A stretch of DNA of 64,000 bases from Janthinobacterium tructae (GTDB taxonomy: Bacteria > Pseudomonadota > Gammaproteobacteria > Burkholderiales > Burkholderiaceae_D): positions 2,604,001-2,668,000 of the forward strand of contig NZ_CP041185.1 in NCBI RefSeq assembly GCF_006517255.1, written 5' to 3'. Under the pieces are notes generated by a model, which was not told the origin of the DNA, did not search any database, and saw only the letters and a list, made by a program, of their open reading frames with translations. Each line of letters opens with the position of its first letter. Position 1 is the first letter of the stretch. This document shows positions 1 through 64,000 of this stretch, piece by piece. Position numbers and translations under genes: made by a program.

Positions 1-291
1 AACGGATTTAATTATCAATGAGGCAATAAAATGAGGACAGCAACAGCGGCGGCACACCAGCAAAGTCGAACAGGAATCTGGCGGGCGGTGGCCAAAACGG
101 CACGGCGGAAAAGGTGGATTGAGTGAATACTGTAGCAGGGTAATCCGTTTTTTGCTGAAGCGTCGATCATGTGCGCAACACTTCCCTGCACGGCCACGCC
201 ACCGCCATGAATATTTACTAATGGTATCGAAAAGACATGCGGAGGCAGACGCGCTACTATCCTGTCCACGGCGTGGTGAAGCGGGGGCGCG
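1..291. other. Left-edge region without a convincing gene
   Basis: The first 291 bases precede the KaiC-like gene and carry no convincing coding sequence. The only forward candidate is a 31-codon ORF at 31-126 (start context GAGG then ATG, basic C-terminus KTARRKRWIE), which could be chance. The stretch at 1-35 is AT-rich relative to the rest and may hold a promoter. A long reverse-strand frame crossing this region is antisense to the KaiC-like gene and was not accepted. Confidence 0.4.
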
Positions 292-1827
292 ATGATGACA
301 GCACAGGCGCAAGGGCAGGTGCAAGGAGCGCAAGGAACGGTGCAACACGGGGGCGCGAGCGGCCTGGACGCGCCGCCGCTGCTGTCGACGGGTGTTCCCG
401 GCCTCGACACCGTACTCACGGGCGGCTTGCTGGCCGAGCGCCTGTACCTGGTCGAAGGCGTGCCCGGCACAGGCAAGACCACCCTGGCGCTGCAATTTCT
501 GGCCGAAGGGGCGCGCAATGGCTTACCCGTGCTGTATCTCGCCCTGGCCGAGTCCGAGATCGAGCTGCGCGGCGCGGCGCTGTCGCACGGCTGGGACCTG
601 GCCGGCATCGCCATCGAAGAGGTGGCACCCAGCGACGACATGCTCGACCCCGAGCGCCAGTACACCATCTTCCATCCGTCCGAAATCGAGCTGGCCTCGA
701 CCAACCAGCGCATCCTGGCCGCCATCGACAAGCACCGGCCGGCGCGCCTGGTGCTCGATTCGCTGTCCGAACTGCAGCTACTGGCGGAAAACCCCCTGCG
801 CTACCGGCGCCAGGTGCTGGCGTTGAAGCGCTACCTGGCCAGCCGGCACTGCACTACCCTGCTGATCGACGACCGTTCCGCGCTCGACGACGGCTTGCAG
901 GTGCGTAGCGTGGCCCATTGCGTCATTTCGCTGGAGCTGCAAAATCAGGCGTATGGCAATGACCGGCGCCGCGTGCGGGTGGTGAAATACCGGGGTGTAC
1001 CGTTTCGCAGCGGCACGCACGACTACAAGATCGCCCGTGCCGGCCTGGTCGTCTATCCGCGCCTGGTGGCGGCCGACACGCGGCGCGATGGCGACCATCG
1101 GCGCCTGTCGAGCGGCGTGCCCGAACTCGACGCCATGACAGGCGGCGGCCTGGAAGAAGGCATGAGCACCCTCATTTCCGGCCCCGCCGGCAGCGGCAAG
1201 TCCACCCTGGCGGCGCAATTCGTGCACGCGGCCACGGCCCGCGGCGAACCGTGCGCCATGTTCCTGTTCGAAGAAGCGCGCAGCAAGCTGCTGAACCGGG
1301 CCGACAACGTGGGCATGCACCTGCAGGCGGCGCTCGATACAGGCTTGCTGAGCGCACAGCAGATCGATCCGGCCGAGCTGACACCGGGAGAATTTGCCCA
1401 GGCCGTGGTCGACGCGGCGGAACAGGGCGCCCGCGTGATCGTCATCGATAGCCTGAACGGCTACATGCATGCGGTGCCCGACGAACGCTTCCAGAGCACC
1501 TACCTGCATGAACTGCTCAATTATCTGGGCCAGCGCGGCGTGTCCACCCTGCTGGTCGGCGTGCAGCAAAACATGCTGGGCACCGCGATGACCACATCGG
1601 CCGACGCCAGCTACCTGGCCGACGGCGTCATCATGCTGCGCTATTACGAAACGGAAGGCGAGGTGCGGCAAGCCATTTCCGTCTTCAAAAAACGCGGCAG
1701 CGCGCACGAACGCAGCATCCGCCGCTTCGAAATCAGCGCGCAGGGCATCCGCATCGGCCCGGCCCTGGCCGGCTTTCACGGCATCCTGTCGGGCTTGCCC
1801 ACCATCGGCGGCACGCCCTTGCCCTAG
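292..1827 (+). CDS. KaiC-like RecA-superfamily ATPase, two KaiC domains
   Basis: A 511-residue protein with tandem KaiC/RecA-type P-loop domains. The first has Walker A GVPGTGKT (residues 56-63) and Walker B-like RLVLDSLSE (about 152-160). The second has Walker A GPAGSGKS (297-304) and Walker B VIVIDSLNGY. Orphan KaiC-like ATPases in non-cyanobacteria are not clock proteins; they usually act with histidine kinases in stress or redox signalling. The gene ends 8 bases before a hybrid histidine kinase, a recurrent pairing that suggests a shared operon. The N-terminus (residues 1-25) is Gln/Gly-rich and unconserved-looking. ATGATG gives two adjacent possible starts; the first is used. Family is clear, biological role is inferred. 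Confidence 0.9.
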   Translation: MMTAQAQGQVQGAQGTVQHGGASGLDAPPLLSTGVPGLDTVLTGGLLAERLYLVEGVPGTGKTTLALQFLAEGARNGLPVLYLALAESEIELRGAALSHGWDLAGIAIEEVAPSDDMLDPERQYTIFHPSEIELASTNQRILAAIDKHRPARLVLDSLSELQLLAENPLRYRRQVLALKRYLASRHCTTLLIDDRSALDDGLQVRSVAHCVISLELQNQAYGNDRRRVRVVKYRGVPFRSGTHDYKIARAGLVVYPRLVAADTRRDGDHRRLSSGVPELDAMTGGGLEEGMSTLISGPAGSGKSTLAAQFVHAATARGEPCAMFLFEEARSKLLNRADNVGMHLQAALDTGLLSAQQIDPAELTPGEFAQAVVDAAEQGARVIVIDSLNGYMHAVPDERFQSTYLHELLNYLGQRGVSTLLVGVQQNMLGTAMTTSADASYLADGVIMLRYYETEGEVRQAISVFKKRGSAHERSIRRFEISAQGIRIGPALAGFHGILSGLPTIGGTPLP

Positions 1828-1835
1828 GAATCGCC

Positions 1836-3365
1836 ATGGAGCTGCGCATCCTGATCTACGCGCCTGCCGGCCAGGATGCCGCCCTGGCCGGCACCGTATT
1901 GGCGGGCAGCGCCATCGCCAGCCATGCCTGCCGCTCGCCCGGCGAACTGGCCGAGCAGCTGGCGCTGGGCGCCGGTGGCGTGCTGACGGTGGACGAAGCG
2001 CTGCATGCGGGCGTGTATTGCGTGCTCGACGCCTATGCCAGGCAGCAGCCGGACTGGTCCGACTTGCCCATCATCCTGCTGACGCACGCGGGGCTCGATT
2101 CCCTGCCCTTGCGGCAAGCCATTGCCACCCTGGGCAATCTGACCCTGCTGGAACGCCCCGTGCACGTACTGACCCTGATCACGTCGGCGCACGCCATGCT
2201 GCGCGCGCGCCAGCGCCAGTACCAGGTGCGCGAGACGCAGCGGCGCAAAGATGAATTCCTTGCCAGCCTAGGACATGAACTGCGCAACCCGCTGGCGCCC
2301 ATCAAGTCCTCCGTGGCCCTGCTCAAGCACCTGTTCCCTGCATCCGAGCAGGTCGGCAAGGTGAGCGACGTGATCGAGCGCCAGGTGACGCACCTGACGC
2401 GGCTGGTGGATGACTTGCTCGACGTGGCGCGCATCACCCGCGGCAAGGTGTTGCTGCAGCGCAAGGATTTTGAGCTACAGCAAGTGCTCGACCATGTGAG
2501 CGAACTGTGCCAGCCTGCGGCCAGCCGCCGGCACATCCGCATCACCCGCGATCTGCCGCCGCATGCCGTGACCTTGCACGCCGACTACGCCAGGGTGGTG
2601 CAAATCTTTGCCAACATCGTGTCGAATGCCGTGAAGTTCACGCCGGATGGCGGCCACATCCACATCACGGCACGCCAGACGCAGGGCCAGTTGCAGGTGG
2701 TCATCGAAGACAATGGCATCGGTATCGAGCCGGATGCCATCGCGCGCATCTTTTCCATGTTCGAACAGGGACGCACGGTGGCGGGCGAAATGACCAGCGG
2801 CCTGGGCATTGGCCTGAGCCTGGCGCGCCAATTTGCCGAGCTGCACGGTGGCGGCATCGACGCCTGCAGCGACGGCCCTGGGCGCGGCAGCCGCTTCATC
2901 GTCACCTTGCCGGCCAGCGCAGGCGACACCCCGGCCGCCACCGGCAGCGACACGCCCGCCGACGCGCACCAGCCGCTGCAAGTGCTGGTGGTGGACGACA
3001 ACCGCGACGCGGCCGATACCTTGCAAAGCCTGTTCCAGCTGGAGGGCTATGCCGCCAAGGTCGCGTATGGCGGCGCGCAGGCGCTGGCAGCGGTCGACAT
3101 GGCCTGGCCGCAACTGGTCGTGATGGATCTGGGCATGCCGGACATGGATGGTTACGCAGCGGCGCGCCAGATCCGCCAGCGCGCGCAAGGGCGCGACGTG
3201 CTGCTGATCGCCCTGACGGGCTGGGGCCAGGACGAAGCGCGCGCACGGACGGAGCAGGCCGGCTTCGACCATCACCTGACGAAGCCGGTGGATTTCGCCG
3301 CCATCGCCGCCCTGCTGCATGCGCACCTGGCGCAGCGCGCGGGAGCCGCTACGCGAGAGGAATGA
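1836..3365 (+). CDS. Hybrid sensor histidine kinase/response regulator
   Basis: A 509-residue cytoplasmic hybrid kinase. Residues 1-120 look like a degenerate receiver-like domain without a clear phospho-acceptor. A coiled linker follows, then HisKA with SLGHELRNP (phospho-acceptor His147), a HATPase_c domain (EDNGIGIE around 291, GLGIGLSLA around 322) and a C-terminal receiver (VVDDNRD near 385, phospho-acceptor Asp431 in VVMDLGMP). No transmembrane segment is visible, so it should sense an internal signal or a partner. It follows the KaiC-like ATPase by 8 bases, so that ATPase is the likeliest partner. It converges with the next gene with only 3 bases between stops. Confidence 0.92.
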   Translation: MELRILIYAPAGQDAALAGTVLAGSAIASHACRSPGELAEQLALGAGGVLTVDEALHAGVYCVLDAYARQQPDWSDLPIILLTHAGLDSLPLRQAIATLGNLTLLERPVHVLTLITSAHAMLRARQRQYQVRETQRRKDEFLASLGHELRNPLAPIKSSVALLKHLFPASEQVGKVSDVIERQVTHLTRLVDDLLDVARITRGKVLLQRKDFELQQVLDHVSELCQPAASRRHIRITRDLPPHAVTLHADYARVVQIFANIVSNAVKFTPDGGHIHITARQTQGQLQVVIEDNGIGIEPDAIARIFSMFEQGRTVAGEMTSGLGIGLSLARQFAELHGGGIDACSDGPGRGSRFIVTLPASAGDTPAATGSDTPADAHQPLQVLVVDDNRDAADTLQSLFQLEGYAAKVAYGGAQALAAVDMAWPQLVVMDLGMPDMDGYAAARQIRQRAQGRDVLLIALTGWGQDEARARTEQAGFDHHLTKPVDFAAIAALLHAHLAQRAGAATREE

Positions 3366-3368
3366 CGT

Positions 3369-5255
3369 TTATTTCCACTTGCCGCGCAATTCCTGCACCT
3401 TTTGCTGCAGCAATTCCGGCGTGGCGGCCTCGGGCGCCACGGGCATGCCCACGGCCAGCGACAGACGCGAGCGCAAGCCTGCCTTGAAGGCACGCTCGAA
3501 CAAATGGCCATTGCGGTGGCTCAACAGATGGCCCCACAAGCCGCGCAGCGCCAGCGGAATCACGGGCACCTTGCTGCGTTCGACGATCTTGGCGATGCCG
3601 CCCTTGAATTCGCTGATCTGGCCCGTGCGCGTCAGCTTGCCTTCAGGGAAGATGCACACCAGTTCCCCCTGGTGCAGCGCTTGCGCAATGTCGATGAAGG
3701 CCTTTTCCATCAGGAAAGGATCTTCCTTGGCCGGCGCGATGGGAATCGCCTTGGCCGTGCGGAAGATCCAGCCCATCAGCGGCATCTTGAAGATGCGGTG
3801 GTCCATGACGAAGCGGATCGGGCGCGGGCTGGCCGCCATGATGACGATGGCGTCCACATAGCTGACGTGATTGCACACCAGCACCGCCGCCCCTTCCGTG
3901 GGGATGCGCTCGCCATCGACGACTTTGACGCGGTGCACGGTCTGGATGAGCATCCACGCCAGGAAGCGCATGAGGAATTCCGGCACCAGCGAGAAGATGT
4001 AGGCCGCCACCAGCGCGTTCAGGATGGCCGTGATGAGGAACAGCTGCGGGATCGTAAACCCTTGGCCCAGCAGCACGATGGCCACGCCGGCCGCCGCCAC
4101 CATGAACAGGGCATTCAAGATATTCATGCCCGCGATCGTGCGTGAAATGTGCTTCGGGTCGCAGCGCGTCTGGATCAGGGCGAACAGGGGCACGATGAAG
4201 AAGCCGCCAAACACGCCGATCATGACGATGTCGAGCAAAATGCGCGGCACGCCCGCCTGGCCCACGAAAGCCAGCGCGTCGACCACTTGCGTATTCGCAT
4301 AGGCATTGCTGGCGAAATACAGGTCGATGCCGAACAGCGACAGGCCGATGGAGCCGAACGGCACCAGGCCGATCTCGATCTTGTGGCCAGACAAGCGTTC
4401 GCACAGCAAGGACCCGGTGCCGATGCCGACGGAAAACACCGTCAGCAGCAGCACGAAGACGCTGTGGTCGCCATGCAGGAAATCCTTCGAGTACACGGGG
4501 AACTGCGCCAGAATCAGGGCGCCGTAAAACCAGAACCAGGAGTTGCCCAGCATGGCCAGGAAGACGGGACGGTTCTTGCGTGAAAAATTCAGGTTGCGGA
4601 ACGATTCGGCGACAAAGTTCAGGCTCACCTTCAAGTCCGGCTCGGGCGCGGGCGTGCGCGGCACGCGGTAGCTGGCGATCAGCCCGAACACAGCCACGGC
4701 AATCGTCGCGCCGGCCACCAGCTCCACACCCAGCGGCTTGTGCACGATCAAGACGGCGCCGAGGATTTCGCCCAATAAAATGCCGACAAAGGTGCCCATC
4801 TCGATCAGGCCATTGCCGCCGACCAATTCCTCGGGTTTCAGCTGCTGCGGCAGATACGCATACTTGACGGGGCCGAACAGGGTCGAATGCACGCCCATGC
4901 CCACCACGGCCGCCACCAGCAGCCACAGGGTGTGCGTCATCCAGCCAGCGGCTGCCACGGCCATGATGGCCAGCTCCATCCATTTGACGAAACGCGCCAG
5001 GCCCGCCTTTTCAAACTTGTCGGCCAGCTGGCCCGCCGTGGCCGAAAACACGACATACGGCAGGATGAACAGGCCGGGGATCAGGTTGGTGATGGTGGAC
5101 GGGGCTAGCGTGGTCCAGCTCAGCGCGTCATAGGCGAGGATCACCATCAGCGCCGTCTTGAACAGATTGTCGTTGAAGGCGCCAAAGAACTGGGTCCAGA
5201 AGAAGGGCCCGAAACGGCGCTGCGACAATAAGGAAAACTGGCTGCTTTGACTCAT
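3369..5255 (-). CDS. MFS lysophospholipid transporter fused to PlsC acyltransferase
   Basis: A fusion of about 628 residues. The N-terminal ~430 residues form an MFS permease of the LplT type (FWTQFFGAFNDNLFKTAL near the start, about 12 hydrophobic segments). The C-terminal ~190 residues are a PlsC 1-acylglycerol-3-phosphate acyltransferase domain with the HX4D motif in NHVSYVDA (about residue 462) and FPEGKLTRTG (about 535). The known pathway is import and re-acylation of lysophospholipids at the inner membrane. Unlike full Aas-type fusions there is no acyl-ACP synthetase domain. A TTG codon at 5273 extends the frame by six residues, but the ATG at 5255 gives the usual MSQSSQF-type start. 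Divergent from the DUF2339 gene. Confidence 0.88.
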   Translation of the reverse strand: MSQSSQFSLLSQRRFGPFFWTQFFGAFNDNLFKTALMVILAYDALSWTTLAPSTITNLIPGLFILPYVVFSATAGQLADKFEKAGLARFVKWMELAIMAVAAAGWMTHTLWLLVAAVVGMGVHSTLFGPVKYAYLPQQLKPEELVGGNGLIEMGTFVGILLGEILGAVLIVHKPLGVELVAGATIAVAVFGLIASYRVPRTPAPEPDLKVSLNFVAESFRNLNFSRKNRPVFLAMLGNSWFWFYGALILAQFPVYSKDFLHGDHSVFVLLLTVFSVGIGTGSLLCERLSGHKIEIGLVPFGSIGLSLFGIDLYFASNAYANTQVVDALAFVGQAGVPRILLDIVMIGVFGGFFIVPLFALIQTRCDPKHISRTIAGMNILNALFMVAAAGVAIVLLGQGFTIPQLFLITAILNALVAAYIFSLVPEFLMRFLAWMLIQTVHRVKVVDGERIPTEGAAVLVCNHVSYVDAIVIMAASPRPIRFVMDHRIFKMPLMGWIFRTAKAIPIAPAKEDPFLMEKAFIDIAQALHQGELVCIFPEGKLTRTGQISEFKGGIAKIVERSKVPVIPLALRGLWGHLLSHRNGHLFERAFKAGLRSRLSLAVGMPVAPEAATPELLQQKVQELRGKWK

Positions 5256-5489
5256 GGCATGGGGAACTGGCAATTAAGGAATTGCTAAAATACAGCACTA
5301 TCTTGCGCACGACAATCTGAATGTCGTCATCTTGCTTGGAGTCAATACGGAAAGCGCCGCACTGCGCCATGCTGGCCCCGCACTTTACTACTTTCCCCGG
5401 CACAACAAAAATCGCCTGTTTCTTGATAATAAGGTAATGTGCGCATACATCGGGCGCCTTCGCCCTGACCATCCACGAAAGCTGCCCCC

Positions 5490-8400
5490 ATGTTTGGATT
5501 GATATCGCTGATCATATTTGGCTTGCTGATCACCGCCTTCGTACAGGTGCTGCAGTACCGCAGGAAAGTCGCCGATCTGGAGTTGCTGACGGCGCGCCTG
5601 CGCAAGGACGTCGACAGTGTGCAGGCGCGCCTGCGCGCGCTGGAAGGCCAGGCCGAAGCACCAGTTGCCGCACCCGCCGTGAAAAGTGCTGCACCGGTGC
5701 CGGTACCGGTGCCTGTTTCCGTGCCTGCACCGGCGCCGGTGCCGGTGTCGAAGGCGGCCCTGATCGAGCCGGTCGAGCTGGCAAAGGTCGCGCCGGCCGC
5801 GCCCCTGCCACCCAAGCCTGCCCCGCCCATCGCGTCGATTCCGGCCCAACCCGCCCCTGCCACCCCCAACACCCCCTCCTGGATCGCCCACCCGGATGGT
5901 CTCGTTGCCAAGGCGAAGAATTGGTTATTTACCGGCAACCTGGTTGCCAAGCTGGGCTTGCTGATCCTCTTCCTCGGCGTCAGCTTCCTGCTCAAGTATG
6001 TGTCGGCGCAGGTCACGCTGCCCATCGAGCTGCGCCTGGCCGGCATCGCGCTGGCCGACATCGCGCTGCTGGCCTGGGCCTGGCGCATCCGGCTCCAACG
6101 CCCTGGCATCAGCTTGCCGCTGCAGGGCACGGCGCTGGCGATATTGATGCTGGTGACGTTTGGCGCCTTCCGCCTGTATGAACTGATCCCGGCGGGCCTG
6201 GCGTTTGCCGTGCTGTTCGTGCTGACGGCGTTCACGTGCCTGCTGGCCGTGCTGCAAAACGCCGTCTGGCTGGCCGTCTTCGGCATCGTCGGCGGTTTTG
6301 CCGTGCCCTTGCTCGTGTCGACGGGCAGCGGCAACCATATCGGCCTGTTCAGCTATTACGCGCTGCTCAACGCGGGCGTCTTCGCCATCGCCCTGAAACG
6401 CGCCTGGCGCGTGCTGAATGTGCTGAGCTTTGGCTTCACCTTTGTCGTCGCCACCACCTGGGGCCTGCTGCGCTACACGCCCGAGCACTACCTGTCGACG
6501 CAGCTGTTTTTGATCCTCTTCGTGCTGTTCTATATCGGCATCGCGATCGCCTATTGCGCGCGCCAGGCGCCGCGCCTCAAGCATTACGTGGATGGCACCC
6601 TCGTGTTCGGCACGCCGCTGGCGGCCATGGGCCTGCAATACGGACTGGTGCGGCACTTTGAATTTGGCCTGGCGTTTTCCGCGCTGCTTGCCGGCTTGAC
6701 CTACACGGGACTGGCCGTGGCGCTTTGGCGCCGCGTTGGTTTCCGCCTGCTGGCCGAAGCCTTCCTGGCGCTGGGCATCGTCTTCGGCACGCTGGCCATC
6801 CCGTTCGCCCTCGACGGCCGCTGGACGTCGGCCGCCTGGGCGCTGGAAGGCGCGGGCATCGTCTGGGTCGGCCTGCGCCAGCGCCAGACCCTGGCCTGGG
6901 CCTTCGGCCTGCTGGTGCAGGCGGCAGCCTGGATCGCCTTCCTCGTCGCCATGCAGGAACTCGATACGGCAGGGGCCCTGCACGCCAACATCTGGCTCGG
7001 CTGCGCCCTGCTGGCCGCCGCCGCGCTGGTGATGGCCTACAATTTCCGCCGCCATGGCAGCCACCTGTATCCGGAATTCATGAGCAGCCTGTCCGTGCTC
7101 TTCCTGACGGCCGCCACGGCCTGGCTGCTAGGCGGCCTGTGGAGCGAAATCCTGCTGCGCACGGATGCCACCACGCAACTGAACCTGCTCATCGTCAGCG
7201 CCCTGGGCGTGGCCGCCCTGCTGGCGGTGCTGGCGCGGCGCGAACAATGGCATGCGCCGCGCGCCCTGCTGCTGGCCGTACAGGTACTGGCCGGCATGGT
7301 CATGCTGAGCCGCGCCAGCTGGGCCTGGGACCAGCACCCGGCCAAGCTGTTCGACGGTTCCTTCCTCAGCGCCATGCTGCTGGGCGCCGCCGCCTTTGCC
7401 AGCGCCCGTTTCCTGGCGCTGCGCGCGCGCGACGGCGACGAACTGCTGGCCCTGGTCGCACGGCCCCTGCTGGTCTGGAGCGGCTTGCTGTGGTTTGCCG
7501 CCATCCTCGTGCCCTTCACCAGCTGGCTGCTGCGCCTGACCGACGGCGACCTCGCCATGCAGCCGCATGCGGGCGAGCACTGGCTGGCGCTGTACCTGAT
7601 TGCCGTGTGCGTCACGACGCCCGTGTTCGCCATCCTGGCGCGGCGACTCGACTGGCCACAACTGCGCTGGTTCAGCGTGGCTGCCTGGCTGGGTCTGCTT
7701 GTGTGGAGCGCCAACATGCTGCTGGCGCTGTACCTGCGCGATTACCTGCCGACGGGCTTGAGCTGGCTGGCCCTGGCTGGCGCGCTGGCGGCCGGCGAAT
7801 ACCTGCTGCTGGCCTGGCCGCAAGCGGGCTGGCAACTCGACGTGCGGGCGCTGCGTTTCTTGCATACGCTGCGCACGGCTGCGCCCTGGCTGATGCTGTG
7901 GCCCGTGGGCGCCATGCATGTCAACGCCTGGCTAGCACAGCATGAAGAGCGCGTCAGCCCCGCCTGGGCCCGCTACTTGCCAGCCTGGGCCATGATGCTG
8001 GCACTGGCCTGGCTGATCCGCCGCTGCCGCGCGGGCGCCTGGCCGGTGGCGCCGATTACCGCGTGGTACCAGCGCACCCTGATACCGCTGGGCGCTCTGT
8101 GGTCGCTGCTGCTGATCGCCGTGTGGAATATTGTCGACGACGGCGCCATGGCACCGCTGCCCTATTTGCCACTGCTCAATCCGCTGGACCTGAGCACGGG
8201 CTTTGCCATCCTGCTGGCCATCGCCAGCTACCGTCTATTCCCGGCCGGCCAGATCCCGCTGGCCGCCCTGTGGCAAGCGCGCTTGCCGGCCGTGGCCGCC
8301 TGCTGCGTGTATGGCTGGTTCAACCTGATGCTGCTGCGCACGGTCTCGCACTATCTGGGTGTGCCGTACACCTTTGACGCCATGCTGGCCTCGCAGTTCG

Positions 8401-8678
8401 TGCAAGCCATGTTGTCGCTGGTGTGGAGCGTCACGGCTCTGCTGCTGATGCGCCACGCGGCCCGCCAGCAGCGGCGCCAGCAATGGAGCATGGGCGCCGT
8501 GCTGCTGGGGCTGGTCGTGCTGAAACTGTTCCTGATCGACCTGTCGAACGTGGGCGGCATCGAACGCATCGTGTCCTTTGTCGGTGTCGGCTTGCTGATG
8601 GTCTTGATCGGCTACCTGGCGCCCTTCCCCAAGGCTGCCGCGCCAGCGCCGGCCGAACCGCAACAAGGAGCCGCATGA
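5490..8678 (+). CDS. DUF2339 polytopic membrane protein
   Basis: A 1062-residue integral membrane protein. It opens with one hydrophobic helix (MFGLISLIIFGLLITAFV), then a short coiled-coil (about 25-55), then a Pro/Ala/Val-rich linker (about 58-130, repeats of VPVPV and APAPV), then more than 20 hydrophobic segments to the C-terminus. This matches the DUF2339 family, whose function is unknown. The stop overlaps the start of the DUF3999 gene (ATGA at 8675-8678), so the two are translationally coupled and probably form a complex. The linker suggests an extended segment carrying the first helix away from the membrane bundle. Confidence 0.88.
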   Translation: MFGLISLIIFGLLITAFVQVLQYRRKVADLELLTARLRKDVDSVQARLRALEGQAEAPVAAPAVKSAAPVPVPVPVSVPAPAPVPVSKAALIEPVELAKVAPAAPLPPKPAPPIASIPAQPAPATPNTPSWIAHPDGLVAKAKNWLFTGNLVAKLGLLILFLGVSFLLKYVSAQVTLPIELRLAGIALADIALLAWAWRIRLQRPGISLPLQGTALAILMLVTFGAFRLYELIPAGLAFAVLFVLTAFTCLLAVLQNAVWLAVFGIVGGFAVPLLVSTGSGNHIGLFSYYALLNAGVFAIALKRAWRVLNVLSFGFTFVVATTWGLLRYTPEHYLSTQLFLILFVLFYIGIAIAYCARQAPRLKHYVDGTLVFGTPLAAMGLQYGLVRHFEFGLAFSALLAGLTYTGLAVALWRRVGFRLLAEAFLALGIVFGTLAIPFALDGRWTSAAWALEGAGIVWVGLRQRQTLAWAFGLLVQAAAWIAFLVAMQELDTAGALHANIWLGCALLAAAALVMAYNFRRHGSHLYPEFMSSLSVLFLTAATAWLLGGLWSEILLRTDATTQLNLLIVSALGVAALLAVLARREQWHAPRALLLAVQVLAGMVMLSRASWAWDQHPAKLFDGSFLSAMLLGAAAFASARFLALRARDGDELLALVARPLLVWSGLLWFAAILVPFTSWLLRLTDGDLAMQPHAGEHWLALYLIAVCVTTPVFAILARRLDWPQLRWFSVAAWLGLLVWSANMLLALYLRDYLPTGLSWLALAGALAAGEYLLLAWPQAGWQLDVRALRFLHTLRTAAPWLMLWPVGAMHVNAWLAQHEERVSPAWARYLPAWAMMLALAWLIRRCRAGAWPVAPITAWYQRTLIPLGALWSLLLIAVWNIVDDGAMAPLPYLPLLNPLDLSTGFAILLAIASYRLFPAGQIPLAALWQARLPAVAACCVYGWFNLMLLRTVSHYLGVPYTFDAMLASQFVQAMLSLVWSVTALLLMRHAARQQRRQQWSMGAVLLGLVVLKLFLIDLSNVGGIERIVSFVGVGLLMVLIGYLAPFPKAAAPAPAEPQQGAA

Positions 8679-10129
8679 AAGCCTCATTGATCTGCTGCAG
8701 CCTGCTGCTGGCAGGTGCCGCGCTGGCCGCGCCTGGCCAGGACCGGCCACAGGACTATGCCTGGAACATGCCCATCCAGTCGCCGGCCGGCGCCGGCATC
8801 GTGCAGCTAACATTGCCCAGGGAAGTCTACCTGCACGCCAGCTCGGCCAGCCTGGCCGACCTGCGCCTGTTCGACGCCGACGGCAAGCGCCTGGCCTATG
8901 CCATCGGCGCGCCGCCCGCGCAATCGGCCACGCAGCGCACGAACATTCCCGCCCGCATTTTCCCCGTGACGGGCGCGCCGGCAACTGGCGACGGCTTGCA
9001 AGGCATCGACATCCGCACGGCCGACGATGGCCGGCTGCTGTCGGTCAGCACGCGCGCTGGCACGGCAGCGGCCACGGCGGCGCTGCAAGCGCTGATCCTC
9101 GACCTGGGCAAGCAAACGGAAGGCCAGCGCATCGCCGCCCTGCGCTTCACGCCACCGGCACGCACAGACAATTACAGTGCGCAAGTGCTGCTGGAAATGA
9201 GCGATGACCTGAAGCAATGGGATGCCATCGGCACCACCACCCTGAATTGGCTCAGCAACAGCGACACGCAGACCCTGGCCAACGACAGCATCGCCTTTGC
9301 GCCGCGCGCTTTTCGCTACGCACGCCTGAGCTGGCAAGCGGGGGAAGCGCTGGCCTTTGCGGCGATTACGGCGCAAGCCGTCAGCGAAACGGACATCGCC
9401 GCGCCGCGCGCCACCGTCGTGCTGCAAGGCACGCCCGGCAAGCCGGCGAATGAATGGCGCTATGCCACCCCTCTCGCCATTCCCGCCGACAGCATCGCCC
9501 TGCAATTGACACAGACCAATACGGTACTGCCTGTGACCCTGGGCGTGTATCGCCAGAACAACTATGTTCCCCGGCACCGGCTGCACCTGCGCCAGCAGGC
9601 CCGTCCCGCGCAAGGCGCGTATTTCGATCCCCTGCTGAGCACCACGTTTTACCGCATCGGCCTCGATGGCAAAGAGAGGATCTCGGGCGACCTGGCCATG
9701 CCCGTGACGCAAACAAACGAATGGGTGCTGCAGACATCCACGGAACAGCCGCTCTCCGCCAACAATGCACCCGCCTTGCGCCTGGGCTGGACACCCGCCA
9801 CCGTCGTCTTCCTGGCCAGCGGCAAGCCGCCCTACCAGCTGGCATTCGGCAACAGCAACGCCGCCGCCGTTGCGCAGCCGCTGGCGCAGGTGGCACCCGG
9901 CTTCAGGGCGGACGAGCTGCTGGCGCTCAAGACTGCCAGCGCCGGTCCGCTCAAACCCAACGGGGGCGTGGCGGCGCCAACCCCCGTCACAAAGGACGGG
10001 GCGCCATTGCGCCTGACCGCGCTGTGGGCCGCACTGCTGCTGGGCGTAGCCGTGCTGGGCTTTTTTGCCTGGCGCTTGCTGTCGCAGATGAAAGAGGAAC
10101 AAGGCAGTACCGACAAACACGAGCATTAG
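8675..10129 (+). CDS. DUF3999 exported, membrane-anchored protein
   Basis: 484 residues. The start at 8675 is supported by the AACAAGGAG ribosome-binding site and the ATGA overlap with DUF2339; the open frame extends further upstream but only in antisense-like sequence. It has a signal peptide (MKASLICCSLLLAGAALAAP), a large periplasmic beta-rich region and one C-terminal transmembrane helix (about 447-468, LWAALLLGVAVLGFFAW) followed by a charged cytoplasmic tail (QMKEEQGSTDKHEH). DUF3999 proteins regularly accompany DUF2339 proteins; both functions are unknown. It converges with the HTH regulator, 22 bases apart. Confidence 0.87.
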   Translation: MKASLICCSLLLAGAALAAPGQDRPQDYAWNMPIQSPAGAGIVQLTLPREVYLHASSASLADLRLFDADGKRLAYAIGAPPAQSATQRTNIPARIFPVTGAPATGDGLQGIDIRTADDGRLLSVSTRAGTAAATAALQALILDLGKQTEGQRIAALRFTPPARTDNYSAQVLLEMSDDLKQWDAIGTTTLNWLSNSDTQTLANDSIAFAPRAFRYARLSWQAGEALAFAAITAQAVSETDIAAPRATVVLQGTPGKPANEWRYATPLAIPADSIALQLTQTNTVLPVTLGVYRQNNYVPRHRLHLRQQARPAQGAYFDPLLSTTFYRIGLDGKERISGDLAMPVTQTNEWVLQTSTEQPLSANNAPALRLGWTPATVVFLASGKPPYQLAFGNSNAAAVAQPLAQVAPGFRADELLALKTASAGPLKPNGGVAAPTPVTKDGAPLRLTALWAALLLGVAVLGFFAWRLLSQMKEEQGSTDKHEH

Positions 10130-10151
10130 CCTGGCCGCGACATCGCCACCG

Positions 10152-10895
10152 CTACTGCCGCAGCAGCGCCTTGAACGTCTGCGGCATCCACGGCCGTGCG
10201 GCCAGCATGAAGCTGATGGCCAGGCGCTCCTCACCAGGCAGGCGTGCGTCTTCCTGGTGCTGCTGCGAAAACTCCACCGCCACTTGCTTCAAACGCTCCA
10301 GCAAGGCCGCCGTGGATTTTTTCGACAGCATCACGTTCACCAGGCGCAGCAATTCTGTTTCACCGTCAAATTGCGAATTGAGATAATCGCCATACGCTTC
10401 CTTTTTGAAATAGGTATGAATCGGGCCATTCGGTATCCACGCAAACGTGCGCGCCACCAGCAGTTTGACCCGGTTATTCGGCAGCAGTTCCAGGAAACCG
10501 ATCTTGTCGAGGCGCAGCAAATATTTGACGGCTTGCGCCTCGCTGATGTCATAGATGGCGACGATCTGCTCCAGTGGCAACAGGTTCAAGGCGGACACGG
10601 CCACCACGAACAGCCGGGTGTCATCGATGATTTCCTTTTCCTGGGCATACGTCAGCCCGGTGATCAGGGTGGGCGTAGCCTGCGCCGTCTGCACGGCCAG
10701 CGCCAGCTGCTGGAAATCGCTGCCGATGGCGACCAGGATCTGGTCCAGTCGCTGCAGGGTAAATTGCTTTTGCGAAAACATCCGCTTGACACTGGCTTCG
10801 GACACGCCGATGCGCTGGGCCAGCTCGGCATAGGTGACGGCGCGCGCTTTCAACAGGCGTTTCAAGGCCTCGATCAGGGCGTGGGTTTGCGGCAT
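10152..10895 (-). CDS. Helix-turn-helix (XRE-like) transcriptional regulator
   Basis: 247 residues. Residues 9-62 form an XRE/Cro-type helix-turn-helix (VTYAELAQRIGVSEASVKRM, then FTLQRLDQILVAIG). The remaining ~180 residues are a predicted helical domain without a recognised ligand motif, perhaps with a second winged-helix-like part (LEQIVAIYDISEAQAVKYLLRLDKIG). It is divergent from the secreted-protein operon starting at 11056, and the 160-base gap contains paired CGCTAC/GTAGCG inverted repeats. Regulation of itself and of that operon is the simplest inference. Confidence 0.82.
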   Translation of the reverse strand: MPQTHALIEALKRLLKARAVTYAELAQRIGVSEASVKRMFSQKQFTLQRLDQILVAIGSDFQQLALAVQTAQATPTLITGLTYAQEKEIIDDTRLFVVAVSALNLLPLEQIVAIYDISEAQAVKYLLRLDKIGFLELLPNNRVKLLVARTFAWIPNGPIHTYFKKEAYGDYLNSQFDGETELLRLVNVMLSKKSTAALLERLKQVAVEFSQQHQEDARLPGEERLAISFMLAARPWMPQTFKALLRQ

Positions 10896-10938
10896 GCACT
10901 TCCTTTATAAAAATTGCATCGGTTCCAGCGGTAAAAAA

Positions 10939-10985
10939 GTAGCGCAATACGCTACCTGCGGTATGCCTGCCCGCTACGAGTAGCG
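10939..10985. promoter_or_regulatory. Paired inverted repeats, candidate operator
   Basis: Two dyads share one 6-mer: GTAGCG-N5-CGCTAC at 10939-10955 and CGCTAC-GA-GTAGCG at 10972-10985. They lie between the divergent HTH regulator and the secreted-protein operon, just upstream of a TACAAT -10-like hexamer at 11012-11017. Four half-sites in opposite arrangements look like a regulator-binding region. The assignment to the adjacent regulator is inferred from position. Confidence 0.5.
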
Positions 10986-11055
10986 TTTTCATTGACCAAT
11001 TGCCCTCAGTCTACAATGATGGCGTTGCCACTTGGCACACTTGAAGGAGAAACAC

Positions 11056-11478
11056 ATGAAACGCCTGCTGCCCCTCTGCCTGTCCCTGTCGCTGTTGACC
11101 TTCTCCATGACCGCTCCCGGCCTGGTCCATGCCGCCGCCTCGGAGAATCTGTCGAAAGGCTCGCAAAACCTCAGCCAGGGCTCCGCCGTCGTCGTCGCAG
11201 GTTCCATGTCGATGCTGGTCGCTTCCGGCCAGGTGGTCGTCGCCAGCGTGGAAACGGTGGGCGAAGGCATCGTCATCGTGCTGAAAGGCGCGTCCGAAGC
11301 GGGCGGCGCTTCCATCCAGATGAGCACGCAAGCAGCCAAGGGCCTGTCGCTGGCGGCCGGCACGGTAGTCAACGTGGTGGCGCTGTCCACCGGCCATATG
11401 CTGGTTCTTTCCGGCAAGGCCATCGCCTTTATTCCGAACGAACTGGGCAAGGCCCTGCTGCACCACTCCAAAGTGTAA
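11056..11478 (+). CDS. Small secreted protein, paralogue A
   Basis: 140 residues from the ATG at 11056, chosen for its AAGGAG site 7 bases upstream and the signal peptide that starts there (MKRLLPLCLSLSLLTFSM, cleavage near VHAA). The longer frame from 11032 adds eight unlikely residues. The mature part is small, Ala/Ser/Val-rich and ends with STGHMLVLSGKAIAFIPN then LLHHSKV. The next gene encodes a clear paralogue with the same C-terminal motif. I do not recognise a functional family; it is probably periplasmic. It is first in a three-gene unit with DUF2145. Confidence 0.8.
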   Translation: MKRLLPLCLSLSLLTFSMTAPGLVHAAASENLSKGSQNLSQGSAVVVAGSMSMLVASGQVVVASVETVGEGIVIVLKGASEAGGASIQMSTQAAKGLSLAAGTVVNVVALSTGHMLVLSGKAIAFIPNELGKALLHHSKV

Positions 11479-11485
11479 ATCAGCC

Positions 11486-11914
11486 ATGCAAAGCCACTAT
11501 CCCACGCAACATCTGCTCGCCATCGCCGTGCTGTGCGCGGCCAGCCTGACGGCCCAGGCCGCCAACTCCGACACCACCAACGCCTCCGACAGCGCCAGCA
11601 TGGCCTCGGCCATCGTGCTGGTCGGCTCCATGTCGGTGCTGGCCGCCGCCGGTGAAGTCGTCATCGACAAGGTGGAAGACGTGGCCGACGGCAGCGTCCT
11701 CGTGCTGAAAAGCGCAGCCAGGGGCGCGTCCTCCACCGCCACGGCCTCCGTCAAGCTGAGCCAGAAAGCCATGCAAGGCCTGCCGCTGGCAGCCGGCACG
11801 GTGGTCAAGGTGGTGGCTGTCTCGACGGGCCACATGCTGGTCCTGTCGGGCAAGGCCATCGCCTATGTGCCGAACTCGGCCGGCAATGCCATCCTCCACC
11901 ATTCGAAAGCGTGA
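11486..11914 (+). CDS. Small secreted protein, paralogue B
   Basis: 142 residues with a signal peptide (hydrophobic HLLAIAVLCAASLTAQAA). It shares with the preceding gene the segments IVLVGSMSVL, LPLAAGTVVKVVAVSTGHM and SGKAIAYVPN, and the end LLHHSK/ILHHSK. The pair therefore arose by tandem duplication and has since diverged, mostly in the N-terminal half. It lies 7 bases after paralogue A and 4 bases before the DUF2145 gene, consistent with one transcript. Function unknown; probably exported. Confidence 0.8.
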   Translation: MQSHYPTQHLLAIAVLCAASLTAQAANSDTTNASDSASMASAIVLVGSMSVLAAAGEVVIDKVEDVADGSVLVLKSAARGASSTATASVKLSQKAMQGLPLAAGTVVKVVAVSTGHMLVLSGKAIAYVPNSAGNAILHHSKA

Positions 11915-11918
11915 ACCC

Positions 11919-12704
11919 ATGAAACGCCTGACTGCCATGATCATCAGCCTGGCCCTGGCCGGCGCCGCCCATGCGGGGCGCTCGTGCGAGGAAAAACCAA
12001 CGGATGCGAGCACCCTCGTCAAATCGATGGAGCTGGCGCAAAAGACCCTGCAGGCGCTCGATGCCTCGGGCGCGCAAGTGGCGCTGGTGGCGCGCGCCGG
12101 GCAAGACCTGTCGAAGTACAATTTGCGCTACTCGCACATGGCGCTGGCCTGGCGCGACCACCCGAAAGGGCGCTGGCTGGTGGTGCATGAACTCAATGAG
12201 TGCGGCACGGCGGAATCGTCGCTGTACAACGAAGGCTTGGGCAATTTCTTCATGGACGATGTGTTCATGTATGAAACCCTGATCCTGATTCCTGGCCAGG
12301 ATACGCAGCAGCAACTGGCGCGCCTGCTGACCAGCAACACGCCCAAGCGTCTGCATGAGCCGCACTACAATATGCTGGCCTACCCGTTTTCCACCAAGTA
12401 TCAGAACTCGAACCAATGGGTGCTGGAAACCCTGGCCGCGGCCAGCAACGAGCCTGGCAAGATCGAAACGCGCGCCGAAGCGCAAGGCTGGCTGCGCAGC
12501 GCCAGCTACGCGCCGCAAACGCTCAGCATCCCCGCCGCCACGCGCCTGGGCGCGCGCATGTTCCGTGCCAATATCGCTTTCGACGATCACCCGTTCGAGC
12601 GTCGCATGACGCGCCAGATCGACGTCGTCAGCGTCGACTCCATCGTGCGCTTCATGCGCCAGCGCGAACCGAAGGCGCAGGAAATCGTGGTGAGGGGAAA
12701 TTAA
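11919..12704 (+). CDS. DUF2145 exported protein
   Basis: 261 residues. The ATG at 11919 starts a signal peptide (MKRLTAMIISLALAGAAHA); upstream in-frame codons overlap the preceding gene and are rejected. The body has the DUF2145 pattern: LRYSHMALAWRDHP, WLVVHELNECGTAESSLY, EGLGNFFMDD. The conserved His and Cys in that pattern resemble a papain-like/NlpC-type active-site arrangement, but this is only suggestive. It is the third gene of the secreted operon. Its stop overlaps by 4 bases the stop of the convergent AbrB-type gene. Confidence 0.85.
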   Translation: MKRLTAMIISLALAGAAHAGRSCEEKPTDASTLVKSMELAQKTLQALDASGAQVALVARAGQDLSKYNLRYSHMALAWRDHPKGRWLVVHELNECGTAESSLYNEGLGNFFMDDVFMYETLILIPGQDTQQQLARLLTSNTPKRLHEPHYNMLAYPFSTKYQNSNQWVLETLAAASNEPGKIETRAEAQGWLRSASYAPQTLSIPAATRLGARMFRANIAFDDHPFERRMTRQIDVVSVDSIVRFMRQREPKAQEIVVRGN

Positions 12705-13747
12705 GGACGTTGCAGCAGGCGAAATAGCGGACCGATCAGCAAGACCAGCACCACCATGCGCGCCACGTGAAAGGCTGTGACGATGGGCACGCCCAGATGC
12801 AAGGTCTTGGCCGTCAGCGACATCTCGGCGATACCACCGGGTGAGGCGGCCAGGATCGCCGTGCCGGGGTGGATGCCCATCCAGTGCGACAAGCCCAGAC
12901 CGAAGGCGGCCGCCAGCAACAGCATGAGCATGGTGCTCACGGCCACGCCCACCAGGTAGCGGGGCGCCGCATGCAGGAAGGCTGGGCTGAAGCGCGTGCC
13001 CAAGGCAATGCCGATGAACAGCTGGCCCGCGCGTATTATCCATTCTGGCAGGCGCGACAGATGGATGCCGCACGCGGTCAGCAGCAGCGCGGCCAGCAGC
13101 GGGCCGATGACCCAGGCGTTGGGCAGCCTGGCCCGTTTGCATGCGAGGGCCGCCAGCACCGTGATACCGAGCAGCAGCGCCAACCCGCCATAGTCGACCA
13201 GCGCGGCGCCGGGAACGAAGCTTTCATGCCCCGCCGCCAGGCCATGGCTGCCCCAGTAGCGCACGCCGAACGGGATCGTCGCCACTACCAGCATCATGCG
13301 CAGGCTGTGCGCCGCGGCGACCTTGCCCACATCGGCGCCATGGCGCTCGCTCTGTACCGCCATCTCGGATGCGCCGCCCACCGCCATGGCAAAGAAGGCG
13401 GTGGCATGGTCGACACCGGAGAGGCGCCGTAGCCGCATGGCGCCAGAAGCTCCCAGCGCCAGCGCGAACAACACGGTGCCGGCGATCCACGGCGTGTAGA
13501 CAGTGAGCACGGCCAGCACGGGTGCCGTGAAATACAGGCCCAGGGCCGTGCCGATGGCCCACTGCCCCGCTTCGCGCACGCGCACGGGGCAGGCCAGTTC
13601 GCGCCCCGCCAGGCGCAGCCCGGCCGTGGCGAACAGGGGGCCGATCATCCACGGCAGCGGCGTATGCAGCCACAGGCAGATGGCGGCACCAGCCAGGCCG
13701 GCGGCCAGGACGGCACCGACGGCGCGCCAGCGTGGCCACCTCGTCAC
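12701..13747 (-). CDS. AbrB family (PF05145-type) membrane protein
   Basis: 348 residues with about 10 hydrophobic segments in two similar halves (LPWMIGPLFATAGLRLAG in the first, LPNAWVIGPLLAALLLTACG in the second), which is the AbrB-duplication membrane family. Some members are labelled ammonia monooxygenase or regulator of aidB expression; neither name is well grounded. The start is GTG at 13747, 2 bases after the ABC ATPase stop, with no better ATG before the first membrane segment. It appears to be the last gene of the porin/ABC unit, so a transport-related role is plausible. Confidence 0.83.
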   Translation of the reverse strand: MTRWPRWRAVGAVLAAGLAGAAICLWLHTPLPWMIGPLFATAGLRLAGRELACPVRVREAGQWAIGTALGLYFTAPVLAVLTVYTPWIAGTVLFALALGASGAMRLRRLSGVDHATAFFAMAVGGASEMAVQSERHGADVGKVAAAHSLRMMLVVATIPFGVRYWGSHGLAAGHESFVPGAALVDYGGLALLLGITVLAALACKRARLPNAWVIGPLLAALLLTACGIHLSRLPEWIIRAGQLFIGIALGTRFSPAFLHAAPRYLVGVAVSTMLMLLLAAAFGLGLSHWMGIHPGTAILAASPGGIAEMSLTAKTLHLGVPIVTAFHVARMVVLVLLIGPLFRLLQRP

Positions 13748-13749
13748 CG

Positions 13750-14823
13750 TTAAAACACCCAGAGTTTATCGGCCGGCATGTGCAGCCAGTACTTGCCCGC
13801 TTCGAGCTTGTGGCGCGAATACGCGCGCAGGCTGATATTCTCGGCTCCGCCGCGTTCGAACAGGCATTCCCAGCGGTCGCCCAGGTACATGCAGGTCAGC
13901 AGCGGCAGTTCGATGGCGTTGTCGACCTGCGTGGCGCTGATCTTCACCTCCTCGACGCGGATCATGGTGGTCACGTCCGTGCCCACGTTGGCGCCGCGCG
14001 CCACGCCCTGCATGGAGGCGCCGTCGATCAGCAAGCGCACCTGATTGCCATCGCGCTGCACCACCTTGCCGGGCAGGCGGTTGTTACTGCCCATGAATTC
14101 GGCCGTAAACAGGGTGTCGGGCGTTTCATACATGCTTTGCGGCGTGCCCTGCTGCTCGATCTTGCCGTTATTCAGTAGCAGGATGCGGTCGGAAATGGCC
14201 ATCGCCTCGCCCTGATCATGCGTCACCATCAGGGCCGACAGGCCCAGGCGCACGATCAGTTCGCGCAGGAAGGCGCGCGCTTCCTCGCGCAGCTTGGCGT
14301 CCAGGTTCGACAGCGGTTCGTCGAGCAGGATCACGGGCGGGTTGTACACCAGTGCGCGGGCGATCGCCACGCGCTGCTGCTGGCCGCCTGACAGCTGATG
14401 CGGATAGCGTTCGCCCAGGTGCCCCAGGCCCAGCTGCGTCAGCACTTCCTTGATGCGCGCGGCGATCTCCGTGCTGCCCATCTTGCGCAATTTGAGGCCA
14501 TAGGCGACGTTGTCGAACACGGTCTTGTGCGGCCACAGCGCATACGACTGGAACACCAGTCCCAGGTTGCGATGCTCGGCTGGCATCTCGAAGTGTTTCG
14601 CGCCATCGTAGACATTGCGCTCGCCGATCTGGATGGTGCCCGCCTTCGGGCTTTCCAGACCGGCGACGGCGCGCAGCAAGGTGGTCTTGCCGCTGCCCGA
14701 AGGCCCCAGCAAGGCGACCACTTCGCCTTTTTTCAGGTGCATCGAAACACCCTTCAGTATCTGGTTGGCGGCAGCGCCGGTGCCGTAGTCCAGGTGCAAT
14801 TCATTGACGGTCAGTTCATTCAT
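13750..14823 (-). CDS. ABC transporter ATP-binding protein (FbpC/PotA-like)
   Basis: 357 residues. The ATPase has Walker A GPSGSGKT (about 40-47), Q-loop FQSYALWP, signature LSGGQQQR, Walker B VILLDEPLSNLD and switch MVTHDQGE. A C-terminal TOBE-like region follows (about 260-350). It powers the double permease encoded 22 bases upstream. The family includes ferric-iron, polyamine, phosphonate and sugar-phosphate importers, so the substrate cannot be read from this subunit. Confidence 0.93.
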   Translation of the reverse strand: MNELTVNELHLDYGTGAAANQILKGVSMHLKKGEVVALLGPSGSGKTTLLRAVAGLESPKAGTIQIGERNVYDGAKHFEMPAEHRNLGLVFQSYALWPHKTVFDNVAYGLKLRKMGSTEIAARIKEVLTQLGLGHLGERYPHQLSGGQQQRVAIARALVYNPPVILLDEPLSNLDAKLREEARAFLRELIVRLGLSALMVTHDQGEAMAISDRILLLNNGKIEQQGTPQSMYETPDTLFTAEFMGSNNRLPGKVVQRDGNQVRLLIDGASMQGVARGANVGTDVTTMIRVEEVKISATQVDNAIELPLLTCMYLGDRWECLFERGGAENISLRAYSRHKLEAGKYWLHMPADKLWVF

Positions 14824-14845
14824 GATGTGGTCTCAGTCTTTGTAT

Positions 14846-16636
14846 TTAGTTATGCAACTTCACGCCGAAGCGCAGCGCGATGCCCAGGCCGATGGCCACC
14901 AGGGTGATATTGATGAAGGACAGTGCCGCCACCAGGTCGGTCGAGCCGCCGGCCCACAGCGATACCAGCATGGCGCCGATCACTTCCGTGCCCGGCGAGA
15001 GCAGGTACACGCCCGTCGAATATTCGCGCTCGAAGATCAGGAAGACCATCAGCCAGGCGCCCAGCAAACCGTATTTGATCAGCGGCAGGGTGACGTCGCG
15101 CGTCACCTGGCCGCGATTGGCGCCGACGGCGCGCGCCGCCTCTTCCAGTTCCGGCCCCACCTGCAGCAGCGCGGTGGAAATGAGGCGCATGCCGTAGGCC
15201 ATCCACACCACCGAATACGCCAGCCACAGGGCGAAGATGGTCGAACGCACTTCGCGCAGCACGGGGATCACATGGCCGCTCAGCCACAGGGCCACGCCGT
15301 TGTCCATGCCTTTCAACATGCCGTCCAGCCAGGCCGGCACGAACAGGAACACCCACAGGAAGGACAGGCCGGCCAGCAGGCCCGGAACGGCGCGTGGCAC
15401 CAGCACGCTGTAGTCGAGCAGGCGCGTGATGCCGTCCTGCTTGCGGTGCATGGCCAGCGCGATGAAGCTGTAGCAACCCACGGCCAGCGCGCCGCCGACG
15501 ACGCCGATCAGGATGGTGTTGACGATGCCGCGCACCAGCGACGGCTGGTCGAAAATGTCGCGGAAATGCTGCAGGGTCAGCACGTCGGCCAGGTGCACGC
15601 CTTCGCCCCAGTACTGCACGAAGGAGCGCAGCACGATACCCGTCAACGGCAGGATGATGGTGAAGATCAGCCAGCCCGCCAGCAAGGCAAAGGCCAGCCA
15701 CTTCCAGCGGCCCAGCGGCATGGCCTTGCTGCGCGCGCCCTTGCCCTTGATCGACACATACTTGTTGGCAGACTTGAGCAGCCAGCGCTGTATCATCACC
15801 AGCGGCATGGTCACCATCACCAGGCAGACGGCGACGGCAGCCATCAGGTGGTACGACGGCGTACCGAGCTTGTTGGTCAGCTTGTACAGATAGGTCGGCA
15901 GCACCAGATGGCCTTCCGGATCACCGAGCACCAGCACCAGGCCGAACACTTCGAAGCCGAGGAAAAACACCAGCACGCCCGCATACGCGAGCGCCGGCAT
16001 GATCATCGGCAGCGATACATTGAGCATCACCTGGATCGGCGAGGCGCCCGCCACGCGGGCCGCTTCCTCGACATCGGAACCGAGGCTTTTCAGTGCCGAC
16101 GAGGCATACAGGTAGACGTGCGGCACGTGCGTCAGGCCGGCGATGATGACGATGCTGGTGAACGAGTAAATATTCCAGGGCACGAAGCCGAGCAGCTCCT
16201 TGGCCCAGATCGAGTAAAAGCCCACGGGCCCCATCGAGACGACGTAGCCAAAGCCCATCACCATCGGCGAGACAAAGATCGGTACCAGCAGCATGGGCGC
16301 CACCCAGCCGCGTCCCGGCAAGTCGGTGCGCACCATCAGGAAGGCCAGCATGCCGCCCAGCGGCACGGCGATGACGGTCAGGCCGAAGGCCAGCATCAGG
16401 CCATTCTTGAAGGCCATGGCGAAATCGGGATCATCGAAGATGAAACGGTAAGAGTCAAAGCCGAATTCGCGTACCGGCATGAAAAACGGCGCGTTCAAAA
16501 AGCTCTGGTAAAAAATCAGGAACAGCGGCAGGAAAATGGCGATCAGCGTGATCGTCACGACCACGCCGCGCGACCAGTTCAGGCGCGACAAGGGAGAGCG
16601 CGACCGTGCAGGCAGCGGCAAGATGGCAGTTTGCAT
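14846..16636 (-). CDS. ABC transporter permease, fused double domain (FbpB/AfuB-like)
   Basis: 596 residues with two binding-protein-dependent permease domains in tandem, about 12 transmembrane helices. EAA-type loops occur in each half: EEAARVAGASPIQVMLNVSL in the first and EEAARAVGANRGQVTRDVTL in the second. The fused arrangement is usual for FbpB/AfuB-type importers. It sits between the binding protein (78 bases upstream) and the ATPase (22 bases downstream), giving a complete importer. Confidence 0.93.
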   Translation of the reverse strand: MQTAILPLPARSRSPLSRLNWSRGVVVTITLIAIFLPLFLIFYQSFLNAPFFMPVREFGFDSYRFIFDDPDFAMAFKNGLMLAFGLTVIAVPLGGMLAFLMVRTDLPGRGWVAPMLLVPIFVSPMVMGFGYVVSMGPVGFYSIWAKELLGFVPWNIYSFTSIVIIAGLTHVPHVYLYASSALKSLGSDVEEAARVAGASPIQVMLNVSLPMIMPALAYAGVLVFFLGFEVFGLVLVLGDPEGHLVLPTYLYKLTNKLGTPSYHLMAAVAVCLVMVTMPLVMIQRWLLKSANKYVSIKGKGARSKAMPLGRWKWLAFALLAGWLIFTIILPLTGIVLRSFVQYWGEGVHLADVLTLQHFRDIFDQPSLVRGIVNTILIGVVGGALAVGCYSFIALAMHRKQDGITRLLDYSVLVPRAVPGLLAGLSFLWVFLFVPAWLDGMLKGMDNGVALWLSGHVIPVLREVRSTIFALWLAYSVVWMAYGMRLISTALLQVGPELEEAARAVGANRGQVTRDVTLPLIKYGLLGAWLMVFLIFEREYSTGVYLLSPGTEVIGAMLVSLWAGGSTDLVAALSFINITLVAIGLGIALRFGVKLHN

Positions 16637-16714
16637 GATGAATCCAATGAATGAAGGGTGCTGCGTGTGCCCGCAAGCCAGGCTCGCGGGCGGCCAAGAC
16701 GGCGTTGGCTATTC

Positions 16715-17812
16715 CTATTTCTTGCCGGCTGTTTCTTTCCACTGTTTCAGGAAGGCCATGCGCTTGGCCGGTCCCAGAAATTGCAGGATGATCGGGTGCA
16801 CGGGAATCGGCTTGACGTTGGCCGCGCCGATTTGCTTGATCAGGTCAGCCGACGTGGTTTCGCCCGTGACGTCGGCGCGGATGGCGAACAGCTTGGCGCC
16901 GTTGGCGATGATGGTCTGGCCGCGGTGCGACAGGATGTAATCGAGCCACAGCTTGCTGGCGTTGACGTTCTTCGCGTTCTTGTTGATGAACTGCACGCGC
17001 GACAGGATCAGGGTGTAATCCTTGGGCAGCACCACGCCGATCGATGGGTCGGTCTTGGCGCGCACCAGGGCATAAGAGCCCAGTACGTTGTAACCGATCA
17101 GGTTTTCACCCGACGAGATACGCTCCATCATGGTGCCCGTCGACGACTGCACGCGCACCTTGGCGGTACCAAACGCATTTTCCAGCGCCAGGAATTGCGG
17201 ATACTCCTTGGCATCCTGCGCCATGAACATGAAGCCCACGCCCGACTTTTCGATGTCGTAGGTGGTGACCTTGTCCTTGAATTTCGGCGTGGCGATCAGC
17301 TTGACGAAGTCATCGTGGTTCTTCGGCACTTCCTTGGGGTCGAGCAAACGCTTGTTGTAGACGATGGCGGCCGGCTCGAACGTGGTGCCATAAGCCTGGT
17401 CATCCCACATGGCCCAGCCTGGAATTTTCGCCGCTTCGACGGATTTGTACTTGAGCGCGTAGCCATCGGAGGCCAGGCGCATCTGCAGGTCCATCGCGGA
17501 CGACCACATCACGTCGGCAGTGTTGCCGCCCGCCGCCACTTCGGAAATGAAGCGGTTGTACACTTCGGTGGAATTCATGTCGTTGTATTCGACCGAAATG
17601 CCCGGATACAGGGCGCTGAAGTCCTTGATCAGCGGCGCGGCGGCCTTGCTGTCGGTGGCGCTGTAGATCACCACCTTGCCTTCCTTCTTGGCCGCGTCGA
17701 CGATCTTCTGGTAATCGGCCGGATAGCCGGGCGGCACTTGCGCAACAGCGGCGCCGGCCAGGCTGGCAAACGCGGTGGCAATGGCGGCTTGAAGCAGGGT
17801 CTTGGTTTGCAT
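16715..17812 (-). CDS. ABC transporter periplasmic substrate-binding protein (AfuA/FbpA-like)
   Basis: 365 residues with a signal peptide (AIATAFASLAGAAVAQVPP) and a type II periplasmic-binding fold. GGAGAC lies 4 bases before the ATG on the reverse strand. It resembles proteins annotated as Fe(3+)-binding, but the tandem tyrosine pair of true FbpA is not apparent. The equivalent region reads NLIGYNVLGSYALV, more like members that bind anionic organic ligands such as sugar phosphates. Substrate is therefore open: ferric complexes, phosphorylated or carboxylated compounds. Confidence 0.88.
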   Translation of the reverse strand: MQTKTLLQAAIATAFASLAGAAVAQVPPGYPADYQKIVDAAKKEGKVVIYSATDSKAAAPLIKDFSALYPGISVEYNDMNSTEVYNRFISEVAAGGNTADVMWSSAMDLQMRLASDGYALKYKSVEAAKIPGWAMWDDQAYGTTFEPAAIVYNKRLLDPKEVPKNHDDFVKLIATPKFKDKVTTYDIEKSGVGFMFMAQDAKEYPQFLALENAFGTAKVRVQSSTGTMMERISSGENLIGYNVLGSYALVRAKTDPSIGVVLPKDYTLILSRVQFINKNAKNVNASKLWLDYILSHRGQTIIANGAKLFAIRADVTGETTSADLIKQIGAANVKPIPVHPIILQFLGPAKRMAFLKQWKETAGKK

Positions 17813-17858
17813 GGGGTTGTCTCCGTCTGTGAAATAGTTTTTTTAAATGGAATGCCGT

Positions 17859-18842
17859 TCAGCGCATCAGGCCAAGCTCATTCGCCTGCCTCGCATACTC
17901 GTCGACCGCCTTCCTGACATACGCGGTCAGCTTCGGCCCCGTCAGGGCGAACGGGTACAGGCCTGCCTGCGCGCGCCATTCGGCGAACTGCGGCGTGGCC
18001 ATCGCACGCTCAAAGGTGGCCACCCAGCGCTGATAGTCCGCCTCGGGCACCTGCGGCCCCATCCACACGCCGCGGATGATGGGCCAGACCACGTCGACGC
18101 CCTGCTCGCGCGCCGTCGGCACACCGGCCAGCACGCCGGGCAGGCGTTTTTCCGACAGCACCGCCAGCACGCGCGCATGGTTGGCGCTGGCGTTCAGGGT
18201 GGCCTCCGACGTGTCGCCCGAGACCACCTGCACATAGTCGGCCTGCATCGCCGTAAACACTTCGCCGCCGCCTTCGAGGGCGACGAAGCGCAGCACTTTC
18301 GGGTCGATGCCGGCATGGCGCGCCACCAGCGCCATCTTCAGCCAGTCCTGGCTGCCGATGGTGCCGGAGACGCCGATCAGCACCTTGTCCGGATGCTGGC
18401 GCAGCGCGGCGATCAGGTCGGCCAGGCTCTTGTAGGGCGAATCGCTGCGCACGGCGATCATGCCGTAGTCGGCGCCCAGCGCCGCCACCCAGCGCACGTC
18501 GCCCGCCTTGGCATTGCCGAACTTGCCCTGCGCCAGATTGAGCAGCGAGCCGCCCGAAAAGGCCACCAGGGTGTTCGCTTCCGCGCGGCGGCGCTGCGAG
18601 CCCATCGAATGCCAGGCCACCGCGCCGATGCCGCCGGGCAGATAACTGATGCGCATTGGGCCCGCCACGCCGGCCACGCTCTCCTGCCCCAGGCCTTTTT
18701 TCGCCAGCTTGCACGTCAGGTCCATGGCGCCGCCCGGTTTGGACGGCACCACGCACTCGACCGGCGCTGGCGTAGCCACCTGTGCCCCGGCAAAAACGGG
18801 CAGCAGGCATGGCAGCAACAGAAGGGAGCGCAGCATGGTCAT
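17859..18842 (-). CDS. TctC/Bug-family periplasmic binding protein
   Basis: 327 residues with a signal peptide (SLLLLPCLLPVFAGAQVA) and TctC/Bug features: CVVPSKPGGAMDLTCKL near the N-terminus and a central ALRQHPDKVLIGVSGTIGSQ. Bug proteins bind carboxylates. No tctA or tctB membrane subunits are present in the window, so it either serves a transporter elsewhere or acts as an extracytoplasmic sensor for the neighbouring TctE kinase, as shown for BctC with BctDE in Bordetella. It is 3 bases downstream of the porin gene and 46 bases upstream of the ABC binding-protein gene. Confidence 0.88.
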   Translation of the reverse strand: MTMLRSLLLLPCLLPVFAGAQVATPAPVECVVPSKPGGAMDLTCKLAKKGLGQESVAGVAGPMRISYLPGGIGAVAWHSMGSQRRRAEANTLVAFSGGSLLNLAQGKFGNAKAGDVRWVAALGADYGMIAVRSDSPYKSLADLIAALRQHPDKVLIGVSGTIGSQDWLKMALVARHAGIDPKVLRFVALEGGGEVFTAMQADYVQVVSGDTSEATLNASANHARVLAVLSEKRLPGVLAGVPTAREQGVDVVWPIIRGVWMGPQVPEADYQRWVATFERAMATPQFAEWRAQAGLYPFALTGPKLTAYVRKAVDEYARQANELGLMR

Positions 18843-18845
18843 GGC

Positions 18846-19907
18846 TTAGAAGCGGTGCTGGATGCCGGCGATCAGGCCGCGCTGCGTATCGCCGAAACCG
18901 GCATCGTCACGCGACAGGCTGACCAGCTGGTTGTGCTTGGCCTTGGCGTAGGCGCCTGCCACGTACAGGTCGGTGCGCTTGGACAGCGCATAGCGCACGC
19001 GCGCCACGTACATGATCGGATCGGCATCGAGGTTGGCGGCCACGTTTTTCACGTCCTGATAGTAGATCACGCCCGTCAGGGTGATGACCGGCGTGGTCTT
19101 GTAGCTGACACCGCCCCAGTACAGGGTGCCGCGCACGTCGGCCTTGCCGGCTGCTGCCGGATCGAGCTTGTAGTCGCGCGCCGCCGCCTGCACTTTCCAC
19201 GGGCCGTCGTCATACATGGCGCCCAGGTGGTACACGACGTTCTTGTCGCGCGCGCCGCCGGCGATGGCATTGCCGTTGACGCGCTCATACGTGGCCAGCA
19301 GGCTGACAGGGCCGGTCTTGTAGGTGACGGCCGTCGACAGCTTGGCGCTGTCCGAGTTACCCGTCGACTGTTCGCCGAAACCGTACGATGCCCCGTAGCT
19401 GAAGTCGCCCGTCTTGCCCGAGTACTTGACCATGTTGTCGAAGGCCGTCGTCATGCCGTATTTGCTCGGGCCGGTCGCGTTGGCCGAGGTGGCCCACGAG
19501 TAGAACGGCGCATAGGCCATCGGATCGAATGGCAGCACGAAGTCATACACGGTGGTAAACGAGCGTCCCAGCACGACGCGGCCAAAAGCGCCTTCCAGGC
19601 CCACATTGGCCTGGCGCTTGAACAGCGCGCCATCGGCCGCGCCCGTATCGACCAGAATCCCGCCTTCCAGATTGAACACGGCTTTCAGGCCACCACCGAG
19701 GTCTTCACTGCCCAGGATGCCCCAGCGCGAGGTGTTCATGCCACCCGAACTGACTTGCGTCATCGAGCTTTTGTTCGGACCGGCGTTGCTGGTATTGCTG
19801 ATGCCGGCGTCCAGGCGGCCGTACAGGGTGACGTTCGACTGGGCGTGGGCACTGCCGGCAGCGGCGAGCAGCGCCATGGCGGCCAGCGAGAATGCAGTTT
19901 TTTTCAT
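18846..19907 (-). CDS. Gram-negative general porin
   Basis: 353 residues with a signal peptide (MKKTAFSLAAMALLAAAGSAHAQ) followed by SNVTLYGRLDAGIS, the classic opening of betaproteobacterial 16-strand trimeric porins. The C-terminus ends ...LIAGIQHRF with terminal Phe, the outer-membrane barrel recognition signal. A clear AAGGGAG site precedes the ATG. It is the first gene of the six-gene unit and would supply outer-membrane entry for whatever the TctC-like protein and ABC system bind. Divergent from tctD. Confidence 0.94.
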   Translation of the reverse strand: MKKTAFSLAAMALLAAAGSAHAQSNVTLYGRLDAGISNTSNAGPNKSSMTQVSSGGMNTSRWGILGSEDLGGGLKAVFNLEGGILVDTGAADGALFKRQANVGLEGAFGRVVLGRSFTTVYDFVLPFDPMAYAPFYSWATSANATGPSKYGMTTAFDNMVKYSGKTGDFSYGASYGFGEQSTGNSDSAKLSTAVTYKTGPVSLLATYERVNGNAIAGGARDKNVVYHLGAMYDDGPWKVQAAARDYKLDPAAAGKADVRGTLYWGGVSYKTTPVITLTGVIYYQDVKNVAANLDADPIMYVARVRYALSKRTDLYVAGAYAKAKHNQLVSLSRDDAGFGDTQRGLIAGIQHRF

Positions 19908-19945
19908 GTAAAGTGTCTCCCTTAGATATAGTTATTGGTGATATG

Positions 19946-19968
19946 CCTGATTCATTTCGTGAATCAGG
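19946..19968. promoter_or_regulatory. Perfect palindrome between porin and tctD, candidate operator
   Basis: CCTGATTCA-N5-TGAATCAGG is a perfect 9-base inverted repeat in the divergent gap. A TATATA -10-like hexamer for tctD lies 8 bases further at 19976-19981. The position suits a shared operator controlling the porin/transport unit and tctDE; TctD is the obvious candidate binder, by inference only. Confidence 0.55.
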
Positions 19969-20109
19969 ATCACACTATATAAGCGCCATCCTTTCAATTG
20001 GCTTTCAGCATGACAGGTGTCGCCGGCCAGCCACAAGGGGCGCAAACATATTCATCGCCGCCCCTGCCGCCAGGCTTACACTGCATCATTTCAACGAATG
20101 GCGGAGACC

Positions 20110-20832
20110 ATGCGCATATTATTAGTGGAAGACCATCTGGAGCTGTCGCACTGGCTTGCAAAGGCCCTGCGCGACGCGCACCTGACGGTGGAGACCGCCC
20201 ACAACGGCGCCGATGCCGACGCCCTGCTGCACACACAGGAATACTCGCTGGTGCTGCTCGACCTGACCCTGCCGAAGATGGACGGCCTGGACGTGCTGCG
20301 CCGCCTGCGCGCGCGCGGCGGCACGCGCGGCAAGACTCCCGTCATGATACTCACGGCGCGCGGCGGCCTCGATGACAAGGTACAGGGCCTGAACCTGGGC
20401 GCCGACGACTACATGGCCAAGCCGTTCGAGCTGGCCGAACTGGAGGCGCGCGTAAAAGCCCTGCTGCGCCGCAGCCAGGGCAACGAGGCGCTGGTGCACA
20501 CCTGCGGCGCGCTCAGTTTCGACACCGTCACGCGCATGTTCAGCTATGCCGGCGCCCCTTTCCCCCTGACGCCGCGCGAACACGCGGTGCTCGAGGCGCT
20601 GATCACGCGCTCTGGGCGCGCCGTATCGAAGGAAAAGCTGTTCGACGAAGTCTTCGCGCTGGCCGACGACGTCAACCTGGACGCCATCGAACTGTACATC
20701 CACAGGGTACGTAAAAAACTTGAAAACGGCGTGGAAGCCGGTTCGCCAGACGGCGCCGTCATCACCACCCTGCGCGGCATCGGCTACCTGCTGCAGCCGC
20801 GCAGCGCCATGGCGCCGGCCACGCCAAAATGA
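20110..20832 (+). CDS. tctD: Response regulator, OmpR family, TctD-like
   Basis: 240 residues. A receiver domain (ILLVEDH at the start, phospho-acceptor Asp51 in VLLDLTLP, Lys in GADDYMAKPF) is followed by an OmpR-type winged helix (PLTPREHAVLEALITRSGRA, then IELYIHRVRKKLE). The start at 20110 gives the normal MRILLVEDH opening; an ATG at 20098 and a longer frame from 20017 are possible but poorly supported. It overlaps the kinase gene by 4 bases (ATGA). TctD-type regulators control tricarboxylate uptake genes, matching the TctC-like gene and porin across the divergent promoter. Confidence 0.9.
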   Translation: MRILLVEDHLELSHWLAKALRDAHLTVETAHNGADADALLHTQEYSLVLLDLTLPKMDGLDVLRRLRARGGTRGKTPVMILTARGGLDDKVQGLNLGADDYMAKPFELAELEARVKALLRRSQGNEALVHTCGALSFDTVTRMFSYAGAPFPLTPREHAVLEALITRSGRAVSKEKLFDEVFALADDVNLDAIELYIHRVRKKLENGVEAGSPDGAVITTLRGIGYLLQPRSAMAPATPK

Positions 20833-22331
20833 AGGCGCACGCCCCACGCCTGCCCCTGTTCGAGCGCCTGCGCCGGCGCTGGGCGCAGGGCCGGCCGTTG
20901 GGCAGCCTGCGCAGCCAGCTGCTGCGCTGGCTGCTCATCCCGCTGGTGATGCTGGTGCTGCTCGACGCTTTTTTTGTCTACCGCAATGCACTCGACGCGG
21001 CCGACATGGCCTACGACCGCTCCTTGCTGGCGTCGACGCGGGCGCTGGCCGAAAGAGTCTCCATCGTCGGCGGCAAGGTGGTGGCCGAAGTGCCTTACGT
21101 GGCGCTCGACAGCTTCGAGACCGACACCCTGGGCCGCATCTATTACAAGGTCACGGGCATCAACGGCGAACTGGTCTCGGGCTATGGCGACTTGCCGCCC
21201 GTGCCGAAAAACGTGCCCCGCTCGCAGAACTACCCGGCCCTGGTGCGCTTCTACCACGCCGACTACCACGGCAAGCCGATCCGCATCGCCGCCCTGCTGC
21301 AACCCGTGTATGACGACTCGATGCGCGGCATCGCCCTGATACAGGTGGCTGAAACGCTCGATGCGCGGCGCGGCCTGTCGAACCAGATCCTGTTCGATAC
21401 CCTGAGCTGGCAGGCGGCGATGATACTGGTGATGGGCGCGCTCGTATGGTTTGCCGTACGCCTGGTGCTGCGGCCGCTGATGCGCTTGAAAACGGAAGTC
21501 GAGACGCGCACCCTGTCCGACCTGTCCGACGTCGATCCCGCGCTGGTGCACAAGGAAATGCGCCCGCTGGTGAGCGCCATGAACGGCTCCATGTCGCGCC
21601 TGCAGCAGCTGATCGCCAGCCAGCGCCGTTTCATCGCTGACGCCTCGCACCAGCTGCGCACGCCGTTGACGGTGCTGAAAACCCAGGCCGAACTGGCCAT
21701 GCGCGAATGCGACCGCCAGGCCGGCACGCCGTCCGACATGGCCGCCCTGCGCGACATCGTGCGCTCGATCGCCGCCACCACCGATTCGACCGTGCTGCTG
21801 GCCAACCGCCTGCTGACCCTGGCGCGCATCGAGCATGGCAGCGACAGCCTGGCCATGCATACCGTCGCGCTGCGCGACGTGGCGCAGCAGGTAGGGCTGG
21901 AAATGGCCATGGCCGCCGTCGGCAAGAATATCGATTTATCGCTGGAAGCGCCCGACGAGGCGCCTGTGCACGGGCAGGCCTTGCTGCTGCACGAACTGCT
22001 GGCCAACCTGGTCGACAATGCCCTGCGCTACACGCCGCAGGGCGGCAGCGTGATCCTGCGCGTGCACGCTGCACAAGCGGGGCGCGGCGCGGTACTGGAA
22101 GTGGAGGACAGCGGTGCCGGCATCGCGCCCGCAGAACGCGAACGCGTACTGACGCCGTTCTACCGGGTCGGCGCGGCACTCGAGAGCAACCCTGGCGGCG
22201 CGGGGCTGGGCCTGGCCATCGTGCGCGACATCGCTGCCCTGCATGGGGCACGGCTGGAACTGGCCACGGCGGCGAATGGGCATGGATTGAAGGTCGGCGT
22301 GTATTTCGCGCCCGGCGCCAGTCGATGCTAA
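20829..22331 (+). CDS. tctE: Sensor histidine kinase, TctE-like
   Basis: 500 residues with one N-terminal membrane helix (LLRWLLIPLVMLVLLDAFFVY, about 38-58), a periplasmic sensor region, a second helix (about 198-218), HAMP-like linker, HisKA with DASHQLRTP (His274) and HATPase_c (NLVDNALRYTP, GAGLGLAIV). The N-terminal periplasmic domain resembles 2CSK_N of TctE kinases. It is translationally coupled to tctD. The signal is likely a carboxylate, perhaps presented by the TctC-like protein. Confidence 0.9.
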   Translation: MKAHAPRLPLFERLRRRWAQGRPLGSLRSQLLRWLLIPLVMLVLLDAFFVYRNALDAADMAYDRSLLASTRALAERVSIVGGKVVAEVPYVALDSFETDTLGRIYYKVTGINGELVSGYGDLPPVPKNVPRSQNYPALVRFYHADYHGKPIRIAALLQPVYDDSMRGIALIQVAETLDARRGLSNQILFDTLSWQAAMILVMGALVWFAVRLVLRPLMRLKTEVETRTLSDLSDVDPALVHKEMRPLVSAMNGSMSRLQQLIASQRRFIADASHQLRTPLTVLKTQAELAMRECDRQAGTPSDMAALRDIVRSIAATTDSTVLLANRLLTLARIEHGSDSLAMHTVALRDVAQQVGLEMAMAAVGKNIDLSLEAPDEAPVHGQALLLHELLANLVDNALRYTPQGGSVILRVHAAQAGRGAVLEVEDSGAGIAPAERERVLTPFYRVGAALESNPGGAGLGLAIVRDIAALHGARLELATAANGHGLKVGVYFAPGASRC

Positions 22332-22367
22332 GATCGCGCCCTGAGATTTTAATGAAGGCCCACTGCC

Positions 22368-22721
22368 ATGATGACCAAAGAAGACGTAACCGAACTGTTT
22401 GCCAATATCGCCGAAAACGCGCCGTGGGACCTGTCCCAGCCGCTGCTGTGGGGCTATTACTTCACCAACCCCACTTCCGAGCCGCTGGAGCAGGCCGCCA
22501 CCTTGCTGGCACTGCAGGGCTACCGCCCCGTGGAACTGTACCAGCCCGAACTGGACGACCCGGCCGCCGCGCCCGTGTGGGTGCTGCACGTGGAAAAGGC
22601 CGAAGTGCATGGCGTCGACAGCCTGCACGCGCGCAATGGCGAACTGATGGCGTTTGCCCAGGAAAACCAGCTGGCCAGCTATGACGGCATGGACGTGGGT
22701 CCCGTCGGTACCGCAGCGTAG
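22368..22721 (+). CDS. RraB-like ribonuclease E inhibitor family protein
   Basis: 117 residues of the RraB fold. Family features include the WGYYFTNPTSEPLEQAA strand-helix segment, QGYRPVEL, VWVLHVEKAEVH and the terminal YDGMDVGPV. RraB binds RNase E and modulates mRNA decay in E. coli; whether this betaproteobacterial homologue does so is unproven. ATGATG offers two starts. It converges with hom, with a REP-like hairpin and a bidirectional terminator between them. Confidence 0.8.
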   Translation: MMTKEDVTELFANIAENAPWDLSQPLLWGYYFTNPTSEPLEQAATLLALQGYRPVELYQPELDDPAAAPVWVLHVEKAEVHGVDSLHARNGELMAFAQENQLASYDGMDVGPVGTAA

Positions 22722-22753
22722 GTCGGATTAGGCGCAAAGCGCCGTCATCCGAC
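22722..22753. repeat. REP-like palindrome
   Basis: GTCGGAT ... GGCGC-AAA-GCGCC ... ATCCGAC forms a long imperfect hairpin beginning one base after the RraB-like stop. The form (GTCGGATTA, GC-rich inner stem, ATCCGAC) resembles dispersed extragenic palindromes common in proteobacterial genomes. Only one copy is seen in this window. Confidence 0.55.
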
Positions 22754-22769
22754 ACCACATCACAAATGC

Positions 22770-22795
22770 AAAACGGCGCCCGCGGGCGCCGTTTT
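22770..22795. terminator. Bidirectional rho-independent terminator
   Basis: A near-perfect palindrome, AAAACGGCGCC-CGCG-GGCGCCGTTTT in outline, with A-tract before and T-tract after. It can serve both convergent transcripts: the RraB-like gene and hom. Confidence 0.85.
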
Positions 22796-22815
22796 GCGTG
22801 GATCGCTGAAAACGT

Positions 22816-24138
22816 TCAGCTGAGGTTTTCCAGGCGGATCTTGGTGACCGTGCCCACCACGCTATTGAGCGCTTCCATCTTTTCGATGGCGGCCGTGACG
22901 TTCTTTTCCTGCGTCTGGTGCGTCAGCATGATGATGTCCGTATGCGTCTCGCCCTCGGCCGGCTCTTTTTGCAGCATGGCGTCGATCGAGATGCTCCGTT
23001 CGGCCAGGATGCGCGTCAGGTCGGCCAGCACGCCCGGCTGGTCGGCCACGTGCATGCGCAGGTAGTAGCTGGTGGTGATTTCCGACATCGGCAAGATCGC
23101 GATGTTGGTCATCGCGTTCGGCTGGAACGCCAGGTGCGGCACGCGGTGTTCCGGATCCGCCGTGGCCAGGCGCGTGATGTCGACCAGGTCGGCGATCACC
23201 GACGAGGCGGTCGGCTCGGCGCCCGCGCCGCGGCCCGAGTACAGGCTGGCGCCGACGGCGTCGCCGTGCACCAGCACCGCGTTCATGGCGCCTTCCACGT
23301 TGGCGATCAGGCGCTTGGCCGGGATCAGGGTCGGATGCACGCGCAGCTCGATGCCTTCCACGCCATTGACGGTGGCGCGCTTGGTGATGCCGAGCAGCTT
23401 GATACGGTAGCCGAGTTGCTCGGCGTAGCGGATGTCGACGGCGTTAAGGTTGCTGATGCCTTCCACGTAGGCCTTGTCGAACTGCACCGGGATGCCGAAG
23501 GCGATGGCCGACATGATGGTGGCCTTGTGCGCGGCATCGACGCCTTCGATGTCGAAGGTGGGGTCGGCTTCCGCGTAACCGAGTTCCTGCGCCTGTTTCA
23601 GCACCGTGGCGAAATCGAGGCCCTTGTCGCGCATTTCGGACAGGATGAAATTGGTGGTGCCATTGATGATGCCGGCGATCCATTCGATGCGGTTGGCCGT
23701 CAAGCCTTCGCGCAGCGCCTTGATGATGGGGATGCCGCCGGCGACGGCCGCTTCGAAGGCCACCATCACGCCCTTGTCCTGGGCGGCGGCAAAGATTTCG
23801 TTGCCATGCACGGCCAGCAAGGCCTTGTTGGCCGTCACCACGTGCTTGCCGTTGGCAATGGCCTGCAGCACCAGGGTTTTCGACAGGTCGTAGCCGCCGA
23901 TCAGTTCGACGACGATGTCGATCTCGGGATCGTTGACGATGAGCATCGGGTCATTGACGACCTTGCAGGCGCCGGCGACCAGCGCTTCGGCGCGCGCCAC
24001 GTCGCGCACGGCGACGGCGACGACTTCAATGCCGCGGCCCGCGCGGCGCTTGATTTCTTCCTGGTTGCGTTTCAGGACGCTGAACGTGCCGTAACCGACA
24101 TTGCCCAGGCCCAGCAGGCCGATCTTGATGGATTTCAT
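22816..24138 (-). CDS. hom: Homoserine dehydrogenase
   Basis: 440 residues. NAD(P)-binding motif GLLGLGNVGYG (7-17), catalytic-domain segments VTANKALLA, NRIEWIAGIINGTTNFIL and a C-terminal ACT domain (YYLRMHVADQPGVLADLTRI) for threonine feedback. It reduces aspartate semialdehyde to homoserine in Thr/Met/Ile synthesis. It lies 73 bases downstream of alaA on the same strand, the usual beta-proteobacterial order, but the expected thrC does not follow. Confidence 0.96.
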   Translation of the reverse strand: MKSIKIGLLGLGNVGYGTFSVLKRNQEEIKRRAGRGIEVVAVAVRDVARAEALVAGACKVVNDPMLIVNDPEIDIVVELIGGYDLSKTLVLQAIANGKHVVTANKALLAVHGNEIFAAAQDKGVMVAFEAAVAGGIPIIKALREGLTANRIEWIAGIINGTTNFILSEMRDKGLDFATVLKQAQELGYAEADPTFDIEGVDAAHKATIMSAIAFGIPVQFDKAYVEGISNLNAVDIRYAEQLGYRIKLLGITKRATVNGVEGIELRVHPTLIPAKRLIANVEGAMNAVLVHGDAVGASLYSGRGAGAEPTASSVIADLVDITRLATADPEHRVPHLAFQPNAMTNIAILPMSEITTSYYLRMHVADQPGVLADLTRILAERSISIDAMLQKEPAEGETHTDIIMLTHQTQEKNVTAAIEKMEALNSVVGTVTKIRLENLS

Positions 24139-24211
24139 AGTTGTGCTTGACTGCTCATAAGTGGCGCCCCCTTGGGCGGCGCCAGGTTGATCGAGATTGC
24201 TGCTGGCTGAT

Positions 24212-25441
24212 TCAGCCCCGGCCGTGACGCTTGCGGTAACCTTCGAGGAAGCGCGCGATGCGCCCCATGGCCTCGGTCAGGTCATCGGAATTGGGCAGGA
24301 AGACGACGCGGAAATGGTCGGGCGCGATCCAGTTGAAGCCCGTTCCCTGCACGATCAGGACCTTCGCTTCGGCCAGTAATTCATAGGCAAACTGCTGGTC
24401 GTCGGCGATCGGGTAGATCTCCGGGTCCAGGCGCGGGAACATGTACAGCGCGGCCTTCGGCTTGACACAGGTGACGCCCGGGATATCGGTCAGCAGCTTG
24501 TGCGCCAGGTCGCGCTGTTTCAACAGGCGCCCGCCGGGCCCCACCAGGTCTTGTATGCTCTGGTAGCCGCCAAGTGCCGTCTGGATGGCAAACTGCCCCG
24601 GCGCATTGGCGCATAGCCGCATCGAGGCCAGCATGTTGAGGCCCTCGATGTAATCTTTTGCGTGGCGCTTTTCGCCCGAGACCACCATCCAGCCGGAACG
24701 GTAGCCGCAGGAGCGGTAATTCTTCGACAAACCGTTCATGGTGATGAACAGCACGTCGTCGGCCAGCGAGGCGATCGACACGTGCTCGGCTTCGTCGTAC
24801 AGCACCTTGTCGTAGATCTCGTCGGCGAAAATGATCAATTGGTGCTGGCGCGCCAGGTCGACGATCTGCTGCAGCACGGAAACCGGGTACAGCGCGCCGG
24901 TGGGATTGTTCGGGTTGATGACGACGATGGCTTTCGTTTGCGGCGTGATCTTGCGCCGCATGTCCTCGATGTCGGGATACCACTCGTTCTGCTCGTCGCA
25001 CACATAATGCACGGGATTGCCGCCCGACAGGCTGACGGCGGCCGTCCACAGCGGGTAGTCGGGCGCCGGCACCAGCACTTCGTCACCGCTGTTGAGCAGG
25101 GCGTTCATCGACATGACGATCAGTTCCGAGGCGCCGTTGCCCAGGTAAATGTCATCGATGGTCACGCCGGCGATATTCTTGCCCTGCGTGTAATGCATGA
25201 CGGCCTTGCGTGGCGCGAACATGCCTTTCGAATCCGTATAGCCGGCCGCGTTCTGCAGATTGAGCATCATGTCGCGCACGATTTCATCGGGCGGATCGAA
25301 GCCGAATACGGCCAGATTGCCGATATTGAGCTTGGTGATCTTGTGGCCCTCTTCTTCCATTTGCCTGGATTTTTCCAGGACCGGGCCGCGGATGTCGTAG
25401 CAGACGTCCGCCAATTTATTCGATTTCTGAATCGGTCGCAA
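24212..25441 (-). CDS. alaA: PLP-dependent aminotransferase, AlaA-type
   Basis: 409 residues, class I/II aminotransferase. PLP Lys240 in NGLSKNYRSCGYRSGW, NPNNPTGA (177-184), ADEIYDKVLYD (206-216). The opening MRPIQKSNKLADVCYDIRGP is typical of AlaA, which makes alanine from pyruvate and glutamate. The start codon is TTG at 25441, supported by AGGGA 7 bases upstream and by family alignment. Likely cotranscribed with hom. Confidence 0.93.
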   Translation of the reverse strand: MRPIQKSNKLADVCYDIRGPVLEKSRQMEEEGHKITKLNIGNLAVFGFDPPDEIVRDMMLNLQNAAGYTDSKGMFAPRKAVMHYTQGKNIAGVTIDDIYLGNGASELIVMSMNALLNSGDEVLVPAPDYPLWTAAVSLSGGNPVHYVCDEQNEWYPDIEDMRRKITPQTKAIVVINPNNPTGALYPVSVLQQIVDLARQHQLIIFADEIYDKVLYDEAEHVSIASLADDVLFITMNGLSKNYRSCGYRSGWMVVSGEKRHAKDYIEGLNMLASMRLCANAPGQFAIQTALGGYQSIQDLVGPGGRLLKQRDLAHKLLTDIPGVTCVKPKAALYMFPRLDPEIYPIADDQQFAYELLAEAKVLIVQGTGFNWIAPDHFRVVFLPNSDDLTEAMGRIARFLEGYRKRHGRG

Positions 25442-25860
25442 AATAAATCCCTGTCGTGATGCGGCGCGGCCGGCCTACGCTTGCAGCATGAAAGCCGCGC
25501 CAGAACTGTGAACCCGTGAGACTGCAATGCGAAAACAACCATTCTCGCCGAAAGCAGGCCATTTTATCAAATTAAACATGGCAAATTGCAGCATTTCTCG
25601 CCGTTTATGCCACGCTGTCCGGCACGCGCGTGCTTTTCCCAGCGGACGCTCTTCATCTTCTCTTAATCTTCGCCTACTACTATGGCAAGCACCGCATGCC
25701 ACTGTTGCGCCAAAAAATTGTCCATAGATTGCAAATTGGAAAGGATGTTGCTTTTCAGTCGCTCTTTTCTGTCATTTATGGCATGCTTACGCCCTTGGCC
25801 GCAGCGCGCATCCGCACAGCGCGCGCACCGATCAACCGACACGAACAGCCCGACATCGCC
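25442..25860. other. Intergenic region, 419 bases, divergent promoters
   Basis: This gap separates alaA (-) from the Mth938-like gene (+). It is AT-richer than its surroundings (notably 25555-25600 and 25715-25760) and must hold promoters for alaA-hom and for the arn unit. Short frames on both strands lack ribosome-binding sites or family resemblance. No confident operator or RNA is visible; PmrA-type boxes were not recognisable by eye. Confidence 0.5.
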
Positions 25861-26253
25861 ATGAAACTGCATGCCAGCAGCACCCAACAATACCAAACCG
25901 TCACAGGCTACGATGAAAATGGCGTGGAGATCAATGCCCAGCCGTACAACTACAGCCTGATCGTCATGCCGGAAACGCCGCCACGCGCGTGGGAGGTGGA
26001 CAGTTTCGAACAGCTGAGCGAGGCGCATTTCGCGCAAATCCTGGCCGACGCGCCCGACGTGGTCATCCTCGGCACGGGCGAGCGCCAGCGTTTCGTGCAT
26101 CCGAAGCTGACGGCCGCGCTGACCATGCGCCGCATCGGCGTCGAGTGCATGGATAGCCAGGCCGCCTGCCGCACCTACAACATCCTGATGGGCGAAGGCC
26201 GCAAAGTCACCCTGGCCCTGATCCTGGCTCCCGGCGCAGGCAGCGCCGCATGA
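25861..26253 (+). CDS. Mth938/NDUFAF3-like domain protein
   Basis: 130 residues. DUF498/Mth938-like fold features: VMPETPPRAWEVDSFEQLSE, VVILGTGERQRFVHPKL and GVECMDSQAACRTYNILMGEGR. The ATG at 25861 is chosen over upstream frames because conserved sequence begins there. Function in bacteria is unknown; the mitochondrial homologue assists complex I assembly. Its stop overlaps the arnT start (ATGA, 26250-26253), so it is coupled to the L-Ara4N genes. Confidence 0.82.
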   Translation: MKLHASSTQQYQTVTGYDENGVEINAQPYNYSLIVMPETPPRAWEVDSFEQLSEAHFAQILADAPDVVILGTGERQRFVHPKLTAALTMRRIGVECMDSQAACRTYNILMGEGRKVTLALILAPGAGSAA

Positions 26254-27923
26254 AAATCAATGTCAACGAACTGCACAGCTCGCGGCTGCTGATGTGGTCC
26301 CTGCTGGGCATCTTCATCGTCGTCACCCTGTATGCGCTGGGCGTGCGTACCCTGGTACCGCCCGACGAGGGCCGCTACGCCGAGATGGCGCGCGAAATGT
26401 TCGTCACGGGCGACTGGATCACCACGCGCCTGAACGGCATCAAGTATTTTGAAAAGCCGCCGCTGCAAACGTGGATGAATGCACTCAGCTTCGCCGCCTT
26501 CGGCCTGGGCGAATGGCAGGCGCGCCTGTGGACGGGCCTGTGCGGCATCATCGGCGTGTGCATGACGGCCTATGCCGGCAAGAAAGTCTTTGGCCCGCGC
26601 GTGGGCTTGTATGCCGGCCTGGTGCTGGCGTCGAGCCTGTTCTGGCTCGCTTCCGGCCAGATCAATTCGCTGGACATGGGCCTGTCGGGCATGATGACCA
26701 TCGTGCTGATGAGCCTCTTGATCGCCCAGCGCGACGAAGCCGCCCCCGCCGAGCGGCGCAACTGGATGCTGCTGTGCTGGGCAGGCATGGCGCTGGCCGT
26801 GCTGGCCAAGGGGCTGATCGGCGTCGTGCTGCCGGGCGCCGTGCTGGTGCTGTATTCGCTGTGCGCGCGCGACTGGCGCATCTGGACCCGCTTGCATCTG
26901 GTCAAGGGCTTGCTGGTGTTTTTCGCCATCGCCACGCCATGGTTCGTGCTGGTGGCCCTGCGCAATCCGGAGCAACCGCATTTCTTCTTCATCCACGAGC
27001 ACTTCCAGCGTTTCCTGATGAAGGGGCACAAGCGCGAAGGCGCCTGGTACTACTTCCTGGTCCTGCTCATTCCCGGCATCCTGCCATGGATAGGCGTGCT
27101 GCCGCAAAGCCTGGCTGCCGCCTTCAAGCGCCAGGAAGGCACCTTCCAGCCCCGTTTGATGGTGCTGATCTGGGCCCTGTTCATCACTTTCTTCTTCAGC
27201 TACTCGACCTCGAAGCTGCCCGGCTACATCGTGCCCATCTTCCCCGCGCTGGCGCTGCTGATTGCGCTATTCCTGGAGTCGGCCTCGCGCCGCCAGCGCC
27301 TGTTTGCCGCCGGCCTGCTGTGCGTGCTGGGCGCGGCCATCCTGATCGGCGGACCGATCGCCTTCGGCAAGGCCAGCGCACGCGATCCGGCAGAGCTGAC
27401 GGCGCTGAAAGGCTACCAGCCGTGGCTGATGGCGGCCGGCTTCTTCGCCCTGGCAGGCGGCGCCCTGGCCTTGCTGCATGCGCGCCAGCTGCGCCGCGAC
27501 ATGACCGTGCTGACCATCGCCGGCGCCGGCTTCCTGGCCACGCACTGCATCCTGGCCGGCTCCGAACTGTATGGCCAGAACCGCGCGGGCACCGACATGC
27601 TGCCGCAGATCCAGGCCGAACTGACGGCCGATACCAAGCTCTATTCGGTCGGCATCTATGAACAGTCGCTGACGTATTATCTGCAGCGGCCCGTGATCCT
27701 CGTCGATTACTGGGATGAGTTCACGTTTGGCCTGAAACAGCAGCCTGAACTGTCCATTCCGAGCATCGAGCCTTTCATCACGCAGTGGACGAACGATGCC
27801 AACGCCGGCGTGCACGACATGGCCATTATCAGCCTGAACCGTTACAAGGAATTGCAACAACGTGGCGTACCCATGCGTGTGATTGCCGAAGACGCGCGCC
27901 GCATGGTGGTTGCCAATAAATAA
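26250..27923 (+). CDS. arnT: ArnT-like lipid A 4-amino-4-deoxy-L-arabinose transferase
   Basis: 557 residues, GT39/GT83-type membrane glycosyltransferase with about 12 transmembrane segments and a periplasmic C-terminal part. Diagnostic loops are VPPDEGRYAEMAREM (about 33-47) and NGIKYFEKPPLQTWMNA. ArnT transfers L-Ara4N from undecaprenyl phosphate to lipid A at the periplasmic face, lowering surface charge and giving cationic-peptide resistance. The following arnB, arnC, arnA parts and arnD make this role more likely than other carrier-dependent transferases. Confidence 0.88.
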   Translation: MKINVNELHSSRLLMWSLLGIFIVVTLYALGVRTLVPPDEGRYAEMAREMFVTGDWITTRLNGIKYFEKPPLQTWMNALSFAAFGLGEWQARLWTGLCGIIGVCMTAYAGKKVFGPRVGLYAGLVLASSLFWLASGQINSLDMGLSGMMTIVLMSLLIAQRDEAAPAERRNWMLLCWAGMALAVLAKGLIGVVLPGAVLVLYSLCARDWRIWTRLHLVKGLLVFFAIATPWFVLVALRNPEQPHFFFIHEHFQRFLMKGHKREGAWYYFLVLLIPGILPWIGVLPQSLAAAFKRQEGTFQPRLMVLIWALFITFFFSYSTSKLPGYIVPIFPALALLIALFLESASRRQRLFAAGLLCVLGAAILIGGPIAFGKASARDPAELTALKGYQPWLMAAGFFALAGGALALLHARQLRRDMTVLTIAGAGFLATHCILAGSELYGQNRAGTDMLPQIQAELTADTKLYSVGIYEQSLTYYLQRPVILVDYWDEFTFGLKQQPELSIPSIEPFITQWTNDANAGVHDMAIISLNRYKELQQRGVPMRVIAEDARRMVVANK

Positions 27924-28128
27924 ATATTTAAAGGGGCGCGAGGCAGCACGGATCGCGCCCCCGGCCAGCTTGCCCCGCCCCCGCATCAGCAGGATTTTTC
28001 ACCGCTGAACCGGCTGCGCCGCCATACTGACAAGATAAAATAGCCATGCCTGCCGGCGGCCTTTGACCGCATTGGCAGCCTCGGCGACGCCGATACCCTG
28101 ACAGAATACAGACCCAAGAACCGCGCCC
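27924..28128. other. Gap between arnT and arnB with GC hairpin
   Basis: A 205-base gap in an otherwise tight operon. GGGGCGCG at 27933-27940 pairs with CGCGCCCC at 27954-27961, but no T-tract follows, so it is a poor forward terminator. The gap is too short for a complete arnE or arnF and no partial copy is evident. An AT-rich stretch at 28030-28041 could be a -10 region for a second promoter. Confidence 0.45.
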
Positions 28129-29265
28129 ATGACCTCTACCCTGCCCTTTTTGCCTTTTTCCAAACCCACCATCGATGAAGCGACCATCGCCGCCGTCGGC
28201 GAGGTGCTGCGCTCGGGCTGGATCACCAGCGGCCCGAAAGTGCAGGCCTTCGAAGCCCAGTTGTCCGAATATTTCGGCGGACGCCCCGTGCGCACCTTCA
28301 ATTCAGGCACCTGCACCATGGAAATCGCGCTGCGCATCGCCGGCATCGGCCCCGGCGACGAAGTCATCACGACGCCCGTGTCGTGGGTAGCGACGGCCAA
28401 CGTCATCATCGAAGTGGGCGCCACGCCCGTGTTTGCCGATATCGACCCCGTCACGCGCAATATCGACCTCGACAAGCTCGAAGCGGCCATCACGCCACGC
28501 ACCCGCGCCATCATCCCCGTCTACCTGTCGGGCCTGCCCGTCGACATGGACCGCCTGTACGCGATTGCTGAAAAGTACAATTTGCGCGTCGTGGAAGATG
28601 CGGCGCAAGCGTTCGGCTCCACCTGGAAGGGCAAGCGCATCGGCGCGTTTGGCGACTTCGTCTCGTTCAGCTTCCAGGCCAACAAGAACATCACCACAGG
28701 TGAAGGCGGCTGCCTCGTCCTGAACAACCTGGAAGAAGCCAGGCTGGCCGAGAAATACCGGCTGCAGGGCGTCACGCGCAGCGGCGTCGACGGCATCGAT
28801 GTCGATGTGCTGGGCGGCAAATACAACATGAGCGACATCATGGCCGCCATCGGCCTGGGCCAGTTCGCCAATATCGACTCCATCACGGCCCACCGCCGCG
28901 CGCTGGCGCGCCACTATTTCGAGCAATTCGGCAGCGACTTCGAAGCGCAGAGCGGCGCCCAGCTGCCCGTACAGGATTTTGAAAACAGCAACTGGCATTT
29001 GTTCCAGATCATCCTGCCCGACAACGGCCCCGGCACGCGCGCCGCGTTCATGCAGCAAATGGCGCAGCAAAACGTGGGAACGGGCTATCATTACGCACCG
29101 ATCCACTTGTTTACCATGTACCGCGAACGCGGCTTTACCGAGGGCATGTTCCCCGTCTCGGAAAAGATCGGCCGCCTGACCGTGACCTTGCCGATGTTTT
29201 ACGCCATGACGACACAGGACGTGGAACGCGCCGTCGCCACCGTCAAATCCATTCTCATCAAGTGA
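28129..29265 (+). CDS. arnB: UDP-L-Ara4O C-4 aminotransferase ArnB
   Basis: 378 residues, DegT/DnrJ/EryC1/StrS aminotransferase. PLP Lys186 in SFQANKNITTGEGG, GPKVQAFE near 35 and EDAAQAFGS near 156. It converts UDP-4-keto-arabinose to UDP-L-Ara4N using glutamate. arnC follows with about 11 bases spacing or an overlap, depending on the start codon chosen. Confidence 0.94.
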   Translation: MTSTLPFLPFSKPTIDEATIAAVGEVLRSGWITSGPKVQAFEAQLSEYFGGRPVRTFNSGTCTMEIALRIAGIGPGDEVITTPVSWVATANVIIEVGATPVFADIDPVTRNIDLDKLEAAITPRTRAIIPVYLSGLPVDMDRLYAIAEKYNLRVVEDAAQAFGSTWKGKRIGAFGDFVSFSFQANKNITTGEGGCLVLNNLEEARLAEKYRLQGVTRSGVDGIDVDVLGGKYNMSDIMAAIGLGQFANIDSITAHRRALARHYFEQFGSDFEAQSGAQLPVQDFENSNWHLFQIILPDNGPGTRAAFMQQMAQQNVGTGYHYAPIHLFTMYRERGFTEGMFPVSEKIGRLTVTLPMFYAMTTQDVERAVATVKSILIK

Positions 29266-29276
29266 GCAGCGCGCCG

Positions 29277-30272
29277 ATGAAACCTGAACTGTCCATTATC
29301 ATTCCGATCTACAACGAGCAGGATGGCCTGGCCAGCCTGTTCGCCCGCCTGTATCCGGCCCTCGATGCCCTGCAGACGAGCTACGAGATCATCTTCATCA
29401 ACGACGGCAGCCGCGACAACTCGGTGGCCATCCTGGCGGAACAATTCCGCCAGCGCCCCGACGTCACACGCGTCGTCTTGTTCAACGGCAATTATGGCCA
29501 GCACATGGCCATCCTGGCCGGTTTTGAAGCCTCGCGCGGGCAAATCATGATCACGCTCGACGCCGACCTGCAGAACCCGCCAGAGGAAATCGGCAACCTG
29601 GTGGCAAAGATGCGCGAAGGCTACGATTACGTGGGCTCGATCAGGCGCAAGCGGCAAGATTCCGCCTGGCGCACCCTGGCGTCGAAAATGATGAACCGCC
29701 TGCGTGAAAAGATCACGAATATCAAAATCACCGACCAGGGCAACATGCTGCGCGCGTATGGCCGCAATGTGATCGACCTGGTCAACCAGTGCGCCGAAGT
29801 CAACACCTTCGTGCCCGCCCTGGCCTACACGTTTGCCCGCAAGCCCACGGAAATTACCGTCGAGCACGAGGAACGCTCGGCCGGCGAGTCGAAATACTCG
29901 CTGTACAGCCTGATCCGCCTCAACTTCGATCTGGTCACGGGCTTTTCGCTGATTCCCCTGCAAATCTTTTCCATGCTCGGCATGCTGCTGTCATTCAGTT
30001 CGGCCGTGCTGGTGATCTATTTGCTGGCGCGCCGCTTCCTGTTCGGCGCCGAGGCGCAGGGTGTGTTCACCCTGTTCGCCATCGCCTTCTTTCTGATGGG
30101 CGTGATCCTGTTCGGCATCGGCCTGGTGGGCGAATACGTGGGACGCATCTTCCAGCAGGTACGCGCCCGTCCACGCTACGTGGTGCAGACCATCTTGCAG
30201 GATGGCATGGTCCAGGCGGAAGCCGAGGCGACATCGTATGTGCGCCTGGAAAAGCGCCAGGTGGGCCGCTGA
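29277..30272 (+). CDS. arnC: Undecaprenyl-phosphate L-Ara4FN transferase ArnC
   Basis: 331 residues, GT2 family. ELSIIIPIYNEQDGL opens the domain, the metal-binding DADLQ occurs in ITLDADLQNPPEEI, and two C-terminal transmembrane helices are present (about 227-290). It moves formylated L-Ara4N onto undecaprenyl phosphate. ATG 29277 gives the usual MKPELSIII start; a GTG at 29262 overlapping the arnB stop is the alternative. The TGATG junction with the next gene indicates coupling. Confidence 0.93.
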   Translation: MKPELSIIIPIYNEQDGLASLFARLYPALDALQTSYEIIFINDGSRDNSVAILAEQFRQRPDVTRVVLFNGNYGQHMAILAGFEASRGQIMITLDADLQNPPEEIGNLVAKMREGYDYVGSIRRKRQDSAWRTLASKMMNRLREKITNIKITDQGNMLRAYGRNVIDLVNQCAEVNTFVPALAYTFARKPTEITVEHEERSAGESKYSLYSLIRLNFDLVTGFSLIPLQIFSMLGMLLSFSSAVLVIYLLARRFLFGAEAQGVFTLFAIAFFLMGVILFGIGLVGEYVGRIFQQVRARPRYVVQTILQDGMVQAEAEATSYVRLEKRQVGR

Positions 30273-31189
30273 TGGGCGCCCCACGCGCCGTCGTCTTCGG
30301 CTACCACAATGTGGGCGTGCGCTGCATCAAGGTGCTGCTCGCTGGCGGCGTCGATATCGCCCTCGTCGTCACGCACGAAGACAGCCCCACGGAAAACCTG
30401 TGGTTCGAATCCGTCGCCAGCCTGTGCCAGGCCGAAGGCATCCCGTACATCACACCTCTGGACGCGCGCGCGCCCGAGCTGCTGGCGCAGGTGCAGGCAG
30501 CACAGCCGGACATGCTGTTCAGCTTTTACTACCGTCACATGCTGCCGGCCAGCATTCTGGAGGTGGCACCCGCCTACAATATGCATGGCTCGCTGCTGCC
30601 GCAGTTCCGCGGCCGCGCGCCCGTCAACTGGGCCGTGCTGCATGGCGCCACGCAGACAGGCGCTACCCTGCATGAAATGACGGTCAAGCCCGACGCCGGC
30701 GCCATCGTCGCGCAAACAGCCGTGCCCATCCTGCCCGACGACACGGCCTTCGAAGTGTTCGGCAAGGTCACCGTGGCGGCGGAACAAACGCTGTGGGGTG
30801 TGCTGCCGGCCTTGCTGGACGGGACGGCGCCGCGCCAGTTGAACGATTTGCGCCAGGGCGGCTATTTTGGCGGGCGCAAGCCGGAAGACGGCCGCATCGA
30901 CTGGAAGTTACCTGCGCAACAGGTATACAACCTGCACCGGGCCGTCGCCCCGCCCTATCCCGGCGCGTTCACCGAAGTCAATGATGTCATTTACATCATC
31001 GAAACCGCCCGTTTGAGCAAGCGTTCCGCAGGAAGTTTGCCAGCGGGCTTGGCGGTAGTGGATAATTGCATCTTTGGCGTCTGCGGAGACGGCCGCATGC
31101 TGGCCATTTCCGCGCTGAGGGCTGCCGGGGAGCCGATTTCGGCTCAGCAATTGCAAGCAAGTCTGACCGCCCGCGTCAGCACACACTGA
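30272..31189 (+). CDS. UDP-L-Ara4N formyltransferase (ArnA N-terminal half as a separate gene)
   Basis: 305 residues homologous to the formyltransferase half of E. coli ArnA. Catalytic Asn-His region is YNMHGSLLPQFRGRAPVNWA and the catalytic Asp lies in TVKPDAGAIVAQ. It uses 10-formyltetrahydrofolate to formylate UDP-L-Ara4N. The frame is open far upstream, but ATG 30272 overlaps the arnC stop and starts conserved sequence. The dehydrogenase half is the next gene, 21 bases away. Confidence 0.92.
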   Translation: MGAPRAVVFGYHNVGVRCIKVLLAGGVDIALVVTHEDSPTENLWFESVASLCQAEGIPYITPLDARAPELLAQVQAAQPDMLFSFYYRHMLPASILEVAPAYNMHGSLLPQFRGRAPVNWAVLHGATQTGATLHEMTVKPDAGAIVAQTAVPILPDDTAFEVFGKVTVAAEQTLWGVLPALLDGTAPRQLNDLRQGGYFGGRKPEDGRIDWKLPAQQVYNLHRAVAPPYPGAFTEVNDVIYIIETARLSKRSAGSLPAGLAVVDNCIFGVCGDGRMLAISALRAAGEPISAQQLQASLTARVSTH

Positions 31190-31210
31190 TATCACTCAAG
31201 AGAATCTCAC

Positions 31211-32263
31211 ATGAAAAAAGTCCTCATCTTAGGCGTCAACGGCTTCATCGGCCACCACCTGTCCAAGCGCATCCTGGAAACCACCGACTGGCATGTCTAT
31301 GGCATGGACATGAACACGGACCGCATCACGGAATTGCTGGAAAATGACAACTACAAGTCGCGCATGCACTTCTTCGAAGGCGACATCACGATCAACAAGG
31401 AATGGGTCGAGTACCACGTCAAGAAATGCGACGTGATCCTGCCGCTGGTGGCCATCGCCACGCCGTCGACCTACGTCAAGCAGCCGCTGCGCGTGTTCGA
31501 ACTGGACTTCGAAGCCAACCTGCCTATCGTCCGTTCGGCCGCCAAGTACGGCAAGCACCTGGTGTTCCCGTCGACCTCGGAAGTGTATGGCATGTGCCAC
31601 GACGAGGAATTCGATCCGGAAAACTCGGAACTGATCTGCGGCCCGATCAACAAGCCGCGCTGGATCTATTCGAACGCCAAGCAATTGATGGACCGCGTGA
31701 TCTGGGGCTACGGCATGGAAGGCTTGAACTTCACCCTGTTCCGTCCATTCAACTGGATCGGCGCCGGCCTGGACTCGATCCACACGCCAAAAGAAGGTTC
31801 TTCGCGGGTGGTGACGCAATTCTTCGGCCACATCGTGCGCGGCGAGAACATCTCGCTGGTCGACGGCGGCGCGCAAAAACGCGCGTTCACCTACATCGAT
31901 GACGGCATCGATGCGCTGATGCGTATCATCGCCAACAAGAATGGCATCGCCAGCGGCAAGATCTACAACATTGGCAATCCAGTCAACAATTACTCGATCC
32001 GCGACCTGGCCGGCATGATGCTGACCCTGGCTGCCGAGTATCCTGAATATGCCGAAGGCGCGAAACACGTGAAAATCGTGGAAACGACGTCGGGCGCCTA
32101 CTACGGTGCCGGCTACCAGGACGTGCAAAACCGCGTGCCGAAAATCACGAATACCTGCGAAGAACTGGGCTGGGCGCCAAGCACCACCATGGCCGATTCC
32201 CTGCGCAATATCTTCGACGCCTACCGCAGCCAGGTAGCCCAAGCCAAAGCCCTGATGGATTAA
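31211..32263 (+). CDS. UDP-glucuronate decarboxylase (ArnA C-terminal half as a separate gene)
   Basis: 350 residues, extended short-chain dehydrogenase. NAD motif GVNGFIGHHL (8-17), catalytic FPSTSEVYGM with YSNAK in IYSNAKQLMDR, and RPFNWIGAGLDS typical of ArnA. It oxidatively decarboxylates UDP-glucuronate to UDP-4-keto-arabinose, the first committed step. AAGAGAATCTC precedes the ATG. The stop overlaps the arnD start (TAATG). Confidence 0.94.
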   Translation: MKKVLILGVNGFIGHHLSKRILETTDWHVYGMDMNTDRITELLENDNYKSRMHFFEGDITINKEWVEYHVKKCDVILPLVAIATPSTYVKQPLRVFELDFEANLPIVRSAAKYGKHLVFPSTSEVYGMCHDEEFDPENSELICGPINKPRWIYSNAKQLMDRVIWGYGMEGLNFTLFRPFNWIGAGLDSIHTPKEGSSRVVTQFFGHIVRGENISLVDGGAQKRAFTYIDDGIDALMRIIANKNGIASGKIYNIGNPVNNYSIRDLAGMMLTLAAEYPEYAEGAKHVKIVETTSGAYYGAGYQDVQNRVPKITNTCEELGWAPSTTMADSLRNIFDAYRSQVAQAKALMD

Positions 32264-33222
32264 TGTTGAGCAAGCCGTTCCTGACCCTGAAAATCGACGT
32301 CGATACCTATCGCGGCACCCGTGAAGGCATGGGCAATCTGGTGCGCATGCTGGCCGCGCACCAGGCCAAAGCCACCTTTCTGTTCTCGCTGGGCCCCGAC
32401 CACACGGGCTGGGCCCTGCGGCGCGCCTTGAAGCCCGGCTTTTTCAGCAAGGTGTCGCGCACCTCGGTGGTCGAGCACTACGGCTTGAAAACATTGATGT
32501 ACGGCACCTTGCTGCCGGGCCCCGATATCGGCAAGCAATGCGCGGCGCAATTGCGCGCCGTGCGCGATGCCGGTTTCGAGTGCGGCATCCACACCTGGGA
32601 TCACACCCTGTGGCAAGACAACGTGGCCAAGCGCAACGCCGCCTGGACCATCAACATGATGCGCAAGGCCGCCAACCGCTACGAGCAGGTGTTTGGCACC
32701 AAGCCGCACACGCACGGCGCGGCCGGCTGGCAAATGAATGTCAGCGCCTTTGTCGAACACGACACGGCCGGCTACCGCTTTGCCTCCGATGGCCGCGCCA
32801 TGCTCGACGCGCGCGGCGCCATGGTGCATCCGAGCAATGGCCCGCACCGCGTGCGCAACGGCAACACCATCCTGCAATGCGTACAACTGCCCACCACCCT
32901 GCCCACCCTGGACGAACTGCTGGGCTGCGAAATCGACGGCAAGCTGATCACGACCGGCAATGTTGCTGCGCATATATTGTCGCTGACGGCGGACAATCCG
33001 CGCGACCACGTGTATACCTTGCATGCGGAACTTGAAGGACAGAAACTCGCCCCCATTTTCGAAAAACTGCTGGCTGGCTGGACAGCCCAGGGCTACCAAT
33101 TTGCAGCGATGGGCGATTATTATGAAAAGATAAAAGAGTCGGACTTGCCCGTTTGCCCCATCACCTGGGATGAGTTGCCCGGACGTTCGGGACGCCTGAT
33201 TGTGCAGGGCAAAGCGGCCTGA
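32263..33222 (+). CDS. arnD: 4-formamido-L-arabinose-phosphoundecaprenol deformylase ArnD
   Basis: 319 residues, NodB-type polysaccharide deacetylase. Metal Asp region LKIDVDTYRGTREG (about 8-21), FECGIHTWDHTLWQ holds the paired metal His residues, and PHTHGAAGWQMN follows. It removes the formyl group after transfer to the lipid carrier, which makes the pathway irreversible. It is the last arn gene; no terminator is obvious before the peroxiredoxin gene 75 bases on. Confidence 0.93.
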   Translation: MLSKPFLTLKIDVDTYRGTREGMGNLVRMLAAHQAKATFLFSLGPDHTGWALRRALKPGFFSKVSRTSVVEHYGLKTLMYGTLLPGPDIGKQCAAQLRAVRDAGFECGIHTWDHTLWQDNVAKRNAAWTINMMRKAANRYEQVFGTKPHTHGAAGWQMNVSAFVEHDTAGYRFASDGRAMLDARGAMVHPSNGPHRVRNGNTILQCVQLPTTLPTLDELLGCEIDGKLITTGNVAAHILSLTADNPRDHVYTLHAELEGQKLAPIFEKLLAGWTAQGYQFAAMGDYYEKIKESDLPVCPITWDELPGRSGRLIVQGKAA

Positions 33223-33297
33223 ATGCTGTATTGTTGCACCTGGATGCGTTGCCAGATTAAAAAACAGCGCTGATGATCACCGTTCAGGAGAGAACCT

Positions 33298-33768
33298 GTG
33301 GCTGATAGCCAATCCCTCGTTAGCATACCCGACTTTAGTGCCGCCATGACCAGCGGCAAGACCTTTCAGTTGCTGGGCCGTCCGGCCAAGGCCACGGTAC
33401 TGTTTTTCTATCCGAAGGACAACACCCCCGGCTGCACCACTGAAAACATCGCCTTCCGTGACGCGTATGCGCAATTTGTCGCCGCCGGCGTGGAAATCTA
33501 CGGCATCAGCCGCGATTCCCTGCGCTCGCACGAAAGCTTCAAAGCCAAGCTGGAACTGCCATTCGAGCTCATTTCCGACCCGGACGAAGCCGTTTGCCTG
33601 CTGTTTAACGTCATGAAGATGAAACAGATGTATGGCAAGACGGTCCGTGGCGTCGAACGCAGCACGTTTGTGATTGACGCCCAGGGCCGATTGGTGAAAG
33701 AATGGAGAGGCGTGAAGGTCGCAACTCACGTGGAAGAAGTGCTGGAATTCGTGGCGCGTCTGAATTGA
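33298..33768 (+). CDS. bcp: Peroxiredoxin, BCP/PrxQ family
   Basis: 156 residues starting at GTG with CAGGAGAG upstream. Peroxidatic Cys46 lies in NTPGCTTENIAF. The resolving cysteine five residues later in E. coli BCP is Ile here, and the alternative PrxQ position near residue 83 is also not Cys. The only other cysteine is Cys100 (DEAVCLLF). It should reduce peroxides with thioredoxin or another thiol, possibly by a 1-Cys or unusual mechanism. Confidence 0.9.
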   Translation: MADSQSLVSIPDFSAAMTSGKTFQLLGRPAKATVLFFYPKDNTPGCTTENIAFRDAYAQFVAAGVEIYGISRDSLRSHESFKAKLELPFELISDPDEAVCLLFNVMKMKQMYGKTVRGVERSTFVIDAQGRLVKEWRGVKVATHVEEVLEFVARLN

Positions 33769-34068
33769 TCATCTGTTCTGATCGCATGCGCGTTGTCAGC
33801 CTCCAGCCAGATTGGTTCGACATTAGCTCAACCGCAGTTCAGTTCACGGTACCTATCGCCATTTTGAGTCAACGAAGCGCCTCCACCCACTCCGCCAGGC
33901 GGGCCTGCAGCCCGCCGATGGCGTCCATGACCAGCCATGTTGCCGGCCTTCCGGCAGTCCCTCGTCCTGTAGCATTGTTGTTCCCCCGCATCCACCCCAT
34001 GAGAAGTGCCGCCAGAAGCTGGCTGCCCATGGGCGATTCATTCCAGAAATTTTTTGATTGAGATCCTG
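33769..34068. other. Intergenic region, 300 bases
   Basis: No supported gene. A GC hairpin GGCGGGC-CTGCA-GCCCGCC lies around 33896-33914 without a T-tract. A reverse frame through 33869-34186 runs into phoH and has no ribosome-binding site; it could be chance or a relic. Confidence 0.4.
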
Positions 34069-35880
34069 ATGCCACTGCCAAAATTACCGAGCAAGCCAGC
34101 CACCATCCTGTCCACCCAAGATTACCCGACCGCAGGCGCAGCGCGCCCGGCCACCAAAACCCCGGCAGCCAAGAAAGTGGCTGCACCGATCATTGAAGCG
34201 GCGATCGCCGAAGTTGCCAAGCCGGTCCGCAATGCGGCCACGAAGATCAAGCAAGTGGCGGCCCTGATGGTTGCCAAGCCGGCGCCTGCACCTGCGCCGG
34301 TTGCGGCCGCGCCTGTCGCCGTTGCCGCGCCTGCGGCGAAAGCCAGGCCGGCGGCAAAAGGCAAGGTCACGCCGATCAAGCCCGTCCAGCAAGCCGAGCA
34401 GCCACATCCGGCCAAGCACAAGGCGGTCGAAGTGCAGCTCAAGTCGTCCGCCAGCCGCGCCGCCGACCAGCGCGGCATCAGCAAGCTGTTCGTGCTCGAC
34501 ACGAACGTACTGATGCACGATCCATCGTCGCTGTTCCGCTTCGAGGAACACGATGTGTACCTGCCCATGATGACCCTGGAAGAGCTGGACAACCACAAAA
34601 AGGGCATGACGGAAGTGGCGCGCAACGCACGCCAGGTCTCGCGCACGCTCGACGCCCTGATCAGCAACACGGATGACGATGCCATCGAACACGGCATCTT
34701 GCTGTCCAAGCTGGGCAACAAGGATGCCAAGGGCCGTCTGTTCTTCCAGACGCGCCTGCAAAGCGCCGACCTGCCAGCTGGCTTGCCAGTGGGCAAGGCC
34801 GACAACCAGATCCTCGCCGTCGTGCGCTCGCTGGAATCGGAACAGGAAGGCCGCCCCGTGGTGCTGGTGTCGAAGGACATCAACATGCGCATCAAGGCGC
34901 GCGCACTGGGCTTGCCGGCCGAAGATTACTTCAACGACCATGTGCTGGAAGACACGGACTTGCTGTACTCGGGCATCGTGCAATTGCCGGACGACTTCTG
35001 GAACAAGCACGGCAAGGACATGGAATCGTGGCAGGAAAGCAAGAACGGCTACAGCTCCACCTTCTATCGCGTGACGGGCCCGTTCATCCCATCGCTGCTG
35101 GTCAACCAGTTCATCTACCTGGAACCGAAAAACGGTGAAACGCCGTTCTACGGCCAGGTGAAACAGATCAACGGCAAGACGGCCGTGCTGCAAACCCTGC
35201 GCGACTTCAGCCACACGAAGAACAATGTGTGGGGCGTGACGGCGCGCAACCGCGAGCAGAATTTTGCGCTGAACCTGCTGATGAATCCGGAATGCGACTT
35301 CGTCACCCTGCTGGGCCAGGCCGGTACCGGCAAGACCCTGCTGGCCCTGGCCGCCGGCCTGGCGCAAGTGCTGGAAACCAAGCTCTACAATGAAATCATC
35401 GTCACCCGCGTGACGGTGCCGGTGGGCGAAGACATCGGTTTCCTGCCAGGCACGGAAGAAGAAAAGATGTCGCCATGGATGGGCGCCTTCGACGACAACC
35501 TGGAAGTGCTGAACAAGTCCGACTCCGATGGCGGCGAATGGGGCCGTGCTGCAACGCAAGACCTGATCCGCTCGCGCATCAAGATCAAGTCGCTCAACTT
35601 CATGCGCGGCCGCACGTTCGTGAACAAGTTCCTCATCATCGATGAAGCACAGAACTTGACGCCGAAACAGGTCAAGACCCTGGTCACGCGCGCCGGTCCC
35701 GGCACGAAGATCCTGTGCCTGGGCAACATCGCCCAGATCGACACGCCGTACCTGACAGAAGGCTCGAGCGGCCTGACCTACGTGGTCGACCGCTTCAAGG
35801 GCTGGACCCACAGCGGCCACGTCACCCTGGCCCGCGGCGAGCGTTCGCGCCTGGCCGACCACGCCAGCGAAGTGCTGTAA
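34069..35880 (+). CDS. PIN-PhoH family ATPase
   Basis: 603 residues from the ATG at 34069. Residues 22-130 are a low-complexity Ala/Pro/Lys-rich basic extension. A PIN ribonuclease-like domain follows (LFVLDTNVLMHDP, Asp144), then a PhoH P-loop domain with Walker A GQAGTGKT (416-423), VTVPVGEDIGFLPGT and Walker B-like FLIIDEAQN. PIN-PhoH fusions (YlaK/PhoH2 type) are RNA helicase-nucleases in some bacteria, typically within toxin-antitoxin-like or stress contexts. No antitoxin-like gene is adjacent. Confidence 0.92.
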   Translation: MPLPKLPSKPATILSTQDYPTAGAARPATKTPAAKKVAAPIIEAAIAEVAKPVRNAATKIKQVAALMVAKPAPAPAPVAAAPVAVAAPAAKARPAAKGKVTPIKPVQQAEQPHPAKHKAVEVQLKSSASRAADQRGISKLFVLDTNVLMHDPSSLFRFEEHDVYLPMMTLEELDNHKKGMTEVARNARQVSRTLDALISNTDDDAIEHGILLSKLGNKDAKGRLFFQTRLQSADLPAGLPVGKADNQILAVVRSLESEQEGRPVVLVSKDINMRIKARALGLPAEDYFNDHVLEDTDLLYSGIVQLPDDFWNKHGKDMESWQESKNGYSSTFYRVTGPFIPSLLVNQFIYLEPKNGETPFYGQVKQINGKTAVLQTLRDFSHTKNNVWGVTARNREQNFALNLLMNPECDFVTLLGQAGTGKTLLALAAGLAQVLETKLYNEIIVTRVTVPVGEDIGFLPGTEEEKMSPWMGAFDDNLEVLNKSDSDGGEWGRAATQDLIRSRIKIKSLNFMRGRTFVNKFLIIDEAQNLTPKQVKTLVTRAGPGTKILCLGNIAQIDTPYLTEGSSGLTYVVDRFKGWTHSGHVTLARGERSRLADHASEVL

Positions 35881-35916
35881 GTTATAGCGGGCGGCGCAAG
35901 CTGCTCCAGTCATTCG

Positions 35917-35951
35917 AAGCCCCGGCTGCAGCGATGCAGGCGGGGCTTTTT
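35917..35951 (+). terminator. Rho-independent terminator after PIN-PhoH gene
   Basis: AAGCCCCG (35917-35924) pairs with CGGGGCTT (35941-35948), with an inner CTGCA/TGCAG stem and a following T-tract. It ends the PIN-PhoH transcript 37 bases after its stop. Confidence 0.85.
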
Positions 35952-36018
35952 CGTGTGCGCGACTTTTTCCTGCGACATGGTCTAATACCGCTCTCTTTCC
36001 TCCAGGACACCGTATCCG

Positions 36019-36693
36019 ATGCCTCCCGCCTTCCAGTTGCTGCTGTGCCTCCTCATCTTCATGTTGATCCACATTTCCGTCATGGCGGCCTGTGCCAGGC
36101 TGTTCGGCATCACGCTGCGCAGCATCAGCTACGGCGTGGGTCCGACCTTGCTGAGCTGGGGCAAAGTGCGCGTCAAACTGCTGCCCCTGGCCGGCAATGT
36201 GGTGCTGAAAGATACGCGTGAAGAAACGCTGTATGACGACGACCCCTGCCATGACGCCTATAACTTTCAGCCGCTGTGGAAGCAGTTCGTGTTGCCGCTG
36301 AGCGGCGTGGTCGTCTTGCTGGCCTTGTCGCTGGGCATCATGGGAGCCTCGGGCTGGGAACGCTTTGTCGCCGCCTTCGGACAAATCGTCCACGGTGCGC
36401 TGGCGCCGCTGTCGACGGCGCAGGAATTGCTGGGTGAAGGGGAAACGTTTGCCCGCACGCACGGCTTTGCGCTGGTATTCGCCCTGTTCTCGTTGAAACT
36501 GTGCGCCTTCAACCTGCTGCCGTTCGCCGGCTTGAACGGCGGACAGGCGCTGCTGGCCATCGCGCGCGGCGGACGCGCTTTTGTGGCGTGGGAAGAAACG
36601 CTGACGAAATGGATGCTGTTGCCGGGACTGGCGATCTTGCTGGCGTGGACGGCGGCGTTCGGCTGGTATGGCTGGCAAGCGCTGGGGGCCTGA
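36019..36693 (+). CDS. Degenerate M50 (RseP-like) membrane protein, probably inactive
   Basis: 224 residues, about four hydrophobic segments. The layout follows site-2 proteases: first helix with LIHISVMAACARLFGI where family members have HExxH then ARLFG, then SYGVGPTLLSWG and LLPLAGNVVLKD like the SIGFG and PLGGYVKM region, and finally FNLLPFAGLNGGQALL in place of NLLPIPxLDGG. His18 remains, but the catalytic Glu is Ile19, the second His is Met22, and the metal Asp is Asn. It therefore looks like a pseudoprotease. PDZ domains are absent. It stands alone, convergent with the aldehyde dehydrogenase gene. Confidence 0.72.
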   Translation: MPPAFQLLLCLLIFMLIHISVMAACARLFGITLRSISYGVGPTLLSWGKVRVKLLPLAGNVVLKDTREETLYDDDPCHDAYNFQPLWKQFVLPLSGVVVLLALSLGIMGASGWERFVAAFGQIVHGALAPLSTAQELLGEGETFARTHGFALVFALFSLKLCAFNLLPFAGLNGGQALLAIARGGRAFVAWEETLTKWMLLPGLAILLAWTAAFGWYGWQALGA

Positions 36694-36717
36694 GGCAGCG
36701 CCCCCGAGGTCGCCCGG

Positions 36718-38085
36718 TCAGCCGACCAGCACCAGCTTGCGGTTGACGAATTCCATGATGCCCAGATCGGACAATTCGCGGCCATAACCCGAATGTTTCA
36801 CGCCGCCAAATGGCAGGTCCGGCGCCGTGATGGCGGGCGAGTTGATGAACACCATGCCCGTGTCGATGCGGCTGGCAAGGCGCTTGCCGCGCGCGACGTC
36901 TGCCGTGATGATGGTGCCGCCCAGGCCGAATGGCGAATCGTTGGCCAGGGTGATCGCCGCGTCGTCATCCTTGACGCGGAAGATCATGGCGACGGGGGCA
37001 AAGAATTCCTGGTAGTAGACGGGATTGCTTGGCGTCACCTCGGTGAGGATGGTCGGCGCCATGAAGTAGCCGGCGCGCTCGATGCGCTTGCCGCCCAGCA
37101 ATAATTTCGCACCGCCCACCACGGCTTGGCCGACTTGCTTGACGGCCAAGTCCAACGCCGATTTGCTCGACAGCGGCGCCAGGGTCGTGGCGGGATCCAT
37201 GGGGTCGCCTGCCTGCAGCTTGGCCAGTTCTGCCTGGAAGCGTTCGACGAAGGTATCGGCAATGCTGTCGACCAGAATAAAGCGTTTCGAGCCGTCGCAT
37301 ACCTGACCCGCATTCTGGATACGGCCGATGACGGCCAGCTTGACGGCCAGGTCCATGTCGGCGTCGTCCAGTACGATGAAGGCGTCGCTGCCACCCAGTT
37401 CCATCGTGGTTTTTTTCAGGGCCTTGCCGGCCGTGGCCGCCACGGAGGCGCCGGCGCGCTCACTGCCCGTCAGCGCCACGCCCTGCACGCGCGGATCGGC
37501 AATGGCCGTGGCCACTTGCTCGCTGGAAAAGAACGCATTCGTGTAGGCGCCTGCTGGCGCACCCGCGTCGAGGAACAGCTTTTCAAAGGCCAGTGCGCAC
37601 TGGGGCACGTTGGACGCGTGTTTCACGACCAAGGTATTGCCCGCCATCAAATTCGGACCCGCGACCCTGGCCAGCTGGTAGTACGGGAAATTCCACGGCT
37701 CGACGCAGAAGATCACGCCCAGCGGCGCAATTTCCACGCTGGCCGCGCCGCGCTTGACGTCAAGTTGCTTAGGCGCAAGAAATTGCTCGGCATTATCGGC
37801 GTAGTAGTCGAGGATTTTCACGCACAGCGACACTTCCTGCTGCGCTTCCTGGAGCAGCTTGCCCATTTCCACGGTGATCAATTTGGCGAAGCTATCGCGT
37901 TGCTCTTTCAGTAGCATGGCCGCTTTCTTGACCACTGCCTTGCGCTCGGCAAAGCTGCGCTGGCGCCAGTCGCTCTCGAACGTGGTGGCGGCCTGGGCCA
38001 ATATACTGTCCATTTGCGCATCGCTATGCGCAGTGAAGGTCTGCTCGATCTGTTCGCTGTAGGGATTCGTGGTCTGATAGCTCAT
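36718..38085 (-). CDS. NAD(P)-dependent succinate-semialdehyde dehydrogenase-like enzyme
   Basis: 455 residues, aldehyde dehydrogenase superfamily. Catalytic Glu in TTMELGGSDAF and catalytic Cys in NAGQVCDGSKRF; substrate loop PWNFPYYQ; terminal GGVKHSGYGREL. Length and sequence fit the short Sad/YneI-type succinate-semialdehyde dehydrogenases. The start at 38085 has AAGGA upstream; the frame opens another 44 codons but with non-homologous sequence. Substrate assignment is by family only. Confidence 0.9.
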   Translation of the reverse strand: MSYQTTNPYSEQIEQTFTAHSDAQMDSILAQAATTFESDWRQRSFAERKAVVKKAAMLLKEQRDSFAKLITVEMGKLLQEAQQEVSLCVKILDYYADNAEQFLAPKQLDVKRGAASVEIAPLGVIFCVEPWNFPYYQLARVAGPNLMAGNTLVVKHASNVPQCALAFEKLFLDAGAPAGAYTNAFFSSEQVATAIADPRVQGVALTGSERAGASVAATAGKALKKTTMELGGSDAFIVLDDADMDLAVKLAVIGRIQNAGQVCDGSKRFILVDSIADTFVERFQAELAKLQAGDPMDPATTLAPLSSKSALDLAVKQVGQAVVGGAKLLLGGKRIERAGYFMAPTILTEVTPSNPVYYQEFFAPVAMIFRVKDDDAAITLANDSPFGLGGTIITADVARGKRLASRIDTGMVFINSPAITAPDLPFGGVKHSGYGRELSDLGIMEFVNRKLVLVG

Positions 38086-38241
38086 CTGGTTTCCTTGGTC
38101 GTGGCGCCCCGGGATTGCGTGGGGTAGCTGGGCAGTATGTTGGAGGACCGGCAGCGCGACAGTACGCACGCCAACATAACGGTCAATGACAACAGGCACC
38201 TTGCGGCGCCTGTGCACGGATGGAAAATCAGCCAGGGAAAC

Positions 38242-39924
38242 TCAGTTTACGCGTTTGGCCGGCATGTCCTGCCCCTCCTGGCGCAGCACCAGTTGTTGCG
38301 TCTTGCCATCGGCATCCTTGCTGAAGCGCACTTCCGCATCGACTTCATTCGAGAAGAATGCCGTCTCGCTCATCGGCAGCATGGCCAGCTTGCGGAAACC
38401 CGTCACCTGGGCGAAGAATTTATCGCCTTCACGCGTCACTTCCAGGTAGACCTCGGGCGCCAGCGCATACTTGCCCACGTAGGCATCGAATTGCGCCGTC
38501 GTCATGGCAACCACCGTACGCGCCGGTTTCGCGGCGCTGGCGCGCTCGTGCACCGACTTCGATTCGCCGCCATCATTGAGAATCAGCTGCGCCTCTCCCT
38601 TCGGTCCCCGCTCGAATTCGGCTGTGGTGAGCGTATTTTCAATCAGGAAACCATTTGGCGAATAGGCCAGCATGCGTTGCGCCGGGCGGCCCGTGCGCTG
38701 CAGCAGCAAGTTGCCCTCGAAGTTGCGGATCGTGTAGCCGGCCTTGTCGTTGATGGCGTACACGCCCGCATAGGCATCCAGGATGGCGGGCTTGAGCGTA
38801 ATGACCTTGATCTCGGGATACGGCCGGCCCACGGCGACGGCGGCCGCCTTGCGCGCCACCACATCGGGGTCGACCAGGCCCGTGTCCGAATTTTCCAGCA
38901 CGGCCACGTAGACTTTTTCCTTGGGCAAGCGCATCGCATACGTGGCAAAGCCATTGATGCCGCCGCCATGGTGGATGACGGGCGTGTTTTGCCAAGTGCC
39001 CAGCATCCAGCCATAGCCGTAGCGGGTGGCCTTGCCATCGTTCAGTTTTACCGGCGTGAACGCCAGTTGCCAGGTGGCGGCCTTGAGCAGCTTGCCATCC
39101 GAAATGGCCGCATCCCAGCGCGCCAGGTCGTCCACGGTGGAGACGAGCGCGCCAGCCGCATACGGCTGCGTCATGCTCAGGGGCAGGTTCGGCACATACG
39201 CCTCGCCCGAACGGATATGTCCGGCCGCGCGCTTGCCCGGCTGGCGCTCGTGGCCTTCATAGGCTGTGTCGTTCATGCCCAGCGGCACAAAGATCTGCTG
39301 TTCCATGAAAGTGGCATACGGCTGGCCCGTAGCCTTTTCAATGATGGCGCCCAGCAGGAAATAGCCGGAGCTGCTGTAGCGCCACTGCGTGCCCGGCTCA
39401 AAATCGAGCGGATCGTTCTTGAAGAAATCGATCATCTGCGCCACGCTCAAGTCTTTCGTGCTGTTGGGCACGAATTCAGGCTTGACCGTATAGTCGTGGA
39501 TGCCGGAGGTGTGCGCGAGCAGCTGCGCAATCGTGATTTTCTTGCCGTGGGTCGGATAGTCGGGCAGGAATGTCGTGATGTCATCGGTGAGGGCCAGCTT
39601 GCCCTGGTCGGCCAGCAGCAGGATGGCGACGGCCGTGAACTGTTTGGAAATGGAACCCAGGCGCAGCGACATGTCGGGCGTCAGCGGCTGGCCATCCTGC
39701 ACGCTGGCCAAGCCATACGCCTTGCGCAACAGGGGCAGGCCATCCTTGACGACGATGACGACGGCACCCGGTTCGGTAGACTTGTAGTAGGGCGCGATGC
39801 TGGCATCGATTTGCGCTGCCAGCGCCTGCTGCCGGGCACTCAGTGGAGCGGGCTGGCCGGCCCAGCTGGCAGGTGTTTGCAACAGGATCAGGGTGGCGAG
39901 GCAGATACTGGAAACTTTAAACAT
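38242..39924 (-). CDS. Exported serine hydrolase, class C beta-lactamase fold
   Basis: 560 residues with signal peptide (MFKVSSICLATLILLQTPASWAGQ). Catalytic SxxK is Ser91-Ile-Ser-Lys94 in LGSISKQFTA; YSSSGYFLLG is the Y-x-x position where class C enzymes have YxN; HHGGGINGF is the KTG-equivalent. The C-terminal ~200 residues form an extra beta-rich domain seen in peptidase-like members. More likely a D-aminopeptidase/esterase-type hydrolase than a true beta-lactamase. ATG 39924 is preferred to the GTG three codons upstream. Confidence 0.87.
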   Translation of the reverse strand: MFKVSSICLATLILLQTPASWAGQPAPLSARQQALAAQIDASIAPYYKSTEPGAVVIVVKDGLPLLRKAYGLASVQDGQPLTPDMSLRLGSISKQFTAVAILLLADQGKLALTDDITTFLPDYPTHGKKITIAQLLAHTSGIHDYTVKPEFVPNSTKDLSVAQMIDFFKNDPLDFEPGTQWRYSSSGYFLLGAIIEKATGQPYATFMEQQIFVPLGMNDTAYEGHERQPGKRAAGHIRSGEAYVPNLPLSMTQPYAAGALVSTVDDLARWDAAISDGKLLKAATWQLAFTPVKLNDGKATRYGYGWMLGTWQNTPVIHHGGGINGFATYAMRLPKEKVYVAVLENSDTGLVDPDVVARKAAAVAVGRPYPEIKVITLKPAILDAYAGVYAINDKAGYTIRNFEGNLLLQRTGRPAQRMLAYSPNGFLIENTLTTAEFERGPKGEAQLILNDGGESKSVHERASAAKPARTVVAMTTAQFDAYVGKYALAPEVYLEVTREGDKFFAQVTGFRKLAMLPMSETAFFSNEVDAEVRFSKDADGKTQQLVLRQEGQDMPAKRVN

Positions 39925-40213
39925 GTAGACCACTTTCCAAAGAAGGATGAACGAGCATGGCCAGGCCCCTGGCGGCGGCTATCAGGCAGGCGTATTTGCC
40001 TTAGGAAATATTTCCAATAAGCTCACTCAGCCTAACAGACGCCCCTGCGGCAAATCTCTCCCTTTGTCACGCATCGCCATGCACGCCAGCTTGCCGCTAT
40101 GATTTTTTGGCTACCTATCGTATGCTCGGCTCAGTGCCGCACTGAAATTCACACAAATACTTACAAATGAAATATTCATTCATGAAATGAATAACCGCTA
40201 TCGCCACTGTGAA

Positions 40214-40243
40214 TTGGCTGGAAACAGGTCTGCGGCCTATACT
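40214..40243 (+). promoter_or_regulatory. Sigma-70-like promoter upstream of intrinsic terminator
   Basis: TTGGCT (40214-40219), 18-base spacer, TATACT (40238-40243). Transcription would begin near 40250. It is the best sigma-70 match in this gap and lies directly before the terminator-bounded segment. Confidence 0.5.
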
Positions 40244-40249
40244 CAAGCC

Positions 40250-40310
40250 GTCTCCCCTACATTGTTTCCCATGCACACCCTGCTCAGCCCGCACACACAG
40301 CGGGCTTTTT
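40250..40310 (+). ncRNA. Candidate small RNA or terminated leader
   Basis: A segment of about 60 bases between the promoter-like pair and a strong intrinsic terminator, with no convincing ORF. It has a C-rich single-stranded stretch (GTCTCCCCTAC) before the terminator stem, a pattern able to pair with ribosome-binding sites. It may be an independent sRNA or a terminated leader of the bestrophin gene. Boundaries are estimated. Confidence 0.4.
40286..40310 (+). terminator. Rho-independent terminator ahead of bestrophin gene
   Basis: AGCCCGC (40286-40292), loop ACACACA, GCGGGCT (40300-40306), then a T-run. It is a textbook forward terminator without an annotated forward gene before it, 68 bases upstream of the bestrophin start. 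Confidence 0.82.
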
Positions 40311-40377
40311 GTTCCCGGCCTTTGCCATTCTGTCTTTCCCTCCTTGCCGATCACCAGCCCCAAACCGGGAGCACAGC

Positions 40378-41319
40378 ATGATCGTGCGCGAGCGTCCATC
40401 GGCGCTACGGCTGTTCCTGGTGGTGCGCGGCTCCGTCCTGCCGCGCATCCGCACCACCCTCATCGTCAATACCCTGATCGCCACCCTGGTCACCTGGTGC
40501 CACGGCACCCTGTTCGACCACAAGATCATCCTCACCACCATCCCGTTTACTTTGATCGGCTTGCCGCTGGCGATCTTCCTGGGCTTTCGCAACACGGCCG
40601 CCTACGACCGCTACTGGGAAGCGCGCAAGCTGTGGGGCGAACTGGTGTTGCGTAGCCGTAATTTCTCGCGCCAGTGCCAGACCATGATCCACAGCGATAC
40701 GCCCGCCCACGCCCGGCTGGGCCTGGACGATGTGCGCGTGCGCATGATCTACCGCACCATCGCCTTTTGCCACGCCCTGCGCCACCAGTTGCGCGACACG
40801 CGCGGACCGGACGACTTGCAGCCGCTGCTGCGCCCGGCTGAATGGGAAGCGGCCTGCAAGGCCTCGAACCCGTCCGACTACCTGATGCTGCAGATGGGCC
40901 ATGATCTGGCCGACTGCGTCCGGCAGGGGCGTATCGACAGCATCCTCACCGCACAGATCGATAACACGGTTTCGGCCATGGTAGCGGCGGGCGCCTCGTG
41001 CGAACGCATCCGCAGCACGCCGATTCCGTTTTCGTATTCGCTGCTGCTGCACCGCACGGCTTATCTGTACTGTTTCCTGCTGCCTTTCGGCCTGGTCGAT
41101 TCGCTGGGCTTCATGACGCCGTTCGTCGTCGCCATCGTCGCCTATACCTTCTTTGGCCTCGATGCCCTGGGCGACGAGATCGAGGAACCGTTCGGCGAAG
41201 ATGCCAACGACCTGCCCCTGTCGGCCATGTGCCGCGCCATCGAAATCAGCCTGCGCGAATCCGTGCAGGATGAGAATGTGCCGCCGCCCATGCAAGCTGA
41301 CGATTTTCTGCTGAATTGA
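40378..41319 (+). CDS. Bestrophin-family membrane channel protein
   Basis: 313 residues. Bestrophin/UPF0187 features: ERPSALRLFLVVRGSVLPRI, LGFRNTAAYDRYWEARKLWG and a C-terminal ALGDEIEEPFGEDANDLPL motif, with four main membrane segments. Bacterial homologues (such as KpBest) form pentameric ion channels. The ATG at 40378 begins conserved sequence; upstream codons run back through the terminator. A CueR-type promoter begins 21 bases after its stop. Confidence 0.9.
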   Translation: MIVRERPSALRLFLVVRGSVLPRIRTTLIVNTLIATLVTWCHGTLFDHKIILTTIPFTLIGLPLAIFLGFRNTAAYDRYWEARKLWGELVLRSRNFSRQCQTMIHSDTPAHARLGLDDVRVRMIYRTIAFCHALRHQLRDTRGPDDLQPLLRPAEWEAACKASNPSDYLMLQMGHDLADCVRQGRIDSILTAQIDNTVSAMVAAGASCERIRSTPIPFSYSLLLHRTAYLYCFLLPFGLVDSLGFMTPFVVAIVAYTFFGLDALGDEIEEPFGEDANDLPLSAMCRAIEISLRESVQDENVPPPMQADDFLLN

Positions 41320-41339
41320 TCCTCACGCCAGCTTTCCCC

Positions 41340-41370
41340 TTGACCTTACCATCGGGGGAAGGATTACAGT
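41340..41370 (+). promoter_or_regulatory. CueR-type copper-responsive promoter for copZ-like gene
   Basis: TTGACC (41340-41345), a 19-base spacer and TACAGT (41365-41370). The spacer carries the dyad CCTTACC ... GGAAGG seen in CueR operators, and 19 bases is the diagnostic overlong spacing of MerR-family-activated promoters. The cueR gene lies 1 kb away. Confidence 0.82.
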
Positions 41371-41401
41371 GGGAGCACTTAATCATTCAAGGAGTGCTTG
41401 C

Positions 41402-41602
41402 ATGTATCAGTTACAAGTTGAAAACATGAGCTGCGGCCATTGCGTCGGCTCGGTCACGAAAGCGGTGCAAGGCGTCGATCCTGCCGCACAGGTGCAGATC
41501 GACCTGGCCAGCAAGCGCGTCACGGTGGAATCGCCCGCCGAACTGGGCGCCATCAGCGCCGCCATCGTCGAGGCGGGCTACCCCGTCACCAGCGCACAAT
41601 AA
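41402..41602 (+). CDS. copZ: CopZ-like copper chaperone (HMA domain)
   Basis: 66 residues, a single heavy-metal-associated domain with MSCGHC (Cys11, Cys14). The ATG at 41402 has AAGGAG 8 bases upstream; the frame opening at 41369 lies within the promoter. It should bind Cu(I) and deliver it to CopA. It is preceded by a CueR-type promoter and followed by a strong bidirectional terminator. Confidence 0.92.
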   Translation: MYQLQVENMSCGHCVGSVTKAVQGVDPAAQVQIDLASKRVTVESPAELGAISAAIVEAGYPVTSAQ

Positions 41603-41628
41603 GCGACACGCAAAACGATACGCACGCA

Positions 41629-41660
41629 GAACAGCCGGCCCTTGCGCCGGCTGTTCTTTT
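41629..41660. terminator. Bidirectional terminator between copZ and GST genes
   Basis: GAACAGCCGGC (41629-41639) pairs perfectly with GCCGGCTGTTC (41646-41656), followed by TTTT. It serves copZ and, on the other strand, overlaps the stop codon region of the GST gene. Confidence 0.85.
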
Positions 41661-42381
41661 ATCCGTCCAGCTCGGGGTAGTGCCGGAAGATGCCTTCCTC
41701 ATTGAACGCAATTCTGCGCGTCGACTGCAGATAAGAGGCGATGTTCGGCCGCGCCGCCACCGTATCGTGCAATTCCTGCAAGGCAGGATAGGCGGGCGCC
41801 AGACGCGCCATGGCTTGCGGAAACGCATAATGCAGGCCGGCCAGCATCTGGAACAGCGACAGGTCGCCATAGGTGAGTCTTGCGCCCAGCAGGTACTGGC
41901 CGCGGCTGTTCAGCAAGACCTGGGTGAAATAATCGAGGAATTTGGGCAAGCGTGTTGCGCGGAAATCGGCGCTGCGCTGCAGGGCCGCCTGTTTCTGCTC
42001 GTCATAATATTGATTCATCGACAGCGGATGGTGCGTGTCGTGCACTTCCGTCAGCCAGTCAGCCATCGTCAGCTGCAGCTGGTTCAGCCACAGGCGGCCG
42101 CTTTCCGCGCGCGGCGCCAGGCCCAGGCGCCGGCCTAGATACAACAGGATATTCGTGGTCTGGCCGATCAGCAAGTCGCCATCGCGCAGCACGGGCGGCG
42201 CGTAGGCGGCCTGTGGCGTATTGTCACCATCGAGACAGGCCAGCATGGCCGGCATGCCTTGCCCCTTGCGCTCGGGCAAGCGGGCGATGTCGCGGTAGTC
42301 GGCGCCCGCCTCTTCCAGGGCCAGGCGAATAAATTCGCCACGCCCCTGTATCGTGGGCCAATAGTACAGTTCATACGCCAT
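41659..42381 (-). CDS. Glutathione S-transferase family protein
   Basis: 240 residues. N-terminal thioredoxin-like domain (ELYYWPTIQGRGEFIRLALEE), cis-Pro region YAPPVLRDGD, and helical C-terminal domain with LTYGDLSLFQML. GGAGG lies 5 bases before the ATG at 42381; a GTG two codons earlier is too close to that site. Substrate unknown. It lies 21 bases downstream of cueR on the same strand and may be part of the copper transcript. Confidence 0.88.
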   Translation of the reverse strand: MAYELYYWPTIQGRGEFIRLALEEAGADYRDIARLPERKGQGMPAMLACLDGDNTPQAAYAPPVLRDGDLLIGQTTNILLYLGRRLGLAPRAESGRLWLNQLQLTMADWLTEVHDTHHPLSMNQYYDEQKQAALQRSADFRATRLPKFLDYFTQVLLNSRGQYLLGARLTYGDLSLFQMLAGLHYAFPQAMARLAPAYPALQELHDTVAARPNIASYLQSTRRIAFNEEGIFRHYPELDG

Positions 42382-42402
42382 ATGCACCTCCGTTGATTTA
42401 CA

Positions 42403-42822
42403 TCAATGGCAACATGGTTTCGCTTCCGTATCGCCGGCCAGCCCCAGGCTTTGCAAGATGGGGCAATCAGGCTTGTCGTCGCCATGGCACGATTGCGCGA
42501 GGTGGGCCAGGGTATCGCGCATTTCCGTCAGTTCGGCGATGCGCTTGTTGAGCTCTGCGACGTGGGCCAGGGCGATGCCTTTCACGTCCGCGCTGGCGCG
42601 CTGGTCGTTTTGCCACAGCGACAGCAGTTCACGGATTTGCTCCAGCGAAAAACCCAGCCCCCGCCCGCGCTTGATAAAACGCAAGGCGTGCAAGTCGTTC
42701 GGCGTGTAGATGCGGTAACCGGCGTCGCTGCGCGCGCTGGGTTTGAGTAAGGTAATGCTTTCGTAGTAGCGTATCATTTTTGCCGATACGCCCGTTTCAC
42801 TGGCTGCCTGGCCGATATTCAT
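42403..42822 (-). CDS. cueR: Cu(I)-responsive MerR-family regulator CueR
   Basis: 139 residues. MerR helix-turn-helix at the N-terminus ([20 protein letters not shown]), dimerisation coiled-coil and the metal loop with Cys112 and Cys120 (CHGDDKPDC), exactly the spacing and numbering of E. coli CueR. A terminal CCH may be an accessory metal site. It lies 2 bases after copA, so it is autoregulated with copA; both matching promoters flank this module. Confidence 0.95.
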
Positions 42823-42824
42823 TC

Positions 42825-45227
42825 TTATTGCTCCTTGGTGTGCGCGCTAGCTGCATGACTGCGGGCTTTCCAGCGGCGCAGCAACAGGGCATTGCTGATC
42901 ACGCTGACGGAACTGAAGGCCATCGCCGCGCCCGCCACCATGGGGTTGAGCAAGCCGAAGGCGGCCAGCGGAATGCCGATCATATTGTAGATAAATGCCC
43001 AGAACAGATTCTGCCGTATCTTGCTGTAAGTGCGGCGCGAGATATCGATGGCATCCGCCACCAGGGCCGGATCGCCACGCATCAGCGTGATGCCGGCAGC
43101 ATGCATGGCCACATCCGTGCCCGTCGACATGGCGATGCCCACGTCGGCGGCCGCCAACGCGGGTGCATCGTTGATACCGTCGCCCACCATGGCCACCCTG
43201 GCGCCCGCGCCTTTCAATGCGGTGATTTTAGCGGTTTTATCGGCCGGCAGCATTTTCGCCACCACCGTGTCTATGCCCAGCAGCTTGCCGACGGCGTCGG
43301 CGCTGCCCTGGTTGTCTCCCGTCAACATCACCGTGCGGATGCCCAGGCTGTGCAGATGGGCAATGGCCGCCTGCGCATTCGGCTTGACCTGGTCGCTGAA
43401 GGCGAACAGCCCCAGCAATGTTGATCCCGAGGCCAGCCAGGAAATCGTGTTGCCCGTGTTTTCCAGGGACAATGCCTGTGCCGCCAATGGCGCCATATCC
43501 ACGTTTAACTCCTGCATCAGGCGCGTGCTGCCCAGTTTCAGGTCCAGGCCGTCGACATTCGCCGCCAGGCCGCGGCCCGGCAAGGCCGACAGGGCCGTGG
43601 CTGGCAAGGGTTCGATATGGCGCGCACTGGCCGCATCGAGCACGGCGGTGGCGAGGCTGTGTTCGCTGCCGCGCTGGATGCTGGCCGCCAGTTGCAGCAG
43701 CCGTGCATCACCGATGCCATGCGCATGCACGGCCGCCAGCGCAGGTTTGCCGATGGTCAAGGTGCCCGTCTTGTCGAATACGACGGTATTGACGGCGTGC
43801 GCCACTTCCAGCGCTTCCGCATCCTTGATCAGGATGCCGTAACGGGCGGCCACGCCCGTGCCGGCCATGATGGCCGTCGGCGTGGCCAGGCCCAGCGCGC
43901 ACGGGCAGGCGATGACCAGCACGGCCACGGCATTAATGATGGCATTTTCCAGCTCGCCGGTCGCAAACCACCAGCCCAGCATAGTCAGCAGCGCCAGCAC
44001 CAGCACCACGGGAACAAAAATCGCGCTGACCTTGTCGACCAGATGCTGGATGGGTGCCTTGGCCGCCTGCGCGTCCTCCACCAGGCGGATGATGCGCGAG
44101 AGGGTCGTCTCGCCACCGACGGCTTGCGTGCGCACCAGCAACAAACCATCGGCATTGATGGCGCCGCCCGTGACCTTGTCGCCCGGATGCTTATCGACCG
44201 GCAAGCTTTCGCCCGTGATCAGGGACTCGTTGACCTGGCTGGCGCCTTCGACCACCACGCCATCGACAGCCACCCGTTCACCGGGGCGGATGACCACCAG
44301 GTCGCCCACTTTCACCTGTTCCACGGGCAAGTCGATCTCGACGCCGTCGCGGCGCACGCGGGCCGATTCAGGACGCAACACTTGCAGCGCGCGGATGGCC
44401 GAGGCGGTCTGACGCTTGGCGCGGCTTTCCAGCCATTTGCCCAGCAACACCAGCGTGATGACGACGGCTGACGCTTCGAAGTACAGGTGCGGCAAGATCT
44501 CGCCCGCCGTCAGCCATTGATAGACGGACAAGCCATATGCGGCGCTCGTGCCCAGCGCCACCAGCAAGTCCATATTGCCGCTGCCGGCGCGCGCCGCCTT
44601 CCAGCCCGCCTTGTAGAAACGCGCGCCAAAGTAAAACTGCACGGGCGTGGCCAGCACAAATTGCAGCCAGCCTGGCAGCATCAGATGGATGCCGGCCCAT
44701 TCCAGCAGCATGGGGAGCATCAGGGGGAAAGCCAGCAGGCCGGCAAATACCACCTTGATGCCGTCACGCGACGGCGCTGGCGCACTGGCTAGGCCCCCGG
44801 CTGGCACCGGCACGCTGGCCTGGTAGCCGGCAGCGGTGACTGCCGCCACCAGGGTCGAGGCTTCCACGCCGCTGACCGTCACGCGCGCGCTTTCCGTGGC
44901 CAGGTTGACGCTGGCGGCAAGCACGCCCGGCACCTTCAGCAAGGCTTTTTCCACCCTGCCCACGCAAGAGGCGCACGTCATGCCGGCCACCAACAGGTCG
45001 ATGTCCGTGCTGGCCAGCGCATAGCCGGCCTTGTCCACGGCCGCCTGCAAGGTGGCCAGCGCAACGTTCTGGCTGGACGCCACCCTGGCCGTATCGGTGG
45101 CCAGGTTGATGCTGGCGCTGGTCACACCCGGCACGGCCGCCAGCGCCTTTTCAACGCGGGCGGCGCACGAGGCGCAGGTCATGCCTTCGACCGTGAACGA
45201 TTGCAAATAAGGGGAAGCTGGCTGCAT
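42825..45227 (-). CDS. copA: Copper-exporting P1B-type ATPase CopA
   Basis: 800 residues. Two N-terminal HMA domains, each with GMTCASC (first at Cys18/Cys21), eight membrane helices with the [10 protein letters not shown] ion motif (about residue 440), phosphorylation motif DKTGTLT, and [10 protein letters not shown] hinge. It exports Cu(I) from the cytoplasm. The promoter upstream carries a CueR-type box, and cueR follows 2 bases later. Confidence 0.97.
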
Positions 45228-45261
45228 GGCGCGAATCCTGTAGACGAGAGATGATGGCTAC

Positions 45262-45292
45262 AGGATCGTCCCTACCATGATGGGAAGGTCAA
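45262..45292 (-). promoter_or_regulatory. CueR-type promoter for copA-cueR
   Basis: On the reverse strand: TTGACC (45292-45287), 19-base spacer with CCTTCCC ... GGTAGG dyad, and a weak GATCCT at the -10 position (45267-45262). It matches the copZ promoter and the known CueR operator layout, with a poorer -10. It sits between the FecR gene stop and copA. Confidence 0.75.
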
Positions 45293-45299
45293 GCGAAAC

Positions 45300-46091
45300 T
45301 TAGCGTACCTCGCAGTCGACGTTGTTCGACTTGCCCGGCGTGGTACTGCTGGCGCTCGGGCCCGTGCTGGCATTGAACAACGGCGGCAGCGTAAATGGAA
45401 TGCCCGGATTGGTCGGCAGCAGCATCGGCGGCTGCTTGAAACTTGGCGTGTAACCGAACTGGCCGGCGGCGATATCGAGCGTGCCGCCTGGATTGCTCAC
45501 CACGATTTGTCCGGTGGTCACCGACGTGTACAGCCCTGGCGCAAGGGTCGGCCCTGCCGGCGATCCCGTCCTGGGTAGCGACGAGCCTGGTGCCGCATAG
45601 CCACCGGCAGCGATATACTCGGCAGTGAAATACGTGCCGCGGATGCCGATGGTGGCGACCGGCGTCTTCAGGGAAAACTTTTCCTTGTTGCGCTTGCCCA
45701 GCAAGCCCGACAGCGAACGCAAGCCTCCCTTGACCAGGTTGAACGAGGCCCGGTCGTTCTCGGGCTGCTCGGCCTGATAAGCGAACTGCTCGACGACAAA
45801 GGTGGTGGACGGTTTGAGGGTGATCTCGCTGTTGTCGATGAATTTCACCAGGGCATAGGTGTTTTTCTCCGTTACCAGCGTATCGCCAGCCTCCACCTCG
45901 GACCTGAGCGACAATATCTTGACCTTGCCGTCTGCCTTTTTCGCCATCATCGGCCCACTCAGCTGCGTCACCGTGCCGGCCACCTGGGCGAACGCATGCA
46001 GGCTGATGCTCATCAGCACCAGCCAAAGCATGGCGCCGGCCAGCATCGGCCTAGTTGCAATAGGTCTTCTTGATACCATTTTGAGCATCAT
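45300..46091 (-). CDS. FecR-domain exported protein
   Basis: 263 residues. Signal peptide (LWLVLMSISLHAFAQ), then a FecR domain: GDTLVTEKNTYALVKFIDNSEITLKPST, followed by LKTPVATIGIRGTYF. The C-terminal ~90 residues are Pro/Gly/Ser-rich and end NNVDCEVR with the only cysteine of the mature protein. GAAGGA lies 8 bases before the ATG, which overlaps the TpsA stop by 41 bases, showing coupling to tpsA. No FecI sigma factor or FecA receptor is nearby, so it is not a classical ferric-citrate regulator; in this setting it probably serves the adhesin. Confidence 0.87.
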   Translation of the reverse strand: MMLKMVSRRPIATRPMLAGAMLWLVLMSISLHAFAQVAGTVTQLSGPMMAKKADGKVKILSLRSEVEAGDTLVTEKNTYALVKFIDNSEITLKPSTTFVVEQFAYQAEQPENDRASFNLVKGGLRSLSGLLGKRNKEKFSLKTPVATIGIRGTYFTAEYIAAGGYAAPGSSLPRTGSPAGPTLAPGLYTSVTTGQIVVSNPGGTLDIAAGQFGYTPSFKQPPMLLPTNPGIPFTLPPLFNASTGPSASSTTPGKSNNVDCEVR

Positions 46092-49000
46092 CTGTTGCTT
46101 CCTTCGTCGATTCTTTGGATGTGGTGCCCGCCAGCAGCGGCGTGACCACGTTGTTGGGCGTAGTGAACTGGTTGAGCGGGTTGTATTGCGCGCTGAGCGC
46201 CGGCAAGGTATTGACGGCGCTGATGATGATGCTTGGCGGCACCACGGGCGTCGTCACCGGCGCGGCCACCAGCACCGAGGCCGGCACGTTGACCCGGCCA
46301 TTCGGCGCCAGCAGCGACACGGGCGCGCCGCGGCTGTTGATGCGCACGGTTTCGGCGGCGGTCAGGTCGCCGTTTTTCGCCAGCACATTGATAGCGCCCG
46401 TGGCCTGCACATCGAGGGTGGCTGCGCCGGCAAAGGTGACGCCGCTACCGGCCGTGACCGCGATGGTGCGCGCCGCATTGATGCGCGCGCCATCGCCGAA
46501 GGCCACGTCCGTGCTGGCATCGACGGTGACGTCGTTGCCTTGGACGACGCCCTGCACATTGACGGGGCTGTGTGCGATCAGGCTCACGTTGCCGCCGGTA
46601 GTGCTGATGGCGTGGCTCTCGATGCCGCCCGTGCTTTCGATGCGCACGTCGCCGGAACCGGTCGCCAGGCTACCCAGCACCAGCACGTCAGGCGCGCTGG
46701 TGCTGGTCAGGGCAATGCCGCCGGCGCCGCTGTTGCCGGCGCTGAAGTTCTTGACACGGTTGCCGGCGTCGTTCAGCACGGTACCGGTTTGCGATTGCGT
46801 GGCCAGGCTGCCGGCAACCACGGCGCCGCTCTGGCTGATGGAGCCCGCGCCAGCGTTCAGGCTGATGGCATTGGCGGTCAATGCCGCGAAACGCAGGTCG
46901 CCGGCGGCCTGGGTCACGGCCAGGTTGCCGCCGATATGGATGGCGCCGGCGCTCTGGCTGAAGCTGTTGCTGACCGTCATATTGCCCAGGCCGCCCAGCA
47001 AGCCGCCGGTCTGCGCATAGTTGGCCACCGTCAGCGCATTATTGACCAGCAGGCTGCCGCCGGTGAGGTTCAGGCCGCCGCGCGAGCTCAAGCGATCAAG
47101 CACGGTGTCGCCGGCCGCCGCCGTGTACACCACGTTGCCGGTGCTGGCCGCGAAATCGGCCGCCAGCACATTGGCGCCGCTTGGCGCCACGCCGCCTTCC
47201 CAGTTTGCGGCGTCGCTCCACAAGCCACCGGCCGCGCCGATCCAGGTCGACAGGGCGCGCTGGGCAATGCTGGCCTGGGCCACGCCGCCGCTCGAGGTCA
47301 AAGCGTAATTGCCGGCATCCGCGCCCGACAGGCCAAAGCCGCTGACATTGACCGTCTTGCCGCTGCCATAGTTGCGGTCGGCAAACGTGCCGCTGCCGCC
47401 CGCCAGGCTGACGGCATCCTGGCCGATCACGCCCGCCACGGTGCCGCTGACATTGGCCACTTGCGTGCCGTCGTACACCTTGTCGCTGGCGCTGACGCTG
47501 GCCAGTGTCAATGCCGCGCGGGCAATAGTGGCCGTGGTCGCGCCAGTCGTGTTGGCCAGGCGGTAGTTACCAGCATCGTTACCGGACAGGCTGGCATTCT
47601 GTACCGTGATCGTCTTGCCGCTGCCTGCATTCTTGTCGGCAAACGCCGCGCTGGCCAATGCGCTCAGCACATCGCCGGCGATGCGGTCGTCGCTGATCGC
47701 CACCTGCGCGCCGGTCACGCCGTCATACACCTTGTCGACACCCGTATAGCCCAGGTTCAGCGTACGCTGCGCGATGCTGGCCATTGCCGTGCCACCGGTC
47801 GTGCCCAAGGTGTAATTGCTTGCGTCAAGGCCGGACAGGCTGGCGTTCTGTACCGTCACAACTTTGTTGCTGCCGGCATTCTTGTCGGCGAATGCGCCGC
47901 TGGCCGTTGCCGTCAGCACGTCGTTGGCGATACGATTATCGGTAATCGTCAATGACGCGGCGCTGTTGCCGTCATAGGTCTTGCCGGCGGCAGTGAAGCC
48001 CAGCGCCAGTTCGCGTTGCGTGATGGTGGCGCTAGTGGCGCCGGTGGTCGAGGTGAGCACATAGTTGGCGGCATCGGTACCGGACAGGCTGGCGTTTTGC
48101 ACCGTCACGACTTTGTTGCTGCCGGCATTCTTGTCGGCGAATGCGCCGCTGGCCGTTGCCGTCAGCACGTCGTTGGCGATACGATTATCGGTAATCGTCA
48201 ATGACGCGGCGCTGTTGCCGTCATAGGTCTTGCCTGCGGCAGTGAAGCCCAGCGCCAGTTCGCGTTGCGTGATGGTGGCGCTGGTGGCGCCGGTGGTCGA
48301 GGTGAGCACATAGTTGGCGGCATCGGCACCGGACAGGCTGGCGTTCTGCACCGTCACCGCCTTATTGGCACCGGCATTCTTGTCAGCAAATGCGCCGCTG
48401 GCCGTTGCCGTCAGCACGTCGTTGGCGATACGGTTGTCGGTGATGGCGAGCGTGGCGGCGGTATTGCCGTCATAGGTCTTGCCCGCTGCCGCAAAGCCAA
48501 GCGCCAGTTCGCGTTGCGTAATGGTGGCGCTGGTGGCGCCGGTGGTCGAGGTGAGCACATAGTTGGCGGCATCGGTGCCGGACAGGCTGGCGTTGTGCAC
48601 CGTCACGACTTTGTTGCCGCCGGCATTCTTGTTGGCGAATTCGCCGATGGCCGTTGCCATCAGCACGTCGTTGGCAATACGGTTGTCAGTGATGGCGAGC
48701 GTGGCGGCGGTGTTGCCGTCATAGGTCTTGCCCGCTGCCGCAAAGCCCAGCGCCAGTTCGCGTTGCGTGATGGTGGCGTTGGTGGCGCCGGTGGTCGAGG
48801 TGAGCACATAGTTGGCGGCATCGGCGCCGGACAGGCTGGCGTTTTGCACCGTCACGACTTTGTTGCTGCCGGCATTCTTGTCAGCGAATGCGCCGATGGC
48901 CGTTGCCGTCAGCACGTCGTTGGCAATACGGTTGTCGGTGATGGCAAGCGTGGCGGCGGTGTTGCCGTCATAGGTCTTGCCTGCGGCAGTAAAGCCCAGC

Positions 49001-52000
49001 GCCAGTTCGCGCTGGGTAATGGTGGCGCTGGTGGCGCCGGTGGTCGAGGCCAGCACATAGTTGTTGGCATCGGCGCCGGACAGGCTGGCGTTGCGCACCG
49101 TCACGACTTTGTTGCCGCCGGCATTCTTGTCGGCGAATGCGCCGCTGGCCGTTGCCGTCAGCACGTCGTTGGCGATACGATTATCGGTAATCGTCAATGA
49201 CGCGGCGGTGTTGCCGTCATAGGTCTTGCCCGCTGCCGCAAAGCCCAGCGCCAGTTCGCGCTGGGTGATGCTGGCGCTGGTGGCGCCGGTGGTCGAGGTG
49301 AGCACATAGTTGGCGGCATCGGCACCGGACAGGCTGGCGTTTTGCACCGTCACGACTTTGTTACTGCCGGCATTCTTGCCAGCGAATTCGCCGATGGCCG
49401 TTGCCGTCAGCACGTCGTTGGCGATACGATTATCGGCAATCGTCAATGACGCGGCGATGCCGCCGTCATAGGTCTTGCCTGCGGCAGTAAAGCCCAGCGC
49501 CAGTTCGCGTTGCGTGATGGTGGCGTTGGTGGCGCCGGTGGTCGAGGTGAGCACATAGTTGGCGGCATCGGCGCCGGACAGGCTGGCGTTTTGCACCGTC
49601 ACGACTTTGTTGCTGCCGGCATTCTTGTCAGCGAATGCGCCGCTGGCCGTTGCCGTCAGCACGTCGTTGGCGATACGGTTGTCGGTGATGGCAAGCGTGG
49701 CGGCGGTGTTGCCGTCATAGGTCTTGCCCGCTGCCGCAAAGCCCAGCGCCAGTTCGCGCTGGGTGATGGTGGCGCTGGTGGCGCCGGTGGTCGAGGCCAG
49801 CACATAGTTGGTGGCATCGGCGCCGGACAGGCTGGCGTTGCGCACGGTCACGACTTTGTTGCCGCCGGCATTCTTGTCAGCGAATTCGCCGATGGCCGTT
49901 GCCGTCAGCACGTCGTTGGCGATACGGTTGTCAGTGATGGCGAGCGTGGCGGCGGTGTTGCCGTCATAGGTCTTGCCTGCTGCCGCAAAGCCCAATGCCA
50001 ATTCGCGTTGCGTGATGGTGGCGTTGGTGGCGCCGGTGGTCGAGGTGAGCACATAGTTGGCGGCATCGGTGCCGGACAGGCTGGCGTTGCGCACCGTCAC
50101 GACTTTGTTGCCGCCGGCATTCTTGTCGGCGAATTCGCCGATGGCCGTTGCCGTCAGCACGTCGTTGGCGATACGATTATCGGCAATCGTCAATGACGCG
50201 GCGATGCCGCCGTCATAGGTCTTGCCTGCGGCAGTGAAGCCCAGCGCCAGTTCGCGCTGGGTGATGGTGGCGCTGGTGGCGCCGGTGGTCGAGGCCAGCA
50301 CGTAGTTGTTGGCATCGGCGCCGGACAGGCTGGCGTTGCGCACCGTCACGACTTTGTTGCCGCCGGCATTCTTGTCGGCGAATTCGCCGATGGCCGTTGC
50401 CGTCAGCACATCGTTGGCGATACGATTATCGGCAATCGTCAATGACGCGGCGATGCCGCCGTCATAGGTCTTGCCTGCGGCAGTGAAGCCCAGCGCCAGT
50501 TCGCGCTGCGTAATGGTGGCGCTGGTGGCGCCGGTGGTCGAGGCCAGCACGTAGTTGTTGGCATCGGCGCCGGACAGGCTGGCGTTGCGCACCGTCACGA
50601 CTTTGTTGCCGCCGGCATTCTTGTCGGCGAATTCGCCGATGGCCGTTGCCGTCAGCACGTCGTTGGCAATACGATTATCGGCAATCGTCAATGACACGGC
50701 GATGCCGCCGTCATAGGTCTTGCCTGCGGCAGTGAAGCCCAGCGCCAGTTCGCGTTGCGTGATGGTGGCGTTGGTGGCGCCGGTGGTCGAGGCCAGCACG
50801 TAGTTGTTGGCATCGGCGCCGGACAGGCTGGCGTTGCGCACCGTCACGACTTTGTTGCCGCCGGCATTCTTGTTGGCGAATTCGCCGATGGCCGTTGCCG
50901 TCAGCACATCGTTGGCGATACGATTATCGGCAATCGTCAATGACGCGGCGATGCCGCCGTCATAGGTCTTGCCTGCGGCAGTAAAGCCCAGCGCCAGTTC
51001 GCGCTGGGTGATGGTGGCGTTGGTGGCGCCGGTGGTCGAGGCCAGCACGTAGTTGTTGGCATCGGCGCCGGACAGGCTGGCGTTGCGCACCGTCACGACT
51101 TTGTTGCCGCCGGCATTCTTGTCGGCGAATTCGCCGATGGCCGTTGCCGTCAGCACATCGTTGGCGATACGATTATCGGCAATCGTCAATGACGCGGCGA
51201 TGCCGCCGTCATAGGTCTTGCCTGCGGCAGTAAAGCCCAGCGCCAGTTCGCGTTGCGTGATGGTGGCGCTGGTGGCGCCGGTGGTCGATGCCAGCACGTA
51301 GTTGTTGGCATCGGCGCCGGACAGGCTGGCGTTGCGCACGGTCACGACTTTGTTGCCGCCGGCATTCTTGTCAGCGAATTCGCCGATGGCCGTTGCCGTC
51401 AGCACGTCGTTGGCGATACGATTATCGGTAATCGTCACGACCGCTGCCGTGTCACGATCGTAGACTTTATTGGCGCCGGCAAAGGCCAGGCTCAAGGTAC
51501 GTTGCGTGATCTCGGCCGTGCCGATGGCGGTGGCAGCCAGGCTGTAGTTGCCCATCGCGTCGCCGGACAAGGTCAGTTCGCTGAGATTGACGGCCTTGAC
51601 GCTGCCGGCGTTCTTGTCGACGAACTGCGCGCTGCCGGTCACGCCCACGGTATCGCCGCTGACCGTGTTGCCCAGGCTGAAGGTCGCGTTGGCGAAGCCG
51701 AGCTGACCGTCATACACCTTGCTGCCGCCCACGCTGACCGTCAACGCGCGCGGCGTGATGGCCAGGGTGGTCGTGCCGCCCAGACTGATGTCGTACTTGG
51801 TCGACCACAGGCCCGTCACATCGTAGTTGCCCACATTGCGCGCCGACTGGAAGCCAAGGCTGCCGTTGGCCGCCGTGTCGCCATCGAGCAAGCCCAGATA
51901 GGCGAGCGTGCCGTTGAAGCTGGCGAACTGTCCATCGTAGACCTGGCTGGCAGGCTGGCCCGCCGCCGTCACTTGCAGCGGCTTCAGGAAAGCCTTCAGC

Positions 52001-55000
52001 ATCGGCGTCGTGTAGCCGTCATAGATGCGCCAGATGGGCGAGGCGCCGAAGGCAAAACCGTCGAAGCTCGACAGGCGCGACATCTGCGCCGCCGTGCGGC
52101 CGATACTGATACCGCCATCGTCCGCCTGGCCGGAGCTGTCGATATTCCAGTAGGTGCTCGCCAAGGCGCCGCTATTGCTGCCGACCAAGCCACCCACCGC
52201 ACTGAAGCCCCCGCCAGCGATGGCGCCGCTGGCATAGGCATTGCTGATGCTGCCCGTGTTCTCGCCAGCCAGGCCGCCGATATGCTCGCGCGTGATCCCG
52301 GCATCCGCATTGCCTGCCGCCCCGACCGCGCCGGTGGCGTAGACATCAGCCAGCGTACCCTGGTTGCTGCCCACCAGGCCGCCCAGATTGCGTGCGCCCC
52401 TGACGCCGCCGCTGGCGTACGACACAGCAATGCGGCCCTGGTTAATGCCCGCCAGGCCGCCGACGCCATCCTGGCCGGCCACGCTCATGCTGCTTTGTAC
52501 CTGCTCTATCGTGCCGCCCGCAGCGACCACGCCGGCCACGGCGCCCACATTGTTGTTGCCGCTGACATTGCCACCGAGCAGGTTCAACTGGCGCACCGTG
52601 CCTGTCGTGCCGTTACCCAGCTTGCCGAAAAGGCCGGTGTTCAGGTTGCCGTTCGGCGCGCTCTCGCCGTGGATCTGCAAGCCGCTGATGGCATAGCCGG
52701 CGCCGTCCAGCACCCCGGAAAAACCACCCGAGTCGCTATGCGCGATGGGACGAAAACCGGCGCCGTCATTCCAGGCGCCCGTGCCGCTGGCGTCGATATT
52801 GCCGGCCAGGCGATAACTGTTACTCAGGTCCAGGCTGGCGATGCCTTGCAAGCCATACACGTCGGCGATGACATACGGTGCGCCCGCGCTGCCGTCGCCG
52901 TTCGTAGCGCGCAAGAAACTGGCGCCGGGAGCGATGATGAAATTGCCGGCTGAAAAGGCTGGCAGGCCGGTCGTATTTTGCGTCCAGGTGCCGCTGGCCA
53001 ACCTGAAGGTCGCCCCCACATTGACGGCGCCCGCCGCACTGACTGTCGATCCCGCAGTGAGGCTCAGGCTGCCGGCCACAGCTAGCGCATGATCGATCGC
53101 GATGGCGCCGCCCGTCACCAGCTGCAAGGTAGCCGGCCCCGTGGCACCGCTCGCCACCGTCACCGCCTGGTCGACGCCGATGGCGCCTGTCATGGCGGCA
53201 TGGCCGAGCGTTAGGTTCGCTGCAGAAATGGCATTCAGGTCGGCGCTGGACAGGCTGAGTTTGCCACTCGCCTTGCTGCCGAGATTGATTTCACGGTTGG
53301 CCGACTCCGCGCGCAAGGTCACCGCAGCGCCGCCCGCCTCACCGCCGTAGGCCACGCCGCCCTGCAAATTCATGTTATCGGCCTGCAACAGCAATGTCTG
53401 CCCCACCGCCGTGCCGACGATCTGTCCGCCGCTGCCATTGAGGACGATGCGTCCGTCGAATTTGTTGGCGCGCAGTTCCGCATTGCCGCCGCCGACATTC
53501 AAGCTGCCCGCCACACCGAAGGCGATATCGGCGCCCGTCAGCGCAACGTTGCCGCCCTGGCTGGAGAGGGCCGCATCGACATGCAAGACGGCAGAGCTGC
53601 CTTGTGCCGTGGCGCCGCCATTGTCGTTGGCCGACAGGATCAGCGCGCCGCCATTGGTGGTAATGGCCTGGTTGACGTTGATGCTGTTGCCAGCCTGCGC
53701 CGTGAGTCCCACGCTGGCCTGGGTGATGGCGACGGCTGCGTTGAAGTTGATGTCGTGCTGCGCCTGCAGCACCACATTGCTGGTGGCCGTCGAAATCAGG
53801 CCGGCGCCGATAGTGGTGGTGCCCGTCGTCGGCGCATCCGCAAAATCATTGACGCCGCTCAGCGCGCCGCCATTGCCGGCGACCACGTCGATGTCATACG
53901 GATCGAGCAGCCAGTCGCCCGTCTTGCCGCGCGCCGCGCGGGCGCGCGTATCGACCCTGGCGCCATCGACGGCCAGGTAGTGCCCCGACGTTTCCACCAG
54001 GCCGCCGTTGCCCGTGGCAGCGCCGCCGCGCGCCGAAATGCTGCCGAACACGCGCGCCGTCTCGTTGCCCCAGACGATGACCTTGCCGCCGTCGCCGCTT
54101 TGAATCGCGTCGGCGGCGATGGTGGCATCCTTGCCGACGGCCACCTGGCGCGCATTGGCAATCGCCGGGTTTTTGCCCTGGTAGTCACCGCCCAGCAGCA
54201 CCGTACCGCCGCCCGTGGCGCCGCTGGCGTCCACTCTGGCGTTGCCTTGCATGCCGACCTGGTCGCCCAGCACGGTTATCTCGCCGCCCTTGCCCACGGC
54301 ACTAGTGGCGCTGGTGACGCTGCCGTTTTCCAGCAGCGCCTTGCCGGTGGCTTTCAACACGATCTTGCCGTTCTCTCCCACCACCGCGCTATTGGCGTTG
54401 AGCACGCCACGCTGGTTCAGCAGCGCGCCGGCCATGCCGATGCGCCCGCCCTGCGCCACGATCTGGCCCACATTGATGGCCTGGTCCGCGGGGGCCGACA
54501 GCACCACGCGCAAGTCGGGGTTGGCGGCGTCGGCCAGTTGCACGCTGTGGCCGGCGGCCAGCAGCACGTCGCCGTTCGGCGCGGTGATGATGCCGCTGTT
54601 TTCCACGTTCGGCGCGATCAGCAGAATCTGCCCGCCGCTGCCGGCATGGATGGTTCCCTGGTTGATGACGGCGCCGGCCTGCTCGCCGGCATTGAAATGC
54701 ATCTTGCCGGCCAGGAAATCCTGGTTCGACAGCGCCAGGCTGGACGCCACCAGGCCCGCCACGTCAACCCGCGCATCACGGCCGAACAGCACGCCGTTCG
54801 GATTGATCAGGAACACCTTGCCGTTCGATTGCAGCGAGCCGAGGATCTTGCTGGGGTCTTGTCCGGTGATGCGGTTGAGTACGCTACTACCGGCGTTTTG
54901 CTGAAGAAAGCGCGTGATTTCGCCCGGATTGACGGAAAAGCTCTGCCAGTTGATGATGGTATTGGGCGTGTTCGTGATCGTAAACAGATTGCCCTGCTGG

Positions 55001-55158
55001 TTGAACGTGGCCTGGCCATGCACCACTTGCGGCAAGACCGGATTGGCGTGAGCGGCGCTGAAACAGGCGGCAATCAGGAGCGCCAGCGCGGTGCGGCGCA
55101 GCGGCGGCTCGACAGGGCCGCCAGCAGGCAAGCTGCGCAATGGTTTTTGTTTGGTCAT
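46051..55158 (-). CDS. Giant TpsA-family filamentous haemagglutinin-like exoprotein
   Basis: 3035 residues. Signal peptide (ALALLIAACFSAAHAN) is followed by a TPS secretion domain (about 39-290) with VINWQSFSV-type, NRITG and LINPNGVLFG motifs. Residues ~290-800 are beta-helix-like repeats, ~820-1010 hold GLUG motifs (GGLVGSNQGTLADVYATG), and ~1060-2600 are MBG/YDG-type domains. Within these, residues 1303-2464 are 14 near-identical 83-residue units. The C-terminus ends KKTYCN with a lone cysteine. It should cross the outer membrane through the TpsB encoded 27 bases upstream and act as an adhesin or biofilm matrix protein. AAGGA precedes the ATG. Confidence 0.93.
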   Translation of the reverse strand: MTKQKPLRSLPAGGPVEPPLRRTALALLIAACFSAAHANPVLPQVVHGQATFNQQGNLFTITNTPNTIINWQSFSVNPGEITRFLQQNAGSSVLNRITGQDPSKILGSLQSNGKVFLINPNGVLFGRDARVDVAGLVASSLALSNQDFLAGKMHFNAGEQAGAVINQGTIHAGSGGQILLIAPNVENSGIITAPNGDVLLAAGHSVQLADAANPDLRVVLSAPADQAINVGQIVAQGGRIGMAGALLNQRGVLNANSAVVGENGKIVLKATGKALLENGSVTSATSAVGKGGEITVLGDQVGMQGNARVDASGATGGGTVLLGGDYQGKNPAIANARQVAVGKDATIAADAIQSGDGGKVIVWGNETARVFGSISARGGAATGNGGLVETSGHYLAVDGARVDTRARAARGKTGDWLLDPYDIDVVAGNGGALSGVNDFADAPTTGTTTIGAGLISTATSNVVLQAQHDINFNAAVAITQASVGLTAQAGNSINVNQAITTNGGALILSANDNGGATAQGSSAVLHVDAALSSQGGNVALTGADIAFGVAGSLNVGGGNAELRANKFDGRIVLNGSGGQIVGTAVGQTLLLQADNMNLQGGVAYGGEAGGAAVTLRAESANREINLGSKASGKLSLSSADLNAISAANLTLGHAAMTGAIGVDQAVTVASGATGPATLQLVTGGAIAIDHALAVAGSLSLTAGSTVSAAGAVNVGATFRLASGTWTQNTTGLPAFSAGNFIIAPGASFLRATNGDGSAGAPYVIADVYGLQGIASLDLSNSYRLAGNIDASGTGAWNDGAGFRPIAHSDSGGFSGVLDGAGYAISGLQIHGESAPNGNLNTGLFGKLGNGTTGTVRQLNLLGGNVSGNNNVGAVAGVVAAGGTIEQVQSSMSVAGQDGVGGLAGINQGRIAVSYASGGVRGARNLGGLVGSNQGTLADVYATGAVGAAGNADAGITREHIGGLAGENTGSISNAYASGAIAGGGFSAVGGLVGSNSGALASTYWNIDSSGQADDGGISIGRTAAQMSRLSSFDGFAFGASPIWRIYDGYTTPMLKAFLKPLQVTAAGQPASQVYDGQFASFNGTLAYLGLLDGDTAANGSLGFQSARNVGNYDVTGLWSTKYDISLGGTTTLAITPRALTVSVGGSKVYDGQLGFANATFSLGNTVSGDTVGVTGSAQFVDKNAGSVKAVNLSELTLSGDAMGNYSLAATAIGTAEITQRTLSLAFAGANKVYDRDTAAVVTITDNRIANDVLTATAIGEFADKNAGGNKVVTVRNASLSGADANNYVLASTTGATSATITQRELALGFTAAGKTYDGGIAASLTIADNRIANDVLTATAIGEFADKNAGGNKVVTVRNASLSGADANNYVLASTTGATNATITQRELALGFTAAGKTYDGGIAASLTIADNRIANDVLTATAIGEFANKNAGGNKVVTVRNASLSGADANNYVLASTTGATNATITQRELALGFTAAGKTYDGGIAVSLTIADNRIANDVLTATAIGEFADKNAGGNKVVTVRNASLSGADANNYVLASTTGATSATITQRELALGFTAAGKTYDGGIAASLTIADNRIANDVLTATAIGEFADKNAGGNKVVTVRNASLSGADANNYVLASTTGATSATITQRELALGFTAAGKTYDGGIAASLTIADNRIANDVLTATAIGEFADKNAGGNKVVTVRNASLSGTDAANYVLTSTTGATNATITQRELALGFAAAGKTYDGNTAATLAITDNRIANDVLTATAIGEFADKNAGGNKVVTVRNASLSGADATNYVLASTTGATSATITQRELALGFAAAGKTYDGNTAATLAITDNRIANDVLTATASGAFADKNAGSNKVVTVQNASLSGADAANYVLTSTTGATNATITQRELALGFTAAGKTYDGGIAASLTIADNRIANDVLTATAIGEFAGKNAGSNKVVTVQNASLSGADAANYVLTSTTGATSASITQRELALGFAAAGKTYDGNTAASLTITDNRIANDVLTATASGAFADKNAGGNKVVTVRNASLSGADANNYVLASTTGATSATITQRELALGFTAAGKTYDGNTAATLAITDNRIANDVLTATAIGAFADKNAGSNKVVTVQNASLSGADAANYVLTSTTGATNATITQRELALGFAAAGKTYDGNTAATLAITDNRIANDVLMATAIGEFANKNAGGNKVVTVHNASLSGTDAANYVLTSTTGATSATITQRELALGFAAAGKTYDGNTAATLAITDNRIANDVLTATASGAFADKNAGANKAVTVQNASLSGADAANYVLTSTTGATSATITQRELALGFTAAGKTYDGNSAASLTITDNRIANDVLTATASGAFADKNAGSNKVVTVQNASLSGTDAANYVLTSTTGATSATITQRELALGFTAAGKTYDGNSAASLTITDNRIANDVLTATASGAFADKNAGSNKVVTVQNASLSGLDASNYTLGTTGGTAMASIAQRTLNLGYTGVDKVYDGVTGAQVAISDDRIAGDVLSALASAAFADKNAGSGKTITVQNASLSGNDAGNYRLANTTGATTATIARAALTLASVSASDKVYDGTQVANVSGTVAGVIGQDAVSLAGGSGTFADRNYGSGKTVNVSGFGLSGADAGNYALTSSGGVAQASIAQRALSTWIGAAGGLWSDAANWEGGVAPSGANVLAADFAASTGNVVYTAAAGDTVLDRLSSRGGLNLTGGSLLVNNALTVANYAQTGGLLGGLGNMTVSNSFSQSAGAIHIGGNLAVTQAAGDLRFAALTANAISLNAGAGSISQSGAVVAGSLATQSQTGTVLNDAGNRVKNFSAGNSGAGGIALTSTSAPDVLVLGSLATGSGDVRIESTGGIESHAISTTGGNVSLIAHSPVNVQGVVQGNDVTVDASTDVAFGDGARINAARTIAVTAGSGVTFAGAATLDVQATGAINVLAKNGDLTAAETVRINSRGAPVSLLAPNGRVNVPASVLVAAPVTTPVVPPSIIISAVNTLPALSAQYNPLNQFTTPNNVVTPLLAGTTSKESTKEATDDAQNGIKKTYCN
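47518..47766 (-). repeat. Diverged YDG-type unit after the tandem array
   Basis: An 83-residue unit (RTLNLGYTGVDKVYDG start) with the same length and framework as the array units but clearly diverged, for example ISDDRIAGDVLSALAS. It marks the C-terminal boundary of the homogenised array. Confidence 0.8.
47767..51252 (-). repeat. 14 tandem 249-bp repeats within tpsA
   Basis: Fourteen head-to-tail units of exactly 249 bases (83 codons), each starting RELALGF(T/A)AAGKTYDG and ending ATITQ or a close variant. Each contains NRIANDVL(T/M)AT and NASLSG. No unit differs in length. Units 1-5 (high coordinates) mostly share GGIAASLTIADN; units 6-14 mostly have N(T/S)AA(T/S)L(A/T)ITDN; unit 8 reverts to the first type. 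The pattern indicates recombination between units. Confidence 0.95.
51253..51501 (-). repeat. Diverged YDG-type unit before the tandem array
   Basis: An 83-residue unit starting RTLSLAFAGANKVYDRDTA. Its second half is already nearly identical to the array units (IGEFADKNAGGNKVV), while the first half is diverged, which suggests partial gene conversion at the array edge. Confidence 0.8.
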
Positions 55159-55185
55159 GGTGTTTTATCCTTGGGGCTCAGTACA

Positions 55186-56772
55186 TCAGTACGACAGCGC
55201 AACTCTGAAATGCAGGCGGTTGGCGTCGCGGCGCCCCGTCTGGCCGGGGTTGACCACATGCGCATAGTCCAGTTGCAGGTTGGCGTAGCGGTTCAGCAGG
55301 ATGCGCAGGCCCAGGCCCGCCGAGCCGATCGCCATGCTGTCGATTTCACCGGGCAAGCCGTGATTGCGGCGCACCCAGGCCGTGTCATAAAACGCCAGCG
55401 CGCGGCACTGGTAGCCGCCATCGCCGCACCAGTTCGGCGTGTACAGTTCCAGATTCAGGTTGGCGCCGGAATCGTTCGCCACTTCGCGTTCCAGGAAGCC
55501 GCGCACGGTGGCCGCGCCGCCGACGCCGAACTGCTCGCCCGGCACCAGCGCATCGGGCGTGTACTGGCCGTTGAACAACGCGCGCCATTGCCAGTCGTTA
55601 TCCAGCACCTGGGCATGACTGGCGCTCAGGCGCAAGGTGCTGTAGGCGGCCTTGGCGCCGACACGTGCGAGCGTAAAATCCTGCTGGCTGCCATTCTTGC
55701 CGCCGGGAATATTGCGCGCCAGGGTCAGGCCTACGCTGGCCTCGCCACGTGGCAAGCTCCAGGCGCCGATATAGCCGATGCTGACGGGGTGCACCGTCAC
55801 GTTGGTACCCAGCTCCATGCCGAAGAACTGCAGGCTGTTGCGGTAGGCCTTGAAGTCCAGGCCATACACCAGCTTGGGTTCATAGTTGTCGCGCTTGCCG
55901 AAGTTCTGGTTGTAGCGCGCGCCGGCGGTGGTGCCGCGGCCGCTGACAGCCAGGTCGAAGATACCGGCCGCGACGCTGCCCGAATCGACGTTCGAATAAC
56001 TGGCAAAAAAGTCCAGCGAGTCGCCCAGCGCATACAGCGGCACGTGGTAGCCGAGGCCGTACACGCCGACCTGGTTGGCGTGCTCTAGCGAGGTGGTGTA
56101 TTGCAGGCTGGCCACATGATCGCGGCCCCACAGGTTGGCATGCTGCAGCACCACGCCGGCGTGGGTCTTGCCGGAGTCCTTGCTGCCGGTATTGTCGAGG
56201 TTGAGCGTGGCTTTCCAGGCACGTTCGTCCGCCACCGCGATGCTGGCGTCGACCGTGCCGTCGGCCTCGCCGCCAGCCAGCTTGACTTCGAGCTTGCGGG
56301 CCGGATTTTCATTGGCCAGCTTCAGACTTTGCCCCAAGGCCAGCATGTTCGGCGTCTGCCCTTCGACCAGGGCCGGCAAGGCGCGCCGTACATTGGCGTC
56401 ATCGACATACTGGTTGCCGGTGATGGCCACCTTGCCAACCTGCGTCTGCACCACTTCCAGGCGCACGGCGCCATGGGCCAGCTCCTGCTCGGGCAAGGCC
56501 ACCTGCACCAGCGTGTAGCCGCGCGCGCGGTAGGCGTTTTCCAGCGCCTCGACGGCTTGCTGGATGGCGCCAAAGTCGCGCTGCGGGCCAGCGAACGGCG
56601 CCACCAGCGATTGCACCAGTTGCGGCCCCAGCAGGGTGTCGCCGCTGACCTCGTAGCTGGCGATATCAAACAGCGGGACGGCACTGTCGGCGGTGGGGGT
56701 TTGGGCGTTTGCGCATGCCGCGCAGAACAACAGCGCGGAACCTGCAAGCAGGCGCACCAGACGATAATTCAT
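55186..56772 (-). CDS. TpsB outer-membrane transporter, FhaC/ShlB family
   Basis: 528 residues from the ATG at 56772, which opens a normal signal peptide (MNYRLVRLLAGSALLFCAACANAQ); an ATG at 56796 adds eight residues. Two POTRA domains follow (FDIASYEVSGDTLL and QTQVGKVAITGNQYVDD), then a 16-strand barrel with the conserved VRGF of the L6 loop (ATVRGFLERE) and terminal aromatic residue (VALSY). It exports the TpsA encoded downstream. An AT-rich stretch at 56815-56880 may be its promoter. Confidence 0.93.
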   Translation of the reverse strand: MNYRLVRLLAGSALLFCAACANAQTPTADSAVPLFDIASYEVSGDTLLGPQLVQSLVAPFAGPQRDFGAIQQAVEALENAYRARGYTLVQVALPEQELAHGAVRLEVVQTQVGKVAITGNQYVDDANVRRALPALVEGQTPNMLALGQSLKLANENPARKLEVKLAGGEADGTVDASIAVADERAWKATLNLDNTGSKDSGKTHAGVVLQHANLWGRDHVASLQYTTSLEHANQVGVYGLGYHVPLYALGDSLDFFASYSNVDSGSVAAGIFDLAVSGRGTTAGARYNQNFGKRDNYEPKLVYGLDFKAYRNSLQFFGMELGTNVTVHPVSIGYIGAWSLPRGEASVGLTLARNIPGGKNGSQQDFTLARVGAKAAYSTLRLSASHAQVLDNDWQWRALFNGQYTPDALVPGEQFGVGGAATVRGFLEREVANDSGANLNLELYTPNWCGDGGYQCRALAFYDTAWVRRNHGLPGEIDSMAIGSAGLGLRILLNRYANLQLDYAHVVNPGQTGRRDANRLHFRVALSY

Positions 56773-56888
56773 GAGAGAGAGTTCTTGTGGTTGCATGGCC
56801 AGCCAAGCGCGGCTGGGCCATCAATTAATTAAAAACAAAGTTTAGACGGATTTTGATTTCCAGTCAGAAATATCTCTGCTGGCGATGC

Positions 56889-59138
56889 TTACTTGGTCTG
56901 GAAGTTGGTCACACCATCCCAGTCTTCGCCAGGCGGCGTTTCGCGATACTGGCGCAAGCGCGCGGCGTACAGCCGGCGCAGCCCATCGTCTGGCAGTTCC
57001 GATAAGATTGCCTCTGCACCATCCCAGTCGAGCGCACGCAACAGTTCCAGCACGCGCGACCAACGCGCCAGCAGCGCCAGTTCGCCGGCATCGGCTTCGG
57101 CCAGCAGGCAGCGCGGCTCGAAAATGGCCACCGGTTCAGTCTTGCCCTTGACCCGCACGCGGTCCAGTTCGCGGTAGGCGAATTGCGGCGCCTGCGCACG
57201 CGTGAATTCGCTTACGGCGATGCCCACGCCATACACCTTGGTAATGCCTTCCAGGCGCGCGCCCAGGTTGACGGCGTCGCCCATCACGGTATACGCCCGG
57301 CGGATGCGCGAGCCCATGTCGCCCACATGCATCAGGCCACTATTGAGGCCGATGCCGATCTGCAGCGGCGGCCAGCCGCGCGCCTCGAATTGCTGGTTCA
57401 AACGACCGGCGCTGCGCTGCATCAGCAGGGCGCTGGCCACGGCGCGGCCCGCATGGTCGGGAAACGCCACCGGCGCCCCCCAGAATGCCATCACGGCGTC
57501 GCCGATATATTTGTCCAGCGTGCCGCCGTGGCTGTCGCGAATATCTTCCGACATGGCCGTCAGGTACAGGTTGATATATTCGCGCAACTCCTGCGGCGTC
57601 ATCTGTTCCGAAATGGCCGTAAAGCCGCGCACGTCGGCAAACAGCACCGTCAGTTCGCGGCTTTCGCCATCCATGCTGTAGCGGTCGGGATTGTCGGCCA
57701 TCTGTGCCACCAGTTCCGGCGCCACGTACTGGCCGAAGCGCGCCACCAGCGCCCTGCCCTTGCGCACTTCGAAAAAATAGCCCCAGGCCAGATTGGCGAC
57801 GAACAGCGCCGCGATCAACAACAGCAACACGGCAACATCGAGCGCCGCGTCGAAGTAACGATACAAGCACCAGTTCAGGCCCAGCGCGCCGGCCAGCGCC
57901 GCGCCTGCCAGCAACACGGCCGCCGCCGGCGTGGCCAGCGCCAGCGCGCCGCCGAGCAGCAAGCCCACCAGCACCACCTGGCCGAACTCGATCGCCAGCG
58001 CATAGTCGGGTCGCGACTTGAAATGGCCGTCAAGGATGGATTTGATCAGGTTGGCGTGCACTTCCACACCGGGAAACTCGGCGTTGACGGGCGTGGCGCG
58101 AATATCGTTCAGGCCGGCGGCTGTGGTGCCCACCAGCACGATGGCGCCGTGCAGCACGTCCGTCGGCACCGCCCCCGTCAGCACGTCGGCCGCCGACACA
58201 TAGCGGAAGGCGCCGCCGTCCGGGCCGCCCTTGCCGCGAAACTCGATGGTGGTGGTCAAGGCTTCGCCGACCGGGATATCGAGGCGTCCGCGCGGCGTAA
58301 ATACGGCGATGCGGTCCAGGCCGCCGTGCTCGCGCTCGGCCTCGGACAACTTGTCGGCGGTCTGGCCGAACACGGGCGCGATCGCGCGCGCCTTCAGGTA
58401 CACGCTGGCCGTGGCCAGCGACAGCGACGGGTAATACGCATCGCCGATGCGCTGCAGCAGGGTCGATGAGCGCAGCACGCCGTCGCTGTCGGTCAGGGCC
58501 GTGAAGATGCCGGCCCCTTGCGCCGCCTGTTGCAGCTGCGCCAGGTTGGCTGCATAGCCGGGCGACGTAAACGCCGTCACCGTGCGCCCGTTCAGATCAA
58601 GCACGCTGAACGCCGGCTTGGGCAGCATGCCTTTCTTTTGCCGGTCCGACACGCTATAGCCCAGCACCACCGGCTGGCCGCGCATCGCCTCGGCAAACAG
58701 GGCGTCGTAATCCATCTGCGGTTTCAGGCGTTCCAGCTGCTCGCTCAAGCCCGGCACGCCGGCCAGTTCGCCCTTGGCCAGGTCGGCCAGCACGCCATAG
58801 CCGGAACTGCTGTCGGGTTCGGGAAACGAGATATCGAAGCCGACCGCGGCCACGCCATAGTGGCCCGTCAATTGCGTCACCAGCCGCGCCTGCACGTCGC
58901 GGCCCCAGGGATAGCGGCCGATCTGGTTCAGGCTTTTTTCATCGATATCGACGATCACGATGCGCTTGTCGAGCTGCGGCGCTTCGGCACGCATGCGCAT
59001 GTCGCCCAGCATGGCGTCCAGCCGGCCCAGGGTATCGACGCCGAAGAGACCGATACTGGCGCAGGCGGCCAGCATCGTCAGCAGCGCACCCAGCAGCAGC
59101 CGCGCGCCATGCTTTTTCATTACCGCAAGCCAGCGCAT
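56889..59138 (-). CDS. CHASE2-domain class III adenylate cyclase
   Basis: 749 residues. One N-terminal helix, a periplasmic CHASE2 sensor domain (about 40-350, with IVIVDIDEKSLNQIGRYPW and VGFDISFPEPD), three membrane helices (about 375-465) and a cyclase domain (about 485-690). Metal Asp residues lie in LFADVRGF (about 500) and YIGDAVMAFWG; the preceding Lys (LDKYIGD) and GDAVNLGARLE fit ATP rather than GTP specificity. It probably makes cAMP. Its ATG overlaps the stop of the HD-GYP gene by one base. Confidence 0.92.
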   Translation of the reverse strand: MRWLAVMKKHGARLLLGALLTMLAACASIGLFGVDTLGRLDAMLGDMRMRAEAPQLDKRIVIVDIDEKSLNQIGRYPWGRDVQARLVTQLTGHYGVAAVGFDISFPEPDSSSGYGVLADLAKGELAGVPGLSEQLERLKPQMDYDALFAEAMRGQPVVLGYSVSDRQKKGMLPKPAFSVLDLNGRTVTAFTSPGYAANLAQLQQAAQGAGIFTALTDSDGVLRSSTLLQRIGDAYYPSLSLATASVYLKARAIAPVFGQTADKLSEAEREHGGLDRIAVFTPRGRLDIPVGEALTTTIEFRGKGGPDGGAFRYVSAADVLTGAVPTDVLHGAIVLVGTTAAGLNDIRATPVNAEFPGVEVHANLIKSILDGHFKSRPDYALAIEFGQVVLVGLLLGGALALATPAAAVLLAGAALAGALGLNWCLYRYFDAALDVAVLLLLIAALFVANLAWGYFFEVRKGRALVARFGQYVAPELVAQMADNPDRYSMDGESRELTVLFADVRGFTAISEQMTPQELREYINLYLTAMSEDIRDSHGGTLDKYIGDAVMAFWGAPVAFPDHAGRAVASALLMQRSAGRLNQQFEARGWPPLQIGIGLNSGLMHVGDMGSRIRRAYTVMGDAVNLGARLEGITKVYGVGIAVSEFTRAQAPQFAYRELDRVRVKGKTEPVAIFEPRCLLAEADAGELALLARWSRVLELLRALDWDGAEAILSELPDDGLRRLYAARLRQYRETPPGEDWDGVTNFQTK

Positions 59139-60781
59139 CAGGGCACGTAACCGGGAATGGCCGCCTCGTCGATGGCGTCGATCTGTTCGGGATGCATGTG
59201 CTGCCGGGCAAACGCCAGGTACACCTTGCTGCGAATAAAGACATCGAACAGGTCGGGATCGATATGGCCGTTCAGGCTGAAGTGGCCCAGGATGCGCAGC
59301 GACTCGGACAGTGACTTGCCCTTTTTATAGGGACGGTCGCGCGCCGTCAGCGCCTCGAAAATATCGGCGATCGCCATCAGCCGCGCCGGCACCGACATCT
59401 GCTCGCGCGTCAGCCCGCGCGGATAACCGTTGCCGTCCATGCGTTCATGGTGGCCGCCCGCGTATTCCGGCACCTTTTGCAAATGCTTGGGCCACGGCAA
59501 TGCTTCGAGCATGCGGATCGACACCGCAATATGGTTGTTGATGATCTTGCGCTCGGCATCGGTCAGGGTGCCGAAACGGATCGTCAGATTCTCCAGCTCA
59601 TTGGCGTCAAGGAAATCGCGCTCGACACCGTCGGGGCCAGTCCAGCGCCGCGCCGCAATCGTGCGTACCCGTTCCTGGTCGGCCGGCGTCATGCCTTCGC
59701 CGCCGATATTGGCATGGCGTAAAAAGTCGCGCTCTTCGCGCAGCACCATTTGCTGCTGGTGCAATGCTTGCGCGATCTCCTGCTGGCGTTCGGGAGCCGC
59801 CAGTTGTGCTTTTAATGCGGTAATTTCCACGTCGCGCAGCAGTACTTCGAAGCGCGTGTCGACCAGGTGGATGCGGTCATGGATGGTTTCCAGCTTGGTG
59901 GCCTTGTCGACCACGTGCACCGGGGTGGTGATCTTGCCGCAATCGTGCAAGAGGCCAGCCAGCCACAGCTGCTTGCGTTCGTTCTCGCTCAGCTTGAAAT
60001 CGGCCATCGGTCCCGTATCGACCGCATGCACGGCGTCGGCCAGCATCATGGTCAGTTGCGGCACGAACTGGCAATGGCGGCCCGTGTACGGCGACTTTTC
60101 ATCGATGCCGATATTGATCAGGTTGACCAACGACTCCAGCAACTGTTCCAGCTGGCGCAGCAGCAACTGATTGGTCAGCGCCACCGCCGCCTGCGCCGCC
60201 AACGCCTCGATAAAGCGCTGGTCGGTGGCGGAAAACGCCTGCACCGCCCCGGTCGCGCGATCCTGGGCATTGATCAACTGCAGCACGCCGATCAGCTCAC
60301 CTTCATGATCGCTCATCGGTACCGTCAGGAAGGACGTGGAACGGTAGCCATAATGGCCGTCAAAGGCGCGCATGCCCGAGAAATTGAAATCGCCCGACTG
60401 GTACACATCGTCGATATTGACCGACACGCGGCGATGCGCGGCATACGCCGCCACCGATGCCAGGTTGGGCGCGCCGTCTTCCAGCCACAGCGCCACGCCC
60501 GGCACGCCAACCGCCACGCCGGCGCTGGCGCCCTGGCGCAGCCCCAGGCTGTCGTTGATACTGATATGAAATTCCAGGCTGTGCCCATCGGCGCTGGGAC
60601 GGTACAAGGTGCCGCCGTCGGCGCCCGTCATGTCCTTGGCGACCAGCACGATGCGTTCGAGCAGGGGCGTGATATCGCCACCGTGCAGCATGCCTGCCGC
60701 CGCGCCACGGCCCAGTTCGACGCTCAGTTCAGTCAGCTGGTCGAGCCGCTGGGCGATTTGCTCGGGGTGCAGCTGGAGCAT
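59138..60781 (-). CDS. GAF plus HD-GYP domain protein, probable c-di-GMP phosphodiesterase
   Basis: 547 residues. A GAF domain (about 25-190) precedes an HD-GYP domain with LLHDCGKITTPVHV (about 275) and HHERMDGNGYPRG (about 442). The catalytic HD and GYP signatures are intact, so c-di-GMP hydrolysis is expected. An insert between them (about 300-400) is longer than usual. The ATG at 60781 is chosen because a further ATG at 60844 lies inside a TATAAT box, which would put that codon upstream of the transcript start. Coupled to the cyclase gene. Confidence 0.9.
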   Translation of the reverse strand: MLQLHPEQIAQRLDQLTELSVELGRGAAAGMLHGGDITPLLERIVLVAKDMTGADGGTLYRPSADGHSLEFHISINDSLGLRQGASAGVAVGVPGVALWLEDGAPNLASVAAYAAHRRVSVNIDDVYQSGDFNFSGMRAFDGHYGYRSTSFLTVPMSDHEGELIGVLQLINAQDRATGAVQAFSATDQRFIEALAAQAAVALTNQLLLRQLEQLLESLVNLINIGIDEKSPYTGRHCQFVPQLTMMLADAVHAVDTGPMADFKLSENERKQLWLAGLLHDCGKITTPVHVVDKATKLETIHDRIHLVDTRFEVLLRDVEITALKAQLAAPERQQEIAQALHQQQMVLREERDFLRHANIGGEGMTPADQERVRTIAARRWTGPDGVERDFLDANELENLTIRFGTLTDAERKIINNHIAVSIRMLEALPWPKHLQKVPEYAGGHHERMDGNGYPRGLTREQMSVPARLMAIADIFEALTARDRPYKKGKSLSESLRILGHFSLNGHIDPDLFDVFIRSKVYLAFARQHMHPEQIDAIDEAAIPGYVP

Positions 60782-60842
60782 GATGGAGGACTGGGGAAGT
60801 GGCGACAACCGCAAGTGTACCGTTGCCAGCTGCCGGCTGTAC

Positions 60843-60848
60843 ATTATA
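60843..60848 (-). promoter_or_regulatory. Consensus -10 box for the HD-GYP gene
   Basis: A perfect TATAAT on the reverse strand in an AT-rich divergent gap, with no clear -35. Transcription would begin about 50 bases before the chosen start at 60781. Confidence 0.55.
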
Positions 60849-60960
60849 AAAAGGCAACAACTGAAAATAGATTTCCGAAACGCAACAACTATTAAAAATG
60901 CCGTTTCTTGCCCGACAATTAGAATAGAATCAACAATCGTTACACTATAACAAGGCAGCG

Positions 60961-61845
60961 ATGAAATTCACCTTCAGGGGGGTGCGCGGTTCTATCCCCT
61001 CGCCCGGCCCGCACACGGTGCGCTACGGCGGCAACACGACCTGCATCGAAGTACGCACGGCCAGCGACGCCCTGCTGGTACTCGATGGCGGCAGCGGCAT
61101 CTTTGCCCTGGCCGGCGCACTGCCGCCAGGACCCGCCACGGCCCACATCCTGATCACCCACAGCCACTGGGACCATATCCACGGCCTGCCCATGTTCGCC
61201 CCGCTGTTCATCCGCGGCAGCCGCGTGCGCCTGTATGGCGCGGCGGATGCGGCCGGCAATGGCATCGAACACGTGATGGCCACCCAGCTGCAGAACAATT
61301 ATTTTCCCGTCAGCGAAGCGGCCATGGCGGCCGAGATCGACTACCACACCCTGGCCGTCGGCGAGCGCGCGGACGTGGCCGACGCAGTGGTGACGAATGC
61401 CAGAATGAACCACCCGGTGATCAACCTCGGCTACCGCATCGAGTCCGGCGGCGCCTCGCTGTTTTTCAGCGGCGACCATGAACCGTTCGACAATCCGCAT
61501 GCCAGCGGCTCGCCCGCCTATGCGGCTTGCCAGGCCATGATCGCGCAGCGCCAGGCCGCCATCGACCAGACCATTGCCGGCGTCGACGCGCTGATCATGG
61601 ACTGCTCGTACACGCGTGACGAATACGAAACCAAGCGCGGCTGGGGCCACGGCACCTTCGACGGCGCGTTTGAACTGGCCCTGCGCTGCGGCGCCAAACG
61701 GCTGTATTGCACCCACCATGAACCGGGCCGCAGCGACGATCAATTGGAAGCGGCTTTTGCCGACGTAATGGCGCGCTTTGCCGGGCGGCTGGGGGCGTTG
61801 CAGGTGTTCCTGGCGGCCGAGGGCATGACCGTAGAGCTGGGCTAA
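60961..61845 (+). CDS. MBL-fold metallo-hydrolase
   Basis: 294 residues of the metallo-beta-lactamase superfamily. MKFTFRGVRGSIPSPG, RYGGNTTCIEV, the metal motif HSHWDHIHG (about 67-75), SGDHEP and the late His in CTHHEPGRSDD. The opening is shared with MBL proteins related to RNase Z and phosphodiesterases, so a cyclic-nucleotide or phosphodiester substrate is possible. It is divergent from the HD-GYP/cyclase pair, which makes a nucleotide-signalling role tempting but unproven. Its stop lies in the left arm of an inverted-repeat element. Confidence 0.88.
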   Translation: MKFTFRGVRGSIPSPGPHTVRYGGNTTCIEVRTASDALLVLDGGSGIFALAGALPPGPATAHILITHSHWDHIHGLPMFAPLFIRGSRVRLYGAADAAGNGIEHVMATQLQNNYFPVSEAAMAAEIDYHTLAVGERADVADAVVTNARMNHPVINLGYRIESGGASLFFSGDHEPFDNPHASGSPAYAACQAMIAQRQAAIDQTIAGVDALIMDCSYTRDEYETKRGWGHGTFDGAFELALRCGAKRLYCTHHEPGRSDDQLEAAFADVMARFAGRLGALQVFLAAEGMTVELG

Positions 61846-62006
61846 GAGCCTATCCCAGTAGGGAGCGTCTTCTGCTGGCAGTTCATCAGGAGTGCGGACA
61901 AGGCGTGAGGAGGACGCGTGGCGAGCCACGCGACGACGATCAACGCAGTCCCCGCTTCCGAGGGGCGCCAGCAGGGGATGTATTCATCTACTGGGACAGG
62001 CTCTAA
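61843..62006. mobile_element. MITE-like inverted-repeat element
   Basis: A 164-base element bounded by 19-base inverted arms (61843-61861 and 61988-62006; two mismatches; core GAGCC-T-TCCCAGTAG). Inside are a second pair, TGCTGGC (61873-61879) with GCCAGCA (61967-61973), and a central hairpin CGCGTGGC-GA-GCCACGCG (61915-61932). The nested palindromes suggest a non-autonomous or REP/BIME-like repeat. The left arm supplies the stop codon TAA of the MBL gene. No second copy is seen in the window. Confidence 0.6.
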
Positions 62007-62087
62007 GGCCTGTGTATGTTGGGTAGCGAACGGTGAAGCCGGCGCAAGCGCAGCATGATGACTGCTTGTTTATTCAAGGAGACTGCC

Positions 62088-62258
62088 ATGACCCAGCAAA
62101 GCGAAAAAGCGCGCGAACAGCAGCAGCGCGAAGATCAGCAAGCCCAGCATGAAGCGAACAAGAGCCGCCAGCAGGCCGAGCAGGACAAGGGCGCGATCCG
62201 CCAGAATGACGGCCTGAAACCGCACCAGGGTGGCGACAAGGGGCCGCGCGGCCAGTAA
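62088..62258 (+). CDS. Small hydrophilic protein, unknown function
   Basis: 56 residues, starting MTQQSEKAREQQQREDQQAQ, almost free of hydrophobic residues and rich in Gln, Glu, Lys, Asp and Gly; probably a disordered or stress-type protein. CAAGGAG lies 7 bases before the ATG at 62088, and a strong bidirectional terminator follows 22 bases after the stop, which argues it is a real transcription unit. No family recognised. Confidence 0.62.
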   Translation: MTQQSEKAREQQQREDQQAQHEANKSRQQAEQDKGAIRQNDGLKPHQGGDKGPRGQ

Positions 62259-62280
62259 TTCTGACCACCGGACAGATAAA

Positions 62281-62307
62281 AAAAGGGAGCCTGGACGGCT
62301 CCCTTTT
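62281..62307. terminator. Bidirectional terminator, small protein and pit genes
   Basis: AAAAGGGAGCC (62281-62291), loop TGGAC, GGCTCCCTTTT (62297-62307): a perfect inverted repeat with A and T tracts on its two sides, between the convergent small-protein gene and pit. Confidence 0.9.
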
Positions 62308-62326
62308 CAATCGCGGCGGTACTTCA

Positions 62327-63337
62327 TCACATGATGTGGTGGCCAATCCACCAGGCGACTGCGGCAACAAACGCGGAAGCGGGAATCGTGAAGATCCAGG
62401 CCCAGACGATGTTGCCCGCGACACCCCAGCGCACGGCCGACATTTTTTGTGCCGACCCGACGCCGACGATGGCGCCCGTGATGGTGTGCGTGGTCGACAC
62501 GGGAATGCCCAGCGCCGTCGAGACGAACAGGGTGATGGCACCGCCCGTTTCGGCGCAGAAGCCGCCGACGGGTTTCAACTTGGTGATCTTCTGGCCCATG
62601 GTCTTGACGATGCGCCAGCCGCCGAACAGCGTACCGAAGCTGATGGCCGTATAGCACGAGATGATGACCCACAGCGGCGGCATGGCGTCGGCCGCGTTCG
62701 AGTAGCCGGCGGCGATCAGCAGCATCCAGATGATGCCGATGGTCTTTTGCGCATCATTGCCGCCGTGACCCAGGCTGTAGGCGGCCGCCGATGCCAGTTG
62801 CAGGCGGCGGAACCATTTATCGACCTTGCGCGGCGTCGAGCGCACGAATATCCACGACACCAGCAGCATCATGATCGAGCCGAATACAAAGCCCAGCACG
62901 GGTGCGATGACGATGAAGGCGACGGTTTTCCACAGGCCGGCCGCGACCAGCGCGCCCGTGCCCGACTTGGCGACGGCGGCGCCCACCAGGCCGCCGATCA
63001 GGGCGTGCGAGGACGACGATGGAATGCCGTAGTACCAGGTAAACAAATTCCAGAAGATGGCGCCCATCAGCGCGCCGAAGATCACGTACTGGTCGATCAC
63101 TGTCGGGTCAATCGTGCCCTTGCCCACCGTGGCGGCCACGGTCAGCTGGTGGAACACGAAGATGGCCACGAAGTTGAAGGTGGCGGCCATGGCAACCGCG
63201 GTCTGCGGTTTCAATACGCCCGTCGAGACCACCGTGGCGATCGCGTTGGCGGCATCGTGGAAGCCGTTCATGAAGTCAAACAGCAGCGCGAGGGCGATCA
63301 ACAGGCCTAGCACGTAGATGCTGATTTGTATGGTCAT
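62327..63337 (-). CDS. pit: Inorganic phosphate transporter, Pit family
   Basis: 336 residues with about 10 membrane helices and the duplicated PiT signatures FMNGFHDAANAIATVVSTG (N-terminal) and GHGGNDAQKTIG (C-terminal half). It carries metal-phosphate with protons across the inner membrane at low affinity. It follows the DUF47 gene by 42 bases on the same strand, the usual partner arrangement. Confidence 0.94.
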   Translation of the reverse strand: MTIQISIYVLGLLIALALLFDFMNGFHDAANAIATVVSTGVLKPQTAVAMAATFNFVAIFVFHQLTVAATVGKGTIDPTVIDQYVIFGALMGAIFWNLFTWYYGIPSSSSHALIGGLVGAAVAKSGTGALVAAGLWKTVAFIVIAPVLGFVFGSIMMLLVSWIFVRSTPRKVDKWFRRLQLASAAAYSLGHGGNDAQKTIGIIWMLLIAAGYSNAADAMPPLWVIISCYTAISFGTLFGGWRIVKTMGQKITKLKPVGGFCAETGGAITLFVSTALGIPVSTTHTITGAIVGVGSAQKMSAVRWGVAGNIVWAWIFTIPASAFVAAVAWWIGHHIM

Positions 63338-63379
63338 TGTAGTTTCTTTTCTGATTCTGGTTCAGGACAGGCCCAACGC

Positions 63380-63991
63380 TTACGCGTTTTCGACGATGAT
63401 GCCTTCGATAATATTGGACACATCTTCGCAACGGTCGGTCACGGTTTCCAGAATTTCGTAGATCGCTTTCAGCTTGATCAGGTTACGCACGTCCGGTTCG
63501 TCGCGGAACAGTTTGGACATGGCGGCGCGCATCACATGGTCGGCGTCCGATTCCAGGCGGTCGATCTCTTCGCAGATGGCGACGATCTTGCGCGAGTTGT
63601 CCATGTTGTGCAGCATGGCGACGGCGTCGCGCACTTTTTCGGTACAGGCCAGCACCAGTTCGGCCAGGCGCTTGGCTTCCGGCGTGACGGCTTTCAGGTC
63701 GTACAGCGAGACGGTTTGCGCCGCATCTTCCAGCAGGTCGAGGATGTCGTCCTGGCGCGTGATCAGCTGATGGATGTCGTCGCGGTCGATCGGCGTGATG
63801 AAGGTCTTGTGCAGCATTTCCACGGTGGCGTAGGTGACTTTGTCGGCCTGTTTCTCGATGCTTTCGATCGCATGCACGCGGTTTTCCAGGTCATCGAAAT
63901 TGGTCATCAGGCCGAGCATTTCTTTAGCGCCCTTGACGCACAGTTCCGCGTGCTGGTTAAACAATTCAAAAAACTTGCCCTCAGTGGGCAT
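63380..63991 (-). CDS. DUF47/PhoU-like Pit accessory protein
   Basis: 203 residues, all-helical DUF47 family (MPTEGKFFELFNQHAEL, then KQADKVTYATVEMLHKTFITPIDRDDIHQL, and ICEEIDRLESDADHVMRAAM). Such proteins resemble PhoU and modulate the neighbouring Pit transporter. The ATG at 63991 is used; TTG at 63994 is the other possibility, and the ribosome-binding region lies beyond the window edge. Confidence 0.92.
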   Translation of the reverse strand: MPTEGKFFELFNQHAELCVKGAKEMLGLMTNFDDLENRVHAIESIEKQADKVTYATVEMLHKTFITPIDRDDIHQLITRQDDILDLLEDAAQTVSLYDLKAVTPEAKRLAELVLACTEKVRDAVAMLHNMDNSRKIVAICEEIDRLESDADHVMRAAMSKLFRDEPDVRNLIKLKAIYEILETVTDRCEDVSNIIEGIIVENA

Positions 63992-64000
63992 CAAGCGTCC

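Follow-up and report, generated by a model that had tools for sequence, protein, structure and literature searches.

Which part does a FecR-domain protein play in a two-partner secretion (TPS) locus, and what have the signalling genes beside it to do with that part? We asked this for a locus of Janthinobacterium tructae, whose genome is a single contig of 6.31 Mb; the window, that is, the whole stretch of DNA that was analysed, has a length of 64,000 nucleotides. An initial annotation had read five genes of the window as one surface-adhesion module, in which two second-messenger enzymes and a FecR-type envelope protein regulate a giant exoprotein. The more surprising feature of the locus is a pair of terminal cysteines, one in the exoprotein and one in the FecR-domain protein.

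The five genes lie on the minus strand. They encode an HD-GYP protein with GAF and HD/HD_5 domains (59138-60844), a CHASE2 class III nucleotidyl cyclase of 749 aa with CHASE2 and Guanylate_cyc domains (56889-59138), the outer-membrane transporter TpsB with POTRA_2 and ShlB domains (55186-56796), the exoprotein TpsA of 3035 aa with a TPS domain and 18 YDG stretches (46051-55158), and a FecR-domain protein of 263 aa, here FecR, with PF04773 at residues 70-158 (45300-46091). Pfam agrees with the identities that had been given to all five, and the ORF coordinates bear out the spacing: one base is common to the HD-GYP and cyclase ORFs, 27 bases separate tpsB from tpsA, and tpsA and fecR overlap by 41 bases (46051-46091, minus strand), where the end of TpsA (KKTYCN and stop) doubles as the start of FecR in another frame. 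The cyclase and tpsB are separated by 92 bases (56797-56888, minus strand) that hold a promoter-like block. The HD-GYP ORF has an in-frame ATG at 60781, which is a plausible and likely start in place of 60844, since the alignments of most relatives span 0.95-0.97 of the longer ORF. Downstream of fecR, after 72 bases, there is a gene for a heavy-metal (copper-type) P-type ATPase (42825-45227, minus strand), which follows fecR in 20/20 loci of the genus.

A TPS-domain exoprotein with an adjoining POTRA/ShlB-type transporter makes this a two-partner secretion (type Vb) system (PF05860 105.8 bits, PF03865 108.8 bits, PF08479 57.8 bits, all above cut-off), and the cyclase is of class III with CHASE2 (PF05226 and PF00211, both above cut-off). 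The HD-GYP protein and the cyclase are probably the enzyme types that they had been taken for, as the catalytic motifs are kept among relatives: HDxGK in 45/45 and HHExxDGxGYP in 44/45 for the former, and two motif patterns in 50/50 for the latter (a third pattern, as written for this search, in 16/50). The nearest solved chain of the HD-GYP protein is 4mcw, and a 3'3'-cGAMP-specific relative, 5z7c, also matches. Divergent from the HD-GYP gene, and beside it in most Oxalobacteraceae loci, lies a gene for a metallo-beta-lactamase (MBL)-fold hydrolase (60961-61845, plus strand). It gave no match to a solved structure and a weak full-length match to NF041851 (42 bits, with a cut-off of 400), and is at most a possible cyclic-nucleotide (cAMP) phosphodiesterase.

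Next, we asked whether this neighbourhood is kept in relatives. We retrieved 80 loci that contain relatives of the cyclase (set A) and counted the 50 from Oxalobacteraceae (L021-L067, L071, L081 and L093), 40 of which hold about 10 kb downstream, while some stretches end early. In 37/50 an HD-GYP gene precedes the cyclase by at most 100 bp, in 44/50 a TpsB or TPS gene starts at most 500 bp downstream of it, and in 31/50 FecR lies downstream. The exact order of five genes occurs in 20/50; it is thus kept beyond the strain itself and, judged by this conservation, the arrangement is more than chance. On the other hand, the order varies. HD-GYP comes after FecR in the Herbaspirillum loci L057, L058 and L061, a TpsA precedes TpsB in some Duganella loci, and the cyclase of L034, L036 and L045 was found with no HD-GYP next to it. 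Cyclase and HD-GYP also share a strand in 8 loci of more distant relatives (L068, L070, L073-L077 and L079), with no TPS or FecR match in the stretch. From the variable order and the pair that occurs on its own, the locus therefore seems to have been joined from two units, cyclase/HD-GYP and tpsB-tpsA-fecR.

Are the two units then mere neighbours without a functional link? For this question we used set B, which consists of 80 loci (L131-L150 and L222-L281) chosen by score among the FecR matches from genomes that share the family, order or class of J. tructae; it has 79 complete FecR ORFs, and 5 cut ORFs were left out. A FecR was called linked if the stretch also contains a same-strand ORF for TpsB or for a TPS domain. 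A same-strand cyclase is found in the stretch at 1/19 of the TPS-FecR loci of set B (L250), and one on the opposite strand in L254 and L273. Most of these loci are thus without a cyclase, and the cyclase/HD-GYP pair also occurs without TPS genes, which speaks for mere neighbours. However, a CHASE2 cyclase is again near TPS-FecR genes in L085, L250, L254 and L273, and L250 also has a gene for a cyclic-nucleotide-binding protein (L250:3655-4680), while in L135 a Crp-type regulator (L135:6884-7588) lies between tpsB and fecR. Furthermore, CHASE2 cyclases are found beside other TPS genes (L302, L304, L308 and L316). We therefore regard a purely positional association as rather unlikely. A cyclic-nucleotide-binding gene was also seen inside or beside the TPS-FecR locus of L132 (L132:4603-5277), and in L082 and L088 a FecR-domain gene lies 11 bp from a CHASE2 cyclase. 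The genome has two CHASE2 places, the cyclase of the window and a weak one.

TpsA has two cysteines. One, residue 32, belongs to the signal peptide, and the other is the penultimate residue 3034, so that the mature protein has a single one. FecR has a signal peptide (judged by eye), then a flexible tail, and its sole cysteine is residue 260. In all 20 genus loci including the window (L001-L020), TpsA has a cysteine at position -2 and FecR one at -4. Alignments of 20 and of 36 FecR sequences both show C260 as invariant, although the tail before it is variable.

We then compared complete TpsA proteins from FecR-linked loci with controls. A cysteine within the last four residues was found in 47/47 linked proteins and in 0/33 controls, of which 3/33 have one within the last ten residues; as with all our locus sets, the members were chosen by score or one per family and not at random. 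The controls are 9 other TpsA proteins of the same genome and 24 from other genomes. The latter come from 40 TPS places, chosen so as to represent each family once if possible and to leave out those known to be FecR-linked; 28 of the 40 were complete; 4 of the 28 have a CHASE2 cyclase nearby (L302, L304, L308 and L316) and were kept apart from the 24. Their TpsA proteins have a cysteine at -2, -9, -2 and -3, respectively, and an even total number of cysteines, which is what a hook formed by one chain would give. L302 also has CHAT and DUF928 proteins (Pfam) besides the TPS genes and the cyclase. A tenth TpsA of the same genome (L154), which the profile had missed, has no C-terminal cysteine.

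An odd number of cysteines in the mature chain is likewise a mark of the linked proteins: 43/47 linked TpsA proteins against 3/33 controls, and 48/50 linked FecR proteins against 14/69 unlinked ones. The even-count exceptions among the linked TpsA proteins are L057, L058, L060 and L061, all of the Herbaspirillum type. The mature start was set by aligning each N-terminus to that of the window, which is the third rule that we used; under the two before it, 27 and 34 of the 47 were odd, fewer because those rules counted signal-peptide cysteines. In Massilia loci (L029, L033, L034, L037, L051 and others), TpsA has regular cysteine-rich repeats, with a cysteine about every 9-10 residues and up to 100 besides the terminal one.

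Potentially, the TpsA cysteine could be a by-product of FecR coding in the 41-base overlap. We rejected this, as 7/7 TpsA genes with a clear gap before FecR keep the cysteine, and so do 4 without a downstream FecR (by a rough estimate of the start).

The FecR cysteine goes with the TPS gene as well. In set B, a cysteine is found among the last six residues in 18/19 linked and 9/60 unlinked FecR proteins (p = 2.8e-10); at a limit of ten residues all 19 linked ones have it, L139 being the odd one at six. In set A, the counts are 31/31 linked and 2/9 unlinked. Among the nine unlinked FecR proteins of set B with the cysteine, L131 and L274 follow a giant ORF that ends in Cys and is cut by the stretch or contig edge before any TPS domain, L275, L277 and L280 lie beside CHASE2 cyclases, and the remaining four are L229, L232, L249 and L279. 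To see how the two traits descend, we built a tree from 101 FecR domains, each shortened by its last 12 residues so that the cysteine could not steer the result; they are the complete set-B and chosen set-A members, with short ones dropped. Linkage changes about 10 times on the tree (shuffles average 27) and the cysteine 11 times. The unlinked FecR proteins that are nested among linked ones (L223-L225, L241, L262 and L092) are without the cysteine; therefore, linkage and cysteine have been lost or gained together more than once. L223, L224 and L225 are orphan copies: their stretches have no TPS gene, and these FecR proteins have no terminal cysteine.

What kind of protein is this FecR? The modelled domain (mean pLDDT of the FecR model 67.5) matches the fold of an adhesin anchoring domain, 5ix9, which we take to be that of the Marinomonas adhesin. 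The curated profile for the LapA-type retention module, NF033682, gives FecR 30.8 bits, below its cut-off of 50 bits, and a sequence search for solved relatives returned one chance-level match, a procarboxypeptidase. A FecR sigma regulator has an N-terminal sigma-regulator domain and adjoins FecI and FecA genes. In Pfam at E 0.01 we found the FecR domain alone and no sigma-regulator domain; the neighbours of fecR are the TpsA gene and the gene of the heavy-metal P-type ATPase, and of the adjoining genes that we examined, none encodes an ECF sigma factor or a TonB receptor. A signal peptide, an anchoring-domain-like modelled fold and a terminal cysteine that goes with the TPS gene lend no support to the envelope regulator of the initial annotation. 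Nor is a FecR domain unusual in a TPS locus, given that a PF04773 place lies near 5/11 TPS places of this genome. Four of these five are of another type and lie upstream of the exoprotein; 4 of the 9 control TpsA proteins of this genome have a PF04773 gene of another type upstream, which the FecR profile did not report. Four exoproteins of this genome with a PF04773 gene upstream (L159-L162) exceed 4,100 aa, and the FecR type is unlike that of the window.

Gene order, the joint distribution of the two terminal cysteines and the fold match lead us to favour, with some reserve, a reading in which FecR is a retention plug added in trans and bonded to the tail of TpsA. In this reading, tpsB, tpsA and fecR would encode a three-part surface adhesin. 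TpsB would thread TpsA outward, N-terminus first, and the poorly conserved TpsA tail, ending in one cysteine, would remain in the periplasm. FecR would be exported to the periplasm and fold as a small beta domain of the kind found in RTX-adhesin plugs, with its flexible tail contributing its single cysteine. The two cysteines would form an intermolecular disulfide, and the folded FecR domain would be the bulky plug that keeps TpsA from slipping through TpsB. Alternatively, the cysteines could serve homodimers or a folding step, FecR acting in TpsA export as a chaperone in the periplasm, a cap or a sensor, without a lasting covalent link. The cysteine-bearing tails are flexible and variable, single cysteines may pair with themselves so that FecR-FecR or TpsA-TpsA dimers predict the same residues, and in L275, L277 and L280 the stretch has no TPS gene, while a FecR with the terminal cysteine adjoins a CHASE2 cyclase. 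We nevertheless consider it unlikely, since both cysteines co-occur in distant relatives and are both absent where linkage is absent, and since an anchoring-domain fold fits retention better than chaperoning.

If the plug exists, it would add a second means of holding TPS adhesins at the cell, namely a separate protein bolted on by a disulfide; release of the adhesin could then be under thiol chemistry rather than a LapG-type protease. A branch of FecR-domain proteins would gain a function, and the LapA-type anchoring fold would be tied to type Vb secretion. We found no description of a TPS-FecR cysteine pair in a partial literature collection.

We return to the signalling genes. The gap before tpsB holds the block CTGACT-17 bases-TAAACT, which is common to the window, L067 (TAAAAT there) and L021, while the surrounding bases differ more; the block looks like a promoter. 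A promoter scan has no entry in 56797-56888, because the block has 8/12 matches and the threshold was 9, and no terminator is listed on the minus strand between cyclase and tpsB in the same interval. The one co-oriented block of the initial annotation thus stands as a same-strand order, but as a single unit it is doubtful, with a promoter-like block before tpsB in the three genomes compared and HD-GYP moved, or not found beside the cyclase, in others. CRP-type sites would have spoken for a control of tps transcription by cAMP, but we rejected this support, as none stands out before tpsB or HD-GYP, where the best TGTGA-N6-TCACA matches are mostly no better than in shuffled sequence. That HD-GYP and cyclase regulate adhesin production in one co-transcribed module with FecR as envelope regulator is very unlikely: the order is conserved in Oxalobacteraceae, and 8 loci further away in relationship have the two enzymes side by side and no TPS genes, but a promoter-like block precedes tpsB, the order varies, HD-GYP is missing in some loci, FecR lacks the sigma-regulator part and there is no CRP-type site.

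Under the plug reading, the CHASE2 cyclase may read the plugged or unplugged state of FecR in the periplasm and set the level of a cyclic nucleotide, and the HD-GYP protein may act on a second messenger alongside it. We infer the sensing step from the frequent proximity of genes for FecR-domain and CHASE2 proteins; it is plausible, also in view of the published systems compared below, though we hold it only tentatively. Most TPS-FecR loci of set B have no cyclase in the stretch, therefore anchoring would not need it, and the lack of a conspicuous CRP-type site also speaks against the sensing step. Still more speculative is the view that the cysteine-locked two-chain adhesin is a surface sensor, in which the cyclase reads FecR as the plug bonded to the tail of the adhesin. 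It is equally conjectural that installing, pulling or unlocking the adhesin, e.g. by periplasmic thiol chemistry, shifts the cyclic nucleotide and then, via HD-GYP, the second messenger. The factors recognised by CHASE2 are stated as not known in the available part of one report (PMC5192318); the sensing step, if true, would suggest what this domain senses.

How does the locus compare with known systems? It shares the PF04773 domain with the FecR sigma regulators (FecIRA), whereas its FecR has no match to the sigma-regulator domain. As in the FecR-CHASE2 clusters of Campylobacterota (PMC9239204) and a Burkholderia biofilm operon with FecR and CHASE2 together (PMC5192318), the gene of a FecR-domain protein accompanies that of a CHASE2 cyclase or histidine kinase, but the retrieved parts of these reports mention no TPS exoprotein or terminal cysteine pair. 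In Sinorhizobium, according to the portions available, the outer-membrane protein NsrA acts upstream of the CHASE2 cyclases CyaK and CyaD, as shown genetically (PMC7529298, PMC13001267). The likeness is an outer-membrane protein upstream of CHASE2 cyclases, whereas NsrA is a beta-barrel receptor for a plant signal and not a TPS adhesin with a plug (PMC7529298, PMC13001267). The LapA-type retention module is, as excerpted, the adhesin's own N-terminus, with type I secretion and release by LapG (PMC13090378). The modelled FecR has the anchoring-domain fold, but the module is part of the adhesin chain there and a separate gene for a TPS adhesin here; a LapG-family protease (PF06035) gave no match in the one genome searched. 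In HMW1, HxuA and CdrA, as far as the accessible text goes, the C-terminus of TpsA itself has a disulfide or cysteine hook that retains the protein in the TpsB pore (PMC5422565, PMC7616799). Such a hook has two C-terminal TpsA cysteines in an intramolecular disulfide, and mature TpsA has one cysteine here. A disulfide-dependent C-terminal structure retains TpsA at the TpsB pore there and would do so here, but while the disulfide described in those sections lies within TpsA (PMC5422565, PMC7616799), the second cysteine is here on a separate FecR-domain protein.
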